58,378 nucleotides of DNA from Desulfobacterales bacterium. Its GTDB lineage: Bacteria; Desulfobacterota; Desulfobacteria; Desulfobacterales; SpSt-501. Below are positions 1-58,378 of this stretch, piece after piece. Location: contig JAUQXK010000047.1 of the NCBI GenBank assembly GCA_030834695.1, forward strand, positions 1 to 58,378, given 5' to 3'. Under the pieces are notes generated by a model. It was not told the origin of the DNA and did no database searches. It saw only the letters and a program-made list of their open reading frames with translations. Made by a program: the position numbers and the translations under genes. Position 1 is the first letter of the stretch, and each line of letters starts with the position of its first letter.

Positions 1-140
1 CGGTCGACATCCCCCTTCGTCCCGTAGGCCACCTGCGCAAGCTTCTCCCCCTTGGCCGGGTTCCACACGTCCCCGAATACCTTCGACTCCGACTCCACCC
101 ACTCCCCATTGATGTAGTTCTTCATCACCGGCAGTGCCAT
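1..140 (-). CDS. MmsA-like CoA-acylating aldehyde dehydrogenase, N-terminal fragment
   Basis: Only the first 46 codons are in the window; the gene continues beyond base 1. The visible residues (NYINGEWVES, then VWNPAKGE) match the N-terminal beta-hairpin of aldehyde dehydrogenases and most resemble methylmalonate-semialdehyde dehydrogenase (acylating), which converts an aldehyde to an acyl-CoA with NAD and CoA. The ATG at 140 is preceded by AAAGGAG at good spacing. It lies just downstream of an iron alcohol dehydrogenase on the same strand, so an alcohol to aldehyde to acyl-CoA route is plausible. The catalytic Cys is outside the window, so the subfamily is an inference from the N-terminus only. 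Confidence 0.6.
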   Translation of the reverse strand, partial: MALPVMKNYINGEWVESESKVFGDVWNPAKGEKLAQVAYGTKGDVD

Positions 141-212
141 AGCTACGTCTCCTTTGAATGTGAATGATTGGTTGCGGTTATGCGTCAATCGGGCCTCTCG
201 AGGCCCATGTCC

Positions 213-1397
213 CTAGTTGAAAAGCTTGGCGTAGACCTCTATGATTTCCTCCTTGGTCGGCCGGCGCGGGTTGTTCCCGGGGCTGCCGCTCGCCAGGGCG
301 TCCTCGGCCATCTTAGGAGCCATCTTCATGAACTCCTCCTGCTTCAATTTCAGTTCTGCGGCGCGAGGGATCTTGATATCGTCGCAGAGCTGCTGCACCG
401 CCTCGACGGCCGTCTGGGCGGCTTCCATTTCCGTGAGCCCTTCAATGTTTTCACCCATGGCTTCGGCGATGTCCGCGAATTTTTCGGGTGTCGCGACGCG
501 GCTGAATTCCATCACCAGGGGCAGCAGGATGGCGTTCGACAGACCGTGCGGCACGTGGAAACAGGCCCCGATAGGCCGGGACATGCCGTGCACCATGGCC
601 ACCGACGAGTTGGAAAAGGCCATGCCGGCGACCGTCGATCCCAGCATGACGTAGTTCTTGGCCTCGAGATCTTCGGGGTTGGCCCAGGCGCGGCGCAGGT
701 AAGTGCCCATCATGCGGATGGCTTCCAGTGCCAGGATTTCGGTCAGCGGCTGAGCCTTCCTGGAAATATAGGACTCGATGGCGTGCGTGAGCGCATCGAT
801 GCCCGTCGATGCCGCCACCCAACCCGGCATGGACAGCGTCAGCAGCGGATCGACAATGGCGGCCTGGGGCATGAGGTAATCGCTGACGATCAGCATTTTC
901 ACGTCGCGCGCGGTGTCCGTGATGATGGTGAACCGCGTGACTTCGCTCCCGGTGCCGGCCGTGGTGGGGATGGCGATGATGGGAGCTGCCGGCTTGGCGA
1001 TCTTGTTGAGCCCCATGAATTCGGTGATCTTGGCGGCGTTGGTCGCCACCGCGGCAATGGCCTTGGCCGCGTCGATGGGGCTTCCGCCGCCGAGCGCGAT
1101 GACCATGTCGCATTTGTTGTCTTTGTAAATGCGCAGGCCTTCCTCCACGATCTTGTCCGTGGGCTCGGTGTTCACCTGGTCATACACGGCGGTTTCAACG
1201 CCCCCCGCCTTGATCTGCTCCAGTGCCTGCGCGACGTAGCCGGCCTTCTGCATGGACTGGTCGGTGACCAGCAACGCGCGCTTTCCAAAGCGGGCGGCCT
1301 CGCTCCCGACCTTTTTCAGACACCCCAGACCGAAGTGAATGATCTGTGGCGCCCGAAACTCGTACATCTTGGACCCGATGAAATCAAATGGATTCAT
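213..1397 (-). CDS. Iron-containing alcohol dehydrogenase
   Basis: A 394-residue group III (Fe-ADH) alcohol dehydrogenase, interconverting an alcohol and an aldehyde or ketone with NAD(P) in the cytoplasm. Visible hallmarks are the GGGSPID nucleotide-binding motif at about residues 103-109, TTAGTGSE at about 145-152, and the metal ligands D201 and H205 (in DALTHAIE), H270 (MVHGMSRPIG) and H284 (HVPHGLSNA). All four ligands are present, so it should be active. The reading frame extends further upstream, but the ATG at 1397 has GGGAGG seven bases before it and gives the normal family length. It sits between a spermidine-synthase-like gene and an acylating aldehyde dehydrogenase. The substrate cannot be told from sequence. 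Confidence 0.93.
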   Translation of the reverse strand: MNPFDFIGSKMYEFRAPQIIHFGLGCLKKVGSEAARFGKRALLVTDQSMQKAGYVAQALEQIKAGGVETAVYDQVNTEPTDKIVEEGLRIYKDNKCDMVIALGGGSPIDAAKAIAAVATNAAKITEFMGLNKIAKPAAPIIAIPTTAGTGSEVTRFTIITDTARDVKMLIVSDYLMPQAAIVDPLLTLSMPGWVAASTGIDALTHAIESYISRKAQPLTEILALEAIRMMGTYLRRAWANPEDLEAKNYVMLGSTVAGMAFSNSSVAMVHGMSRPIGACFHVPHGLSNAILLPLVMEFSRVATPEKFADIAEAMGENIEGLTEMEAAQTAVEAVQQLCDDIKIPRAAELKLKQEEFMKMAPKMAEDALASGSPGNNPRRPTKEEIIEVYAKLFN

Positions 1398-1495
1398 TGC
1401 TTCCTCCCTTCTTTCGGTGATCATGAGTTTCACGTCTTGATTGAAAAGATTCCCGCCGTTCGACAATGCCCTCCTGCGGCGTCGGCGTTGCCGCA

Positions 1496-3913
1496 TCAGC
1501 CCAGAGCCGCATTTCCCATTTTGATTCTGATTTTGTCCGAGTCCCTCTCGCAGGCGGTGTGTGTCAGAAGGTAAACGAACAGGTAACATGCAACGCCCGC
1601 CAATAACGCCTGTTGAAACCCGAAGTGGATTGCCAGCAGCAGGGACACAGCAGAGCCCGTCACCGAACTGGCGCCGTTGACAGCGTACATCCAGGGGATG
1701 TCATCCTCCCCTCCCGCGGCTTTGAGCCATTGAATCGCGGAAGGGAAGGGTACCCCAGCACTCATGCCGACCGGCATCAGCAAGAGCACACAGCCGATCC
1801 ATCGCCAGGCGTCCGCCAGCTGGGCCAATCGGGAGACGATCCAGGGAAGCAGCGCTGCGTATGCTAATAACCAAATAACCATCATCAAGCAGACCGCACG
1901 GATTCGTCGCTCCGGAGAATGCGGCCGCCAGCGGCCTCCCAGCCAGCTTCCCAGCCCCGCCCACCCCAGGAGTGCCGAAAGGACAGTGGCCATGGCCAGC
2001 GTCGGCGAGCCCAACAAGAGAAAGAAATGCGACAGCAGCGACAGCTCGACCAGCATAAATCCCAACCCCAGCAACGAAAAAATCGCGAGCCCCCACCGAT
2101 GAATTCCTCCGGAAGGCTGCCCGGAGAGCGTGCCCATGCCCGGCCCACCGCGATTTTTTCGAATGACAAGCCACGGTATCAGGAGGGTGGCGCCGTATAA
2201 AATCAGCGCGGCGCCGCAGGCGAAGAAGATCGGCCGTGGGACCCCGTTCTCCAGTTTGTAGAAGAAAGGCCGGTTGTCGCTGACGGGGCGGATGTCCCAG
2301 CCTTGGGCTTGCACCTGGCGGATGAGATCGTCCAAACCGATCCGGCCTGAGCTCAACGCCAGCAGGCTGGGGTTGACGGCCTGGACGAAGGGGAAGAAAG
2401 AGGAGGCCGGTTGAAACCCCTGATTCAGCATCGCCCGATGCATTTGGGCCCCCTCCGGCGGGGTGAAAGCGGTTTTGCGCAGCACCAAGCACAGATAGTC
2501 ATCCGAGGCGACGACGTACGCGTGCTTCATGGCGTCGGCCGTCCCGACCCCCTGCCCGTCGAGCATTTTCAGAGCAAGGGCCAGCAGGCGCAGGATCTCG
2601 GCGTCGTTATGCCCGACCACCGCTAAGGATCCATCCCCCGTGAGGCGCTCCCAGTATTCTCGCATGGACTCCAGGGTAAAGAGGAAGTTTTCGGTGAGAG
2701 CGTAGCCCTCCAGGCTGCGGGTGGTATTGATGACCGGCAGGCTGAGAAAAATCAGATCATACGGCTCCGATTGGCCTCGCAAGTAGCGGCGGCCCTCGTC
2801 GACCACCACGGCAACATCGGGGTAGCCGTTATAGATTCCGCCGTTGAAACTCGAATTCCGGCGGACCAACTCGACCAAATCCTCGTTGAGTTCAACCGCC
2901 GTAATGTTTTTTAATCCTCCCCAGAGAGCCAGCAGAACGTCGCGCCCGCCGCCCGGCCCGATGAGCAGCGCGGAGTCCCGTGCGTCGGGCTTCAGGAACT
3001 CGAACGCCATTCTGCCGGGAAAATCGGCCAGCCGGGTTTCAACCAGCCCGGGCAAATCCTCCCTGCGGCCGCTGAAGCGGTACATGGGAGACCCTGCGGT
3101 TCCGTCCACGTAAAGATCCATCACCTCCGGCTGCGATCGGTAACGCACGAGATCCGTTCGCCCGAAGGCAGTCCAACGGCTTTCGGTGATTTCGCCCCGA
3201 AATGAATTCAGCGCATCGTGAATTTCCTTTTCCGGGTTGCGGCCGACAGGGATTTCGAGAAGCCGCTGCGGAAAAACACCGGCGGCGAGCATCAGGCAAA
3301 GGGCCAGGACGCATAGACTCCACGCCGCAAGGCGGCGCGGCGCGCCCCCCCTCCGACAGGTCAGCAGGAGCGCGACGAGGGCGGCGCCGGCGGCGATCAG
3401 GAAATGCGCGCGCAACCCGCCGAGGGCGTCGAGCATCACAACGGCACCCCAGGCTCCGGCCCCGGCTCCCAGAAGGTCCATGCCGTACAAACGATGACTG
3501 ACGGCCGGGAAAGAACGGTACATCTCCGCCATGAACAATCCCGCCGCCGCAAAGGGGGTACAAACGATCGGGCCGATGAAGATAACGGCCCAGAGCGAGT
3601 CGGTGAAGCGCCCGGTCTGAATCGCCAAAAATATGGAGGCGGGCAGGGCGATGGCGAACAGCAGCGCATACCGGCCTAAAACCAGGTGCTTCGTTTTATC
3701 GGGCGGCGCTTTTTGCAAAAACCAGACGATCAGCCCGCCCAGGCCCAGACCGAAGAGGGCCATGGAAAGGACCAGGAAAACGTAATGATAGGACAGCAGC
3801 ACCGCGAGCAGACGCGCGACAACAACCTCGAACGCCATCACGCTGAAGGCGATCAGGAAGATGCCAGACGGAAACAGCAGATCAGGCTGCCTATGTGATG
3901 AGGAAACTATCAT
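1496..3913 (-). CDS. Polytopic membrane protein with spermidine synthase-like domain
   Basis: About 805 residues. An N-terminal block of several hydrophobic segments is followed by a soluble spermidine synthase/methyltransferase-like Rossmann domain (LIGPGGGRDVLLAL, then AVELNEDLVELVRR and DEGRRYLRG) and a second membrane block of several helices. This layout matches the large uncharacterised family of membrane-embedded spermidine-synthase-like proteins. The position where true aminopropyltransferases carry acidic catalytic residues (YDVIxxDxxDP) reads YDLIFLSLPVINTT, so polyamine synthesis is unlikely. The start at 3913 (MIVSSSHRQ) is the most natural but has no clear Shine-Dalgarno; the frame is open to 4033. 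It lies 158 bases after dctM and 98 bases before the alcohol dehydrogenase, so operon membership is uncertain. Confidence 0.8.
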   Translation of the reverse strand: MIVSSSHRQPDLLFPSGIFLIAFSVMAFEVVVARLLAVLLSYHYVFLVLSMALFGLGLGGLIVWFLQKAPPDKTKHLVLGRYALLFAIALPASIFLAIQTGRFTDSLWAVIFIGPIVCTPFAAAGLFMAEMYRSFPAVSHRLYGMDLLGAGAGAWGAVVMLDALGGLRAHFLIAAGAALVALLLTCRRGGAPRRLAAWSLCVLALCLMLAAGVFPQRLLEIPVGRNPEKEIHDALNSFRGEITESRWTAFGRTDLVRYRSQPEVMDLYVDGTAGSPMYRFSGRREDLPGLVETRLADFPGRMAFEFLKPDARDSALLIGPGGGRDVLLALWGGLKNITAVELNEDLVELVRRNSSFNGGIYNGYPDVAVVVDEGRRYLRGQSEPYDLIFLSLPVINTTRSLEGYALTENFLFTLESMREYWERLTGDGSLAVVGHNDAEILRLLALALKMLDGQGVGTADAMKHAYVVASDDYLCLVLRKTAFTPPEGAQMHRAMLNQGFQPASSFFPFVQAVNPSLLALSSGRIGLDDLIRQVQAQGWDIRPVSDNRPFFYKLENGVPRPIFFACGAALILYGATLLIPWLVIRKNRGGPGMGTLSGQPSGGIHRWGLAIFSLLGLGFMLVELSLLSHFFLLLGSPTLAMATVLSALLGWAGLGSWLGGRWRPHSPERRIRAVCLMMVIWLLAYAALLPWIVSRLAQLADAWRWIGCVLLLMPVGMSAGVPFPSAIQWLKAAGGEDDIPWMYAVNGASSVTGSAVSLLLAIHFGFQQALLAGVACYLFVYLLTHTACERDSDKIRIKMGNAALG

Positions 3914-3933
3914 CGCCGAGTTGATTATGTGAA

Positions 3934-4001
3934 GGCTGCCGTTTGGGCAGCCAGTGTTATGGCCCGAGCGAGGCGGCCGAGCCAGGGCGCTCAGCCGCCT
4001 C
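3934..4001. terminator. Two hairpins between dctM and the next gene
   Basis: Two perfect inverted repeats lie in the 158-base spacer: GAGGCGGC/GCCGCCTC (3970-4001) and GGCTGCC-GTTTG-GGCAGCC (3934-3952). They follow dctM in the direction of transcription. Neither is followed by a run of U on the minus strand, so they could be a weak terminator, an RNA-processing site or an attenuator. Confidence 0.3.
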
Positions 4002-4071
4002 TTGCCCGTCAGAGGCCCATCCGGGGATGTCACCGGCGGTCTTCATCTTCCAACTGCTTCATCTCCCGTCA

Positions 4072-5406
4072 TCAACCGATAATCCGGTTTGGGAGATAAG
4101 TTACGACATCGGACCAGAAGATACACACTGCCAGTCCGATCAGCTGAATAATGATGAACGGCACGATTCCCTTGTAGATATCGATCAACCGGACCTCAGG
4201 CGGCACCGTGGTCTTCATGTAAAAAAGGGCATACCCGAAAGGCGGCGACAGGAACGAGGTCTGCAGGTTGACCGCGATGAGCACGATGAACCACAGCTTG
4301 TCGAAGCCCAGCTTGACGGCGATCGGCAGAAAGATCGGGAACGTGATGTAGATGATGGCGATCCAGTCGATCAGAAACCCTAGGAAGAAGATGATGATCA
4401 TCATGACGGAGAGAACGCCCCACCGGCCCAAGGCGCCGAACGACATGACGAAGTCGGTCACCGCGTCCCCGCCGCCGAGCCCCAGGAACACACCGGTGAA
4501 GATGGACGCCGTGAACAGGATGGTCATGACCATGCAGTTGGTCCGGGCCGCGGTCAGCAGACAGTCGATGAACAGCTTCCAGGTGAACTTGCCGTAGGCG
4601 ATCATCAGGAGCAACGCGATGAAGGCGCCGACGCCGGAGGCTTCCGTGGCCGTGGCCACGCCGGTCCAGATCGAGCCCAGCACGCCGATCATGAGCAGCA
4701 GCATCGGCAGCATGTTCACCACCAGCAGCTTGATCAGCTCCTTACCCGAAACGGCGGCCCGCTCCTCGCGCGACAGGGCCGGCCCCATCTCCGGCTTCCA
4801 GGTGGTCAGGATCAAAATGTAAATGAAGAAAAGACCGGCTAGGATCAGGCCGGGGAAGAAGCCGCCGGCAAAGAGTTTGCCCACCGAGATGCCGGCTTGG
4901 TCGGCCATCATGACCAGCATAATGCTTGGCGGGATGAGGATGCTCAAGACGCCGCCCGCGGCCACGCAGCCCACGGACATGTTCTTGTTGTAGTGGTGCT
5001 TCAACATGACCGGCACTGCGAGGATGGTCATGCTCACCACGCTCGCGCCGATAATCCCGGTGCAGGCTGCCTCGATGGCGCACATCACGATCACCGCCAG
5101 CCCGATGGCGCCGTTGATCGGACCGAACAGGTGCATCATCGAACGGAAGAGCCCCTCCGAGATGCCGGATTTTGAAAGGAAGGCGGCCATCAGGACGAAC
5201 TGGGGGATCGCGATGAGGATGTTGTTGGTGGTCGAATCGAAGGCCCGTCCTTGGAAAAGGTAGGTGCCGCTGGCTCCCCAGCCGAGGTAGGCGAAGATCG
5301 TGGCCAGCCCCCCCATGATGAACGCCACCGGGTGGCCCAGCGCCAGTCCGCCCATGATGCCGACGAACATTAGAAAGACGACGGTTTCAGGGGTCAGGTC
5401 GATCAT
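4072..5406 (-). CDS. dctM: TRAP transporter large permease (DctM)
   Basis: A 444-residue polytopic DctM/TRAP-T 12-helix subunit, the cation-coupled translocation component for a small organic acid at the inner membrane. It starts MIDLTPETVVFLMFVGIM and contains the conserved GGVLSILIPPSIMLV segment, followed by a second helix bundle with many Gly and Pro breaks typical of the family. Its ATG overlaps the stop of the small permease as ATGA (bases 5403-5406), showing translational coupling. The reading frame stays open far upstream (to 5742) but that part overlaps dctQ and is not coding. It forms a full transporter with the dctQ and dctP genes just upstream. Confidence 0.95.
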   Translation of the reverse strand: MIDLTPETVVFLMFVGIMGGLALGHPVAFIMGGLATIFAYLGWGASGTYLFQGRAFDSTTNNILIAIPQFVLMAAFLSKSGISEGLFRSMMHLFGPINGAIGLAVIVMCAIEAACTGIIGASVVSMTILAVPVMLKHHYNKNMSVGCVAAGGVLSILIPPSIMLVMMADQAGISVGKLFAGGFFPGLILAGLFFIYILILTTWKPEMGPALSREERAAVSGKELIKLLVVNMLPMLLLMIGVLGSIWTGVATATEASGVGAFIALLLMIAYGKFTWKLFIDCLLTAARTNCMVMTILFTASIFTGVFLGLGGGDAVTDFVMSFGALGRWGVLSVMMIIIFFLGFLIDWIAIIYITFPIFLPIAVKLGFDKLWFIVLIAVNLQTSFLSPPFGYALFYMKTTVPPEVRLIDIYKGIVPFIIIQLIGLAVCIFWSDVVTYLPNRIIG

Positions 5407-5915
5407 AGCCGCTCTCCTTTCACCAGGAAGATCATGTTCTTGAGGAAGTCGGCAAACCCCTGCAGGAGCAGCAACGCCATGCCCACCGGCAGGATGGTCT
5501 TGGCCGGATAGACAATCGGGTTGAAGGCGGTGGGGGTGCGTTCCTTCATCGCCCAGGACGTGGCGGCGAAATTGACGGCGTCGGTAAAGAATACCACTCC
5601 GAAGAGCCCCATGAAGAAGATGAAGCAGGCCACGTCGATCAGGGCCTTGGTTCGCGGGGAGAAGCGTTCGTAAAGGATGTCCACGTTGGCGTGCCCTTTG
5701 TAAAGCTGGGTGTAACCCATCAGGAGCAGCACGGACCCGCAAAAGAGGTAGGCCAGAACCTCATGGGTCCAGATGGTGGGCGAGTGCAGGACCCGCCGCG
5801 TAAACACCTCGTAACAGGACAAACACATCAGAATCACAATAATTCCGCTGAAAATTCGGCCGGACCATTCCGAAATCGTTTGGATGAAGTTGATGATCCC
5901 TTTCAGGGCATTCAT
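5403..5915 (-). CDS. dctQ: TRAP transporter small permease (DctQ)
   Basis: A 170-residue DctQ-family membrane protein with four predicted transmembrane segments. The conserved stretch VFTRRVLHSPTIWTHEVLAY resembles the family signature in which an aromatic/acidic helix follows a basic loop. The start at 5915 (MNALKGIINF) has GGAGG at good spacing; an upstream in-frame extension to 6008 lacks one and is not typical of the family. It sits between dctP and dctM, overlapping dctM by four bases. DctQ stabilises and completes the permease of TRAP carriers. Confidence 0.93.
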   Translation of the reverse strand: MNALKGIINFIQTISEWSGRIFSGIIVILMCLSCYEVFTRRVLHSPTIWTHEVLAYLFCGSVLLLMGYTQLYKGHANVDILYERFSPRTKALIDVACFIFFMGLFGVVFFTDAVNFAATSWAMKERTPTAFNPIVYPAKTILPVGMALLLLQGFADFLKNMIFLVKGERL

Positions 5916-6029
5916 GATCAGCCTCCGAGATGGGCCGCTCTCCGGGAAAAATATTTCCCCGGAGAGCTCCCAAGGTATCTGTAGCTTAGTGTCCGAGATC
6001 CAGGTCAAACAGGCTGAATCTGGGATCCC

Positions 6030-7271
6030 CTATTTGGGAAGAGCGACCGGATTGCCCTGATAGGGAGTGCCCGGCTTCCAGGGCTCCTGGGCCTCCATCC
6101 GAGCGCGGGTGGCCTTGGCCAGGTCCATCACGGCATCGTAGACCTTGTGCTTCTTGGCGATCTCTTCCAGCTTGCCGTAGATCTGATCAAGCTTGGGTGG
6201 GTTGCGGCCGAACATGAACGGCTGCTCGATGGCCCGCCACTCGGCGATATCCTTCAAGTATTTCGCCTGCGAGAAGGCGATCTTGGCGTGTTCCGGGTTG
6301 GCTTCGGCATCTTCCACCAGGTATTTGTAGGCCAGATCCGTGAGTTTGTTGATGGTCTCCTGGTCCAGGATGCTCATCTGCACGCCCTTTTCCTTGAACT
6401 TCTGGGTGAAGTCTCCCGCGTTCAATTCGTAATACGTCCAGGCCCACATCATCGACGCCATGGCGGCTTCCTTGGTCAGGAACTTGACGCGGTCGGAGAC
6501 CTTGTCCCAGGCGGCCTTGTTGATCATGACGCCGGACACCGGTCCCGGCTGATGCCAGCCCGGAAGGACCCAGAACTTCGTGACTTCCTGAAAACCCATG
6601 GACCAGTCGACGCCCGGAACGGAAAATTCGGCGGCGTCGATGGTGCCGCGGGACAGCGCCAGGTAGATTTCAGAGCCCGGCATGAAGATGGCCGCGCCGC
6701 CGAGGTCCTGGAGGATCTTGGCCTGGACGCGTCCGCATTGGCGCATCTTGACGCCCTTGTAATCGTCGCCCGTCTTGATCGGTTTGTTCGAGCGCTGGCC
6801 GGATTCAGGGCCGGTCACGGAATGCGGAAACCAGACGATGCCGTATTTCGCATAGAGTTCCTGGGCCAGTTCGAGGCCGCCCGCCTGCCAGAACCAGATC
6901 ATGTAGTCTCCGGGGGTCAGCCAGACCGGGGTCGATGTGATCAGGCCGAAGGCGGTGTTTTTGCCTTCCCAATAGCTGGGCCAGTCGGTGCCCGCTTCGA
7001 TGGTGCCTTTGGCCACGGCGTCGAACATTTCGTCCGAACGCGTTACAAGGGTGCCGCCGGCAAACCATTTGATGTCCAGATCGCCGGCGCCCATCACGTT
7101 CATCAGGTCGACCCAATACTTGTCGCCTTTCCACAGCGTGATCGACGGCGCCCAAATGCTCTGGAATCGCCATCGGGACGGAGCCGCATCCGCCGCCTTC
7201 GGCCATAGAGCGGCCATCAGACCGACGAGCACTACCATGGTGATCAGCCAACATACTGCCCGCTTTTTCAT
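6030..7271 (-). CDS. dctP: TRAP transporter substrate-binding protein (DctP family)
   Basis: A 413-residue periplasmic binding protein of the DctP family with an N-terminal signal sequence (MKKRAVCWLITMVVLVGLMAALWP, cleaved near the Ala-rich AADA). It is closer in form to the TakP-like (keto-acid binding) branch: a Trp-rich N-terminal lobe (FQSIWAPSITLWKGDKYW) and the GTIDAAEFSVPGVDWSMGFQ segment are visible. The ATG at 7271 follows GGAGGGGTGAAG; a GTG six bases upstream is also in frame but too near the Shine-Dalgarno. It is 25 bases after the FadR-type regulator gene, so the regulator probably controls this transporter. The ligand is not determined by sequence; alpha-keto or hydroxy acids are the best guess. 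Confidence 0.92.
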   Translation of the reverse strand: MKKRAVCWLITMVVLVGLMAALWPKAADAAPSRWRFQSIWAPSITLWKGDKYWVDLMNVMGAGDLDIKWFAGGTLVTRSDEMFDAVAKGTIEAGTDWPSYWEGKNTAFGLITSTPVWLTPGDYMIWFWQAGGLELAQELYAKYGIVWFPHSVTGPESGQRSNKPIKTGDDYKGVKMRQCGRVQAKILQDLGGAAIFMPGSEIYLALSRGTIDAAEFSVPGVDWSMGFQEVTKFWVLPGWHQPGPVSGVMINKAAWDKVSDRVKFLTKEAAMASMMWAWTYYELNAGDFTQKFKEKGVQMSILDQETINKLTDLAYKYLVEDAEANPEHAKIAFSQAKYLKDIAEWRAIEQPFMFGRNPPKLDQIYGKLEEIAKKHKVYDAVMDLAKATRARMEAQEPWKPGTPYQGNPVALPK

Positions 7272-7296
7272 CTTCACCCCTCCTTGTTCGAGTGTT

Positions 7297-8127
7297 TTAG
7301 TTGTCCAACTGCTTGAACGGAACCCGTTTTCGGCTCTTGTTCTGGCGGTCTTTGACGGACATCACCTCCTTTTTCGGCCCGAGGCCGCGGTCGAGTGAGA
7401 GCCCGAGGCCGCGGATTCTTTTTTGTTTTTGGATGCTGGCCAGGTCGTCTTCCACTTCCATCAGGTGCCGCAGCATTTCCAGGCGCGCCTTATCGACATT
7501 CCGGTCTTTCAAGGCCGCATGGATTCTCTGATGGGCTTCGAGCACTCGCACGGAAAAGTCGGATTTGGGTTTCAGGATTTCCTTGGCGTCGGCCAGAAGG
7601 TTGTGCACCAGGTCCACGAAGAGACTCAGCAATGGGTTGCCGCAGGCGTTGCCGATGATGCGGTGGAAATCCAACTCGTTGCGCCGCAGTCGGCTCAAGT
7701 CCTTCCGGTGGAGATCATCCCGGGCCTGTTCGATCAGCGTTCGGAGCTGTTTCAGTTCGGCCGTCGTAATGGTTTTGGCCGCCGTCGCCGCTGTGTGAGT
7801 TTCCAGGATAACCCGGACTTCCGCCAGGTTCTTGAGGGAGAGTTTCTTAAAGTGCAGGATGTTGACGAAGAGTTCGCGGGCCTTTTTCATGTCGATCGAC
7901 GTGACGAAGGCGCCACCGGAGACGCCCTGCCGGATATCCAGAAATCCAAGAACCTCCAAGGACCGCAGGGCCTCGCGCATGGTGGCCTTGCTGACGTGGA
8001 AAGTCTTGATCAGCTCCCGCTCGGAGGGAAGCTTGTCGCCAGGCTGGAGCAGACCCGCGAAAATCGCTTCCCGGATCTGCTGGATGATGGATTCGGAGAC
8101 CTTGTTCGTCTTGACTGTTTTGAACAT
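7297..8127 (-). CDS. FadR/GntR-family transcriptional regulator
   Basis: A 276-residue regulator. Residues 1-75 form a GntR winged helix (PGDKLPSERELIKTF, then VSKATMREALRSLEVLG). The rest is an FCD-type all-helical ligand domain with the expected acidic/His positions (NELDFHRIIGNACGNPL, EAHQRIHAAL, RHLMEVEDD) that bind metal and a small organic acid. It is the first gene of the 1-8 kb minus-strand cluster and most likely represses the TRAP transporter and dehydrogenases until the carboxylate substrate is present. A perfect AT-rich palindrome about 180 bases upstream is a candidate operator. Confidence 0.93.
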   Translation of the reverse strand: MFKTVKTNKVSESIIQQIREAIFAGLLQPGDKLPSERELIKTFHVSKATMREALRSLEVLGFLDIRQGVSGGAFVTSIDMKKARELFVNILHFKKLSLKNLAEVRVILETHTAATAAKTITTAELKQLRTLIEQARDDLHRKDLSRLRRNELDFHRIIGNACGNPLLSLFVDLVHNLLADAKEILKPKSDFSVRVLEAHQRIHAALKDRNVDKARLEMLRHLMEVEDDLASIQKQKRIRGLGLSLDRGLGPKKEVMSVKDRQNKSRKRVPFKQLDN

Positions 8128-8131
8128 GTCG

Positions 8132-8150
8132 TTTCCTTCTGAAAAGGAAA
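8132..8150 (-). promoter_or_regulatory. Hairpin covering the ribosome-binding site of the FadR-type gene
   Basis: On the minus strand TTTCCTT-(5)-AAGGAAA is a perfect 7-bp inverted repeat whose right arm holds the only Shine-Dalgarno (AAGGA) of the regulator, ending about six bases before its ATG. Folding would hide the site, so translation of the regulator may be damped. This is a structural reading only. Confidence 0.35.
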
Positions 8151-8300
8151 AACTACAAGCTCTTGCCAGCCTGGAGACTCAGGATTGGCGATGGGGCCTG
8201 AGTCGTGGAGAACGGAATATAGTCGTGAAGCTCGAAATCAATGAGTAGTTGCCGGGGAATAGGGAGCCTATTACGTGAAATTTTCGGAAAAAGTCAAGGA

Positions 8301-8331
8301 GAATATCAAATATTATAATATTTGAATATTC
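8301..8331. promoter_or_regulatory. AT-rich palindrome, candidate operator
   Basis: The core CAAATATTATAATATTTG (8307-8324) is a perfect 18-base palindrome. It is flanked by GAATAT and ATATTC, which are also inverted copies with one extra base on one side, giving a 31-base near-palindrome. Perfect dyads of this size upstream of a GntR-family gene often are its own operator; the distance to the gene start (about 180 bases) fits a promoter with a long leader. No sequence match to a known FadR-type operator is claimed. Confidence 0.4.
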
Positions 8332-8359
8332 TTTGGGGCGATGCCAAAACGTGGGCGGG

Positions 8360-8381
8360 CCGAGAGGATCGAATCTCTCGG
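8360..8381 (-). terminator. Hairpin downstream of the lipoprotein gene
   Basis: CCGAGAG-(8)-CTCTCGG, a perfect 7-bp stem 55 bases after the lipoprotein stop codon in its direction of transcription. There is no clear U-tract, so it is a weak or factor-dependent terminator at best. Confidence 0.35.
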
Positions 8382-8436
8382 CGGCCGGCGAGAATTCAGG
8401 AATAGAAAGGCGAGCGCGGGCGAGTGAAATAGTTCT

Positions 8437-8886
8437 TCAGTTTTGAGAAAGGGTTCCCGGCAGCAAGGGGATATATCCGATGATTTCCCAGACAAACTCC
8501 GGAGGTTTGGCCGGCTTCTGGGACTTGCCATAGAAGATCGTGAAATTAAGCTCGCCGGCGCCCCGGGTTAAAATGACGGCGACCATCTCGGAGGCTACCT
8601 GCAGCGAGTCTTTGTGCCGTACTCTCAAGAATAGGAAGTAATTGCCATTCTCCATTTCGGGCGATTGGGCCTTCAAGACTCCCCGGCCTTTGTAGGTCAC
8701 ATTGTGTTCTTTTTCCTCGATTTCGAACTTGAAATCCTCGAGCTGGAACGGCGCCGGCTCGCGGAGCATGGTGTGCGAACATCCGGAAAAGACAACCGCC
8801 AGCAGCGCAAGCATGCTGGCCCAAAGGGCCCGTTTGCCCGAAGGCTTCCAGTGCGTGCCGGCTGAGCTAAAAGCTGGATGGGTCAT
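8437..8886 (-). CDS. Small lipoprotein of unknown function
   Basis: A 149-residue protein that I do not recognise. It has a short N-terminal region, a hydrophobic segment (LWASMLALLAVVF) and a lipobox ending SGC near residue 36, so it is probably a lipoprotein anchored in the envelope; the mature part is about 110 residues, mainly beta-strand-like, and contains a charged stretch (FKFEIEEKEHNVTYKG). The ATG at 8886 overlaps the stop codon of the upstream dehydrogenase as ATGA, so the two are translationally coupled. The in-frame extension upstream lies inside the dehydrogenase gene and is not coding. It is the last gene of the hydroxy-acid region. Confidence 0.7.
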   Translation of the reverse strand: MTHPAFSSAGTHWKPSGKRALWASMLALLAVVFSGCSHTMLREPAPFQLEDFKFEIEEKEHNVTYKGRGVLKAQSPEMENGNYFLFLRVRHKDSLQVASEMVAVILTRGAGELNFTIFYGKSQKPAKPPEFVWEIIGYIPLLPGTLSQN

Positions 8887-9758
8887 TTCATTCCGGAATG
8901 GTTTCGGATCATCCGCGCAACGGCGGAGACGTCCTCGTCGCCGTAGCCCTGGGAGATGAGGCCGTTTTCGATCTGCTCCACCAGAGCCGTGGCCGGCAGG
9001 AACACGCCCAACTCGCGCGCGGCCTCCATGGCGATGGCCAGATCCTTGCGGTGCAGGCGGACGCGGAATCCGAGCGGGTATTCGTTCTTGATCATGTTCG
9101 CGGCGCGGTAGTTCAGCACCCATGAGCCGGCCGCGCCGCCGGCCAGGGCCTGGACGACCTTTTCCATGTCCATCCCGGCCTTGAGCCCCAGGGCCATGCC
9201 CTCGGCCACCGCCAAATAGACGCCGGAGATGATCACCTGGTTGATGGCCTTGGTGAGCTGTCCGGCGCCGCAGGGTCCGACATGGGTGATGCTCTTGCCC
9301 ATGGCGGAGAGCACCGGCATGGCCTGCGCGACCGCCTCGGCTTCACCGCCGACCATGATGGTCAGGGTCCCCTTCTGAGCGCCTTCGGAGCCGCCGGACA
9401 CCGGTGCGTCCAGCATGCGGATGCCCTTCTCGGCCAGCCGGCCGGCCATGCGACGGGTGGCCGAGGGGCTGATGGTGGACATGTCCACCACTATGGCGCC
9501 GGCTTTCGCACCCTGGATGATGCCGTTTTCCCCGAGAACCACCGCTTCCACGTCGGGCGTGTCACTGACGCAGGTGATGACGATGTCCGCTTCCCGCGCG
9601 GCCTCCTTCGGCGAGACCGCTCGCCGGGCGCCCGCCCGGGCGACCGGTTCTTCCCGCTCGCGGCTGCGGTTGTGGACGGTCACCGGGTGTCCGGCCTTCA
9701 AAATGTTCAAGGCCATGGCCGCGCCCATGGTGCCCATGCCGATGAATGCGACGTTCAT
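8883..9758 (-). CDS. 3-hydroxyisobutyrate dehydrogenase-family oxidoreductase
   Basis: A 291-residue beta-hydroxyacid dehydrogenase: NAD(P)-binding GMGTMG at residues 7-12, substrate motif DAPVSGG at 117-123, and catalytic Lys170 in GAGQLTKAINQ. The family oxidises 3-hydroxyisobutyrate or related beta-hydroxy acids, or reduces tartronate semialdehyde (GarR/GlxR) to glycerate; sequence alone does not choose. The neighbouring GlcD-type flavoprotein and TRAP transporter fit either a glycolate/glycerate or a hydroxyisobutyrate role. The start at 9758 (MNVAFIGMG) has GGAG upstream and places the Rossmann motif correctly; the frame is open a little further upstream but that part falls in an intergenic repeat. 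Confidence 0.9.
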   Translation of the reverse strand: MNVAFIGMGTMGAAMALNILKAGHPVTVHNRSREREEPVARAGARRAVSPKEAAREADIVITCVSDTPDVEAVVLGENGIIQGAKAGAIVVDMSTISPSATRRMAGRLAEKGIRMLDAPVSGGSEGAQKGTLTIMVGGEAEAVAQAMPVLSAMGKSITHVGPCGAGQLTKAINQVIISGVYLAVAEGMALGLKAGMDMEKVVQALAGGAAGSWVLNYRAANMIKNEYPLGFRVRLHRKDLAIAMEAARELGVFLPATALVEQIENGLISQGYGDEDVSAVARMIRNHSGMK

Positions 9759-9778
9759 GCGTTGAGACTCTCCTTGAT

Positions 9779-9862
9779 GAGCGAATGAAGGGTTCAAGGG
9801 TTCAAGGGGTCAAGGGGTCAAGTGAAAAGGTGCATCCCTCATTCACTCGAACCCTCGGCCCC
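9779..9862. repeat. Intergenic inverted repeat with short tandem units
   Basis: The left arm GAGCGAATGAAGGGTTC runs into about four tandem copies of a TTCAAGGG/GTCAAGGG unit; the right arm (CCCTCATTCACTCGAACCCT) is the imperfect inverse of the left. It fills the gap between the dehydrogenase and the GlcD-type gene. It has the same architecture as the repeats at 27883-27958 and 46526-46590. Confidence 0.6.
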
Positions 9863-9877
9863 AGTAACCCTATTAGT

Positions 9878-11254
9878 CTAAAAAATCTTCCCCGGATTCA
9901 TCAGCCCCTTCGGGTCGATGAGATCCTTGATCTGCTTCATGAGCTGGTAGCTTTCACCGTGCTCGAGCGGCATGAACTTGCGCTTGCCGATTCCCACTCC
10001 GTGCTCGCCCGTGCAGGTGCCGCCCACCTGGATGGCCTTTTCGACGATGGCCTTGTTGATATCTTCGAGGCGGCCCCACTCGGTTTTGTCCTTCGGATCG
10101 CCTGCCATCACCACGTGCAGGTTGCCGTCGCCGGCGTGGCCGAAGACGTACCCGATGGATTGCCGCTCATCGACCGCTTTCTGCGAAAACACCACCATCT
10201 CCGGGTAGCGTGAAATCGGAACGGCCGCATCCACGATAAGGGTCTCTTTCTTGGGGTGGGCGCGATGGATGGTCTCCCAGGCTTCGTGGCGGGCGCGCCA
10301 GAGCTCCTTGCGGGGGCCTTCCTCGGTGGCGTAGTTGAAACCGACGGCGCCGCACTCCTCGCACAGCTCCTTGGCGAGCTGGGCGGTTTCATCCAGAGCG
10401 GTGGCGCTGACGGCGTGAAACTCGCAGAAGAGCGACGGCACCTCGGGCAATCCGAGCCCTTTTTCGTTGTTCATCAGCCGGATCAGACCGGGCGGGAGCA
10501 GTTCCAGGGCCGCCGGCCCCAGGCCCGAGCCGATCATGACGGCCACGGCCTCGGAGGCCTTCTCCAGGTCGGGGAACCGAACGGTGGCGGCCAGGTAGTG
10601 GCTGGGAATGCCGGTCAGCTTCAGGGTGGCGGCGGTGACGATGCCGAGCGTGCCCTCCGAGCCGACGAAGAGCCGGGTCAGGTCGAAGCCGGCCGAGGAT
10701 TTGGGCGCCTTGCAGCCGGTGTGGATGACCTTGCCCGGGGGCAGCACCACGGTCAGACGCATCACGTAGTCCTTGGTGGCGCCGTACTTGACGGTCTGCA
10801 CGCCGGAGGCGTTGTTGGCGATCATGCCGCCGATGGTGGCGTCGGCGCCGGGATCCGGCGGGAAGAACAAGCCGTGCTTGCCGGTCTGGCGATTCAGCTC
10901 CTTGCGCAGCACCCCGGGCTCCACATCGGCCTGCAGGTCCTGCGGCCGGATCTCCAGGATGCGGTTCATGCGGGTCATGTCAATAACGAGCCCGCCCCGC
11001 GTGGGCACCGGGTTGCCCTCGGTGCTGGTGCCGGCTCCCCAGGGCGTGACCGGCACGTCCCGTTCGTACGCCCAGGCCAGGATGCGCGCGACCTCCTCGG
11101 TCGACTCCGGCCAGATGATGCCGGCCGGCAGGGTGCCCTGGTGGGGGGAGATGTCGTGCAGGTGCAGCTCCCGGTTGGACTGTCCGGTGGAGAAGCGGTC
11201 CGGGCTCACCAGGGCGGCGAGTTCTGCAGTTTGCTGGGAAGTGAATTCTTTCAT
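9878..11254 (-). CDS. FAD-binding 2-hydroxy acid dehydrogenase (GlcD type)
   Basis: A 458-residue flavoprotein of the GlcD/D-lactate dehydrogenase family. The N-terminal FAD-binding domain shows PVTPWGAGTSTEGNPVP and GGMIANNASGVQTVKYG; the C-terminal FAD-oxidase domain ends with the typical GEHGVGIGKRKFM and DPKGLMNPGKIF. It oxidises a D-2-hydroxy acid such as glycolate or D-lactate and passes electrons to an unidentified acceptor; no GlcF Fe-S partner lies beside it. ATG at 11254 follows GGAGGG. A terminator separates it from the TRAP permease genes upstream, so it probably has its own promoter. Confidence 0.92.
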   Translation of the reverse strand: MKEFTSQQTAELAALVSPDRFSTGQSNRELHLHDISPHQGTLPAGIIWPESTEEVARILAWAYERDVPVTPWGAGTSTEGNPVPTRGGLVIDMTRMNRILEIRPQDLQADVEPGVLRKELNRQTGKHGLFFPPDPGADATIGGMIANNASGVQTVKYGATKDYVMRLTVVLPPGKVIHTGCKAPKSSAGFDLTRLFVGSEGTLGIVTAATLKLTGIPSHYLAATVRFPDLEKASEAVAVMIGSGLGPAALELLPPGLIRLMNNEKGLGLPEVPSLFCEFHAVSATALDETAQLAKELCEECGAVGFNYATEEGPRKELWRARHEAWETIHRAHPKKETLIVDAAVPISRYPEMVVFSQKAVDERQSIGYVFGHAGDGNLHVVMAGDPKDKTEWGRLEDINKAIVEKAIQVGGTCTGEHGVGIGKRKFMPLEHGESYQLMKQIKDLIDPKGLMNPGKIF

Positions 11255-11272
11255 TTAAATCCCTCCGGCATA

Positions 11273-11305
11273 AAATCGGGAGCAAGTTTTTCCTGCTCCC
11301 GATTT
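11273..11305 (-). terminator. Rho-independent terminator after the second dctM
   Basis: Perfect 12-bp stem AAATCGGGAGCA / TGCTCCCGATTT with a 9-base loop. Read on the minus strand it directly follows the stop codon at 11306 and continues into TTTTATG. It ends the TRAP operon before the GlcD-type gene. Confidence 0.8.
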
Positions 11306-12610
11306 TTATTTGTAGATCAGCGACGGGAACCAGGTCGTCAGCGGCGGCCAGTAGCAGGCGATCAGCAGCGCCGCGATGGCTACCACCACCAGCGGCATCA
11401 CGGCCCGGCCCACCTGGCCGAGCGGCAGGCCGGAGATTCCGCAGCTCACGAACAAACAAATTCCGACCGGCGGAGTCAGCATGCCGATGGCCAGATTCAC
11501 CACCATGAGCACGCCGAACTGGATCGGGTCGACCCCCATCTGCGGGGTGATGGCCGCGAGCACCGGCACGAGCAGAATCAGGGCAGCCGTGGTTTCCATG
11601 ATGCAGCCGATGATCAGCAGCCCCGCCATGACCAGCAGCAGCAGCCCCCAGGGCGGCAGCGCCAGCGAGTTGATAACGGATTGAACCAGCATGGGGGTCT
11701 GTTTCATCGCCACCAGCCAGGTGAATACCTTGGCCATGGCGATGATGAAGAGGATGGTGGCGGCCACGATCTGGGAGCGGACGATGAGATTCGGCATGTC
11801 GCTCCACTTGATCTGCCGGTTGACGGCCATGGCGACGAACAGGGCGTAGAAAACCGCCAGGGCGGCCGCCTCCGTGACCGTGACGACGCCGGTGAGGATC
11901 CCGCCCAGGACGATGACCGGCGCCCCCAGGGACCAGATCGCCTCCTTGAGGCACACCCAGATCCGTTTCAGGGAAAAGGACTGGCGCGTACCGTAGCCGT
12001 GGCGCCAGGCAAACCAGATGGCAACCCCCATGAAGCTCAGCCCGAACAACACCCCCACCAGCATGCCGCCGGCAAACAGCTTGGCGATGGAGACATTGGT
12101 CAGGAAGCCGAAGATCACCATGGGGATGGACGGCGGGATGATAACGCCGATGGACCCGCCCGCCGCCACCACGGCCGCCGAGAACGCGGGCGGGTAGCCC
12201 TGGCGGACCATGGCCGGTATGGCGATGGCGCCCAGTGCGGCCGTGTCCGCCGCGGCTGACCCGGAGATGCCGGCAAAGAACATGGAGGCGACGATCACCG
12301 CGCAGGCCAGACCGCCCGGCACCCAGCCAACCAGGCTATCGGAGAAGTCGATCAGCTGGCGTGAGATCCCGCCGGTTTCCATGATCGAGCCGGCCAGCAT
12401 GAACAGCGGAATTGCCAGCAGGTCGAAGGAGTCGACACCGGCGAAAAGCAACTGGACAATCGTCTGCCCCAGGGCCGGGATCGGGACGCCGGCGGGGAAG
12501 ACCCCGGGCGTCAGCATGAAGCCGATGGCCGGCAGCCCGATGGAAAGCGCGATGGGCAGGCCGAGAGCGATCAGGACAAAGAGGCATGCGAAAAGCAGAA
12601 GGACGATCAT
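11306..12610 (-). CDS. dctM: TRAP transporter large permease (DctM), second system
   Basis: A 434-residue DctM-family membrane protein with about 12 hydrophobic segments. Conserved family elements include LPIALSIGLPAIGF near the N-terminus, the GSIGVIIPPSIPMVIFG segment and the C-terminal LTPPVGICLFVSCGISG. The start at 12610 (MIVLLLFACLFV) overlaps the small permease stop by four bases (ATGA). It forms a complete carrier with the dctQ and dctP genes upstream. Given the linkage to lactate dehydrogenase genes, a hydroxy-acid substrate is likely but not shown. Confidence 0.95.
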   Translation of the reverse strand: MIVLLLFACLFVLIALGLPIALSIGLPAIGFMLTPGVFPAGVPIPALGQTIVQLLFAGVDSFDLLAIPLFMLAGSIMETGGISRQLIDFSDSLVGWVPGGLACAVIVASMFFAGISGSAAADTAALGAIAIPAMVRQGYPPAFSAAVVAAGGSIGVIIPPSIPMVIFGFLTNVSIAKLFAGGMLVGVLFGLSFMGVAIWFAWRHGYGTRQSFSLKRIWVCLKEAIWSLGAPVIVLGGILTGVVTVTEAAALAVFYALFVAMAVNRQIKWSDMPNLIVRSQIVAATILFIIAMAKVFTWLVAMKQTPMLVQSVINSLALPPWGLLLLVMAGLLIIGCIMETTAALILLVPVLAAITPQMGVDPIQFGVLMVVNLAIGMLTPPVGICLFVSCGISGLPLGQVGRAVMPLVVVAIAALLIACYWPPLTTWFPSLIYK

Positions 12611-13083
12611 GGCGTTTTCCCTTCAAGGGTGCGGGCCATGTCCGCCAGCACGTGCAGAACAAAGATTACGGAAGCGATCGGAATTACGGCAAAGGGGATC
12701 GCCATCGGGATCTGCAGCGAAGACGACGTGTGCTCAGCCGCTTTAACCGTATAGGCGGCACCGAACCAGGCGATCAGACCGAAGCAGGCGAGGGTCAGAA
12801 CCTGCAGGCCGACCACGATGGCCTGCTGGATCGTGGGCCCGAGTTTGTGCCCGAAACCCTTCAATCCGATGAAGCTCGCACGCTTGTAGGCGACCGTGCC
12901 GCCCAGGAAAGTGATGGCAACCAGCAGGTGCCGGCTGACTTCTTCGGACCAGCCCAGGGAGGCGCCCGCGTACCGGAAGACCACCTGGGCGAATAAAATA
13001 ATGCAGATGGCGGCCCCGATTACAAACAAGACTTTTTCAACCAGCGCGTTGATGGTCCGGCTGGTGCGTTCCAGCAAAGTCAT
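12607..13083 (-). CDS. dctQ: TRAP transporter small permease (DctQ), second system
   Basis: A 158-residue four-helix DctQ subunit. Helix 1 (VEKVLFVIGAAICIILFAQVV) is followed by the signature FRYAGASLGWSEEVSRHL, the most conserved part of the family. It overlaps dctM by four bases and is 176 bases downstream of dctP, a gap that holds a REP pair. That insertion separates the binding protein from the permease, which may allow different expression levels of the two parts. Confidence 0.94.
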   Translation of the reverse strand: MTLLERTSRTINALVEKVLFVIGAAICIILFAQVVFRYAGASLGWSEEVSRHLLVAITFLGGTVAYKRASFIGLKGFGHKLGPTIQQAIVVGLQVLTLACFGLIAWFGAAYTVKAAEHTSSSLQIPMAIPFAVIPIASVIFVLHVLADMARTLEGKTP

Positions 13084-13146
13084 CCGATGCTCCCGATGGG
13101 CATTGCGTGTTTACAAAGAAATAATTCTAGCTGGTACCCAAAATGG

Positions 13147-13201
13147 TTGTGGGAGCGGCTTACCAGCCGCGACGCCCGTGGCCGAAAGCCACTCCCACAA
13201 G
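13147..13201. repeat. REP pair (TGTGGGAGCGGC family), copy 1
   Basis: TTGTGGGAGCGGCTTACCAG and, inverted, GGCCGAAAGCCACTCCCACA form two REP-like arms in opposite orientation. The same GTGGGAGCGGC core occurs at 15719-15771, 24654-24680 and 26737-26792. It lies between dctP and dctQ. Confidence 0.75.
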
Positions 13202-13259
13202 AAAAAATTCCGAGCGGTGAGGGGTGCCGATCACTCCGACCGACACCTTCTGACCGGCG

Positions 13260-14234
13260 TTACTTAACCGCCTGCTGGATCTGCTCCACCAGCTTCTTGG
13301 TGTCTCCGGAGGCTGATTCGATCACCGGGGCGGTCGCCTTGCGGAAAGCCTCCAGATCGGGCTTGTCCTCGACCTGCATGCCGGCCGCTTTCAGCTCGGC
13401 GATCTGCCGGGCTTCGTTGTCGCGGATGTGGCTGCGGCCCTGCAGAGAGGCCGAACGCGCACAGTCCATGACCACCTTGCGCTCCGCAGCGGGCAGCCCA
13501 TCGATGAACGCTTTGTTCGCCACGAAGACCAGGGCCGAATACACGTGCCGGGAGAGCGTCAGGTACTTCTGCCCGGCTTCCGGCAGTTTGGAGCCGTGAA
13601 TGACCGAAATCGGGTTCTCCTGGCCGTCGATGACGCCCTGCTGGAGCTGCGTAAAAATGGGCCAGGCCATGGGCGTGGGGTTGGCCCCGATGGCGCGCCA
13701 GATGGCCAGGTGGGTGGGCGCCTCCATGGTGCGGATTTTCAGGGCCTTGAGGTCCTCGGGCGTCTTGACGGGGCGCTTGGAGTTGGTGACGTTGCGGAAC
13801 CCGTTGTCCAGGTAAGCCAGCGCCACGAAGCCGGATTTCTCGAACTTCTTGCCGAGTTCCTGGCCGATCGGTCCGTCGAGCACTTTGTCGGCCGCCTCAT
13901 AGGAGGGGAAGACAAACGGCATCTCCAGGGCCTTGATCTCGGGCACGAAGGCCTCGATGGGCCCGGTGGTGCAGACCGACATCTGGGTGGTGCCGAGCTG
14001 GATCTGCTGCAGCACCTGGGTCTCGCTGCCCAGACTGGCCGAGTGATGAACCGCCACGGTCAGCTTGCCGGGCGCGGCCTTTTCCACGCACTCCTTGAAC
14101 CAGAAGGCCGCTTTGGTGTGGACAAGGTCCTGGTTGGTGACCGTAGCGATGTTGATCTGGGTCTGGGCCAGGGCTCCGCCGGTAAAGCCGATCAGGCAAA
14201 GGCCGACAATGACTGCCATCATCCGTGAACGCAT
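13260..14234 (-). CDS. dctP: TRAP transporter substrate-binding protein (DctP), second system
   Basis: A 324-residue DctP-family periplasmic binding protein. A signal peptide (MAVIVGLCLIGFTGGALAQT) is followed by the conserved core: LEMPFVFPSYEAADKVLDG, then LKALKIRTMEAPTHLAIWRA, which carries the Arg that binds the substrate carboxylate, and the GVIDGQENPISVI segment. The ATG at 14234 follows GGAGGGAG. The 12-mer ATACAAAAGGAG occurs twice just upstream, the nearer one supplying the Shine-Dalgarno. The frame remains open far upstream inside the MFS gene, which is an artefact of base composition. It is the first gene of the second TRAP transporter. Confidence 0.95.
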   Translation of the reverse strand: MRSRMMAVIVGLCLIGFTGGALAQTQINIATVTNQDLVHTKAAFWFKECVEKAAPGKLTVAVHHSASLGSETQVLQQIQLGTTQMSVCTTGPIEAFVPEIKALEMPFVFPSYEAADKVLDGPIGQELGKKFEKSGFVALAYLDNGFRNVTNSKRPVKTPEDLKALKIRTMEAPTHLAIWRAIGANPTPMAWPIFTQLQQGVIDGQENPISVIHGSKLPEAGQKYLTLSRHVYSALVFVANKAFIDGLPAAERKVVMDCARSASLQGRSHIRDNEARQIAELKAAGMQVEDKPDLEAFRKATAPVIESASGDTKKLVEQIQQAVK

Positions 14235-14350
14235 AGAACTCCCTCCTTTTGTATGAATCGAGAAACTCCTTTTGTATAACGCCTGGATCATTCGGATGCG
14301 CTGAGGATTAGTAGAAATCTCATCCGGTGTCAACCGGACCTGAACCGACA

Positions 14351-15646
14351 TCAGGCCATCTGCCGGCCGAAGGTCTCCCGGGTGAAGCACAGAAGCACCA
14401 GCGCGATCAGGATCCAGGCCATCATCAACCCGAAGCCCGCCTGATAGGCGTCCCGGCTGTAAATGCGCACGCCATCCATGACCGCGCCTTCCCAGCGCCG
14501 GTCGAGCATCCAACCCACGGCGGGCTGCAGCACGGTGGCGCCCAGCATGATGCCCATGTTGATCACGCCGGAGATGGTGCCTGCCAGGTGCGCCGGAACG
14601 GATTCTTTGGCGAACGACCAACAGATGATGAAGCTCGCCGAGCACAACCCGGTGGCAGCGGCCAGGACCGTGAGCTGCCCCGGCGAAAGCCCGGGAGCGT
14701 AAAAAAGTGCGGCCCAGCCGAAGCCCGCCAGGATCTGTCCGATGATCATCAGCGGCTTGCGGCGGCCCAGCCGGTCGGACAGCCATCCGAACACCGGGCT
14801 CGCCGACGCCCAGCAGATCATCAGCAGCGAGGTCAGGGAGGCCGCCCGGGCGGTGGAAAGGCCGTAGTGGGTGGTCAGATAGGGTACCCCCCAAAGGCCG
14901 CAGAACGTCAGCACCGATCCCACCAGGCTGGCCGGAATGAAGAAGAGCAGCCGGGTGTTGGCATACCGGAACACCTGGCCGATGCCGGCCCAAGCGCTCA
15001 CGCGTGCCGTCAGCCCGGTCTGGGTTGCAGGCGGCGCGTAGCTGCGATAACCCCTCTCCCTCGGTTCGTCGCGGACCAGCACCCAGGTCACGGCGGCGAT
15101 CAGGCCGGTGACTGCCGCGGCGGCCAGCATGACCGGCCGCCAGCCGAACCCATCCACCAGCAGCCGCAGCGGCACGCCCGCCGTCACCGCTCCCAGGATG
15201 CCGGCCAGCAGCCCCAGCCCCGAAATCATGGAAAAATACCCGACCGGGAACCAGCTCACCGCCAGTTTGAGAGTCACCACATAGGCCACCGACACGCATC
15301 CGCCGATAAACAGCCGACCGACGCAGGCCCAGGTCATGCTCGGCGATAGCGCGAAAAAGGCCGCGCCGATCGCCGATCCCAGGGCGCCGGCGGTAAGCAG
15401 GCGCCGCGGGCCCCAGCTGTCCACGAGAACCCCGGTGGGGATCTGCATCAGCCAGTAGCTGTAGAAGTAGAAGCCCGAGAGATTGCCCAGGGCGGCGGCG
15501 CTGATGTCGAAGTCGCGCATCAACTCACGGGTCATGACGGCCGGCGCCAGGCGGTGGAAGAAGCCGATGACATAGAACAGAGAGGCGAGACCCCAGATGA
15601 GCCAAGCGAGGCGCAGGGGAGGATATTGATCGGGTTTTGACTTCAA
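14351..15646 (-). CDS. MFS transporter
   Basis: A 431-residue major facilitator superfamily carrier with 12 predicted helices. The loop 2-3 motif appears as GVLVDSWGPRRLL and the equivalent in the second half as GWLSDRLGRRKPLM. The N-terminus (LAWLIWGLASLFYVIGFFHR) and the RLAPAVMTRELMRDF stretch are typical of the anion:cation or sugar-acid symporter-like branch. It is placed between the D-lactate dehydrogenase and the second TRAP transporter on the same strand, so an organic acid such as lactate is a plausible substrate. A short hairpin (TCCGGT-GTCA-ACCGGA, 14323-14338) follows its stop. Confidence 0.92.
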   Translation of the reverse strand: MKSKPDQYPPLRLAWLIWGLASLFYVIGFFHRLAPAVMTRELMRDFDISAAALGNLSGFYFYSYWLMQIPTGVLVDSWGPRRLLTAGALGSAIGAAFFALSPSMTWACVGRLFIGGCVSVAYVVTLKLAVSWFPVGYFSMISGLGLLAGILGAVTAGVPLRLLVDGFGWRPVMLAAAAVTGLIAAVTWVLVRDEPRERGYRSYAPPATQTGLTARVSAWAGIGQVFRYANTRLLFFIPASLVGSVLTFCGLWGVPYLTTHYGLSTARAASLTSLLMICWASASPVFGWLSDRLGRRKPLMIIGQILAGFGWAALFYAPGLSPGQLTVLAAATGLCSASFIICWSFAKESVPAHLAGTISGVINMGIMLGATVLQPAVGWMLDRRWEGAVMDGVRIYSRDAYQAGFGLMMAWILIALVLLCFTRETFGRQMA

Positions 15647-15656
15647 TATGGAAAAA

Positions 15657-15852
15657 CGTTTTAAGTTTTAAGCAGGCCGTGGCGCACGGCGTCACTTTAT
15701 CGACCAGAAAGTTTTTATTTGTGGGTGAGGCTTTCAGGCTCGATAATCGCGGCTGGAAAGCCGCTCCCACAGAAAAAGACCTAACTTGCTTGGAAACGAA
15801 AAGAAAAAGCCGATCGCCACCGATTCGATTTCTCTTCCTTAACACGTAAAAC

Positions 15853-15867
<15 letters not shown>
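15657..15867. repeat. Composite intergenic element with TTTTAAG arms, copy 1
   Basis: The outer arms are CGTTTTAAGTTTTAAG (left) and AACACGTAAAACTTAAAAC plus one further unit (right), inverted relative to each other. The centre (15719-15771) is a REP pair. The same outer arms and REP core are found at 26629-26860. The right arm overlaps the 3' end of the neighbouring dehydrogenase gene and supplies its last codons and TAA stop. Confidence 0.7.
15719..15771. repeat. REP pair, copy 2
   Basis: TTGTGGGTGAGGCTTTCAGG and, inverted, GGCTGGAAAGCCGCTCCCAC separated by a short AT stretch; the right-hand arm is a full match to the core of the other copies. It forms the centre of the composite element. 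Confidence 0.75.
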
Positions 15868-18699
<2,832 letters not shown>

Positions 18700-18873
18700 G
18701 AGATGGGTCCGTAGGCTGGGTGGCCAGGGTTCGAAACAGATTGGATTATCGAGCGTCCAACGCGTTGACGAGCAGATGCTGGATAGGCGCTGCGCACGAT
18801 ACGATATGCCCGATAAAAGCAAGACCCGCGGCGTTTCACCATTTATCCAGCATCGAGCATCCAGTATCCGTTA

Positions 18874-19536
18874 TCAATCATCAAGAATGAACACGATCAA
18901 CTCCTTCGGCCCGTGCACCCCGAAGGCCAGGGTGAGCTCGATGTCCGCGGTCTTGGACGGGCCGGAAATGAGAAGCAGATTGGTCGGCATGTCCGCCGAC
19001 CACCGGCCATCCTGCATGGCCTCGCTCAGGGAGGGGTGGATCGCCTCCGCCGCCAGGACGGCGATGTGAACCGGCGGGACCAGGGACATCAAGCGGGGCT
19101 CCGCACGGGTCGGCCGCAGGATCAGTGCGCCCGTGTCCGCCACGGCACCGGCCGCGGTCGTGACGGCGGCGTCCACGGCAAAGATCCGTTCCTTGAACGA
19201 TTCGACCGTCTCGCTGTAGGCCACCAGCTCCGGCAGCCCGGCGGCATCCTGCTGCCGGGCTTCGGCCAGCGCGGCGCCGAGGCCGGTCTCGGGGGCATAG
19301 AGCAGGGTCTTGATCGCCCGCGCTTGGAGCACCTCCCGCAGCCGAGGGATCCATTCGGCGGCGGGCAGCACGTGCACCTCGGTGCGCATGGCCTCCAGCA
19401 ACGACTTCAACCGGCCGACCCGGGCGCCGCGGTCCGGGTCGGCCGCAGTGGAGGCCGGAGCATCGGGTCTCGGGGCCTCCTGCCGGGGGGCGTTTCGCAG
19501 GCGCTCCAGGATGCGGTCGCGGGCGGTGTCACTCAT
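18874..19536 (-). CDS. lutC: Lactate utilization protein C
   Basis: A 220-residue LutC/YkgG-family protein. The N-terminal helix (ARDRILERLRNAP) is followed by a Rossmann-like domain with VTTAAGAVADTGALIL and VPPVHIAVLAAEAIHP, and the ISGPSKTADIELTLAFGVHGPK signature near the end, which is diagnostic. With LutA and LutB it forms an L-lactate-oxidising complex linked to the membrane quinone pool. The start at 19536 overlaps the lutB stop by eight bases. It is the third gene of lutABC. Confidence 0.95.
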   Translation of the reverse strand: MSDTARDRILERLRNAPRQEAPRPDAPASTAADPDRGARVGRLKSLLEAMRTEVHVLPAAEWIPRLREVLQARAIKTLLYAPETGLGAALAEARQQDAAGLPELVAYSETVESFKERIFAVDAAVTTAAGAVADTGALILRPTRAEPRLMSLVPPVHIAVLAAEAIHPSLSEAMQDGRWSADMPTNLLLISGPSKTADIELTLAFGVHGPKELIVFILDD

Positions 19537-20950
19537 CGGCGATGCCCTCCTCCCGGATCCGGCGGTGCAGGCTGCGGGGCGCAAATTTCGGTTCGGAGCG
19601 GTAGCGCATCCAGCGCTCCAGCGGTCCGGCCGGCGGCAGATAATCTCCGACGAGGCCTAACAGCGCCGTTGTCAGCCGGTTCAGGCGCGGGTGCGTGTTC
19701 AAGAATGCCCATCCTTTCCAGGCCAGGCGCTCGGCCCAGTTTTGTTTGCAGCCGCGGCCGGGGACGCTGCTTTCCGGCGCCGAGGAATAGCTTTCGTCCC
19801 GCAGGCGCCGCAGGAGCGCGGGGATCGGGATCTTGACCGGGCAGACCTCCTCGCAGGCCCCGCAGAGGCTGGAGGCAAACGCCAATGTCCCGGCCTTCTC
19901 CAGTCCCTCGACCTGCGGGGTCAGGATTTTTCCGATCGGGCCGGGGTAGACGAAGCCATAGGCATGGCCGCCGATGCGGGTGTAGACCGGGCAGTGGTTC
20001 AAGCACGTGCCGCAGCGCACGCACTGAAGCGTCTGGCGCAGCTGCGGGTCCTGGTAGATGCGCGAGCGCCCGTTGTCCAGGATCACCAGGTGCACTTCCT
20101 GCGGGCCGTCCTTTTCCCCTTCGCGGCGCGGGGAGGTAATCAGGTTGACGTAGGTGGTCACGAGCTGGCCGGTGGCCGATCCCGTCAGCAGCCGCAGCAG
20201 GGGCGGCAGGTCTTCCAGCCGCTCCACCACTTTCTCGAGTCCCATCACCGCGATGTGCACCGGCGGCACGGTGGTGCACATGCGGCCGTTGCCCTCGTTT
20301 TCGACCAGACACAGGGTCCCGGTCTCGGCGACGGCGAAGTTGACGCCGCTCAGGCCGATGCCCGCTTCGTAGAATTTGCGGCGCAGCGTGTTCCGGGCGA
20401 TGGCGTTGAGCTCGGCCACCTCTTCGGTGTAAGGGGCGCCGGCCACCTTTTCGTGAAAGATCTGCGCAATCTGAGCCTTGTTCTTGTGGATCGCCGGCAC
20501 GATGATATGGGACGGCGTTTCGCCGTTCAACTGGATGATGAATTCGCCCAGGTCGGTTTCGATGGCCTCGATGCCGTGGTTGGCGAGAAAGGCGTTGAGG
20601 TGCATCTCCTCGGAGACCATGGACTTGCCCTTGACCACCCGGGCGGCGGCATGCGATTCGATGATCTCCAAAACGATGCGGTTGCCGACCGCCGTCGTTT
20701 CGGCCCAGTGGACGCGGATGCCGTTGCGGGTGCAGGCGGCTTCGAGCTGTTCGAGCAGCTCGGGCAGGCGGCTGAGGGCGCGCTGCTTGATGGCGTGGCC
20801 GATAGTGCGCAGGCGTTCGGTTTGCTCGGCATCGCTGAAAACGGCCCGGCGTTTGAGAATGAAGTTGCCCATGGCGAAGGCGAAATTTTTGCGCAGCTGG
20901 GCGTCGGCGAGTGCGCGGTCGACGTTGTTTTCAAACGGCTCATTCGCCAT
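19529..20950 (-). CDS. lutB: Lactate utilization iron-sulfur protein B
   Basis: A 473-residue LutB/LldF-family protein. The LUD domain comes first (KSMVSEEMHLNAFL, AVAETGTLCLVENEGNGRM), then two ferredoxin-like clusters: CVRCGTCLNHCPVY near residue 309 and CGACEEVCPVKIPIP near 362. The C-terminal tail carries Trp-rich segments of the DUF3390 type. It is the electron-transfer subunit of the LutABC L-lactate dehydrogenase. The start overlaps the lutA 3' end by 11 bases, so it is translationally coupled. Confidence 0.96.
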   Translation of the reverse strand: MANEPFENNVDRALADAQLRKNFAFAMGNFILKRRAVFSDAEQTERLRTIGHAIKQRALSRLPELLEQLEAACTRNGIRVHWAETTAVGNRIVLEIIESHAAARVVKGKSMVSEEMHLNAFLANHGIEAIETDLGEFIIQLNGETPSHIIVPAIHKNKAQIAQIFHEKVAGAPYTEEVAELNAIARNTLRRKFYEAGIGLSGVNFAVAETGTLCLVENEGNGRMCTTVPPVHIAVMGLEKVVERLEDLPPLLRLLTGSATGQLVTTYVNLITSPRREGEKDGPQEVHLVILDNGRSRIYQDPQLRQTLQCVRCGTCLNHCPVYTRIGGHAYGFVYPGPIGKILTPQVEGLEKAGTLAFASSLCGACEEVCPVKIPIPALLRRLRDESYSSAPESSVPGRGCKQNWAERLAWKGWAFLNTHPRLNRLTTALLGLVGDYLPPAGPLERWMRYRSEPKFAPRSLHRRIREEGIADE

Positions 20951-21692
20951 GGATCCGCTCCCATATGAACTCGGCCAGGTGCTGGGCCTGGAACGGCCAT
21001 CCGCGCAGCTGCGCCGCTCCGGCGATATTCATGAGGCAGCCGCAGTCTCCGGCGATCACCCGCGCCGCACCGGTGGCCTGGATGTCGTCGACTTTGTCGT
21101 TGACCAGCGCGCCGGAAAGGGCCGGGTGCTTGATCGAAAACGTCCCGCCGAAGCCGCAGCACTCGCTCTCGTTGGTCAGCTCGGCCAGTTCGACGTTGCC
21201 GAGCTGCCGCAGCAGCTGCTTGGAGTGCTCGATCACTTTCATCTCCCGCAGCGCATGGCAGGATGAATGCCAGGTCACCCGGATGGGACGGCCGCGGTCT
21301 TCGTAGCGGACGCCCAGCACCCGGGTCATGAACTCGGACCATTCGAATACGCGGGCTGCGAAGGCCCGGGCCTGGGCCAGGTCGTCCGCCCCGGCAAAGA
21401 GCACGGGGTAGTGGTGCTTCATCATCGCCGCGCAGGAACCCGAAGGCACGACAACGGGGATGTCCCGGCCGAACACCTGGATCTGGCGGCGGGCGACGGC
21501 GCGCGCCTCGTCCGGGAATCCCGAATTGTAGGCCGGCTGGCCGCAGCAGGACTGGCCGGGAGGGAAAACCACCCGGACCCCCTCGCGCTCGATGAGCCGT
21601 ATCGCCGCCAGGCCGGCGTCGGGATAGAACGCATCGATCAGGCAAGTGCCGAAAAAATAGACGTTGGACGGTTTCGCGAATTCGGGAGTCAT
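20940..21692 (-). CDS. lutA: Lactate utilization protein A
   Basis: A 250-residue LutA/LldE protein made of two CCG (cysteine-rich) domains: FFGTCLIDAFYP with FPPGQSCCGQPAYNSGF, and WHSSCHALREM with SECCGFGGTFSIKH. These bind a non-cubane Fe-S cluster as in heterodisulfide reductase subunit B. It is the first gene of the lut operon, and its upstream region holds an inverted repeat that could be an operator. Direction and overlap show a lutA-lutB-lutC order, followed by the Dld-II-like gene. Confidence 0.96.
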   Translation of the reverse strand: MTPEFAKPSNVYFFGTCLIDAFYPDAGLAAIRLIEREGVRVVFPPGQSCCGQPAYNSGFPDEARAVARRQIQVFGRDIPVVVPSGSCAAMMKHHYPVLFAGADDLAQARAFAARVFEWSEFMTRVLGVRYEDRGRPIRVTWHSSCHALREMKVIEHSKQLLRQLGNVELAELTNESECCGFGGTFSIKHPALSGALVNDKVDDIQATGAARVIAGDCGCLMNIAGAAQLRGWPFQAQHLAEFIWERIHGE

Positions 21693-21736
21693 GTCCAGGC
21701 GTTCCGATCAGTGCGGCTTGTTAAAAACCGGAGTTC

Positions 21737-21757
21737 ATGTTAGCAACTGGCTAACAT
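21737..21757. promoter_or_regulatory. Inverted repeat upstream of lutA, candidate operator
   Basis: ATGTTAGC-AACTG-GCTAACAT, a perfect 8-bp dyad with a 5-base spacer, 45 bases upstream of the lutA start and about 50 bases before the divergent stress-protein gene. Its size and position suit a dimeric regulator acting on one or both genes. No regulator gene lies adjacent. Confidence 0.5.
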
Positions 21758-21808
21758 AAACGGGCCTTGAAATAAAGCCCAAACCGGCTTCAGTGGATGG
21801 CATGGCGC

Positions 21809-22741
21809 ATGAAAAAAAAGATTTTGGTGGCCGTCGATGATTCCTCACACTCGCGGCAGGCGGTCGATTATGCCGCCCGGATGAAGGCCCTTATTCCGGG
21901 GCTCGGGTTCACCCTGCTGCACATCCAGCCGCCGGTTTCCCAATTTCTGCTGGACGAAGCCAAACTCAGCGGCCGGGCCCAGGCCGAGCTCAACCGGGCC
22001 GCGGCGCGCAACGACGAAGCCGCGCGGGGCATGCTGACCAAATACAAGGATCTGATGGTCCGGGCGGGGGTTCTCGATGCGGAGATCGACCTGTTGACCC
22101 TGCCGCGCCATTTGGGACTGGCCAAGGACATTCTCGACCAGGCCGAGGGCGGACTTTTCGACGCCGTCCTGCTCGGCCGCCGGGGCATCTCCTCCATGCA
22201 GCAGATGTTCCTGGGCAGCGTGTCCGCACACTTGATCGAAAATTCAGCAGTCATTCCGGTCTGGCTGGTGGACGGGGCGGTTTCCTCGAAACAAGTCCTG
22301 GCGGCCGTCGACGGCTCCGAGAGCGCGCTGCGGGCCGTGGACCACCTGGCTTTCATGCTTTCGGGCAATCCCGAGGTCCGGATTCGCTTTTTCCACGTGG
22401 CTCCCCGGCTCAAGGATTTCTGCGAGATCGATTTTGCCCAGAAGCCGGCCGAGGGGCTGGCGGCCCTCATCGCCCAAGGCGACAAACGCTGCATGGACGA
22501 TTTTTTTTCCGCGGCGCTCGCCAAACTCCAATCCGCCGGCCTCCAGGAAAAGCAGATTGAAACCCGGACGGCCGCGACGCTGCTCAGTGTAGGCGAGACG
22601 ATCCTGAGCGCCGCGCGTGAGGGCGGCTTCGGTACGCTCGTCATGGGCCGGCGCGGCATGAACAAGTCTTTTTTCGGCGGCAAGGTTTCTTATCACGTCA
22701 GCCAGAAGCTTTCCGACGCGGCCCTATGGCTGGTGCCATAA
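21809..22741 (+). CDS. Universal stress protein, two-domain
   Basis: A 310-residue protein with two tandem UspA domains. Domain 1 starts KKKILVAVDDSSHSRQAV and ends with LLGRRGISSMQQMFLGSVS; domain 2 starts KQVLAAVDGSESALRAVDH and ends with LVMGRRGMNKSFFGGKVS. These G-2X-G-9X-G elements are the ATP-binding motif. Such proteins act in stress survival and energy sensing in the cytoplasm. I take ATG 21809 (MKKKILVAVDD) as the start because it matches the family N-terminus; an ATG 12 bases upstream is also possible, and neither has a strong Shine-Dalgarno. It is divergent from lutA. Confidence 0.92.
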   Translation: MKKKILVAVDDSSHSRQAVDYAARMKALIPGLGFTLLHIQPPVSQFLLDEAKLSGRAQAELNRAAARNDEAARGMLTKYKDLMVRAGVLDAEIDLLTLPRHLGLAKDILDQAEGGLFDAVLLGRRGISSMQQMFLGSVSAHLIENSAVIPVWLVDGAVSSKQVLAAVDGSESALRAVDHLAFMLSGNPEVRIRFFHVAPRLKDFCEIDFAQKPAEGLAALIAQGDKRCMDDFFSAALAKLQSAGLQEKQIETRTAATLLSVGETILSAAREGGFGTLVMGRRGMNKSFFGGKVSYHVSQKLSDAALWLVP

Positions 22742-22803
22742 AGAAATAAGGTGCCAGGGGTCAGGGTTCAGGATTGATGAACTTGTAAAAAGTCATCATA
22801 ACC

Positions 22804-22928
22804 GATGGCTTTGTAAAAAGCCCAAGTTCAAGGCGCGCGAATCCCGTGGAGTGAGGCGTACGTGCAGTACGCCGCAGCGACAGCGGGATGAAGCGCAACG
22901 CGGAAATTGGGCTTTTTACGAAGCCATC
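22804..22928. repeat. 125-bp MITE-like inverted-repeat element
   Basis: The ends are near-perfect 26-base inverted repeats (GATGGCTTTGTAAAAAGCCC at the left, TGGGCTTTTTACGAAGCCATC-like at the right, here given in part). Inside, ATCCCG/CGGGAT and GGCGTAC-GTGCA-GTACGCC are nested, so the whole unit can fold into one long hairpin. A related half-site (GAACTTGTAAAAAGTC) lies just before it at about 22778. There is no coding capacity. It sits directly in front of the Shine-Dalgarno of the next gene. Confidence 0.75.
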
Positions 22929-22950
22929 ACGGAAAGGAGATCCGCATCCG

Positions 22951-23484
22951 ATGATTCCGCAAATCAAGAAAATCCTCTTCACCACGGACCTGTCGCAGCA
23001 AACCCGCCACGCCTTCAACTATGCCGTGGGGTTGGCCAACCAATACGGCGCCAGCCTGGCCATCCTGTACGTCATGGAAGACGTCTCGCCGAGTCAAAGC
23101 GCCAACCTGCAGGGGTTTATCGGCGACGAGCGCTGGGAGGAGCTGCGCCAATCCCACGAGCAGGAGGTCCGGCAGATCCTCATCGGCAAAAAGCGCGAGG
23201 GCAGCATGATTCGCGAGGCTCTGGGCGAGATGTTCACGGCGGCCCAGAAGGACCTGCGCGAGAAAAACCTGCGCTCGGACGAGATCGTGGTCACCCAGGG
23301 CGATGCGGTGGACTGCATTCTGGGCGAGGCGGATGCGCGCCAGGTCGATCTGATCGTCATGGGCTATCATCCGCGCGGACGCCTGGAGGAGGCCATCGTG
23401 GGCAGCGTCAGCCGCAGCGTCCTGCGCCGCGCCCAGGTGCCGGTGCTGTTGGTGCGGCTGCCGGAACGGGTGGATGTCCAATGA
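22951..23484 (+). CDS. Universal stress protein, single domain
   Basis: A 177-residue UspA-family protein. It begins QIKKILFTTDLSQQTRHAF and ends with the ATP-binding element IVMGYHPRGRLEEAIVGSVS followed by VPVLLVRL. A longer than usual central helical region (residues 55-110) separates the halves. The ATG at 22951 has GGAG 11 bases upstream; the frame is open further upstream but that part is the inverted-repeat element. It forms a pair with the two-domain stress protein upstream. Confidence 0.92.
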   Translation: MIPQIKKILFTTDLSQQTRHAFNYAVGLANQYGASLAILYVMEDVSPSQSANLQGFIGDERWEELRQSHEQEVRQILIGKKREGSMIREALGEMFTAAQKDLREKNLRSDEIVVTQGDAVDCILGEADARQVDLIVMGYHPRGRLEEAIVGSVSRSVLRRAQVPVLLVRLPERVDVQ

Positions 23485-23522
23485 ACGGCCGAGGCAGCTG
23501 GGAGGCGGCTGAGCGATAAATC

Positions 23523-23633
23523 CAAAGCACGAATTCCGAAATCCGAAACAAAGCTCAAAATTCAAATTCTCAAAACGTTTTGAATTTTGGGAATTTCGAT
23601 ATTCGAATTTGTTTCGAACTTCGGATTTTCATT
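23523..23633. repeat. AT-rich intergenic inverted repeat between convergent genes
   Basis: The left arm contains ATTCCGAAATCCGAAACAAA and the right arm, inverted, AAATCCGAAGTTCGAAACAA; the centre is the palindrome CAAAACGTTTTG (23571-23582). The whole forms a hairpin of about 50-base arms in a GC-rich genome. It separates the stress-protein gene (plus) from dppF (minus) and may serve as a two-way terminator. Confidence 0.65.
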
Positions 23634-23634
23634 C

Positions 23635-24636
23635 TCAAGTCAGCCCCGCCGGCCCAGCAAAGTGACAGGCGGCCCAGTGCTGCGGGCGGATCTCGCGGAG
23701 CTCCGGCCCGACTCGGGCGCAGGGGCCTTCGGCGTAGCGGCAGCGCGGGTGGAACCGGCAGCCGGAGGGCGGGTCGATGGGGCTGGGGACATCGCCTTTC
23801 AGGATGATCCGGCCGGGCCGCGGCAGGGACGGGTCCGGGATCGGAACGGCCGAGAGCAGGGCCTGGGTGTAGGGGTGCAGCGGGTCCAGGTAAAGGTCCT
23901 TGCTGGGGGCGATCTCGACGATTTTGCCCAAATACATCACGGCCACGCGGCCGCTGACATGCTCCACGACGCTCAGGTCGTGCGAGATGAAAAGGTAGGT
24001 CAGCCCGAATTCCTGCTGCAGGTCCTTGAGCAGGTTGATCACCTGCGCCTGGATGGAAACGTCCAGGGCCGAAACCGCTTCGTCGCACACCACCAATTTG
24101 GGCTTCAGGGCGAGGGCCCGGGCCACTCCGATGCGCTGCCGCTGCCCGCCGGAGAACTGGTGCGGGTAGCGGCGCATGTGCTCCTTGCGCAGTCCCACCA
24201 ACTCCAGAAGTTCCAGGACCCGCCGATCTCTTTCCTGTCGGCGTCCCACGCCGTGAACGAGCAACGGCTCGCCGATGATCTGACCGACGGTCTTGCGGGG
24301 GTTGAGAGAGGAGAACGGGTCCTGGAAGATGATCTGCATCTCCCGGCGCAGGGCCTGCATCTCGTTGCGGGAATACGCCAGAATATTACGGCCCTGGAAG
24401 AAGACCTCCCCGGCGCTCGGCTCCTCCAGCCGCAGGATGGCCCGGCCGAAGGTGGTTTTGCCGCAGCCGGACTCCCCCACGAGGCCGACGGTTTCACCCT
24501 CTCCAATCGTCAGGCTGACCCCGTCCACCGCCTGGACGGAGCCGACCGGCTTCATCCAGACGCCCCCCAGGATCGGGTAGTGTTTGACGATGTTGCGGGC
24601 TTCGAGAAGCGGCGCTGGCGGGCTGCGGTCAGGCAT
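23635..24636 (-). CDS. dppF: Dipeptide/oligopeptide ABC transporter ATP-binding protein (DppF type), system 1
   Basis: A 333-residue ABC ATPase: Walker [11 protein letters not shown]-loop in [16 protein letters not shown], signature FSGGQRQRI, Walker [12 protein letters not shown] and the switch His in [11 protein letters not shown]. The C-terminal oligopeptide/dipeptide extension ([21 protein letters not shown]) with its Cys residues is typical of DppD/DppF subunits. It is the last gene of the first peptide-transporter operon, separated from dppD by 65 bases holding a REP half-site. Confidence 0.95.
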
Positions 24637-24653
24637 CGGACGTCCATCTTGTT

Positions 24654-24680
24654 ATCGCGGCTGGAAAGCCGCTCCCACCA
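24654..24680. repeat. REP half-site, copy 3
   Basis: ATCGCGGCTGGAAAGCCGCTCCCACCA, shown here by its core CGGCTGGAAAGCCGCTCCCA, is a single arm identical to the right arm at 15750-15771. It lies in the dppD-dppF gap. Confidence 0.7.
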
Positions 24681-24701
24681 TGCGCCATTGCGGCGGTGAG
24701 A

Positions 24702-25679
<978 letters not shown>

Positions 25680-25683
25680 GGCA

Positions 25684-26565
25684 TCAATCCCTCAGCCGCG
25701 GGTCGAGCGCGTCCCGCAGCCCGTCGCCCAGCAGGTTGAAGCCGAGCACCGCGCCCAGGATGGCCAGCCCCGGAAAGGTCATGACCCAGGATGCCCGCAG
25801 GATCAACGCCCGGCTGCGGGCAATGTCGGCCCCCCATTCGGGAGTGGGGGGCTGGGCGCCCAGGCCCAGGAAGCTCAGGGCCGCAGCATCCAGGATGGCC
25901 GAGGCGAAGCTCAACGTGGTCTGCACGATCAAGGGCCCCAGACAGTTCGGCAGGATGGTGAGGAAGATGATGCGCAGGTTGCGGGCGCCGATGGCCCGCG
26001 CCGCCATTACGTAGTCCTTTTCGCTCTCCTCCAGCACGCTCGCCCGCACGATGCGCGCAAAGCGCGGCACGTAGGTGATGGCGATGGCGAGCATGGCGTT
26101 CTGCAGGCTCGGCCCGAGGTAGGCCACCACCACGATGGCGAGCAGGATGTAGGGAAAGGACAGGATGATGTCGATGCCGCGCATGACGATGTCATCGAGC
26201 CGGCCCTTGTAGAAGCCGGAGACGCTGCCGATCAGGGTGCCGCAGACGAAGGCCAGCCCGACGCTCACCACCGCCACCAGCAGCGAGACGCGCGCGCCGT
26301 AGACGATGCGCGAGAGAATGTCGCGTCCGAGGTCGTCCGTGCCGAGAATGTTCTTGGTTGAGCCCCCGTCGCTCCAGGCCGGAGGCTTGAGCTGGTCATA
26401 GAGAGCGGTCTCGATGGGGTCGTGGGGGCTGATGAACGGGGCGAAGATCCCGAACAGCACAAACGCCGTGATGATGAACAGCCCCGCCACGGCGGTCTTG
26501 TTGCGCCACAGCTGCGAAAGCTGGTCGAGCATGGGGTGGCGGTCTTCGGGGTGTTTTCGATCCAT
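25684..26565 (-). CDS. dppC: Dipeptide/oligopeptide ABC transporter permease (DppC type), system 1
   Basis: A 293-residue inner-membrane permease. One N-terminal helix ([20 protein letters not shown]) is followed by [17 protein letters not shown], the [18 protein letters not shown] motif that marks DppC/OppC proteins, and the EAA-type loop ([20 protein letters not shown]) that contacts the ATPase. It is followed immediately by dppD. The 302-base gap to dppB is filled largely by a composite repeat. Confidence 0.95.
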
Positions 26566-26628
26566 AAGCGTCTGCTGAGTCTTTAGAATCCAGCTATATT
26601 TGACTGCCGTCTCGGGAACCGAAGACGA

Positions 26629-26860
26629 GTTTTAAGTTTTAGGTTTTAAGTGTTAAGCGGCGGATGGATGCCGGTTTAACATGATAGGGTCTATCTTTCT
26701 TTGCTTAAAACTTTCAAGTAAGTTGGTTTCCTTGTTTTGTGGGAGCGGCATCTTGCCGTGATCTTGTCGCGGCTGGAAGCCACTCTCGCAAATAACAACC
26801 TTTCTTGCTGATAAAGTGGCGCCAAGCGCCAAGCGCCGCTTAACACGCAAAACTTAAAAC
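26629..26860. repeat. Composite intergenic element with TTTTAAG arms, copy 2
   Basis: The left arm GTTTTAAGTTTTAGG continues to GTGTTAAGCGGCG; the right arm CGCCGCTTAACAC continues to GCAAAACTTAAAAC, its inverse. The right end shares AACACGYAAAACTTAAAAC with copy 1 (15657-15867). A REP pair lies in the centre. The 232-base length is close to that of copy 1 (211). Confidence 0.7.
26737..26792. repeat. REP pair, copy 4
   Basis: TTTGTGGGAGCGGCATCTTG and, inverted, CGCGGCTGGAAGCCACTCTC, with a short spacer. It forms the centre of the second composite element and matches the core of the three other copies. Confidence 0.75.
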
Positions 26861-26867
26861 GGTTTTT

Positions 26868-27872
26868 TTATTTGACGCTTATTCTCGGATTGATCACCGC
26901 ATACAGCACATCCACTCCCAAGTTGATGATCACGAACAGCCCGGCGATAAAGAGGGTGCCGTTCTGGATCACCATGTAGTCGCGCTGCATCACCGCGTCG
27001 TACATCCACTTGCCCACTCCCGGCCAGGCGAAGATGGTTTCGGTCAGGATGGCGCCCCCCAGGAGCACGCCGAACTGCAACCCGATGGTGGTGACCACCG
27101 GGATCAGGGCATTTCTCAGTGCATGTTTGAAGACCACCTTGAACTGCGAAAGCCCCTTGGCCTTGGCGGTCTTGATGTAGTCCTGGCGCAGCACCTCCAG
27201 CATGGAGGAGCGCGTCATGCGCGCCACGATGGCCGTCGGGATGGTGGAGAGCGTAAAGGCCGGCATGATGAGGTGCCAGAAGGCGTCTCTCAACGCCGCA
27301 CCGTTCTTGGTGAGGACGGCGTCCACCAGGTAGAAGTTGGTGATTACGTCCAGGTGGACCCCGATGCTCAGCCGGCCGGAGATGGGCAGCCACCCCAACC
27401 AGACCGAAAAGATGAGCATGAACACCAGCCCCAGCCAGAAGATGGGCATGCTGACCCCCGCCAGGGCTCCCAGCATGCTGAGATAGTCGAAGATGGAATA
27501 CTGCTTGGTGGCGGATATGATGCCGAAGATCATGCCCAACGTGCAGCTGATCATCAAGGCTGCGACCGACAGCTCGATGGTGGCGGGGAAGCGCTGCCGG
27601 ATTTCGATCCAGACCTTCTGACGGGTCCAGATGGTCTCCCCCAGGTCCAGGGTGACCAGCCGTTTAAGAAACAGGCCGTACTGGACGTAAAGGGGTTTGT
27701 TCAAGCCCAGGTGCTCGCGCAGATTGGCCAGGGCTTCGTCCGAGGCGCGCTCGCCCAGAAGGAGTTCGGCCGGGTCGCCCGGGGTGAGGTGGAGCATAAA
27801 GAAAATGATGACCGACACTCCCAGGAGGGTCGGGATGAGGATCAATATTCGGCGGAGAATATAGGCAGCCAT
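26868..27872 (-). CDS. dppB: Dipeptide/oligopeptide ABC transporter permease (DppB type), system 1
   Basis: A 334-residue permease with six predicted helices. It starts MAAYILRRILILIPTLLGVS and has the family-typical HLTPGDPAELLLGERAS, ARMTRSSMLEVLRQDYIKTA, and the EAA-type loop AKGLSQFKVVFKHALRN. The C-terminus has the TETIFAWPGVGKWMYDAV element found in all DppB proteins. It is between dppA and dppC on the same strand. Confidence 0.96.
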   Translation of the reverse strand: MAAYILRRILILIPTLLGVSVIIFFMLHLTPGDPAELLLGERASDEALANLREHLGLNKPLYVQYGLFLKRLVTLDLGETIWTRQKVWIEIRQRFPATIELSVAALMISCTLGMIFGIISATKQYSIFDYLSMLGALAGVSMPIFWLGLVFMLIFSVWLGWLPISGRLSIGVHLDVITNFYLVDAVLTKNGAALRDAFWHLIMPAFTLSTIPTAIVARMTRSSMLEVLRQDYIKTAKAKGLSQFKVVFKHALRNALIPVVTTIGLQFGVLLGGAILTETIFAWPGVGKWMYDAVMQRDYMVIQNGTLFIAGLFVIINLGVDVLYAVINPRISVK

Positions 27873-27882
27873 GGATAAAAAT

Positions 27883-27958
27883 AGGGTTCAGGCGGGTCAA
27901 GGGTTCGGGGGCTGAGATATAAACCCCTGAACCCCGTACCCTTGGACCCTCGCCCCCC
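27883..27958. repeat. Intergenic inverted repeat between dppA and dppB, system 1
   Basis: The left arm AGGGTTCAGGCGGGTCAAGG continues into GGTTCGGGGG; the right arm (CCCCTGAACCCC, then CCCTTGGACCCTCGCCCCC) is its inverse. The unit GGGTTCAAGG is repeated within each arm, as in the repeat at 9779-9862. It could form a strong hairpin just after dppA, which would favour higher expression of the binding protein than of the permease. Confidence 0.6.
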
Positions 27959-27963
27959 TCGGT

Positions 27964-29643
27964 CTATTTTTCCAGCCACACGTTCTTCAGCCGGATCGAG
28001 GCGGTGGGGTGAAGCTTGAAGTCCTGCACGTTCTTCATCATCGGCCAGGTCTGGGTGCTGTGCGCGACGGGAATCACGGGCATCTCGTCGTACATGAGCT
28101 GCTGGGCTTTCTTGTAGATCTCCGCCCGCTGGGCCTGATCGGTGGTCTGCCGACCTTGCTCCATGAGGCTGTGATACTCATTATTGTGCCATTGGGTGCG
28201 GACGGCGGACGAGGCCATGCCGTCGTAAAGCACCGCAAGAAAGTTGTCCGGGTCGCCGTTGTCGCCTGTCCAGCCGAGCTGAAAGAGGTCCATGTCCGGC
28301 GGCTGTTCGCGCTGGCGCTTCAGGTAGGTACCCCACTCGTAGCTAACAATCCGGGCCTTGATTCCGACCTTTGAAAGGTCCGCCGCCATGGCTACTCCCA
28401 CTTTTAGTCCCTCAGGATTATACGGGCGGGCAACTGGCATGCACCAAAGGGTGATTTCATCAAGTCCCTTGCCCTCCGGGAACCCCGCCTCGGCCAACAG
28501 GGCCTTGGCCTTGTCGACGCTGTATTCGATCTGCGGCACGGCGTCGTTGTAGCCCCACATGATGGGCGGGATGTGGTTCTTGGCGAGCTGACCCTGGCCC
28601 TGGTAGATGTTGTCCACAATGGCCTTGCGGTTTATGGCTTGAGACAGGGCTTTGCGCAGCTTGGTATTGCTCTTCCAGGGCTCCTTGGTGTGGTTGAAGC
28701 TGAGATAGCCGATGTTCATGCCCGGCTGGGAGACGAGCTTCATGCTCGGGTCCTTCTGGGCGAGCGGGATGTCGGCAGCGTTCGGGAACTGGCAGATGTG
28801 GATGTTGCCGGTCTTGAGTTCGAGGAAACGTACCGAGTTTTCGGGGATGGCGCGGAACACCACCTTGTCCAAATACGGTCCCACTTTCTTGTCCCAGTAG
28901 TCAGCGTTCTTCTGAAGAACGATCCGATCATCCTTTACCCACTCCACGAACTTGAATGGGCCTGTGCCGACGGGGTTGCGCACGAACTCCTTGGGGTTCT
29001 TCAAAAACGCTTCGGGGCTAATGATGTCCGCAAAGTCCATACCCAGATTGGCCAGGAAAGGCGCGTCTACGCGTTTCAGTTTGAAGACCACCGTGTGTTC
29101 GTCCATAGCTTCAATAGAGCTGACCGTCTTGTCCATTTCCATGGACACCCAGTACTCGGGCGGGCGCTCCTGGGATGGGATCTCCCAGCCTTTGCCGAAG
29201 AATTTGATGTTGCGCTCCTTCATCTGGCGGCCCAGCGAGAAGACCACCGCGTCGGCGTTGAAAGGTGTGCCGTCGTGAAACTTGACGCCCTTGCGCAGGT
29301 TAAACGTATAGGTCAATCCGTCCGGTGAAATGCTCCAAGACTCCGCAAGTCCCGGTTCCAATGCGGTGGATTCGTCCTTGTATTCCACCAAAGCTTCCAA
29401 AACATTGTCGCAGATCATAAACGAGTTGCCATCGGTCTCGTAGGCCGGATCTAACCCGACGCTATCGCCACCACGCCCGAACACAAGGGTTCCACCGGCT
29501 TTGGTGACCGGGACGGCCGCTTTGGGGGCTTCGGCTTTTTTTTCTTCCTTCTTTTCCTCGCCACACCCCCACACGGCCACTAAAAGAAAAACGCTGGCAG
29601 CAATGATCAGAAAGAAATTATTGGCAGATAATGTTCTTTTCAT
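27964..29643 (-). CDS. dppA: Dipeptide/oligopeptide ABC transporter substrate-binding lipoprotein, system 1
   Basis: A 559-residue family 5 (SBP_bac_5) binding protein. The N-terminal signal has a lipobox ending VWGC near residue 27 and a Lys/Glu-rich linker (EEKKEEKKAEAPK), so it is a lipoprotein. The mature part shows GGTLVFGRGGDSVGLDPAYETDG, the LAESWSISPDGLTYTFNLRKGVKFHDGTPFNA core and FNHTKEPWKSNTKLRKALSQA, all family-typical. The start at 29643 has GGAGGG eight bases upstream. It is the first transporter gene, 70 bases after an M20 peptidase. It resembles the second binding protein (44942-46504), but that one lacks the lipobox. Confidence 0.95.
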   Translation of the reverse strand: MKRTLSANNFFLIIAASVFLLVAVWGCGEEKKEEKKAEAPKAAVPVTKAGGTLVFGRGGDSVGLDPAYETDGNSFMICDNVLEALVEYKDESTALEPGLAESWSISPDGLTYTFNLRKGVKFHDGTPFNADAVVFSLGRQMKERNIKFFGKGWEIPSQERPPEYWVSMEMDKTVSSIEAMDEHTVVFKLKRVDAPFLANLGMDFADIISPEAFLKNPKEFVRNPVGTGPFKFVEWVKDDRIVLQKNADYWDKKVGPYLDKVVFRAIPENSVRFLELKTGNIHICQFPNAADIPLAQKDPSMKLVSQPGMNIGYLSFNHTKEPWKSNTKLRKALSQAINRKAIVDNIYQGQGQLAKNHIPPIMWGYNDAVPQIEYSVDKAKALLAEAGFPEGKGLDEITLWCMPVARPYNPEGLKVGVAMAADLSKVGIKARIVSYEWGTYLKRQREQPPDMDLFQLGWTGDNGDPDNFLAVLYDGMASSAVRTQWHNNEYHSLMEQGRQTTDQAQRAEIYKKAQQLMYDEMPVIPVAHSTQTWPMMKNVQDFKLHPTASIRLKNVWLEK

Positions 29644-29713
29644 CTGACCCTCCTTTTTCGGTAGGTTTGGAAAGCAGGCAGTTGTTAAGGGAAGCGATAT
29701 TCATATCGAATCG

Positions 29714-30784
29714 CTAAAGTAATCCGGTCAGAAACTCGTCCAAGATGCGCTGCAGTTCGAGCAGACTGTCGATGTTGACGTGCTCCTGGGCCGAGTGGGC
29801 GCTGTTGTCGCCGTTCGGGCCCCAGACGATGCCGGGGATGCCGAATTCGGAGAGAAAGCGCGCGTCGCTCGCCCCGTGTTCGCAGCCGATTTCGGGATGG
29901 CCGGCGACGGCGAGCAGCCGGTCGAGATAAGGGGACCCGTCGCTTTTGAAAAGCGGCTCCCGCTCGACGACTTCGACCTCACCGCGGATCTCTTCCCGGA
30001 TGGCGCGGACCACGGCGTCCATATCGTCGTTTTCGGTGAAGCGGATGTCGAAGAGCGCTTCGGCGTAGTCCGGCACCTGGTTGACGGCCTTCCCGGCGTG
30101 AATGCGGCTGAAATTGAGGGTGCGGTGCCAGTGGTCAGGGGCCGTCAGCTCGAAGTGGCGCTTGATCGTGAAATAGTCGGCAATCAGGTTTTCGATGGCG
30201 TTCTCGCCCAGCCAGGGGCGCGCGCCGTGGGCGGCCTTGCCGCGGGCGATGAGCTTCAGCCGCACGATGCCTTTTTCCTTGACCACGACCCGGCCCAGAT
30301 GGCCGCCGTCCAACGCGATGGCGAAATCCGAGCGGACATGCCGCAGAGCCGCCTGGGCGCCGTCGTGCCCGCCGATCTCCTCGTCGCCGGAGATCAAAAG
30401 GCCGCAGGGCAGGTCGGCCTGGGTCTTGCCGCGCGCTGTGAGCTTTTGGAACAGCTCGACGGCGAGCACCAGGGATAGGGCCGCCGCGTACTTGTCGTCG
30501 ATGCTGCCGCGGCCGAAGAGCCGGCCGTTTTCCACGCGGGGCTCGAACATGTCGTCGGGCGCATCCACGACGTCGACGTGCGACATGAGCAGAACCGGGG
30601 CAAACCCGTCCGGGCGCAGCACCAGCAGCGTGGGGAATCCGTTTTGATCGATGCGGCGGTAGCCGAGGCCGTGCCGCGTCAGAAAATTTTCCATGAACGC
30701 CATGCATTTCTGGATTTCATCGGGCCGTGAATGCATGGACTTGAAGCGGATCAGGTCTTGCGTGAGGTGGACGACGTCGGTCAT
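29714..30784 (-). CDS. M20-family metallopeptidase (dipeptidase/carboxypeptidase-like)
   Basis: A 356-residue cytoplasmic zinc hydrolase. Metal and catalytic positions are visible: H69 and D71 in LMSHVDVVDAP, the bridging Asp in GRGSIDDKYA (residues 96-97), E135/E136 in SGDEEIGGHDG, and a C-terminal His in AQEHVNID. The family includes ArgE, DapE and dipeptidases, and substrate cannot be assigned from sequence. Position directly before dppABCDF suggests that it cleaves imported peptides. Start 30784 has AAGGA at normal spacing. Length is a little shorter than most family members. Confidence 0.9.
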   Translation of the reverse strand: MTDVVHLTQDLIRFKSMHSRPDEIQKCMAFMENFLTRHGLGYRRIDQNGFPTLLVLRPDGFAPVLLMSHVDVVDAPDDMFEPRVENGRLFGRGSIDDKYAAALSLVLAVELFQKLTARGKTQADLPCGLLISGDEEIGGHDGAQAALRHVRSDFAIALDGGHLGRVVVKEKGIVRLKLIARGKAAHGARPWLGENAIENLIADYFTIKRHFELTAPDHWHRTLNFSRIHAGKAVNQVPDYAEALFDIRFTENDDMDAVVRAIREEIRGEVEVVEREPLFKSDGSPYLDRLLAVAGHPEIGCEHGASDARFLSEFGIPGIVWGPNGDNSAHSAQEHVNIDSLLELQRILDEFLTGLL

Positions 30785-30845
30785 TTTATGGGTCCTTAAG
30801 ACGGTTTTCTGGAGAAAGCGTTCATTCTGCGTACCGGCGTCGAGG

Positions 30846-31724
30846 TTATTCCATCACCGGCGGAATCAGGAGAGTGGGAAACGCCGATTTTTCGGCGACG
30901 GCCCGCGGAGTGCTGCCGACCCAGCGTTCCACCCACAGGTTCTTCGATGAAGACCCAAGGACCACCACGGTGGCCTGGCACTCCTTCGCGGCCTTCTCGA
31001 TTTCTTCCTCCGGATCGCCCACGTAGACATGCGACCGTGCGGCGATCCCGGCGGATATAAACCGCCCGCAGATTTCTTCCAGCCGTTCCTTGACATCCTT
31101 GCGGGTCTTCTGGGCGTTCATGACCGAGGAGCCCTCGATGGCACCCTCATCGACCATGTGAACGAGCCGGATCTCTTCGATGAGCGGTTTGAGCTCCAGC
31201 AGATAATCCACGGCCCTCAGGCTGGCCGGCGACCAGTCGGTTGCGATCAGCGGTCGTTGAAAAGGGGTCCCGGTGACAAAGGGGCTTTCGGACACCGGTT
31301 TGTAGACCAGTACAGGGACCGACAGACGCCGGATCAGCTCGATGACCGTCGATCCCGAATAAAACTGCTCCATGGCCGTTTTTTGCGATCGGCCGATGAC
31401 CACCAGGTCGGCTTCCTCCTTGCGTACGGCCTTGGCCACTTCGGCGGCGAGGCTGCCGACCTGGATGTAGACCCCGACCTCCATCCCCTGCTCGAAAAGC
31501 CGCTCCGCCCAGTCGATGAAGCGGATGTTCGCGGCTTCCTTGAGGCGGACGGCCTCATTCTTCTGGTAGCCGAGCCCCCGGCGCATGGCCACCTGGTCCC
31601 GTTCGATGACATACAGGAACACGATGTGTTCGAGGTCCGATTTCCTCAGGCTGAGCAGCGTCTTCAGCGCATCGTAACCGAGCTCTTCGAACTTGGTGAC
31701 AAACAGCAGTTTCCTGATTTTCAT
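30846..31724 (-). CDS. Universal stress protein, two-domain
   Basis: A 292-residue tandem UspA protein. Domain 1 starts MKIRKLLFVTKFEELGYDAL and ends VVIGRSQKTAMEQFYSGSTV; domain 2 starts FQRPLIATDWSPASLRAVDY and ends VVLGSSSKNLWVERWVGST. Domain 2 keeps the glycine loop for ATP, while the loop of domain 1 is degenerate (GRSQKT). It is the last gene of the signalling block, 39 bases after a response regulator, which suggests regulation of the stress protein by that system. Confidence 0.9.
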   Translation of the reverse strand: MKIRKLLFVTKFEELGYDALKTLLSLRKSDLEHIVFLYVIERDQVAMRRGLGYQKNEAVRLKEAANIRFIDWAERLFEQGMEVGVYIQVGSLAAEVAKAVRKEEADLVVIGRSQKTAMEQFYSGSTVIELIRRLSVPVLVYKPVSESPFVTGTPFQRPLIATDWSPASLRAVDYLLELKPLIEEIRLVHMVDEGAIEGSSVMNAQKTRKDVKERLEEICGRFISAGIAARSHVYVGDPEEEIEKAAKECQATVVVLGSSSKNLWVERWVGSTPRAVAEKSAFPTLLIPPVME

Positions 31725-31763
31725 ATGCCGATCACTTTCGTACGGGCATCGCGGATTTGGCGG

Positions 31764-32156
31764 TCACCCGATGGCCTTCTTGATCGTCGCGGCCAGCACA
31801 TCCGCATCCACTGGTTTTTCGATGTAGAATTCAGGCTCCGGAACCGGGTTCTCGCCGAACTCCGTCAGCGCCTGCTGCGAGCGCAGGAAGGTTTTTTGGC
31901 CGATGCCGGACAGGATCATGACTTTCAGGTCTTTCAAAGCGGCATTGGTTTTCAATTCGCGGTACAGCCGGATGCCGCTCTGCCGGGGCATGAGCACGTC
32001 CAGGATGACCAGATCCGGCTTTTCGGCCCGGATCATCCGCAGGCCCTCTTCCCCGTTTTCGGCTTCCAGGGGCAGGTATCCGTTTTCTTCCAGAACGGTG
32101 GTATTGAACAACCGCACGTCGGGGTCGTCGTCCACCACCAGCACTTTTTTCGCCAT
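31764..32156 (-). CDS. Single-domain response regulator
   Basis: A 130-residue CheY-like receiver with no output domain. It starts AKKVLVVDDDPDVRLFN with acidic residues at the usual place, phosphoacceptor Asp near residue 53 in LVILDVLMPRQSG, Ser in MILSGIGQ and Lys in EFYIEKPV. An insertion (TFLRSQQALTEFGENPVPE) lengthens the alpha4-beta5 region. Two ATGs are six bases apart; the second (32156) has GGAGG at a spacing of seven, the first is too close, so I use the second. It lies beside two histidine kinases and probably relays phosphate or acts by protein contact. Confidence 0.92.
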   Translation of the reverse strand: MAKKVLVVDDDPDVRLFNTTVLEENGYLPLEAENGEEGLRMIRAEKPDLVILDVLMPRQSGIRLYRELKTNAALKDLKVMILSGIGQKTFLRSQQALTEFGENPVPEPEFYIEKPVDADVLAATIKKAIG

Positions 32157-32218
32157 CGCCATGCCTCCTTGTTACTGAGATCCTTTCCGATATTAAATAT
32201 CGCTTGGCAAGGAAAAAG

Positions 32219-33742
32219 TCACGCGTTCGGAGCTTCGTGCCGGAAAGGCAGCCAAACGGTGACGGTGGTGCCCTGGCCGGGCTGCGTGGCCACCTCGATG
32301 CGTCCGCCGTGCTCCTCGACCAGTTTGTGAGTGACCAGCAGGCCGAGCCCGGTGCCCCGATGGCCCTTGGTGCTGTAAAACGACGTGAACATTTTCTCCT
32401 GGACCTCAGCGCTCATGCCGGTGCCGTTGTCGCTGACCTCCAACCGGATCCGTTGGGGGGGCTCGGATGCGGTCCGCACACAGACCCGCCATCTCTTCGC
32501 GGTGCTCTCGTCGAACAGACAGGCATCCAGGGCATTGGACACCAGGTTTAAGAGCACGGTGTGAAGGGTGTGGGGATCCATGAACACCGGAGCGATCGCG
32601 GCGTCGAAATCGCAGACCAGCTCCGTCTGTTCCTGCAGCGCCCGCTCCCGAACCAGGTCGCAGACCTCGGCGGCGATCGCATTCGGGGAGCATTTTTCGA
32701 ACTGCGGCTGGCGCTCCTTCGAGTAGGACAGCAGGTCCATCACCAAATGGGAGGTGCGGTCGATGGCGCGCCGGATCATGTCCCAGCCTTTGCGAAGCTT
32801 CTCGTTGTCCTTCTTGGCGAGTCCCACATCGACGAGGTAGCTGCCGCCCTTCAGCCCGTGCAGGATGTTCTTGATCCCGTGGGCGAGTCCGGCGACGGTC
32901 TGGCCGACGGCCGCCAGACGCTCGGAATGGACCAGTTCGCGCTGCAGGCGCTTGATCTCGCGTAGGTCCTGGAAGAACGCCACCGCGCCCAGCTTTTGGT
33001 CGCCTTCATAGAGGATGCTTCCCGAGAACATGACGGGTATGCGCTCGCCGGATTTAGAGGCGATGAGGGCCTCCCGCCAGGGGATCTCCCGGAGCGACCG
33101 CGGGGCCATCATGGCCCGCTGAACGGTGCCGGTCGGCTCGTCCGGCAGCAAATCCGGCAGATAGCGATGGTGGATGACCTCATCCTGCAAATAGCCGAAG
33201 ATCCGCTCCGCCCCGGGGTTGAATACTACGATCTTGAGCTGCTCGTCGGTGGCCACGATTCCGTCGTTGGAACTGCGGATCAGCTTGGCCTGAAAGTTGG
33301 AGCGCCGGCGCAGCTCCGTGGTGGCGGCCTGGATCTTCTGTTCGAGGTCGTGCGTGTATTCCTGCAACCTCCGCCGGATGTCGATCTTGTCCCGGGCGCG
33401 CTTGAGGGCGATCGTCAAGGCCTCGTCCCGGACGGGCTTGTTGATGAAATCGGAGGCGCCGAAGTGCAGCGCTTCGACGGCGCTGTCGATGTCGCCGTGG
33501 CCGGTGATGATGATCACCTCGGTTTCCGGCGCCTGATCTTTGATGCGCTTCAGAACTTCGATGCCGTCCAGACCGGGCATCTTGATGTCGGTGATCACGA
33601 TCTCAACGGGGCGGCGCCCGAATTCCCTCAGACCCTCGCCGCCGTTCAGGGCCGTGGCGACATCGTACCCGTCGGCGTGCAGCGACCGGCTCAGCACCCG
33701 CAGGATGTCGGGTTCGTCGTCGATGAGCAGGATCTTCGTCAT
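32219..33742 (-). CDS. Receiver-PAS-histidine kinase hybrid
   Basis: A 507-residue protein. Residues 1-120 are a receiver with D52 (ITDIKMPGLDG) and K102 (FINKPV). A coiled coil (HDLEQKIQAATTELRRR) leads to a PAS domain (SSNDGIVATDEQLKIVVFNP) and then to the kinase: H-box SERLAAVGQTVAGLAHGIKN, and a HATPase with N-box NLVSNALDA, G1 DNGTGM and G2 GTGLGL. The H-box has HGIKN in place of HEIRN. No transmembrane helix is seen, so it is cytoplasmic. Start 33742 is seven bases after the next kinase gene ends, on the same strand; the open frame further upstream lies inside that gene. A receiver at the N-terminus suggests that it is itself a target of phosphotransfer. Confidence 0.93.
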   Translation of the reverse strand: MTKILLIDDEPDILRVLSRSLHADGYDVATALNGGEGLREFGRRPVEIVITDIKMPGLDGIEVLKRIKDQAPETEVIIITGHGDIDSAVEALHFGASDFINKPVRDEALTIALKRARDKIDIRRRLQEYTHDLEQKIQAATTELRRRSNFQAKLIRSSNDGIVATDEQLKIVVFNPGAERIFGYLQDEVIHHRYLPDLLPDEPTGTVQRAMMAPRSLREIPWREALIASKSGERIPVMFSGSILYEGDQKLGAVAFFQDLREIKRLQRELVHSERLAAVGQTVAGLAHGIKNILHGLKGGSYLVDVGLAKKDNEKLRKGWDMIRRAIDRTSHLVMDLLSYSKERQPQFEKCSPNAIAAEVCDLVRERALQEQTELVCDFDAAIAPVFMDPHTLHTVLLNLVSNALDACLFDESTAKRWRVCVRTASEPPQRIRLEVSDNGTGMSAEVQEKMFTSFYSTKGHRGTGLGLLVTHKLVEEHGGRIEVATQPGQGTTVTVWLPFRHEAPNA

Positions 33743-33749
33743 GCCGATG

Positions 33750-36278
33750 TCATGGCCTCCGGCCGGCGATCGGAAAAACGAGCCGGAAGGTCGTGCCGCG
33801 GCCCGGCTGGGATTCGACCTCGATGCGGCCGTTGAAATCTTTGACGATTCCATAGCTGATGCTGGTCCCCAGACCGGTGCCCTTGCCGACCTTCTTGGTG
33901 GTGAAGAAGGGCTCGAACAGCTTGTTCTTGACATGCTCCGGCATGCCGATGCCCGAATCGCTGACCTCGGCCACGACCTGGTCATCGTCCCGGAACGAAC
34001 GGATGGCCAACCGCCGGGCGGCGTCCGCGGCATCGGCCTGGCCGCTTTTTTCGTCGATGGCGTCGATGGCGTTGCTGACCAGGTTCACGAAGACCTGCTC
34101 CAACCGGTTATGGTCGGCCATGATCGCCGGAATATCGGGATCGAGGTCCAGGACCACCTGTATGTCGTGCACCTTCAACTGGTGCCCCAGGATTTTAAAC
34201 ACATCGCGGATGGGGTCGTTGATGACCACCCGGCTGCGCACGAGGTCCGACTGTCTGGAAAAATCCCGCACATGTTTGATCACGAACGACGCCCGCGCCA
34301 CGTTGGCAATGATATCCTCAGCCACGGCTTTCAAGTCGCCGCTCTCGAATGCATGTCCCTTTCTCAGCATTTTCAGGATGTAATCCGCCGAAACCTGGAT
34401 CACGTTCAGCGGCTGGTTGATTTCATGGGCCATTCCGGCCGCCATCACGCCCAGGGTGGTCATCTTGCCGGCCTGGACCAGCTGGGCCTCCTTCTCCACG
34501 GTTTCGGTGATGTCCGTGGTCGTGGCGATCAGCACGTCGCGTCCGCCGTATTCGGCGCGGCTGACGTTGATGTTGACGAAAAAGGGCCGGCGGTCCTTTT
34601 TGTAGTGACGCTTCTTGGAAAACAGGATGGACTGGCCCTTTCCCAGGCGCTGCAGGCCGCGGCGGACTTCATCGTCGCCTTCATCCCCCAGAACGAAGAA
34701 AGGCAGCCGGACCAGTTGCGCCTCGGAGTAGCCGTAGCAGTCCTGGGCCGTCTGGTTGGTGTCGAGGATTTGAAAGGTGTGCGGGCTGAGAAGAAAAATG
34801 GGGTTGGGGTCGTTGTTGAACAGCGAGCGGTATTTTTCCTCCGATTTGGTTACCTGCTCCTGGAGCATGGTGTTTTCGATCGCTACCGCGATGCGGTTGC
34901 CGATCAGTTCGAGCACGTTCTTCAGTCCCGGCGGAAACTGCAGCATCATCCGGCTGCCGATGCGGATGACGCCGAAGGTCTGTTTTTCTTTTGAGCTGAT
35001 CGGCATGTAGGCAACGGTCTGCAGTTTTTCTTCTTCGAGCAGCCGGATTTCATCGCTGCAGTGGCTGGGCATTTCTTCAAATGTCATGAATCGGCGCATG
35101 CTTCCGGCGTGGTGGATGGCGCTGTCCTTTCCGGCAACCGGCATGATGCGGCAAGCTTTGTCGGACAGTCCGCAGCTGAATCGCAGGTGATAGCCGTCGT
35201 CGTCGGACAGCAAAAAAACGCAGACGCCGTCGGCGGAAACAAGCCGCAGCAGCTCTCCCAGGGCCGTCTGGATGCGCTCCTCCAAAGGGACCCCGGCGTT
35301 CAGGGCCGAATAAATGGACACCATCGCGCTCAATTCGGCTGTGTGGCGTTCCCGCTCCTGCTCCGCGCGCTTGTCCTCGGTCTTGTCCCAGAGCGTTTCG
35401 ATGGCGCCGACGATGCGTCCGTCCGGGGACTTGATGGGGGCTGCCGTGAACCAGCACCATTTCCCGCCGTTTCCCAGGCTGGGGAAGAACCCCTCGGCTT
35501 CATAGGCGCCCTCGATCAGCGCCGATCTCCGCCAGCTGGATCCGTAAAGCCGCTGAATTTCGTTTTCGCCAGGCTGGTTGAGAATAACGTCCGCCATCGC
35601 CGGCCGCGGGCTGTCATAGAACGGGGCCCACTGGCGATCGGTGCCGATCTGCAGGCTCGCCGGCAGCTCGGTCAGCTTTTCGATGGCCCGGTTCCAATGG
35701 GTGAGGATGTGGTCCTGATTGATCACGAAGGTCGGGATGGTGCTGCCCTCGATGATCTGGTACAAAGTGCGTTCCTTGTCGGCCAACTCGATCTCGATTT
35801 CACGGGAGCGGCGGTTGCGGCGTTCGATGATGGCGGAAAAACGATCCATCACCCGAGTCAGTAAATGCTGAACCTCCTCCGGATAGGGTTTGACCAGGTC
35901 CAGTTCACGGTAGGATTCGATCTTGACTTTTTCGATCATCAGGAAGTCGCGGATGGCCCGGGCCTCGAAATGGTCGATCAATCGCAGGGCGGGCGGCTTC
36001 GTGTTGCGGAGGGTTTCGATGATGGCGTGGCTGTTGGTCAGCTCCAAGAGGATTTCTAGATTCTTCAGTTTGTACAACTCGGTGTAATCGGAAAAAGTCG
36101 GGATGCCGATGGCGCGGGCGTAGCGGATGCCGTCGGCGTTCTGGTTGATGTCGGTCACCCCCAGGATCGCCGGCCGCTGGTTGGCGAAGACCTCGTGCGT
36201 CAGGAATTCCAAGAACGCCTTGCACGCCCGGCCGCCGCCGACAATCGCGATGCTGGATCCTAAGAATTGACGGATCAT
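33750..36278 (-). CDS. Histidine kinase with N-terminal Rossmann domain and PAS/GAF sensors
   Basis: An 842-residue cytoplasmic kinase. Residues 1-120 look like a nucleotide-binding Rossmann domain (SSIAIVGGGRACKAFLEFL, GVTDINQNADGIRYARAIG) of the kind found in dehydrogenases, not in sensors. They are followed by a coiled coil, a PAS domain (about 190-320), a GAF-like domain (about 330-480, with SADGVCVFLLSDDDGYHLRF), a second PAS (about 495-600) and a kinase core with phosphoacceptor His618 in GMAHEINQPLNV, N-box NLVSNAIDAID and GTGLGTS. The domain boundaries are read by eye. It is 10 bases from the antiporter gene and 7 from the hybrid kinase gene, so probably in one operon with both. Confidence 0.9.
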   Translation of the reverse strand: MIRQFLGSSIAIVGGGRACKAFLEFLTHEVFANQRPAILGVTDINQNADGIRYARAIGIPTFSDYTELYKLKNLEILLELTNSHAIIETLRNTKPPALRLIDHFEARAIRDFLMIEKVKIESYRELDLVKPYPEEVQHLLTRVMDRFSAIIERRNRRSREIEIELADKERTLYQIIEGSTIPTFVINQDHILTHWNRAIEKLTELPASLQIGTDRQWAPFYDSPRPAMADVILNQPGENEIQRLYGSSWRRSALIEGAYEAEGFFPSLGNGGKWCWFTAAPIKSPDGRIVGAIETLWDKTEDKRAEQERERHTAELSAMVSIYSALNAGVPLEERIQTALGELLRLVSADGVCVFLLSDDDGYHLRFSCGLSDKACRIMPVAGKDSAIHHAGSMRRFMTFEEMPSHCSDEIRLLEEEKLQTVAYMPISSKEKQTFGVIRIGSRMMLQFPPGLKNVLELIGNRIAVAIENTMLQEQVTKSEEKYRSLFNNDPNPIFLLSPHTFQILDTNQTAQDCYGYSEAQLVRLPFFVLGDEGDDEVRRGLQRLGKGQSILFSKKRHYKKDRRPFFVNINVSRAEYGGRDVLIATTTDITETVEKEAQLVQAGKMTTLGVMAAGMAHEINQPLNVIQVSADYILKMLRKGHAFESGDLKAVAEDIIANVARASFVIKHVRDFSRQSDLVRSRVVINDPIRDVFKILGHQLKVHDIQVVLDLDPDIPAIMADHNRLEQVFVNLVSNAIDAIDEKSGQADAADAARRLAIRSFRDDDQVVAEVSDSGIGMPEHVKNKLFEPFFTTKKVGKGTGLGTSISYGIVKDFNGRIEVESQPGRGTTFRLVFPIAGRRP

Positions 36279-36288
36279 GACGTTCTCG

Positions 36289-37737
36289 TCAAAAAAACAC
36301 TAGGGTGACGACTGCGAAGCATGGGATCAAGAATACCAGGGCGTATTTCAGGACGTAGCCGAAAAAACTCGGCATCTTCGTCCCGGCCTCTTCGGCGATG
36401 GAGCGCACCATGAAGTTCGGGGCGTTGCCGATGTAGCTGCAGGCGCCGAAGAAGACCGATCCGGCCGAAACGGCGGCCAGATAGGCCGGCATCTCTCCCA
36501 TGAGGTGGACCACGCTCACGCTCTCGGGCACCCCCGGGTAGAAGCTGCCGAGCGCCGTGCTGAAAAAGGTCAGGTAGGTTGGCGCGTTGTCCAAAAAGCT
36601 GGATAACGCCCCGGCGGCCCAGAAATAGTGGGCGGGCTGATTGACGGCATTGATGAGAAACGCCATGGCCCCGTTGGGTCCGGCCTTCAGGATCAGCAGG
36701 CAGGGCAGCATGGTGATGAAGATGCCGATGAACAGAAGGGCCACCTCGACGATCGGCGCCCAGGTGAAATTGTTGTCCTCGCGGACCTCGGTGCGCGTGG
36801 TGACCAGCGAGATGGCGCCGATGCCGATCAGCAGCCCGTCGCGCACCCAGTCCTGCACCCCGCGGTGGATGCCCAGCGTGTTCAGCTCGCCCCAATCGAC
36901 CACCCCGCTCATGAGCACGGCGCCGACGATGCCCGCCAGGAGGATGAAGTTGTGGGATCCTTCCAGTTTGAGCGGTTCTTTAGGCCCCTTGGCCGGCCGA
37001 TCTTTGGCGCCCTCCTTGCGGTAGTAGTAGGAGTCCAGAATGAAATAGGTTGCCAGCAGCAGGCCGCTCACCAGCAGCATGTGGGGCAGGATCTTAAGCG
37101 TCCAGAAGAAGGACACCCCGTGAAGAAAGCCCAGAAACAGGGGCGGATCGCCGAGCGGGGTCAGGCTCCCGCCGACGTTGGCTACCAGGAAGATGAAGAA
37201 CACCACCATGAACGAACGGTTTTTGCGAAAGCTGTTGGCCCGCAGAAACGGCCGGATCATCAGCATGGCCGCGCCGGTCGTGCCCATCCAGGAGGCGATC
37301 GCCGTGCCGACCACGAGCATCGTCGTGTTGACGGCCGGCGTTCCCCGTATGGAGCCGCGCAGCATAATGCCGCCGGAGACCGTGTAAAGCGACCAGAGCA
37401 GAATGATGAAGGGGATGTAGTCCGCGACGATGATGTGCACGATCTCGTGCACGGCTACGAAACCGTATGCGAGGATGAAGGGGATGCCCATGGATGCGGC
37501 CCAGAATCCCGAGACCTTGCCGTAATGGTGGTGCCAGAAGTTCGGCAGCGCGAGCGGCATGAGTGCGATGGAGAGCAACATGCATGCAAAGGGGATGCAG
37601 CTCCAGATCGGAAGCGATTGCCCCAGGTCGAGAGGTGCGGGCGTTGCCGAGGCTCCCTGGGCCGCGGCCTCCATTGCAGAGGTGTACATCAAGGCGGCCA
37701 TGATGCCCAGGACGGCTATAACCAGGAGCCGTTTCAT
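36289..37737 (-). CDS. NhaD-type sodium:proton antiporter / ArsB-NhaD superfamily transporter
   Basis: A 482-residue polytopic membrane protein of the ion-transporter superfamily. A cleavable-looking N-terminal signal (RLLVIAVLGIMAALMYTSAM) precedes about 12 helices. The two conserved re-entrant regions are visible as MLRGSIRGTPAVNTTMLVVG with IASWMGTTGAAMLMIRP, and NVGGSLTPLGDPPLFLGF. These are the sites that bind the cation. The ATG at 37737 (MKRLLVIAV) follows GGGGAG; upstream extension is not supported. It is the first gene of the signalling block, so ion balance and two-component sensing may be linked. It could also transport a dicarboxylate; the family does not decide. Confidence 0.85.
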   Translation of the reverse strand: MKRLLVIAVLGIMAALMYTSAMEAAAQGASATPAPLDLGQSLPIWSCIPFACMLLSIALMPLALPNFWHHHYGKVSGFWAASMGIPFILAYGFVAVHEIVHIIVADYIPFIILLWSLYTVSGGIMLRGSIRGTPAVNTTMLVVGTAIASWMGTTGAAMLMIRPFLRANSFRKNRSFMVVFFIFLVANVGGSLTPLGDPPLFLGFLHGVSFFWTLKILPHMLLVSGLLLATYFILDSYYYRKEGAKDRPAKGPKEPLKLEGSHNFILLAGIVGAVLMSGVVDWGELNTLGIHRGVQDWVRDGLLIGIGAISLVTTRTEVREDNNFTWAPIVEVALLFIGIFITMLPCLLILKAGPNGAMAFLINAVNQPAHYFWAAGALSSFLDNAPTYLTFFSTALGSFYPGVPESVSVVHLMGEMPAYLAAVSAGSVFFGACSYIGNAPNFMVRSIAEEAGTKMPSFFGYVLKYALVFLIPCFAVVTLVFF

Positions 37738-37888
37738 CAGGTACTCCCCTTTCTGCGGCGCCATCGGCCGCAAGCATCGGTCGGCGCGGATCGGATCGAG
37801 GAAGAGCGGCTCGGGTTTGCCGGCGCCCGCGCAACTTTCACGGTGATGAAGGGTCCCGCGGCACGGGTTTTTTTGAATTAGCAAACTC

Positions 37889-37917
37889 TTGATAAATTGG
37901 GAAGATTTTTTTAATTA
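37889..37917 (+). promoter_or_regulatory. Possible sigma70-type promoter for the selenoprotein operon
   Basis: TTGATA, 17 bases, then TAATTA, located 74 bases before the selenoprotein start, in the most AT-rich part of the 253-base divergent spacer with the antiporter gene. The -10 is weak against TATAAT, so this is only a candidate. Confidence 0.35.
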
Positions 37918-37990
37918 ATGAACAGTTGAAGGCAGGGATGCGGCAGCGGATGGAACCATTGGGTCCCCGGACGCGCTCAGGAGGGTGAAG

Positions 37991-38569
37991 ATGAACACCA
38001 GGCTGTTTCAGGCGATTGCCATGATGATGGGGCTATGGGCTGCTTCTGCCGGTTGGGCGGCGTCCGAAAACCAGCCGCCGGCCGAGGGATCGGCCTTGCC
38101 CGAAATCACGCTGCCGGCGCCCAAGGACGCCGCGCATCGGGCTTATCTGGGTCTTGCGGGCAAAAAGCAGTTTACGGTTGCAGACATCCCGGCCGAGATC
38201 GTGATCGTCCAGATCTTCAACATGTACTGACCGCATTGCCAGAAGGAGGCTCCTTCTGTAAACGAGGCCTACCGCAAGATCGAAGCGGATCCCCGGCTCA
38301 AAGACAAGGTCAGACTGATCGGAATCGGCGTCGGCAACTCGAGCTTCGAGGTCGATTATTACAAAAACAACTACAAGGTGCCTTTCCCGCTTTTCCCGGA
38401 CCCGGACTTCAAGATCCACAAGCTGGTGGGGGAAGTCCGGACCCCTTATTTTATCGGGGTGAAGAATCGGAAGGGGGCGGCTCCCCAGGTGTATTATTCC
38501 AAGCTCGGCGGAAGCCAAGACCCGGGGGAGTTGATCGAAAAATTGCTGGCCAAGTCCGGACTGCCGTGA
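37991..38569 (+). CDS. Exported thioredoxin-fold selenoprotein (in-frame TGA, UPHC motif)
   Basis: A 192-residue redoxin read through an in-frame TGA at 38228-38230 (residue 80). Residues 1-23 are a signal peptide (LWAASAGWA). The segment [14 protein letters not shown] puts selenocysteine where a thioredoxin-fold protein has the first Cys of a CPHC motif, after a hydrophobic strand ([10 protein letters not shown]). The frame continues without a break for 112 codons with thioredoxin-like features, including the cis-Pro-type strand [10 protein letters not shown] stable hairpin begins ten bases after the TGA, as needed for bacterial selenocysteine insertion. ATG 37991 has AGGAGG seven bases upstream. 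It is followed 23 bases later by a peroxiredoxin gene. A stop/frameshift pseudogene is far less likely. Automatic annotation will truncate it at codon 79. Confidence 0.87.
38240..38258 (+). promoter_or_regulatory. Bacterial SECIS-like hairpin after the selenocysteine codon
   Basis: CAGAAGGA-GGC-TCCTTCTG gives an 8-bp perfect stem with a 3-base loop starting with G; the loop begins 18 bases after the TGA. Bacterial SECIS elements recognised by SelB lie directly downstream of the UGA, with a small apical loop that has a G at its start at about this distance. The hairpin lies inside the coding sequence. Confidence 0.8.
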
Positions 38570-38592
38570 CGGCATCCGGCAAGAGGTTCGCT

Positions 38593-39189
38593 ATGAAAGC
38601 GATGGTGATGGCGTGCGGCCTGGCGGTTTGGCTTTGGGCTGCTGCGGCTCCGGCCGGAGCGCAGACGCTGAAGGACAGCATTTACGACCCCGGCGTTCTG
38701 AAGCCGATCGACAGCACACTCAAGGTCAAGAAGGGGCAGGCGGCCCCGGATTTCACCCTGCCCTCGATTATGGGCGAAAAGGTGCGGCTGAGCCAGTACC
38801 GGGGCAAGAAGAACGTGGTGCTCTCCTTCGTGCCGGCGGCGTTCACGCCGGTGTGCTCCGACCAGTGGCCGGGCTACAACATGGCCCGCGGCCTGTTCGA
38901 ACAGCACGACGCGATCCTGCTCGGCATCACCGTCGACAGCGTTCCCACGCTGTACGCCTGGACCCGGCAGATGGGAGCGGAGCTCTGGTTCCCGGTGTTG
39001 TCGGATTTCTGGCCGCACGGCGCGGTCGCTTCGAAATACGGCCTGCTGCGATCCGACGGGGTTTCCGAGCGGGCGCTGATCTTCATCGACAAGAAGGGGA
39101 TCATCCGGGACATCCTGGTCAGCGACATCAACAAGCGTCCCGACCTGGAGTCCTGCGCCGTCGCCCTGGACAAGTTGGATAAAAAGTAA
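38593..39189 (+). CDS. Exported peroxiredoxin (AhpC/TSA family)
   Basis: A 198-residue peroxiredoxin with a signal peptide (VWLWAAAAPAGAQ). The peroxidatic Cys is C88 in SFVPAAFTPVCSDQ, preceded by APDFTLPSIMGEKVRLSQY; the Thr and downstream segment FPVLSDFWPHGAVASKYG are as in the BCP/AhpC group. A possible resolving Cys lies near the end (LESCAVALD). It would reduce peroxides outside the cytoplasm, and the adjacent selenoprotein, 23 bases upstream, could be its reductant. Start 38593 follows AGAGG. The same frame is open back through the selenoprotein gene but that part is not translated in this frame. Confidence 0.92.
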   Translation: MKAMVMACGLAVWLWAAAAPAGAQTLKDSIYDPGVLKPIDSTLKVKKGQAAPDFTLPSIMGEKVRLSQYRGKKNVVLSFVPAAFTPVCSDQWPGYNMARGLFEQHDAILLGITVDSVPTLYAWTRQMGAELWFPVLSDFWPHGAVASKYGLLRSDGVSERALIFIDKKGIIRDILVSDINKRPDLESCAVALDKLDKK

Positions 39190-39240
39190 AGGGTTCAAGG
39201 GGCCGGGGGGCCGCCGGTCCTTCCTGGAATTGGAAAAAAA

Positions 39241-39275
39241 TCAGGGCATGCCTGGTGGGCATGCCCTGATTTTTT
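39241..39275. terminator. Bidirectional rho-independent terminator
   Basis: A 12-bp perfect stem TCAGGGCATGCC / GGCATGCCCTGA with a 5-base loop; A-run before (39234-39240) and T-run after (39270-39275), so it works in both directions. It lies between the peroxiredoxin and the convergent PA2779-family gene. Confidence 0.9.
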
Positions 39276-39690
39276 AGCGGTGGCGCTTGGTGAACGGAAA
39301 CACGCTGGTGTAACCCAGAATGTCCGTGATCAGCAGGACGATGAAAACGATCAGGATGGCAGCGATGACAATGCCCAGGGCGCTGGTACCGCCGGCCGGA
39401 AGGCTTTCGATCGCGTCGGCCAGGCGCACCGCTTCGGCGTCCGACAGCGCTTCGGCCCGGGCTTGAGCCTCCTGGGGGTCGATCCCCTGGTTGGCCAGGG
39501 CGGTCTGGATGTCCTCCCGGGCCATCAAATTGCGGACCCGGTCGCGGGCGGGTTGGACCTGGGTGGCATCCAAAACGTTTTCGGTGCCGACCAAGGCGGC
39601 GAAGGCCGCCTGCTGCGGCCCGGAAATCATAAAAACATACACGGCGAGAACGAGGCTGACGGGTTTGGCGATACGGAAAATTCGTTTCAT
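39274..39690 (-). CDS. PA2779-family protein (DUF6627)
   Basis: A 138-residue exported protein. It has an N-terminal signal segment (LVLAVYVFMISGPQQAAFAA), a helical middle (ARDRVRNLMAREDIQTAL, NQGIDPQEAQARAEALSDAEA) that matches the small PA2779 family, and a C-terminal transmembrane helix (ALGIVIAAILIVFIVLLITDI) ending in basic residues. Function is unknown. In Pseudomonas the homologue stands next to a C39-type peptidase gene (PA2778); no such gene is present here. The start 39690 has GGGAGGAAG. Confidence 0.85.
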   Translation of the reverse strand: MKRIFRIAKPVSLVLAVYVFMISGPQQAAFAALVGTENVLDATQVQPARDRVRNLMAREDIQTALANQGIDPQEAQARAEALSDAEAVRLADAIESLPAGGTSALGIVIAAILIVFIVLLITDILGYTSVFPFTKRHR

Positions 39691-39852
39691 GAAGCTCTTC
39701 CTCCCTTTCTGGCGGTTGCGTGATGGAATGGCAGAATCTTAGCGACAGACACCCCAAGAGTCAACGCCCTGGCTCCCTGGCTCCCGGATGTTGGGAAGCC
39801 GGGCCTGGCAGCGAACGCCGTGATCTGGATGCATTTATTCGAGGGCTCCAGG

Positions 39853-40827
39853 CTATTCCATGGGGTGGTAAACGTAACGATTCTTTGCCCTCGTCCGCTC
39901 GATCCGCCCCTTCTCCTTCAGATATTTCAAGTGGGAGATCGCTTCTCCCGTGGCAAACCATTTTTGCGCCAAAGGAAATGCCTCCCAACCGTCGCATTTG
40001 ATGTCCCACGTCATCCGGGATGCGATCTCATAGGCCGACAGACGGCTATTTCCGGCGATGCGCAAAATTTCGTTGCAGCGCTCAGAATGATGCGCTTTGA
40101 GCTCGGCAATTCGGCTCCGGTGATCGGTGATCAGCCGGCGATGCCCAGGGAGAGTGAGCTCGACATCGAGGTCATGGACGCGATCCAGGCTGCCCAAATA
40201 GCTCCTGAGGGGATTCTGAATTTCGGACCAGCACTGAATATTGGGGGTGATGTCGATTAGAATGTGGTCGCCGGCGACCAGGATCTTTTTTTCCGGTTCG
40301 TACAGACAGGTGTGACCGAGGCTGTGCCCCGGCGTGTGAACGCACCTGAAATGGTATTCGCCCACGTCGATGATGTCCCCATCCTGCAGAATATTCAGTT
40401 CGGGCACCCATTCCGAGCTGAATTTGAAGCCCGGGTGTTGCTCGATGGCTCGGTGGAGCTCATCTTCCGGGAAGCCGTTCTCGGCGGCATAGGCGAGCAT
40501 CGGGCCCCAACCGGGCCAGGCTTCGATGATCTCGGCATCCGGGCGGTTGAAATAGACCCGGCTCGAAGCGGCGATCAACCGCGACACCAGACCGAAGTGA
40601 TCCGCATGCAGGTGGGTGATGAAAAAATCGGTCTTGTTCGGATCGATTTTCAACTCTTCGAATCCGGCCTGCATCACCTCGAAGCACTCATCCCGGTTCA
40701 ACCCCGTGTCGATCACCAAATTCCGGCCGGCCGATCGAACCACATACGAGTTGAGAAACTTGAGCGGACTGCCGGGCAGCGGCACCTGGATCCGGAACAG
40801 ATCCCGGCGAAGCTCTTCAACCATCAT
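39853..40827 (-). CDS. MBL-fold metallohydrolase with C-terminal extension
   Basis: A 324-residue metallo-beta-lactamase-fold hydrolase. The metal site is clear: H72, H74, D76 and H77 in THLHADHFGL, a further His in HTPGHSLGHT, the bridging Asp in AGDHILID, and a His in LPGHRRLI. The C-terminal 80 residues (HHSERCNEILRIAGNSRLSAYEIA) form a helical/winged-helix part as in the LACTB2-like group, which cleave thioesters or RNA. The start is placed at 40827 (MMVEELRRD), preceded by GGAGAGGC; the longer frame runs into a dispersed repeat. It is convergent with nothing and preceded by that repeat. Confidence 0.9.
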   Translation of the reverse strand: MMVEELRRDLFRIQVPLPGSPLKFLNSYVVRSAGRNLVIDTGLNRDECFEVMQAGFEELKIDPNKTDFFITHLHADHFGLVSRLIAASSRVYFNRPDAEIIEAWPGWGPMLAYAAENGFPEDELHRAIEQHPGFKFSSEWVPELNILQDGDIIDVGEYHFRCVHTPGHSLGHTCLYEPEKKILVAGDHILIDITPNIQCWSEIQNPLRSYLGSLDRVHDLDVELTLPGHRRLITDHRSRIAELKAHHSERCNEILRIAGNSRLSAYEIASRMTWDIKCDGWEAFPLAQKWFATGEAISHLKYLKEKGRIERTRAKNRYVYHPME

Positions 40828-41276
40828 GCCTCTCCAATTCGCTTGCGCGCCTCGAAATAGTACTGTCATGCCGGACCCCGGATCAATGACTTCCGTGGCA
40901 GGCTTGTCCGGCATCCAGAACGGGTTGAATTCACTGGATTCCGGCTAAAAGCATGCCGGAATGACGACGTAAAGACAATTATGAGACCCTTAATATTTGT
41001 CAGGAGCACAGGACGAAATTTTGCTTGCCTGAATGCTCACCCCTGCCATCCATTGCCATCGCCCGCCAAGCAGATGGGCGACGGGCGGATGGTATATCAA
41101 TTCTCCAGGCGTTTGCAATCCAAAGGTCAGGCCCATCGAATCGATGATCGCGACCGATTCTGGCACCGAATCGGGTTTCCGGCTTCCTTGTCATCACATC
41201 CAAGCTCTGCTATTGGCGGTTGCATTGAAGGCCGTCCAAGGGCATCGGCTTGCTTCGGCAGGCGCGGCGAGGCGTT
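40828..41276. other. Divergent intergenic region, MBL hydrolase / M14 peptidase
   Basis: 449 bases with no convincing gene. The first part contains a dispersed repeat (40853-40990). The rest (40991-41276) carries only weak open frames and no repeat or strong promoter I can identify. It should hold the promoters of both neighbouring genes. Confidence 0.6.
40853..40990 (+). repeat. Dispersed 138-bp repeat, copy A
   Basis: CGAAATAGTACTGTCATGCC at the left, GGCATCCAGAACGGGTTGAA in the middle and GACGTAAAGACAATTATGAG at the right. The same segments occur in reverse orientation at 58143-58280. Internal inverted repeats (GTCATGCCGGA / CCGGAATGAC; ATTCACTGGATTCCGG) give a hairpin structure. There is no coding capacity. 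Confidence 0.8.
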
Positions 41277-44200
41277 ATGACTTCTGTTCGGAAGATAAAC
41301 CCACTGGCTCTCGATGTTCTCTTCGGATCTGCGGGCATCGCGGCGGATGAAAACAGGGATGGGTATCCGGATCGGTTGACGGTCTGCATCGGTGTCGCGC
41401 CCGGGCTTTCCGCTGCCGGCGTTTGGGCGCAGGTCCTGAACCTCGCGGCACGGCTGGCGGGCGAGGTGACCGCGCTGGACCTGCCGGTCGTCAAGGCCCT
41501 GAAGGACCTGGAGGCCGGCGAGACGGCGCTTGTCGTCCACCGGCCGTTGAAGAGCCATCCCCGGGCGGTCGAGCTGCGGCGGTCGGGCCGCGCGGTCCAT
41601 CTCGCGGGTCGCTCGGCGGAGCGCATGGCCGACGTGCTTGGCTCTTTGGCGATGCACGGCGGCGGGCAGCGGGGCCTGCAACGGCATTGGTCGTCCATGA
41701 GGGCAGCGGAAGATGAACCCCTGGCGATGGAGGCCTTGGACCGGCGGGGGCGGGCGGCCGGCCGTTACCGCCTATCGCCGGCACATCCGGCGGCGGAGAA
41801 GCCGGGTGTCGCGCGCTTCGATCTGCTGGATCTGGCGGGATCGCTTTACCGCGCTTCCGCCGAAAACCCCCGGGCCCGAGACCTTGCCCTCGCCGTCGAG
41901 CTTCCCCGGCAAGGGATTTCTTTTCAAGTCGGACTCGCCCTCGCGGAGGCGGTTGTGCGCGCCGCGCTGGAGGCCACGCGGGTGGAGCTGCCGCTGGCCG
42001 CTTCCCGGATGGGAACGGCGGGCGGAGTGATTCTGCGGGTCGGGCAGCGCCCCGGGCGCGGCGCACGCCTGTCCGTGGAGAAGGGCGGGAACGCAAACGG
42101 GGTGATCGTCCACGCCGATGGCGATGCGCGCAGCCTGGCGGGCCTGCTTCAGGATTGGGTGCGCATCGGCTTTGCCGCGGACGGGCCGGCGGAAGAAGGC
42201 GTCCGGCGCCTGCGCGGCCGCATCGATGACCTCCTGGCCATGATCGCTGCGGGAGCGCCGCCTTCGGCCCGGGCGGCGTCGACCTCCATCCGGCGGCGGT
42301 TGACCTGGCGCTCGGAGACCGAACGCCTGATCGAGGTCGTACGCTGCGTTCCGCCCGGCCGCGGCGCCATCCAGGGATTGGCCCTGATCAGCAAACCCGG
42401 GAACGTGAGGACGAAGGCGCGGCGCGAGATCGAGCGCATCCTGCGCGCCAAGGGATATGCGCCCGCGGTCGTTGTCCTGAACGCCTACAAGCCCGGGCTT
42501 TCTTGGATGCGGGAGGTCGTGCAGCCGGCACTTAAAGCCATCCCCCAGTTGGAGCGGGTGCGGGTCGCCTTCCGCGAGTTCGCACCGGATCGGCCGGCCC
42601 TCGAGATGAAATCCCGCTGGCTGCAGGAGCTCTATCCCGGTCCGGATCTGCTGGCCGCCGCCCTCGGACTTCCTGCCGAACGGGTGCGGCTTTCCCGGCG
42701 CAGCCGGCTGCGCGAAGCCTATGTCGTCACGGCCTGGGACCGCGCCGGCGCGCAAATTTATCAGGCGGGATTCACACCGCGGGTGAGTCGGCTGCCGTAT
42801 CTCCCCGGACATCCGGAGCAGGGATGGGTGCATCCGTGCACGGGAGGGATCCGGCTGACCCGTTCCGGCCATGTGATGATGGACGAGAATCTCCCGACCG
42901 ACCGCGAGCGCTTCTGGCGCTTCTTTCAGGAGCGCATCCTGTCGGCGATCGAGAGCGCCATGGCGGCACGGCTCGCCGACGGGGGAGAGCTGCCGCCGGC
43001 GTTCTGGGAAGAGGCGGCCATCGATGTGCGCATCCCGGAGACCGACGAGCGCCTGGGGCTCGGGGAGGAGCGTATCGCGCCGCTGGAGGCCCTGCACGAG
43101 GACCTTTATTTCGTGCTGCTGGACCATTTCCGGCTTTTCGCCGAGAAGCACCATCTGCCGGCCGGAAGCCAGTTCGGGCGGATCCTGCCGAGAGTCTCGA
43201 CGGCGGCACCGGGCGGTAAACCGGTCGCCGTCTTCCGGGCGCGGCCGTTTGCAGCATCACCGACGGCATGCTCCGCTGCTCCGGATTCAACTGCCAGGAT
43301 CGCATCCATCGCAACGGAGGCGGGGAGCCTGGTTTTCGAGGTCGAGGCCGGCGGCCCGGCCGCCGTTGAAGCGGGAGCCGAGGGATTGCGCCGTGCGGCG
43401 CGCTCGCGTGGGATCGACGTTAGCCTCGACGCCCGCAAGAACGGTTACATCTTACGAACGGCGCGGCCCCGACCGCCTGCCGCCGGCCGTCGGCCAAACC
43501 CAGCCGGCAAAGTCGTGGCGGCGCCGCCGCTCGACCGCCTTTTCCCCATGCGGGAGGTGGAGCACCGGGTCCGGCAGCTGGCGGAGCTGCCCCATCTCAG
43601 GGCCTGGCCGGCCGGAACCAGCTGGCAGGGACGCGGCATCTGGGCGCTGGAGGCGGTACTTACGGGCGGCGGCGGGCTCGTCTCCATCGCTCGCGCGCGA
43701 TTGCTCAAACCGACCCTGCTCGTGAACGCCCGGCACCATGCCAACGAGGTTTCCAGCACGAGCGCGGCCCTGCGGCTGGCCTGGGAGCTTGCCGCTACGC
43801 CCTGGGGGCGCGCGGCCCTCAAGCGGGTGAACGTCGCCATCATCCCGGTTGAGAACGCCGACGGGGTCGCCACCCTGGAGGAGCTGCAGCCCGGCTGCAC
43901 CGGCCACAAACTGCACGCCGCGCGCTACAACGCCCTGGGGGTCGAGTGGTACGGCGATTATTTCCTGGAGCAGCCGCGGTTTCCCGAGGCGCGTGTCAAA
44001 CCGCGCCTGTGGCGGCGCTGGCTGCCGCTGCTGGTCCTGGACGCCCACGGAGTCCCCAGCCACGAGTGGGACCAGCCCTTCTCGGGCTATGCCCCCGGCC
44101 GCTTCCGGCAGTTCTGGATTCCGCGCGCGTTCATTTACGCGATCATGCCGTTTATCGACCAGCCGTCCCACCCCGGCTACGGGCCGGCGCGGGACATTTC

Positions 44201-44588
44201 GAGGGTCTTGGCCCGAGCCGTCCATGCGGATCGCGGGATACGGGACCTGGACCGCGAGCTGAAAGATCGCTATGTGCGCTATGCGCGGCTATGGGACCCG
44301 GAGGTGTTTCCGCCGACCGGCGGCCCGGGGCTTACGGTGTTGCCGAGCGAGAAAAGGCTGGCCGGCCTGAATTTCGGCGTGCAGCGGTTTCCGGTCACGG
44401 TATCCGAGATCGTCACCGAGGTGACCGACGAGGTGGTCTCCGGCCGACTGCTGGAGCTGTGCGCACGCGCCCATCTGACGGCCGCCAGGGCGCTGCTCGA
44501 ATGGCTGGGGGGGCAGGCGCTCGGCCGCCTGGTGCGTAAGCGAACGCGCGGGGGTGGATTGGCGCTTTCTTGGGAAGCGGGCCATTAA
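41277..44588 (+). CDS. Large M14-type zinc carboxypeptidase-like protein
   Basis: A 1103-residue protein, about three times the usual M14 length. The peptidase core is in the last third: HxxE in ARHHANEVSST (H821, E824), the third zinc ligand H924 in LVLDAHGVPSHEW, and a Glu-rich end (SEIVTEVTDE, E1044 or E1048) that would supply the catalytic base. The first 800 residues are not recognisable, except for repeated Gly-rich/Arg-rich segments and a conserved-looking block GWVHPCTGGIRLTRSGHVM. There is no signal peptide, so it is probably cytoplasmic. Start 41277 (MTSVRKINP) has a weak GAGG. It precedes a second peptide ABC transporter by 353 bases on the same strand. Base composition agrees with its neighbours. 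Confidence 0.85.
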   Translation: MTSVRKINPLALDVLFGSAGIAADENRDGYPDRLTVCIGVAPGLSAAGVWAQVLNLAARLAGEVTALDLPVVKALKDLEAGETALVVHRPLKSHPRAVELRRSGRAVHLAGRSAERMADVLGSLAMHGGGQRGLQRHWSSMRAAEDEPLAMEALDRRGRAAGRYRLSPAHPAAEKPGVARFDLLDLAGSLYRASAENPRARDLALAVELPRQGISFQVGLALAEAVVRAALEATRVELPLAASRMGTAGGVILRVGQRPGRGARLSVEKGGNANGVIVHADGDARSLAGLLQDWVRIGFAADGPAEEGVRRLRGRIDDLLAMIAAGAPPSARAASTSIRRRLTWRSETERLIEVVRCVPPGRGAIQGLALISKPGNVRTKARREIERILRAKGYAPAVVVLNAYKPGLSWMREVVQPALKAIPQLERVRVAFREFAPDRPALEMKSRWLQELYPGPDLLAAALGLPAERVRLSRRSRLREAYVVTAWDRAGAQIYQAGFTPRVSRLPYLPGHPEQGWVHPCTGGIRLTRSGHVMMDENLPTDRERFWRFFQERILSAIESAMAARLADGGELPPAFWEEAAIDVRIPETDERLGLGEERIAPLEALHEDLYFVLLDHFRLFAEKHHLPAGSQFGRILPRVSTAAPGGKPVAVFRARPFAASPTACSAAPDSTARIASIATEAGSLVFEVEAGGPAAVEAGAEGLRRAARSRGIDVSLDARKNGYILRTARPRPPAAGRRPNPAGKVVAAPPLDRLFPMREVEHRVRQLAELPHLRAWPAGTSWQGRGIWALEAVLTGGGGLVSIARARLLKPTLLVNARHHANEVSSTSAALRLAWELAATPWGRAALKRVNVAIIPVENADGVATLEELQPGCTGHKLHAARYNALGVEWYGDYFLEQPRFPEARVKPRLWRRWLPLLVLDAHGVPSHEWDQPFSGYAPGRFRQFWIPRAFIYAIMPFIDQPSHPGYGPARDISRVLARAVHADRGIRDLDRELKDRYVRYARLWDPEVFPPTGGPGLTVLPSEKRLAGLNFGVQRFPVTVSEIVTEVTDEVVSGRLLELCARAHLTAARALLEWLGGQALGRLVRKRTRGGGLALSWEAGH

Positions 44589-44941
44589 AAGATTTCAGGA
44601 CTCAGGGCTGGGGACAAGGCCTGAGGACTGAGCGATAGGGAATGAGCGCATCGCGCTGAGACAACCGCCTATCGACCACCCCCAATATTGCCCATTGCGA
44701 GCGCTGCGGATTTGGGTTAAAAACCAAACAGCTCCACCGGCGGTCGTTGTTTGTGTGGATGCTCAACTTTGACGGGCCGGCAGAGAGCCCATCCGCATGT
44801 CATTGTGAGCGGAGCGAGAAATCCTTCGGTTGCCATGCGTAAAAAAATCAGATGTCTCCCTGCGGTCGAAATGACAGATCCACTCGTTACGGTCTTATGC
44901 AAGTTTATCCCGTTCAGGGAATCAAAAAAGGAGGAGGTTGT
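44589..44941. other. Intergenic region between M14 peptidase and second dppA
   Basis: 353 bases with no gene. It begins with a small inverted tract (AGGACTCAGG / CCTGAGGACT, 44597-44628) and holds a 79-base inverted repeat at 44798-44876. The last 65 bases carry the leader and a strong Shine-Dalgarno (GGAGGAGG) of the binding-protein gene. A separate promoter for the transporter is likely here. Confidence 0.65.
44798..44876. repeat. TGTCATT...AATGACA inverted repeat
   Basis: Ends TGTCATTGTGAGCGGAGCGA and, inverted, TGTCATTTCGACCGCAGGGA enclose a short centre with ATCCTTCGG and AAAAAATCAGATG. Both ends belong to a widespread kind of intergenic inverted repeat with TGTCATT termini seen in many bacteria. 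It lies about 65 bases before the second dppA. Confidence 0.65.
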
Positions 44942-46504
44942 ATGCGCAAACTCATCATCGGAATGGCTCTGGCCCTTTGTCTGCTGCCGGCCATCGGCTG
45001 GTGCGCCGAAAAGAGCGGCGGCACGCTGGTGTGGGGCCGCGGCGGCGACTCCGTGTCGCTCGACCTGGCTCAGGCCACGGACGGCGAGTCCATCAAGGCC
45101 GGCATCCAGGTGCTCGAGAACCTGGTCATCTTCGGCAAGGACTCGATGAACGTCGAACCCCAGCTGGCCGAGTCCTGGAAAGTGTCCGACGACGGGCTCA
45201 CCTGGACCTTCAAGCTGCGCAAGGGCGTCAAGTTCCACGACGGCTACCCCTTCAACGCCCGCGCGGTCTACGACTCCTTCGCGCGGGTGATCTTCAAGCA
45301 GCACCCCTACTACGGCTACGGCAAATGGCAGTACCCCGCCATGTCCCTGGGGCCGGTGAAGGACATCCAGGTGATCGACGACTACACGATCGCCCTGATC
45401 ACCGAAAAGCCATACGCGCCGCTGCTGAACAACCTCGCGCTCTGGCTCTGCCCGATCGTATCGCCCAAGGCCATGGCCGACTACAAGGACAAGATCGGCA
45501 TGCACCCGGTGGGCACCGGCCCGTTCAAGTTCAAGAGCTGGACCAAGGACGACCAGATCGTGCTCGAGCGCAACAACGACTACTGGGGCGAGAAGGCCAA
45601 GGTGGACCGCATCGTGCTCAAGTCCATCCCGGAGCCCTCGGCCCGCCTGATGGCGCTGCAATCCGGGACGGTGGACATCGCCGACGACCTCGATCCGGAT
45701 TCGATCGCCCTGGTCAAGAAGAATCCCAAGCTGGCCGTGATCGAACGGCCGAGCGTCAACGTGGGCTATCTCGCCTTCAACACCGAAAAACCTCGGCTGA
45801 AGGACCCCAAGGTGCGCCAGGCCCTGAGCCACGCCATCGACAAGGACACCCTGATCAAAACCATTTTTGCCGGTCTGGCCATCCCGGCCAAGAACCCGTT
45901 CCCGCCGTCGATTTGGTCATACAACGACGCCAACAAGCCCTACGAGTACAACCCCGAGAAGGCCAAGAAGATGCTGGCCGAGGCCAAGTTCGACTTCAAT
46001 ACCGAGATCGAGCTCTGGGCCATGCCGGTTTCGCGCGCCTACATGCCCGACCCTGTGAAGACGGCCGAACTCTTGCAGGCCTATTTTGCGGCGGTGGGCG
46101 TGAAAGCCAAGATTGTGCGCCACGAATGGGGTGCTTACTTGAGCAAGGTCGGCAATGGCGAGCACGACATGTGTATGTTCGGCTGGCTCGGTGGCAACTC
46201 CGACCCCGACAACTTCCTGTACGGTCTGCTCTCGGCCGACACGGCCAAGCCGCCTGGGGCCTCCAACGCGGCTTTCTGGAAGAATGCCGAATTCACAGAT
46301 CTCTGTCTGAAGGGCCAGAAGACCTTTAACAAGGCCGAACGTACCAAAATCTATCTCAAGGCCCAGGAAATCTTCCATGCCGAAGCGCCCTGGGCGCCGC
46401 TGGTACATACCATCAACGTGCGCTGCTACAGCAAGAAGTTGCATGACGTGCCCCTGCGGCCGAATGGGTTAAACTCGTTCCAGATGATCAGCAAGGAAAA
46501 GTGA
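44942..46504 (+). CDS. dppA: Dipeptide/oligopeptide ABC transporter substrate-binding protein, system 2
   Basis: A 520-residue family 5 binding protein. The signal peptide (LIIGMALALCLLPAIGWCA) lacks a clear lipobox, unlike the first system. The mature protein starts EKSGGTLVWGRGGDSVSLDLAQAT and has LAESWKVSDDGLTWTFKLRKGV, FHDGYPFNARAV and the HPVGTGPFKFKSWTKDDQIV stretch, as in DppA/OppA proteins. A Shine-Dalgarno GGAGGAGG lies just before ATG 44942. It is the first gene of the second transporter operon, downstream of the M14 peptidase. Confidence 0.95.
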   Translation: MRKLIIGMALALCLLPAIGWCAEKSGGTLVWGRGGDSVSLDLAQATDGESIKAGIQVLENLVIFGKDSMNVEPQLAESWKVSDDGLTWTFKLRKGVKFHDGYPFNARAVYDSFARVIFKQHPYYGYGKWQYPAMSLGPVKDIQVIDDYTIALITEKPYAPLLNNLALWLCPIVSPKAMADYKDKIGMHPVGTGPFKFKSWTKDDQIVLERNNDYWGEKAKVDRIVLKSIPEPSARLMALQSGTVDIADDLDPDSIALVKKNPKLAVIERPSVNVGYLAFNTEKPRLKDPKVRQALSHAIDKDTLIKTIFAGLAIPAKNPFPPSIWSYNDANKPYEYNPEKAKKMLAEAKFDFNTEIELWAMPVSRAYMPDPVKTAELLQAYFAAVGVKAKIVRHEWGAYLSKVGNGEHDMCMFGWLGGNSDPDNFLYGLLSADTAKPPGASNAAFWKNAEFTDLCLKGQKTFNKAERTKIYLKAQEIFHAEAPWAPLVHTINVRCYSKKLHDVPLRPNGLNSFQMISKEK

Positions 46505-46525
46505 CGGCTTTCAGGTTCTATCGAC

Positions 46526-46590
46526 TGGGTTCAACGGTTCAACGGTTGAATCGATGCTTTTGCAGCCGTGAACCGTTGAACCGTGAACCG
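46526..46590. repeat. Intergenic inverted repeat between dppA and dppB, system 2
   Basis: The left arm GGGTTCAACGGTTCAACGG and the right arm (CCGTGAACCGTTGAACCGTG) are inverted relative to each other and made of tandem GGTTCAAC units. It is in the same position (between dppA and dppB) as the repeat at 27883-27958 in the first operon, but with a different sequence. Confidence 0.65.
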
Positions 46591-46597
46591 AACGACG

Positions 46598-47608
46598 ATG
46601 CCCATCGGCTACCTATCCAAGCGCCTGTTCCATCTGGCCCTGATCCTGCTCGGCGTGTCCCTGCTGGTCTTTATGATGCTGCGCATGATCCCGGGCGATC
46701 CCGCACGGCTGCTGCTGGGCGAGTTCGCCACGGCGGAAGACTTGTCGCGGCTGCGTGCCCAGATGGGTCTGGACCGGCCCTATCCCGTCCAGTACGGAAT
46801 TTATCTTGCGAACATCCTCCAGGGCGATCTGGGCAATTCCCTGCGCAACGGCGCGCCGGTGGCGACGGAAATCGGCATGCGGCTGGTGGCGACGCTGGAA
46901 CTCGCGGTGGCGGCCATGCTGATCGCCTCGCTCGCCGGCATCGCGGCGGGCGTAATCTCCGCGGTGCGGCAGTATTCCGTCTTCGACTACGGCTCTATGT
47001 TCATGGCCCTGATCGGGGTCTCCATGCCGATTTTCTGGCTGGGCCTCATGCTCATGTACCTTTTAGCCGTCATGTTCCCGATCATGCCCATGATGGGCCG
47101 GATCGGCATGGGCAACGAACCGGAGGTAATGACGGGGCTGATGCTGGTAGACACCCTGCTGGCCGGCGAGTTCGGTGACTTCCTCGATGCACTGCACCAC
47201 CTGGTCCTGCCCGCTTTCACGCTTGCGACCATTCCCATGGCGATTGTCGCTCGCATCACCCGCTCCTCCATGCTCGAGGTGCTCAACAAGGATTACGTGC
47301 GCACGGCGCGCGCCAAGGGCATGGGGGAAGTTGTGGTCATCCTGCGCCATGCCCTGCGGAACGCCTTCCTGCCCGTCGTGACCGTTCTGGGGCTCAACCT
47401 CGGGCTGCTGCTGGGCGGCGCGGTGCTGACCGAAACCATCTTCTCTTGGCCCGGCCTGGGCCGCTACGTGGTGGACTCCCTCATGGCACGGGATTACGCG
47501 GCCGTGCAGGGCTGCATCCTCGTGTTCGCCGGCCTGATGGCCTTCATCAACCTGATCGTCGACCTGGTGTACGCGCTGCTCGACCCGAGGATCCGCGTCC
47601 ATGCGTAG
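46598..47608 (+). CDS. dppB: Dipeptide/oligopeptide ABC transporter permease (DppB type), system 2
   Basis: A 336-residue permease with six helices. It starts PIGYLSKRLFHLALILLGVS and has MLRMIPGDPARLLLGEFA, IARITRSSMLEVLNKDYVRT, the EAA-type loop ARAKGMGEVVVILRHALRN and TETIFSWPGLGRYVVDSL. The ATG at 46598 has no strong Shine-Dalgarno and follows a hairpin; a GTG 15 bases upstream is possible. Its stop overlaps the dppC start by eight bases. Confidence 0.95.
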   Translation: MPIGYLSKRLFHLALILLGVSLLVFMMLRMIPGDPARLLLGEFATAEDLSRLRAQMGLDRPYPVQYGIYLANILQGDLGNSLRNGAPVATEIGMRLVATLELAVAAMLIASLAGIAAGVISAVRQYSVFDYGSMFMALIGVSMPIFWLGLMLMYLLAVMFPIMPMMGRIGMGNEPEVMTGLMLVDTLLAGEFGDFLDALHHLVLPAFTLATIPMAIVARITRSSMLEVLNKDYVRTARAKGMGEVVVILRHALRNAFLPVVTVLGLNLGLLLGGAVLTETIFSWPGLGRYVVDSLMARDYAAVQGCILVFAGLMAFINLIVDLVYALLDPRIRVHA

Positions 47609-48440
47609 GTGGGAGACATTTCAGGACCTGCTGCGCAGCCGCAGCGCCACGTTCGGCATGGCGCTGATCGCCCTGGTGCTGCTGGTCGCCGTCATCGGGC
47701 CGGCCCTGGCCCCCCACGATCCGCTCAAGCCCGTCCCCCTAGATCGTCTGAAGGGACCGAGCGAAAAAAACCTCTTTGGCACCGACAGCCTCGGCCGGGA
47801 CATTTTCAGCCGGGTGATCTACGGTGCACGCATCTCGATCCTGATCGGGCTGATCTCGGTCTCGATCTCGCTTCTGCCGGGGACCCTCCTGGGCTTGGTG
47901 GCCGGCTATTTCGGCGGCCGGGTCGACAGCCTGATCATGCGGCTGATGGACATGCTGCTCGCCTTTCCGGCGATCCTGCTGGCAATTTTTATTACCGCCA
48001 TTTTAGGCCCGAACCTGCCCAACACCATGGTGGCGGTCGGTATCGTCTACATCCCGCACTATGCGCGTATCGTGCGCGCGAGCGTGTTATCCCTCAGGGA
48101 GCAGCTCTTCGTGCAGGCCATCGCCCATCTGGGCGGCGGGCACAGCCGCATCCTCGGGCGGCACATCCTGCCGAACGCACTGCCGCCGATCATCGTTTAT
48201 GCCACGCTCGGCATGGGCACGGCCGTTCTGCAGGCGGCCGCCCTGGGGTTTCTGGGCCTGGGCGCCCAGCCGCCCCAGCCGGAATGGGGCGCCATGCTGA
48301 GCGAGGGCCGCCAGTACATTCAGATCGCCCCTCACGTGGCGGCCTTTCCGGGGGCCGCCATCCTGGTGCTCGTGCTGGGGTTCAATCTCTTCGGCGACGG
48401 TCTGCGGGATGTGCTGGACCCCTCGCTGAGGTCGGTCTGA
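47601..48440 (+). CDS. dppC: Dipeptide/oligopeptide ABC transporter permease (DppC type), system 2
   Basis: A 279-residue permease. After an N-terminal helix ([21 protein letters not shown]) it has [19 protein letters not shown] and the [19 protein letters not shown] motif diagnostic for DppC. The EAA-type loop [17 protein letters not shown] is present, followed by [20 protein letters not shown]. It starts inside the end of dppB and ends 11 bases before dppD. Confidence 0.95.
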
Positions 48441-48451
48441 GGGGACGCGGC

Positions 48452-49420
48452 GTGGACGAACCGGTTCTCGAAATCGTCGGGCTCAAGACCCAGTTCCGGA
48501 CGCGGCGCGGCGTGGTGAAAGCCGTGGACGGGCTGGACCTGACGGTGCACCCCGGCGAGACGTTCGGCCTGGTGGGCGAGAGCGGCTGCGGCAAGAGTGT
48601 CACGGCGTTGTCGATCCTGCGCCTGCTGCCGAGGCCGGCCGGCCGCATCGCCGAGGGCCGCATCCGATTCCAGGGCAGCGATCTGGCGACGGTGAGCGAA
48701 GCGGAGATCCGACGCATCCGCGGCAACCGCATCTCCATGATCTTCCAGGAACCGATGACCTCGCTCAACCCGGTCTACACCATCGGCTTCCAGATCGAGG
48801 AAGTCCTCCGCAAGCACCGCGGCATGAACCGTGCCGAAGCCCGGGTCGAGGCGGCCCGCACGCTTGGTCTGGTGGGCATGCCCGAGCCCGCCGCGCGCCT
48901 TGACGACTACCCACACCAGTTTTCAGGCGGCATGCGCCAGCGGGCGATGATCGCCATGGCGCTCGCCTGCCGGCCGGCCCTCATGATTGCCGACGAGCCG
49001 ACCACGGCGTTGGATGTCACCATCCAGGCCCAGATCCTGGACCTGATCGCCCGCCTGAAGCAGGAGTTCGGCATGTCGGTGCTCCTCATCACTCACGATT
49101 TGGGAGTGGTGGCCGAGATCTGCCGCAACGTGGCGGTGATGTACGCCGGCAAGGTCGTCGAGAGCGCCGGCGTGGATGCGCTCTTCAGCCAGCCCGCTCA
49201 CCCTTACACCGTCGGGCTTTTCAACTCTCTGCCGCGGGTCGGCGGCCGGGCCGGTGGGCTCAAGCCCATTCCGGGAGTGGTGCCGAGCCTGGCGAACCTG
49301 CCTTCGGGCTGCGCCTTTCAGGACCGCTGTTTCCGGCGGCACGAAGCCTGTGGCGAAGAGCCCCCGTGGCGGCCGATCGCTCCGGGCCACCATGCCCGCT
49401 GCTGGAAGCCGATGGAGTAA
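48452..49420 (+). CDS. dppD: Dipeptide/oligopeptide ABC transporter ATP-binding protein (DppD type), system 2
   Basis: A 322-residue ABC ATPase. I take the GTG at 48452 ([15 protein letters not shown]), which follows GAGGGG, as the start because the preceding part of the open frame lies inside dppC. Motifs are [61 protein letters not shown] and [12 protein letters not shown]; the C-terminal tail has the Cys motif [18 protein letters not shown]. It is four bases from dppF. Confidence 0.94.
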
Positions 49421-49424
49421 AGCC

Positions 49425-50390
49425 ATGGCGCATCCGATTTTGGCCGCTGAACATGTCGCCAAGCACTACCCCCTGAAGGGGGCGGGTTTCTCGCGCCGTC
49501 AGGGCCGGGTGCTGGCGGTGGCGGATGTGTCTCTCAGCGTGGCGGCGGGCGAGGTTTTCGGCCTGGTGGGGGAAAGCGGCTGCGGCAAGTCCACTTTGGG
49601 CCGGGCGCTGCTGCGGCTTGAGGATCCTACGGCCGGTCGGGTGTTCTTTGACGGAGAGAACATCGCGGCCTTTGATCCGCCGCGCTTGAAGCAGTTCCGG
49701 CGCGAGGCCCAGATCGTTTATCAGGACCCTTACTCGTCCCTGAATCCGCGGCGGAAGGTCGGAGACCTCATCGCCGAGCCGCTCGACATCCACCGGGTGG
49801 GGGCGCCGGCGGAGCGGCGCGAGCGGGTGGCGTGGCTGTTGAAGGTGGTCGGTCTTTTGCCCGAGCACGGCCGCCGTTACCCGCACGAATTCTCGGGCGG
49901 ACAACGCCAACGCATCGTTATCGCGCGGGCGTTGGCGTTAAATCCGCGGCTGCTCCTGGCCGATGAGCCGGTCTCGGCCCTGGACGTGTCGATCCAAGCC
50001 CAGGTCGTCAACCTGCTCAAAGAATTGCAGACTCAATTCAAACTCACCTATATTTTCATCTCCCATGACCTGAGCCTGGTGGAATACATCTGCGACCGGG
50101 TGGCCGTGATGTACCTCGGCCGGCTGGTCGAACTGGCGTCCAAGCAGGCCCTTTACGGCGAGCCGATCCATCCCTACACCCAGGCCCTGCTGTCCGCCGC
50201 GCCGGTGCCGGACCCCAAGGCCCGCAAGAACCGTATCCTGCTGGCGGGCGATGTGCCCAGCCCGATCCACCCGCCGTCGGGCTGCAGCTTCCATCCCCGC
50301 TGCCGTGAACGCTGTGACATATGCTCCGAACAACTCCCCGAATTCCGCGAAATCTCCCCCAGCCGCTTCGTCGCCTGCCACCGTCGCTGA
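49425..50390 (+). CDS. dppF: Dipeptide/oligopeptide ABC transporter ATP-binding protein (DppF type), system 2
   Basis: A 321-residue ABC ATPase with [59 protein letters not shown] and [11 protein letters not shown]. The tail [15 protein letters not shown] is typical of peptide transporter subunits. ATG 49425 is four bases after the dppD stop; the open frame before it overlaps dppD. It is the last gene of the operon and faces a convergent gene at 50489. Confidence 0.95.
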
Positions 50391-50488
50391 GGTTTTCAAG
50401 ATAAACTCCGCCGCCAACAACCGCAGCTTCTGACGCGGGAGTGTTCGTCCGGGGGGTCCCGGCGCGCCGATGCAACCCTGCCGCCGTT

Positions 50489-50905
50489 TCAGTATTTAGG
50501 CGACCGCCGTTTCATCAGCATGTCGATCGCTTTTTCGAGATCCGGCTGCTCCGGCGGTCCCGGGCGGAGGGCGTCCACCCGGTCCGGAACCTCCGGGCTT
50601 GCCGTCGTCGTTGGTTCAGCGGGAGCTTCCGACCGGGCAGCGAAGTTTAATTTGGAGTCTTCGGCCGCCCGGACGGCCACCGGGGTCTGGCTGGAGGAAT
50701 CAGACAATTTTTTAATGAGAACGGCCGGCTGGAGATGGGCTGCTTCATCCCGGGCGGATCTTTCGTACTTATATTGAAATCGGATGATCATGACGGTGAC
50801 GAGAGCAACCGTTGCAATAACCAAAATCGTCCGGGGAAGCAGGTTTTTCTTTTTTTTCTCTTCCAGCCCCTGAAGCCGTTTTATTTCTTCTAAAAGATCT
50901 GTCAT
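50489..50905 (-). CDS. Small single-pass membrane protein of unknown function
   Basis: A 138-residue protein that I do not recognise. A charged, coiled-coil-like N-terminus (LLEEIKRLQGLEEKKKKN) precedes one transmembrane helix (TILVIATVALVTVMIIRF) near residues 25-42, and the rest is a Pro/Ala/Ser-rich, probably disordered extracytoplasmic region. ATG 50905 follows GAGGGGGG. It begins 10 bases after the TAXI binding-protein gene on the same strand, so it is in its operon. It is too short and lacks the helices of a TRAP permease subunit. Confidence 0.7.
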   Translation of the reverse strand: MTDLLEEIKRLQGLEEKKKKNLLPRTILVIATVALVTVMIIRFQYKYERSARDEAAHLQPAVLIKKLSDSSSQTPVAVRAAEDSKLNFAARSEAPAEPTTTASPEVPDRVDALRPGPPEQPDLEKAIDMLMKRRSPKY

Positions 50906-50915
50906 CTGTCCCCCC

Positions 50916-51896
50916 TCAGAACATATCCCGGATGGCATCCAGAACGGGGTTGACTTCGGACGCCTTCCGCCGTTGCAGGTCTTTTTGTTTGCCGAGCGCT
51001 CTCTGGACGCAATCGTACTGCTCCCAGCCCTTGAGGTTGTATTCCAGGTCGACGGCGTTCCATTTCGGATGCCCGTTCTTTTTCAGCCAGGATAGATTGT
51101 CGGACAGGATTTTTGCGAATCTGCCGACATGGTCGCAATGGTTGCTGCGGAAATCATAGGATACCAGGACGGCCTTCACGGCGACCGTGTCGACGTCTTC
51201 GGTCAAGAAGGCATAGGTCGCGCGGGGGATCTTGGCCGTCGGGTAAAATTCGGTGATGCTTTTATTGGCGATCGGCAACAAAGTCAGGCCTTCCTGGGCC
51301 GCCACGTTTTCCTTGAATAATTTAACAGGGTAGCCGGCGACGTAGAACATGGCGTCGATCTGTTTTTTCTTGAGTTGGGCCAGAGCCTCATCCGTGCCGA
51401 TTTCCACCATTTCCGCCGGGCTGACTTCGGCGATTTCAAACAGCAGCTTGGCGGTCAGATACGTCCCGCTGCCGGCTTCGCCGACGGCGACTCTCCGGCC
51501 GGCCAGGTCGTCAAAGCTGGCGATATCACTGCGCCCGAGCAGATGGACCTCCTCATTGTAGAGCGGAAAGACCATTTTGGTCTTCTTGGCAATTTGCTTC
51601 AAAACAGGGTTGTTCTGAGCCCGCGAGATGAAAGCCAGCACATCGGCCTGAACGATGCCCAACTGGGTGTTGGGTCGGTTATAGACCGAGTATACGTTTT
51701 CAACGGAACCGGTCGAGTTCGTTACCGTCAGATTGATTCCCTGTTCGGCGACGAGCGTCTTCAGGTTCAATCCGAACTGATAATAGGTCCCCTTGGCCCC
51801 GCCGGTGATAATTCCCATATCAACCGCATGCGCCGAGGCAACGGCACTCAGGCTCAGAAACAACAATATCTGCACTCGGTAAAGGATTCTCGCCAT
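50916..51896 (-). CDS. TAXI-family TRAP transporter solute-binding protein
   Basis: A 326-residue TAXI-type periplasmic binding protein. A signal peptide (ILLFLSLSAVASAHA) precedes the conserved N-terminal IITGGAKGTYYQFG and NSTGSVENVYSVYNRP. Later regions VAVGEAGSGTYLTAKLLFEI, IGTDEALAQLKKKQIDAMFY and YPVKLFKENVAAQEGLTLLP are typical. The ATG at 51896 follows AAGGAG. TAXI proteins normally work with a fused DctQM permease, but none is near; the only partner is a small membrane protein. It may serve a distant permease or act as a sensor. Confidence 0.88.
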   Translation of the reverse strand: MARILYRVQILLFLSLSAVASAHAVDMGIITGGAKGTYYQFGLNLKTLVAEQGINLTVTNSTGSVENVYSVYNRPNTQLGIVQADVLAFISRAQNNPVLKQIAKKTKMVFPLYNEEVHLLGRSDIASFDDLAGRRVAVGEAGSGTYLTAKLLFEIAEVSPAEMVEIGTDEALAQLKKKQIDAMFYVAGYPVKLFKENVAAQEGLTLLPIANKSITEFYPTAKIPRATYAFLTEDVDTVAVKAVLVSYDFRSNHCDHVGRFAKILSDNLSWLKKNGHPKWNAVDLEYNLKGWEQYDCVQRALGKQKDLQRRKASEVNPVLDAIRDMF

Positions 51897-52562
51897 GGCA
51901 CAATCTCCTTCAGGTGATCTGCTGGGTCGGCTGGCCTCCCGATGAAGAGCCTTTTCAGGAGGACCGTGCCGGGTTCCGGGGTAAATATTTTCCGCGCGTC
52001 GGGCAACGCAGTCCGCTGGTTTAGAGGCAGGCGCGATCCTGCGGGTTGCCATCGCTAATTCGCCGAACCATCAGCGGCATGGTTCGATTGTGAGGGGGTG
52101 ATTGAGTTCGCGAAAGAAACACCTGGTGCAAAATGCAAATTTTATACCAGTAGACGTATAATGAATGCTATTAATAATAACAATAAATACATATTGTTAT
52201 AGAATGATCGGCTTTGGTTCTTTAGATAGTCTTACCTGTATTTTATAGTTTTAGGTGGCAAAGTATATAACAATGCGACTATCAACGAACGATCGAATCA
52301 GACCAACCTATCCAAATTGATCACCTGCTGCTCGTGCTGAACAGTATGCTGTTTTAAGCCTCGGCGGGTTGTTTTTGACGTCGAAGGGGCCCGCGGCCGA
52401 CTCATTCACTTCCAGACAACCGTCCTGCTCGTTGCGATTGTGCCTGATAGCTCCTCAAGTCTCGTCCGGCATTGCCGATAGATTAGCTATGCATTGGCGC
52501 AATTCGTGATGCATGGTCGTCCTTATAAAATTATTCCAAAATCAACCGGGGAGGAAGAATCA
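51897..52562. other. Divergent AT-rich intergenic region
   Basis: 666 bases between the TAXI gene (minus) and the cache-protein gene (plus). The part from about 52130 to 52330 is strikingly rich in A+T in this GC-rich genome (for example ATGCTATTAATAATAACAAT near 52163), with no convincing open frame. It should carry the promoters of both genes. I see no repeat, tRNA or terminator in it. Confidence 0.6.
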
Positions 52563-53027
52563 ATGAAGAGACTATGTCTGATGGTATTGGCAATCGGCTG
52601 CGTGTTGGCGGTGGGCGGTAACATGGCTCTATCGGCTGAAAACGGGACCAAAGACGAAGCAACGGCCATGGTGAAAAAGGCGATCGGCCTGATCAAATCC
52701 AGCGGAGCCGAAAAAGCGTATGCCGAGTTCAGCAATCCGAAGGGCTCGTTCGTTGACCGCGATCTTTATGTGGTCGTCTACGACATGAACGGAAAGTGCC
52801 TGGCCCACGGCGCCAATGCCAAAATGATCGGCCGGGATCTGATCGACAACAAGGATGTCGACGGCAAGGAATTTGTGAAGGAACGGGTTGAGATGATGAA
52901 GAAGCAGGCCTCCGGCTGGCAGGATTACAAATTCCGGAATCCGACGACCAACCAGATCGAACCCAAGTCCATGTACATCGAGCGTGTGAACGATGTCATC
53001 GTCGGCTGCGGAGTGTACTTGAAATAA
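52563..53027 (+). CDS. Periplasmic single cache-domain protein
   Basis: A 154-residue exported protein. A signal peptide ([20 protein letters not shown], cleaved after SA) precedes one sCache-type domain: helix [18 protein letters not shown], then [39 protein letters not shown], and [13 protein letters not shown]. The DGKxF and YVxVxD segments match the small-molecule-binding cache family. No membrane helix or output domain is attached, so it would act freely in the periplasm. Start 52563 has GGGAGG. It lies 112 bases before a chemoreceptor gene and may present ligands to it. Confidence 0.88.
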
Positions 53028-53041
53028 CTCGCTTGAGGAAG

Positions 53042-53070
53042 GAGCCTCCGCCGGCCCCCGGCGGGGGCTC
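53042..53070 (+). terminator. Strong GC hairpin between cache gene and chemoreceptor gene
   Basis: GAGCCTCCGCCGG and its inverse CCGGCGGGGGCTC form a 13-bp stem with a very short loop, 15 bases after the cache-protein stop. The following bases have no long U-run, so it may be a partial terminator that lowers chemoreceptor expression. Confidence 0.5.
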
Positions 53071-53139
53071 GATTTCATCCAGGGCCGCCCGCTCCACTGG
53101 CGTCGGGAGGCGGGGCTTTCCTGCAAAGGACACGAAATC

Positions 53140-55419
53140 ATGAAACTGCGCACAAAACTGATTCTGGGATTCGCAGCGGTTATCCTGGTGATGGTCGCTC
53201 TGGGGGCCACGGCGTTCGTCATGTTCAAGCGGGTGGATGCCAACATCGCCGCGGTCAACCGGGACAGCCTTCCGGTGGTCCGCTACTCGACCGCGATGGA
53301 GCGTTCGGCCTTGGAGGCCATTCTGGAAGAGAAGAACTATCTGCTCTTCAAGACCGCTGAAATTTACACGCGGGCCAGGGAGAAGCTGAACCAGCTGGCC
53401 GCCAATCTGGACGAGATCGATAAGCTGGCCCAGGCCACCCGTAACGACGAGCTGGCTTCGCGGTCTGCCGGGGTCCGCAAGGCTGCGTCGGATTACGGCA
53501 AGCTCTATGACCAGGCGGTTGAGGCTCTCAAGAAAAACAAGGCCGAAGAGACCCTCATGGATCAAAAAGGCGACATCGTCAGCGAGGAGGCCGCCGCGTT
53601 GCTGAAAACGAAAAAAGCGGAGTTCCGGCAGGCGAGCAGCGCCTTGGCGGTTATCAACAACATCAATGCGTGGGCGCTCGACCTGCGGTTGAACGAAAAA
53701 GCTTACATGCTCGACCACGACCAGATGGCCCTTAACGCCATCGAGCGCAATATGACCAGCCTGTTGGGCGGATACGATGGATTGGAAAAACTGAACCCGG
53801 ATGAGACTGAAAGAAAGCAGATCGCCAACGCCCGCAAGGCGACCCAGGATTACGCCAAGGCTCTTGAAGCGTGGGTTGCGGAGTACAAACGCGATGCCAA
53901 GAGCGCGGCGTTGGCCGATTTTCTCAAGACCATGAACCGGTCGGGCGACACGGTCAGCCAGATGGTCGATGACTACACGATGACCAAGCAGGCCGTTTTT
54001 GACAAGATCGTCGAATCCATGTTCATCGTAACCGGGATATCGCAGGAGGCTCTCGGCGCCCGGTTCAGCGAGAAGGCCTACCTCATCGACCGCAACCCGA
54101 ATGACTGGGAAACGCTGAACGTCCAGGTCGAGGAGCTGCCCAAACTCTATGCCTCCCTGCGCAAGGTGGCGCTTGCGGCCGAAGACAAGAGCCGGATCGA
54201 TCGCGCCGCCAAGGCCACGGAAGACTATCTGGCCGCGGTCAATGCGTGGGCCAAGAACGATGCCGAGCTGCGCCAGGCCATTCTGCCGAAAATGAAACAG
54301 AACGGTGAAGCCGTGGTCGCCTCCGCTCAAAGCATTCAACAAGACGCCTGGAAGGTGTCGGACGAGGTGAATGCGCTGACCCGCTCCATCGTCACCACCT
54401 CCAACTGGGCCATTGTCGTGGCGCTGGGGGCCGGCATCCTGATGGGCGTCATCATGGCATGGGCCATCACGCGCTCCATCACCCGGCCGATCCACCGCAT
54501 CATCGAAGGGCTCTCCTCCGCATCCGGCCAGGTGTCCGCCGCGGCCGGCGAGGTTTCTTCCGCCTCCCAGCAGCTGGCCGAAGGCACCAGCGAGCAGGCG
54601 GCCTCCATCGAAGAAACCTCTTCGTCGCTGGAGGAAATGTCCTCCATGACCCGCCAGAACGCGGACAACGCCGGCCAGGCCAACCAGTTGATGGCCGAAG
54701 CCGGCAAGATCATCGGCGAGGCCAACGAGTCCATGAGATGTCTCACGGGCTCGATGCAGGCCATTACCCAGGCGAGCGAGGAAACCCAGAAGATCATCAA
54801 GACCATCGATGAGATTGCATTCCAGACCAACCTGCTGGCCCTGAACGCCGCGGTCGAGGCGGCGCGGGCGGGTGAAGCCGGTGCCGGGTTTGCGGTGGTG
54901 GCCGACGAGGTGCGCAACCTGGCCATGCGTGCAAGCGATGCCGCCAAGAACACGGCCAACCTGATCGAGGGAACTGTCAATCGCGTCAAGGACGGGTCGG
55001 AGTTTGTAAAGAAAACCAACGAAGCCTTCCAGCGGGTGGCCGGCAGCACCGCCAAGGCGGCCGAACTGGTGGGCGAGATCGCGGCGGCTTCCGGCGAACA
55101 GGCGCAGGGCATCACGCAGATCAACACGGCCGTTTCCGAGATGGACAAAGTAACCCAGCAGAACGCCGCCAACGCCGAGGAGTCCGCTTCGTCCGCCGAA
55201 GAGATGACCTCCCAGGCCGAGCAGTTGAGCGAAATGGTGGAGAATCTGGTGGCTCTGGTCGGCGGCAGCCGTCACCAACAAACTGACGCAGCCGAAGCGG
55301 CTCCACCGGCCGCCGGTGGGACCGGCAGCCGGGTCTCCAATCCGGCGCGACCCGCTCAACCGACACCGGAGCAGATCATCCCCTTGGACGAGAAGGACTT
55401 CCAATCCGAACGTCTATAG
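53140..55419 (+). CDS. Methyl-accepting chemotaxis protein
   Basis: A 759-residue chemoreceptor. The first helix ([20 protein letters not shown]) leads to a long periplasmic helical sensor of about 390 residues with two bundles ([20 protein letters not shown] and [18 protein letters not shown]), similar to the helical bimodular (HBM) type that binds organic acids. The second helix is near residues 420-447 ([20 protein letters not shown]). The cytoplasmic part has the signalling hairpin [20 protein letters not shown] near residues 557-580. A CheR-docking pentapeptide is not visible at the C-terminus. HAMP is short or unusual. It follows the periplasmic cache-protein gene. Confidence 0.94.
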
Positions 55420-55441
55420 CCGGTTCCAGCGTATCTCCGGG

Positions 55442-55482
55442 CAACCAGCCCGTCCCCGGGTCAACCGGGGGCGGGCTGGTTG
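55442..55482 (+). terminator. Terminator-like hairpin after the chemoreceptor gene
   Basis: CAACCAGCCCG and CGGGCTGGTTG form an 11-bp perfect stem 22 bases after the stop; an inner hairpin (CCCCGGGTCAACCGGGGG) strengthens it. A T-rich stretch (CCCTTTTTCTCTTGCTTTT) appears about 25 bases later. Confidence 0.65.
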
Positions 55483-55631
55483 ACGCTCCGGCACCCGCCT
55501 TCCCTTTTTCTCTTGCTTTTGCTTCCCATCGTAATTTAGGTTGAGCCGACCCGGCAGAGCCGCGGCCGACGGCCCCCAGCGTCCAACCGCGAGCTGCGGC
55601 GATTCAAACGATAATTATCGAGGTGTTCCTG

Positions 55632-56096
55632 ATGAGCGCGCGTTCCGACGTCGATGATGTGCTTTCGATCATCCATGAAGTGGTAGAGAAAATACCCTTC
55701 AACAAAGTTCTGGGCCTTTCGGTGGAGTCGCTCGATCTCGACCGGCCTTCCGTGAAACTGGGGATGCGCGAGGAATTGATCGGCAATTTCATCCGCGGGT
55801 CGCTGCATGGCGGCGTCATCTCGAGCACCCTGGACTTCATGGGCGGCCTGGTCGCATTTCTCGGCGTGCTGAAGACCCTCGAAGGGCAGCCCGCTCCGGT
55901 GATGGCCGCCCGGTTTGCCAAGATCGGTACGATCGACCTGCGGATCGACTATTTGCGTCCGGGCATCGGCCGGCATTTCATCGCCACGGGGTATGTCCTG
56001 CGCGCCGGGAAGAAGGTGGCCGTGACGCGCATGGAGCTGCACAACGAGCAGCGGGAGCTGATCTCGGTCGGGACCGGCGCTTACATGATTGCCTGA
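55632..56096 (+). CDS. PaaI-like hotdog-fold thioesterase
   Basis: A 154-residue hotdog-fold protein of the YigI/PaaI kind, which hydrolyses acyl-CoA or similar thioesters in the cytoplasm. The fold elements are visible: VEKIPFNKVLGLSVESLD, then LIGNFIRGSLHGGVISSTLD (the helix with the HGG catalytic loop) and ATGYVLRAGKKVAVTRMEL. ATG 55632 has GAGG at 8 bases; a GTG nine bases upstream is in frame. Substrate is unknown. It appears to be a single-gene unit. Confidence 0.9.
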   Translation: MSARSDVDDVLSIIHEVVEKIPFNKVLGLSVESLDLDRPSVKLGMREELIGNFIRGSLHGGVISSTLDFMGGLVAFLGVLKTLEGQPAPVMAARFAKIGTIDLRIDYLRPGIGRHFIATGYVLRAGKKVAVTRMELHNEQRELISVGTGAYMIA

Positions 56097-56196
56097 GCAT
56101 GGCAATGCCGTTTCAAGGGTTTTCATTTTCCGGAATTTTTGGTAGAGGTCATTCCACGATCCGGCTACTATCCGAAACGCACAGGAGGATTTGAAA

Positions 56197-56298
56197 ATGG
56201 CCAAGGCCCAGGATGTGAAAAAAGACGTCAAGAAGAAAGCCCAGAAAAGCCTCAAGGAAAAGCGTGCCGAAAAAAAATCCAAGAAAGGCAAAGCCTGA
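56197..56298 (+). CDS. Lys-rich 33-residue small protein
   Basis: A short gene with a very good Shine-Dalgarno (AGGAGG, seven bases before ATG 56197). The product is 33 residues, about half Lys or Arg plus Glu, starting MAKAQDVKKDVKKKAQKS, likely a charged helix. Its function is unknown; it may bind nucleic acid or be an unstructured cytoplasmic peptide. The lysine codons are all normal for this genome. It could be mistaken for random sequence, but the start signal and the neat stop argue for a gene. Confidence 0.6.
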   Translation: MAKAQDVKKDVKKKAQKSLKEKRAEKKSKKGKA

Positions 56299-56409
56299 CG
56301 ATCGATATCGATTCATCGTTTTCGTCTGCTTGGAATTCGTTCAGGGAAAGCAGGCACGGTTCGATGCGCGCCGCGGAAGGGTTTGCACCTGCCTGAGATT
56401 CGGCTGCCG

Positions 56410-57318
56410 ATGAAACGTCTTTCAGCCAGCCTTCTGGCCGTGGTACTTGCGGTAGGGACGACCGCCATGACGTCGGGGTGTGCGGTTGCGCTGCTGGGTG
56501 TCGGCGCGGGCGCCGCCACGACGGCCTACGTCATGGGGGAACTGACCCAGACCTATGAGAGCGGCTATTCGGAGGCCGTACAGGCGAGCACCGACACGCT
56601 CGGAGCCCTGAAGATGGCGGTGGTCGAGAGGGCCGGCGACGGGCGCAAAACCACCCTCAAGGCGCGGCAGTCCGATGAGAGCCCGGTCGAAATTGATATC
56701 CAACGGGTCGATGCGAAACGAACCGAGATCGGAATCCGGACCGGCCATGTGGGCGTTTGGGACCACCAGACCTCCCGGAAGATCCACGATATGATCGGCG
56801 AGCGGCTGGCGCTCAAGGCCAGCCGAGAGATGGCACCTGCTAAATTCGACCCGTCCCCGGCGAAGCCCCAGCCGGAAAACCCGGCACCGGTCGCTGAACC
56901 GGAACCGGCTAAGAAAAAGGCTGTTGTCGGGGCCGCTGGCCGTGCTCCCGCCCCCTCCAGCCGGGAGGCCACCGGCTTCAATCCAACGCTCACCGTCTTC
57001 TTCGCCAGCGGCGCCGAAGAGGTTGCGCCCGAAGAGGCTCCAAAACTGGATCGAATCGCCGTCATGCTGCACGACCACCCGGGGCGTGTGGTCAGCCTTC
57101 ATGGATATTCGGATTCCGGCGGCAATGCCAGGCTGAACTTCATTTTGTCCGTGAAGCGGGCGGACGCCGTAAAACGCTATCTATCCGGTAAGGGCTGCCC
57201 GGCGGATCAGGTGCTCGCGATCGGTCACGGGTCGGCCAAATTCCTGGGAGCCAACGACACCGCGGCGGGTCGCCGGTTGAACCGCCGGGTGGAAATCGAG
57301 ATTCACAACGCCCCATAA
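56410..57318 (+). CDS. DUF3568-OmpA domain lipoprotein
   Basis: A 302-residue envelope protein. The signal (ASLLAVVLAVGTTAM) ends in lipobox TSGC at about residue 24. The first domain (YVMGELTQTYESGYSEAVQA, then TEIGIRTGHVGVWDHQTS) resembles DUF3568; a Pro/Ala-rich linker (PAKPQPENPAPVAEPEPAKK) follows. The C-terminal OmpA/MotB domain (LTVFFASGAEEVAPEEAPKL, GYSDSGGNARLN, RADAVKRYLSGKG, NRRVEIEI) keeps the Asp and Arg that hold peptidoglycan. The start 56410 fits the signal peptide. It probably ties the outer membrane to the cell wall. DUF3568 plus OmpA in one chain is a variation on the usual stand-alone proteins. Confidence 0.9.
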   Translation: MKRLSASLLAVVLAVGTTAMTSGCAVALLGVGAGAATTAYVMGELTQTYESGYSEAVQASTDTLGALKMAVVERAGDGRKTTLKARQSDESPVEIDIQRVDAKRTEIGIRTGHVGVWDHQTSRKIHDMIGERLALKASREMAPAKFDPSPAKPQPENPAPVAEPEPAKKKAVVGAAGRAPAPSSREATGFNPTLTVFFASGAEEVAPEEAPKLDRIAVMLHDHPGRVVSLHGYSDSGGNARLNFILSVKRADAVKRYLSGKGCPADQVLAIGHGSAKFLGANDTAAGRRLNRRVEIEIHNAP

Positions 57319-57333
57319 CGGGTGCCGCTGTAT

Positions 57334-58089
57334 TTACTCCGATCCGTAAAGCCGGCCGAGGAAGTAATTCATCTGCATGTACCACCACGGCCAGTCGTGG
57401 TTGACATCGTCGCCCCAGAAGTCCACCCAGGCCGGGATCGATTTCGTGCGGAAGCAGTGATCCAGGGCACGGGTGTCATCGATGGCCTCCTGCTCCCAGG
57501 CGCCCCGCCCCACGCAGACAATGATGCGGCTGTTGCGGTACCGGTCCAGGAACCAGGGGTCGGAAAGCCCCGGCAGATAGGCGAGCGGCGAGTTGAAATA
57601 GACCGCCGGGAGGTCCTCAGCGCTGAGACCGAACTCCGGCCGGTCCAGCCGGTACAGGCCGGAGAGGGCCACGGTGCCCTCGCAGGCATCCGGGTGCTTC
57701 AGGAAGAAGTTTACCGCGTGGTAGGCCCCCATGCTGCAGCCGGTGGCCATGACCCGCTCCGCGGGCTGGCGGCAGTGCTGGCGGATAAAGGGGATCACTT
57801 CCTGCGCCACATAGCCGTCGTAGGCTTCGTGCCGGGCGTTGCGTTCCGCCGGCGAGATGCCCCAGTGGTACCAGGATTCGCTGTCCACGCTGTCGACCGC
57901 GAACAGCTTGATCTTGCCCGAGTCGATGAAGTCCGCGATCGCCGCGACCATTCCCATGCCTTCGAAATCGAAGTAGCGGCCCCGCGAGCAGGGGAAAACC
58001 AGGAAGGGCCTGCCCCAATGCCCGTAAATCTTGATTTCCATGTCGCGGTTCAAACATGGACTCCACCAGCGGTGCTGTTCGATGTGCAT
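57334..58089 (-). CDS. Alpha/beta-fold esterase (esterase D family)
   Basis: A 251-residue cytoplasmic alpha/beta hydrolase. The nucleophile is Ser in GCSMGAYHAV, the family nucleophile elbow, and the C-terminal His in DDVNHDWPWW fits the catalytic triad. The N-terminus has MHIEQHRWWSPCLNRDMEI, as in esterase-family proteins found next to ATP-grasp-type genes in other bacteria (recalled, not checked here). ATG 58089 has AGAGG upstream. The substrate is unknown. Confidence 0.88.
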   Translation of the reverse strand: MHIEQHRWWSPCLNRDMEIKIYGHWGRPFLVFPCSRGRYFDFEGMGMVAAIADFIDSGKIKLFAVDSVDSESWYHWGISPAERNARHEAYDGYVAQEVIPFIRQHCRQPAERVMATGCSMGAYHAVNFFLKHPDACEGTVALSGLYRLDRPEFGLSAEDLPAVYFNSPLAYLPGLSDPWFLDRYRNSRIIVCVGRGAWEQEAIDDTRALDHCFRTKSIPAWVDFWGDDVNHDWPWWYMQMNYFLGRLYGSE

Positions 58090-58142
58090 ATCCGATTCCT
58101 CTTGGGCCGCGCCGCGGCCGATGCCGACGGCAGGGGGTTATG

Positions 58143-58280
58143 AACGGTCTCATCATTGTCTTTACGCCGTCGTTCCGGCGCGCTGTTAGCCGAAATCCAG
58201 TGAATTCGACCCGTTCTGGATGCCCCCGTATCGTGGCATGGGGCAGGCGCATCACGTCCGGCATGACGGTGCTATTTCGG
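58143..58280 (-). repeat. Dispersed 138-bp repeat, copy B (reverse orientation)
   Basis: Contains AACGGTCTCATCATTGTC, TCTGGATGCC and ATGACGGTGCTATTTCG; reverse-complemented it matches copy A at 40853-40990 in most positions, with a diverged middle. It lies between the esterase start and the next gene. Confidence 0.75.
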
Positions 58281-58285
58281 GACGA

Positions 58286-58378
58286 TTAATCAGACGGGCG
58301 GTGGTGGATGAAGCGCACCACTTCCATCACCTGGTCCAGGCTGCCCGATCGGAAGATGTAACCCACATCCCCCAGGGC
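58286..58378 (-). CDS. C-terminal fragment of an unidentified protein
   Basis: Only the last 30 codons and the TAA stop (58286-58288) are present; the gene continues past the window end. The visible end GDVGYIFRSGSLDQVMEVVR is followed by FIHHRPSD. It cannot be identified; it may be co-transcribed with the esterase. Confidence 0.5.
   Translation of the reverse strand, partial: ALGDVGYIFRSGSLDQVMEVVRFIHHRPSD

Follow-up and report, generated by a model that had tools for sequence, protein, structure and literature searches.

M14N, an M14-type metallopeptidase encoded beside a Dpp-like transporter, and its possible role in the use of pyroglutamyl peptides

Positions 41277..44588 (+ strand) of the 58,378-nucleotide Desulfobacterales sequence analysed here, which we refer to as the window, encode a 1103-aa M14-type metallo-amidohydrolase, termed M14N. 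A carboxypeptidase-fold domain that keeps an invariant set of putative active-site residues, but has lost the classical carboxylate clamp, follows an N-terminal region of ~750 aa, and the gene stands ahead of a peptide transporter whose binding protein has lost the amine-side aspartate of DppA. We tentatively propose that M14N is a cytoplasmic zinc peptidase that would hydrolyse imported N-blocked short peptides, most likely pyroglutamyl di- and oligopeptides, the 5-oxoproline then passing to PxpABC; its catalytic activity, substrate and direction of cleavage, together with the roles of domains 1–3, are what we infer from its fold, conservation and genomic company.

The M14N gene and its M14 domain

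The length of the open reading frame (ORF) and the placement of its M14 match agree with the original prediction, and a false merge of the frame is ruled out because relatives likewise carry single long ORFs. Nine of the ten relatives found have ORFs of 1070–1409 aa, stop to stop, and the tenth (L009) is a fragment whose ORF is cut by a contig end; M14N is kept over its full length in both Desulfobacterota- and Bacillota-type genomes. Conservation was read from a 26-row alignment of the window protein and 25 relatives, all of them single ORFs (contig ends are reached in L052 and L008), which leaves out L095 (the same place as L011), duplicate entries of loci that it already contains, and the G006 and G010/L009 sequences. 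Inspection of the sequence by eye shows no signal peptide, as had been predicted, and the protein is presumably cytoplasmic.

PF00246 is the only Pfam family above its cut-off in M14N, Peptidase_C15, the family of the pyroglutamyl peptidase Pcp, thus not being among the matches, and the whole protein has no family match in NCBIfam. The M14 domain spans residues 750–1100 (43524..44576, + strand), of which the Pfam model covers only residues 776–868 (41.9 bits, cut-off 21.6). In the structural model, the range from about 745 to 1103 matches carboxypeptidases with VIA Z of 23–25 over 250–292 residues, and the C-terminal third is modelled with the carboxypeptidase alpha/beta fold. H821, E824, R883, H924 and E1048 are invariant (26/26). 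The HxxE motif and histidine that make up the zinc ligands align with those of ordinary M14 proteins, and R883 aligns with carboxypeptidase Arg127; E1048, which the model puts on a late strand where ordinary M14 sequences did not align, is the probable equivalent of Glu270. The core motifs proposed at the outset therefore hold for HxxE at 821–824, His924 and Glu1048, including the conservation of the zinc ligands in homologues, while Glu1044, named beside them, occupies a variable position and is ruled out as a catalytic residue.

M14N thus shares with metallopeptidase family M14 (carboxypeptidases A/B/N/T) its fold, its HxxE + H ligands and, probably, the equivalents of Arg127 and Glu270, and differs in its ~750 extra N-terminal residues and in the absence of the Asn144–Arg145 clamp. 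The position of Arg145, which clamps the C-terminal carboxylate, is Arg in 0/26 M14N sequences against 12/12 ordinary M14 proteins, and that of Asn144 is Asn in 0/26 against 10/12, the other two having His. These controls were the 12 proteins with an excisable HxxE...NPDG pattern, taken from L001, L002 (G000), L036 (G380) and nine weak matches, the remaining weak matches being unused. Loss of the clamp does not by itself predict a pyroglutamyl substrate; because the clamp is missing, substrate selection would fall to other residues, perhaps including some in domain 3.

The N-terminal region

Residues 1–748 have no credible match in Pfam (best E 0.036), so the original description of this part as lacking an obvious family stands at the level of Pfam and NCBIfam, but its fold is partly recognisable. 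From models, fold searches and the alignment we distinguish four domains, all on the + strand. Domain 1 (residues 10–166; 41304..41774) is an alpha/beta domain that starts with a calcium-loop-like motif, DxDxDGxxD (residues 24–32), and domain 2 (residues 184–326; 41826..42254) is a repeat of it (hhalign probability 96.0, E 4.4e-9). Domain 3 (residues 336–660; 42282..43256) is a conserved alpha/beta domain with no clear known fold and no relation to domain 1, and domain 4 (residues 674–730; 43296..43466), defined from models and column identity, is small and poorly conserved, with two strands, a helix and two further strands in the model.

As modelled, domains 1 and 2 have a BcsB/GH20b-type alpha/beta fold, resembling the alpha/beta domains of BcsB with a Foldseek E of 4.1e-6 and a VIA Z of 14.1, although this BcsB alignment (258 residues, 5.1 A) spans residues 14–690 and single-domain matches reach only Z 6.5–8. 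GH115 follows at Z 8.8, and GH67 at Z 7–8 for domain 1 or 2. The likeness to BcsB and to the N-terminal domains of GH67/GH115/GH20-type glycosidases is one of fold, unaccompanied by a sequence match either in Pfam, for ten M14N members, or in a PDB profile search. Other candidates fell away: DapB/DXR/serine-dehydratase-like matches to residues 405–502 reach only Z of about 6–7, a level that VIA calls common, and a match to the Toblerone-fold cyclic amide hydrolases (5hy2; Foldseek E 1.1e-4) is not credible at a probability of 0.54 and a TM of 0.08, while the absence of such hydrolases from the 50 VIA matches listed carries no weight either way. The segment GWVHPCTGG, singled out earlier for its cysteine, is present, but this residue (Cys521) occurs in only 4/26 sequences, the window included, and is ruled out as catalytic.

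The adjoining transporter and the pyroglutamate genes

Downstream of M14N in the window, on the same strand, lies a peptide ABC operon that resembles the dipeptide transporter DppABCDF in gene order and sequence family. It comprises genes for a DppA-like solute-binding protein (SBP; SBP_bac_5) at 44942..46504, its start picked by eye as the ATG following GGAGGAGG, and, by family match, for DppB-like (46583..47608) and DppC-like (47601..48440) permeases and DppD-like (48419..49420) and DppF-like (49416..50390) ATPases, the starts of the last two being approximate. The synteny with dpp genes that had been suggested is conserved, the DppA-like SBP gene being next downstream of M14N in 17/17 Desulfobacterota loci (the count for dppBCDF is 13/14), and together with the M14 fold it supports the peptide- or amide-processing role first put forward from the neighbouring transporter.

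The linked SBP differs from DppA at one end of its binding site. Asp408 of mature DppA is among the residues that contact the charged termini of the dipeptide (PMC3295651). Its position (Asp436 of the precursor numbering) is Gly in 15/15 linked SBPs covering both sites, and Arg383 (mature Arg355), on the carboxylate side, is kept in all 15, so that the Asp408 + Arg355 pair of DppA is only half present; both residues are kept in the two nearest unlinked SBP paralogues. A second SBP of the window, at 27967..29643, retains the Asp. For this comparison L016 and L020 stop short of the Asp site, and L159 and L160 repeat L086 and L085. With the NCBIfam DppA model, whose cut-off is 1005 bits, the linked SBP of the window scores 362.6. 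SBPs linked to M14N in Bacillota belong to other groups (28–30% identical), in which the two sites are not comparable.

Pyroglutamate genes adjoin M14N in 3/6 Bacillota lineages. In L091–L093 the order is dppDF-SBP-dppBC-M14N-pxpABC, and in each of these loci M14N and pxpA overlap by ATGA. In L095, genes for a CN-hydrolase, DUF969, DUF979, Pcp, PxpA, PxpB, PxpC, M14N and an SBP lie on one strand, with a gap of about 400 bases between pxpC and M14N, and in L090 the DUF969–DUF979 pair adjoins M14N. 5-Oxoproline use in C. jejuni was abolished by loss of the cj0552-4 genes (DUF969, DUF979, DUF2891; PMC12795558). No such link was found in the remaining Bacillota lineages (L088, L089 and L010/L012), nor in any of 17 Desulfobacterota loci (over 4–21 kb of available DNA, 58 kb in the window), where pxpA lies elsewhere in the M14N genomes; the SBP Asp change and the pyroglutamate link are not seen together in any lineage.

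PxpA is found in 26/27 M14N genomes (the exception is G777) against 46/198 and 64/199 in the phylum samples; since sampled genomes of families f80 and f139 that lack an M14N match carry PxpA as well, this co-occurrence is partly one of shared ancestry. Fisher values calculated for the genomes presuppose an independence that these do not have. Pcp, for which the reaction proposed for M14N is the same, belongs to an unrelated family and has the same genomic company in L095 (PxpABC, DUF969/DUF979). It is absent from 22/27 M14N genomes, but G524 has a true Pcp within the gene run of M14N and four further M14N genomes also have one; with both present in 5/27 genomes, M14N is not simply a substitute for Pcp, and the idea of plain replacement is weakened.

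Possible functions of M14N

In the route that we tentatively favour, pyroglutamyl (5-oxoprolyl) peptides would enter Desulfobacterota cells through the adjoining Dpp-like transporter, whose SBP, having the carboxylate-side Arg but no Asp to pair with a free amino terminus, would take N-blocked peptides. Zinc held by H821, E824 and H924, with R883 and E1048 as general base, could then cut the amide bond following the cap by the usual carboxypeptidase-A type of chemistry, and the 5-oxoproline set free would be converted to glutamate via PxpABC. Among the matches listed in the literature, where subscription journals are thinly covered, none linked M14 to 5-oxoproline or pyroglutamyl peptides.

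The 17/17 linkage to an SBP gene and the lack of a pyroglutamate link in Desulfobacterota would suit a general cytoplasmic peptidase trimming any Dpp-imported peptide, the Bacillota neighbours being incidental; we find this doubtful, as the carboxylate clamp is gone throughout (26/26), the amine-side Asp is gone from every linked SBP compared (15/15), and three separate Bacillota lineages have converged on pyroglutamate genes. The SBP change suits any peptide without a free alpha-amine, and M14N might act on some other amide that is N-blocked or otherwise unusual (N-formyl, N-acyl, gamma-glutamyl or glutathione-like peptides), with 5-oxoproline secondary. Among solved structures, the top relatives of the linked SBP carry the name heme-binding protein A, a group which we take to include glutathione binders. 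Yet GbpA uses an Asp for the amino terminus of glutathione (PMC3295651), seemingly at the position lost here, and DUF969/DUF979 and Pcp indicate 5-oxoproline itself, so that we regard such a substrate as rather unlikely.

Two further readings seem improbable. One would make M14N bifunctional, with domain 3 serving as a second enzyme that processes, for instance, lactams or gamma-glutamyl groups. This domain is indeed better conserved than domains 1 and 2 (column identity averages 0.48 in it, 0.38 and 0.37 in the other two), and among its residues invariant in 26/26 (W410, R447, W547, E608 and Y611) R447, E608 and Y611 are polar; but Y404, K405, E451 and R599 are altered in L091–L093, the matches of residues 405–502 stay at the common level given above, and domain 3 was never found without M14 in 596 genomes (299 + 297), the six matches in each set all falling within full-length ORFs. 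The other is that M14N recycles cell-wall peptides in the manner of MpaA, a murein-tripeptide-specific zinc carboxypeptidase that acts behind MppA uptake. The pathway logic of an M14 enzyme behind a peptide-binding protein is shared with MpaA, but M14N differs from it in architecture and neighbours, and no murein-recycling family appeared among the selected neighbour ORFs scanned.

Pyroglutamate caps, which arise where a peptide begins with Gln or Glu, shield it from ordinary aminopeptidases, and bacterial pyroglutamyl-peptidase activity is known mainly from the cysteine peptidase Pcp. With more reserve than for the function itself, we suggest that M14N may represent a new and evolutionarily separate class of pyroglutamyl-peptide hydrolase, with a clamp-less carboxypeptidase fold, a dedicated importer of N-blocked peptides and a full uptake-cleave-recycle route (Dpp-like transporter, M14N, PxpABC), which would have gone unnoticed because the only family match of M14N, to a peptidase model, covers no more than part of the protein. 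If this is true, dedicated import and opening of capped peptides would explain the use of that fraction of degraded protein by some anaerobes, a metallopeptidase solution would be added to an activity mainly of Pcp, and the clamp-less M14 branch would gain a directly testable substrate. M14N and its importer could thus be an unrecognised bacterial means of using pyroglutamate-capped peptides, with the cap itself recycled.

Architecture and active site of M14N

The frame at window positions 41277-44588 (forward strand) translates without an internal stop into the 1103-residue M14-type protein that we refer to as M14N, and it can be taken as a single frame, since nine of the ten related loci found, from Desulfobacterota-type and Bacillota-type organisms by their titles (the basis of the phylum names in this text), hold ORFs of 1070-1409 amino acids, the tenth (L009) being a fragment cut by a contig end. 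Pfam places Peptidase_M14 (PF00246) at residues 776-868 (41.9 bits; cut-off 21.6), along with one sub-threshold match, and the whole protein has no match in NCBIfam or in a sequence search of the PDB. Pfam scans of residues 1-748 in ten M14N sequences, taken singly, produced no convincing family match (best E 0.036), and a profile of this region retrieved nothing from PDB sequences up to E 10, which bears out the original prediction of an N-terminus of no obvious family.

An AlphaFold2 model built on an 11-row alignment (pLDDT 80.7, pTM 0.82) has an M14 part that matches carboxypeptidases in VIA at Z 23-25 over 250-292 residues. The best match of a separate model of residues 1-748 (pLDDT 78.5, pTM 0.54) is BcsB (Foldseek E 4.1e-6; VIA Z 14.1 over 258 residues at 5.1 Å, the alignment spanning 14-690), followed by the N-terminal domains of GH115, GH138 and GH67 enzymes at Z 7-9. 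Domains 1 (residues 10-166) and 2 (184-326) taken singly give matches at Z 6.5-8, a range flagged as doubtful by the comparison tool; compared by hhalign (probability 96.0), they are repeats of one another. Structural matches to domain 3 (336-660) are limited to Z 6-7 and residues 405-502. Mean column identity across 26 sequences is 0.38, 0.37, 0.48 and 0.28 for domains 1 to 4 and 0.55 for the M14 domain. An EF-hand/TSP3-like DxDxDGxxD loop opens this seemingly cytoplasmic protein (residues 22-33, window 41340-41375); the motif, at residues 24-32, is kept in all ten rows covering that stretch of the first alignment, and in the 26-sequence alignment it is missing from L089-L093 and incomplete in L088.

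Whole-genome searches located the family in 8 of 146 related genomes (one a fragment). Among 395 genomes from the window's phylum 10 carry it, with an extra ordinary M14 match in genome G380, and among 398 from the G524 phylum 8 do, another 16 having weak matches to other M14 proteins only. A second full-length copy was seen in none of the genomes searched. Domain 3 as sole query matched in 6/299 and 6/297 genomes, always within a full-length M14N ORF; the N-terminus and the M14 domain therefore travel together.

H821, E824, R883, N885, H924 and E1048 are invariant in 26/26 aligned sequences, so that the proposed core motifs (HxxE at 821-824, His924 and Glu1048) hold, while Glu1044, also put forward, varies, and the Cys singled out in GWVHPCTGG (Cys521) occurs in only four of the 26. 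The comparison set comprised 12 ordinary M14 proteins, nine of them from G524-phylum genomes, two from G000 and one from G380; positions follow carboxypeptidase A numbering. R883 aligns at the Arg127 position, and the GVDLNR of ordinary M14 proteins becomes GVEWYG and similar in M14N; Arg at position 145 is found in 12/12 controls and 0/26 M14N sequences, and Asn at 144 in 10/12 (His in L061 and L063) and again 0/26. Judged from these residues, the zinc chemistry is probably intact and the usual M14 carboxylate anchor is missing. E1048 would be the equivalent of Glu270, an assignment resting on the predicted model and on invariance, not on sequence alignment.

The linked binding protein in Desulfobacterota

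That M14N precedes peptide ABC transporter (dpp) genes proved general: a gene for a DppA-like solute-binding protein (SBP; window 44942-46504, forward) lies directly downstream in 17/17 Desulfobacterota loci (the window, L004-L008, L013, L016, L020, L081-L087 and L094), as two overlapping ORFs in L008, and 13 of the 14 loci with long enough DNA continue into dppBCDF, L016, L020 and L084 ending at or just past the SBP. The exception, L087, reads M14N-SBP-dppB-dppC, and the 5 kb beyond contain neither dppD nor dppF (L087:8678-14000). Spacing between M14N and SBP is 353 bases in the window (44589-44941), and the frames nearly touch in L004, L013, L081 and L094. Next to the dpp genes, in the opposite orientation, a TAXI-type (NMT1_3, PF16868) solute-binding protein is encoded (50916-52052, reverse). 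Nothing was found to tie M14N to its three upstream neighbours, a metallo-beta-lactamase-fold protein (39853-40914, reverse), an AhpC/TSA-type protein (38035-39189, forward) and a CitMHS-type transporter (36289-37884, reverse).

Sequence identity of the linked SBPs to that of the window is 66-88%, a higher figure than for M14N itself. All 15 linked SBPs that cover both sites keep Arg383 of Escherichia coli DppA but have Gly instead of Asp436. Asp436 is Asp408 of the mature protein, given a 28-residue signal peptide, and Arg355 (mature) is the partner of the substrate carboxylate. PMC3295651 places Asp408 among the DppA residues touching the charged termini of the dipeptide. A binding site with the carboxylate contact but not the amine contact would suit peptides whose amino terminus is not free. 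Among 21 unlinked SBP paralogues from three genomes, the two nearest (L161 and L162, 42-43% identical) retain both equivalents; in the other 19 (25-38%), too distant for safe comparison, the Asp column is mixed (Asp in three, Gly in three). A second dpp operon in the window (23638-29700, reverse) has an SBP that keeps both DppA residues, and so looks like an ordinary dipeptide importer.

Pyroglutamate genes and a proposed function of M14N

Pyroglutamate genes are linked to M14N in three of six Bacillota lineages. L091-L093, taken as one lineage (M14N 78-92% identical), carry dppD-dppF-SBP-dppB-dppC-M14N-pxpA-pxpB-pxpC on one strand, the M14N stop and pxpA start overlapping as ATGA in all three, with an IclR regulator upstream in L093; PxpABC turns 5-oxoproline (pyroglutamate) into glutamate. 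L095 (the same place as L011) encodes, in one direction, CN-hydrolase, DUF969, DUF979, pyroglutamyl peptidase I (Pcp), PxpA, PxpB, PxpC, M14N and SBP, pxpC and M14N lying some 400 bases apart, and in L090 M14N adjoins DUF969 and DUF979. A role in 5-oxoproline transport has been proposed for DUF969/979, and Campylobacter jejuni lacking cj0552-4 (DUF969, DUF979, DUF2891) could no longer use 5-oxoproline (PMC12795558; also PMC11467057). L088, L089, L010 and L012 have no pyroglutamate genes by M14N; L010 and L012 form one lineage (70% identical), the L012 contig is short, with an M24 peptidase (L012:4375-5877) rather than SBP after M14N, and the L052 flank is too small to judge.

PxpA occurs in 26/27 M14N genomes (Desulfobacterota 17/17, Bacillota 9/10), against 46/198 and 64/199 genomes in phylum samples that include four and five M14N genomes respectively. 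Fisher tests gave small values, but because they ignore relatedness, and genome families f80 and f139 carry PxpA also in members without M14N, this co-occurrence is supporting evidence only. M14N is in none of the nine Desulfobacterota pxpA loci examined; seven of them have pxpB and pxpC next to pxpA, L151 has pxpA alone and L141 runs into a contig end. Two M14N genomes, G004 (L149:1-3488) and G152 (L151:3-5280), have other dpp genes about 5 kb from pxp genes, away from M14N and 38-56% identical to those of the window, with an SBP at 28%.

With the M14 carboxylate clamp lost, the SBP amine contact lost and pyroglutamate genes adjoining in separate Bacillota lineages, the observations are most consistent with a peptidase acting on short peptides that are pyroglutamyl-capped or N-blocked in another way, an activity that we infer. 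The main weakness of this reading is that the SBP change comes from Desulfobacterota and the pyroglutamate link from Bacillota, both together in no lineage. Pcp is absent from 22 of the 27 M14N genomes, the five with it all being Bacillota; its presence together with M14N in G524 implies that M14N either takes substrates that Pcp does not, pGlu-Pro being our guess at an example, or acts on another bond. M14N is a variant of the M14 kind, with an architecture new to it and a role that is probably new too.
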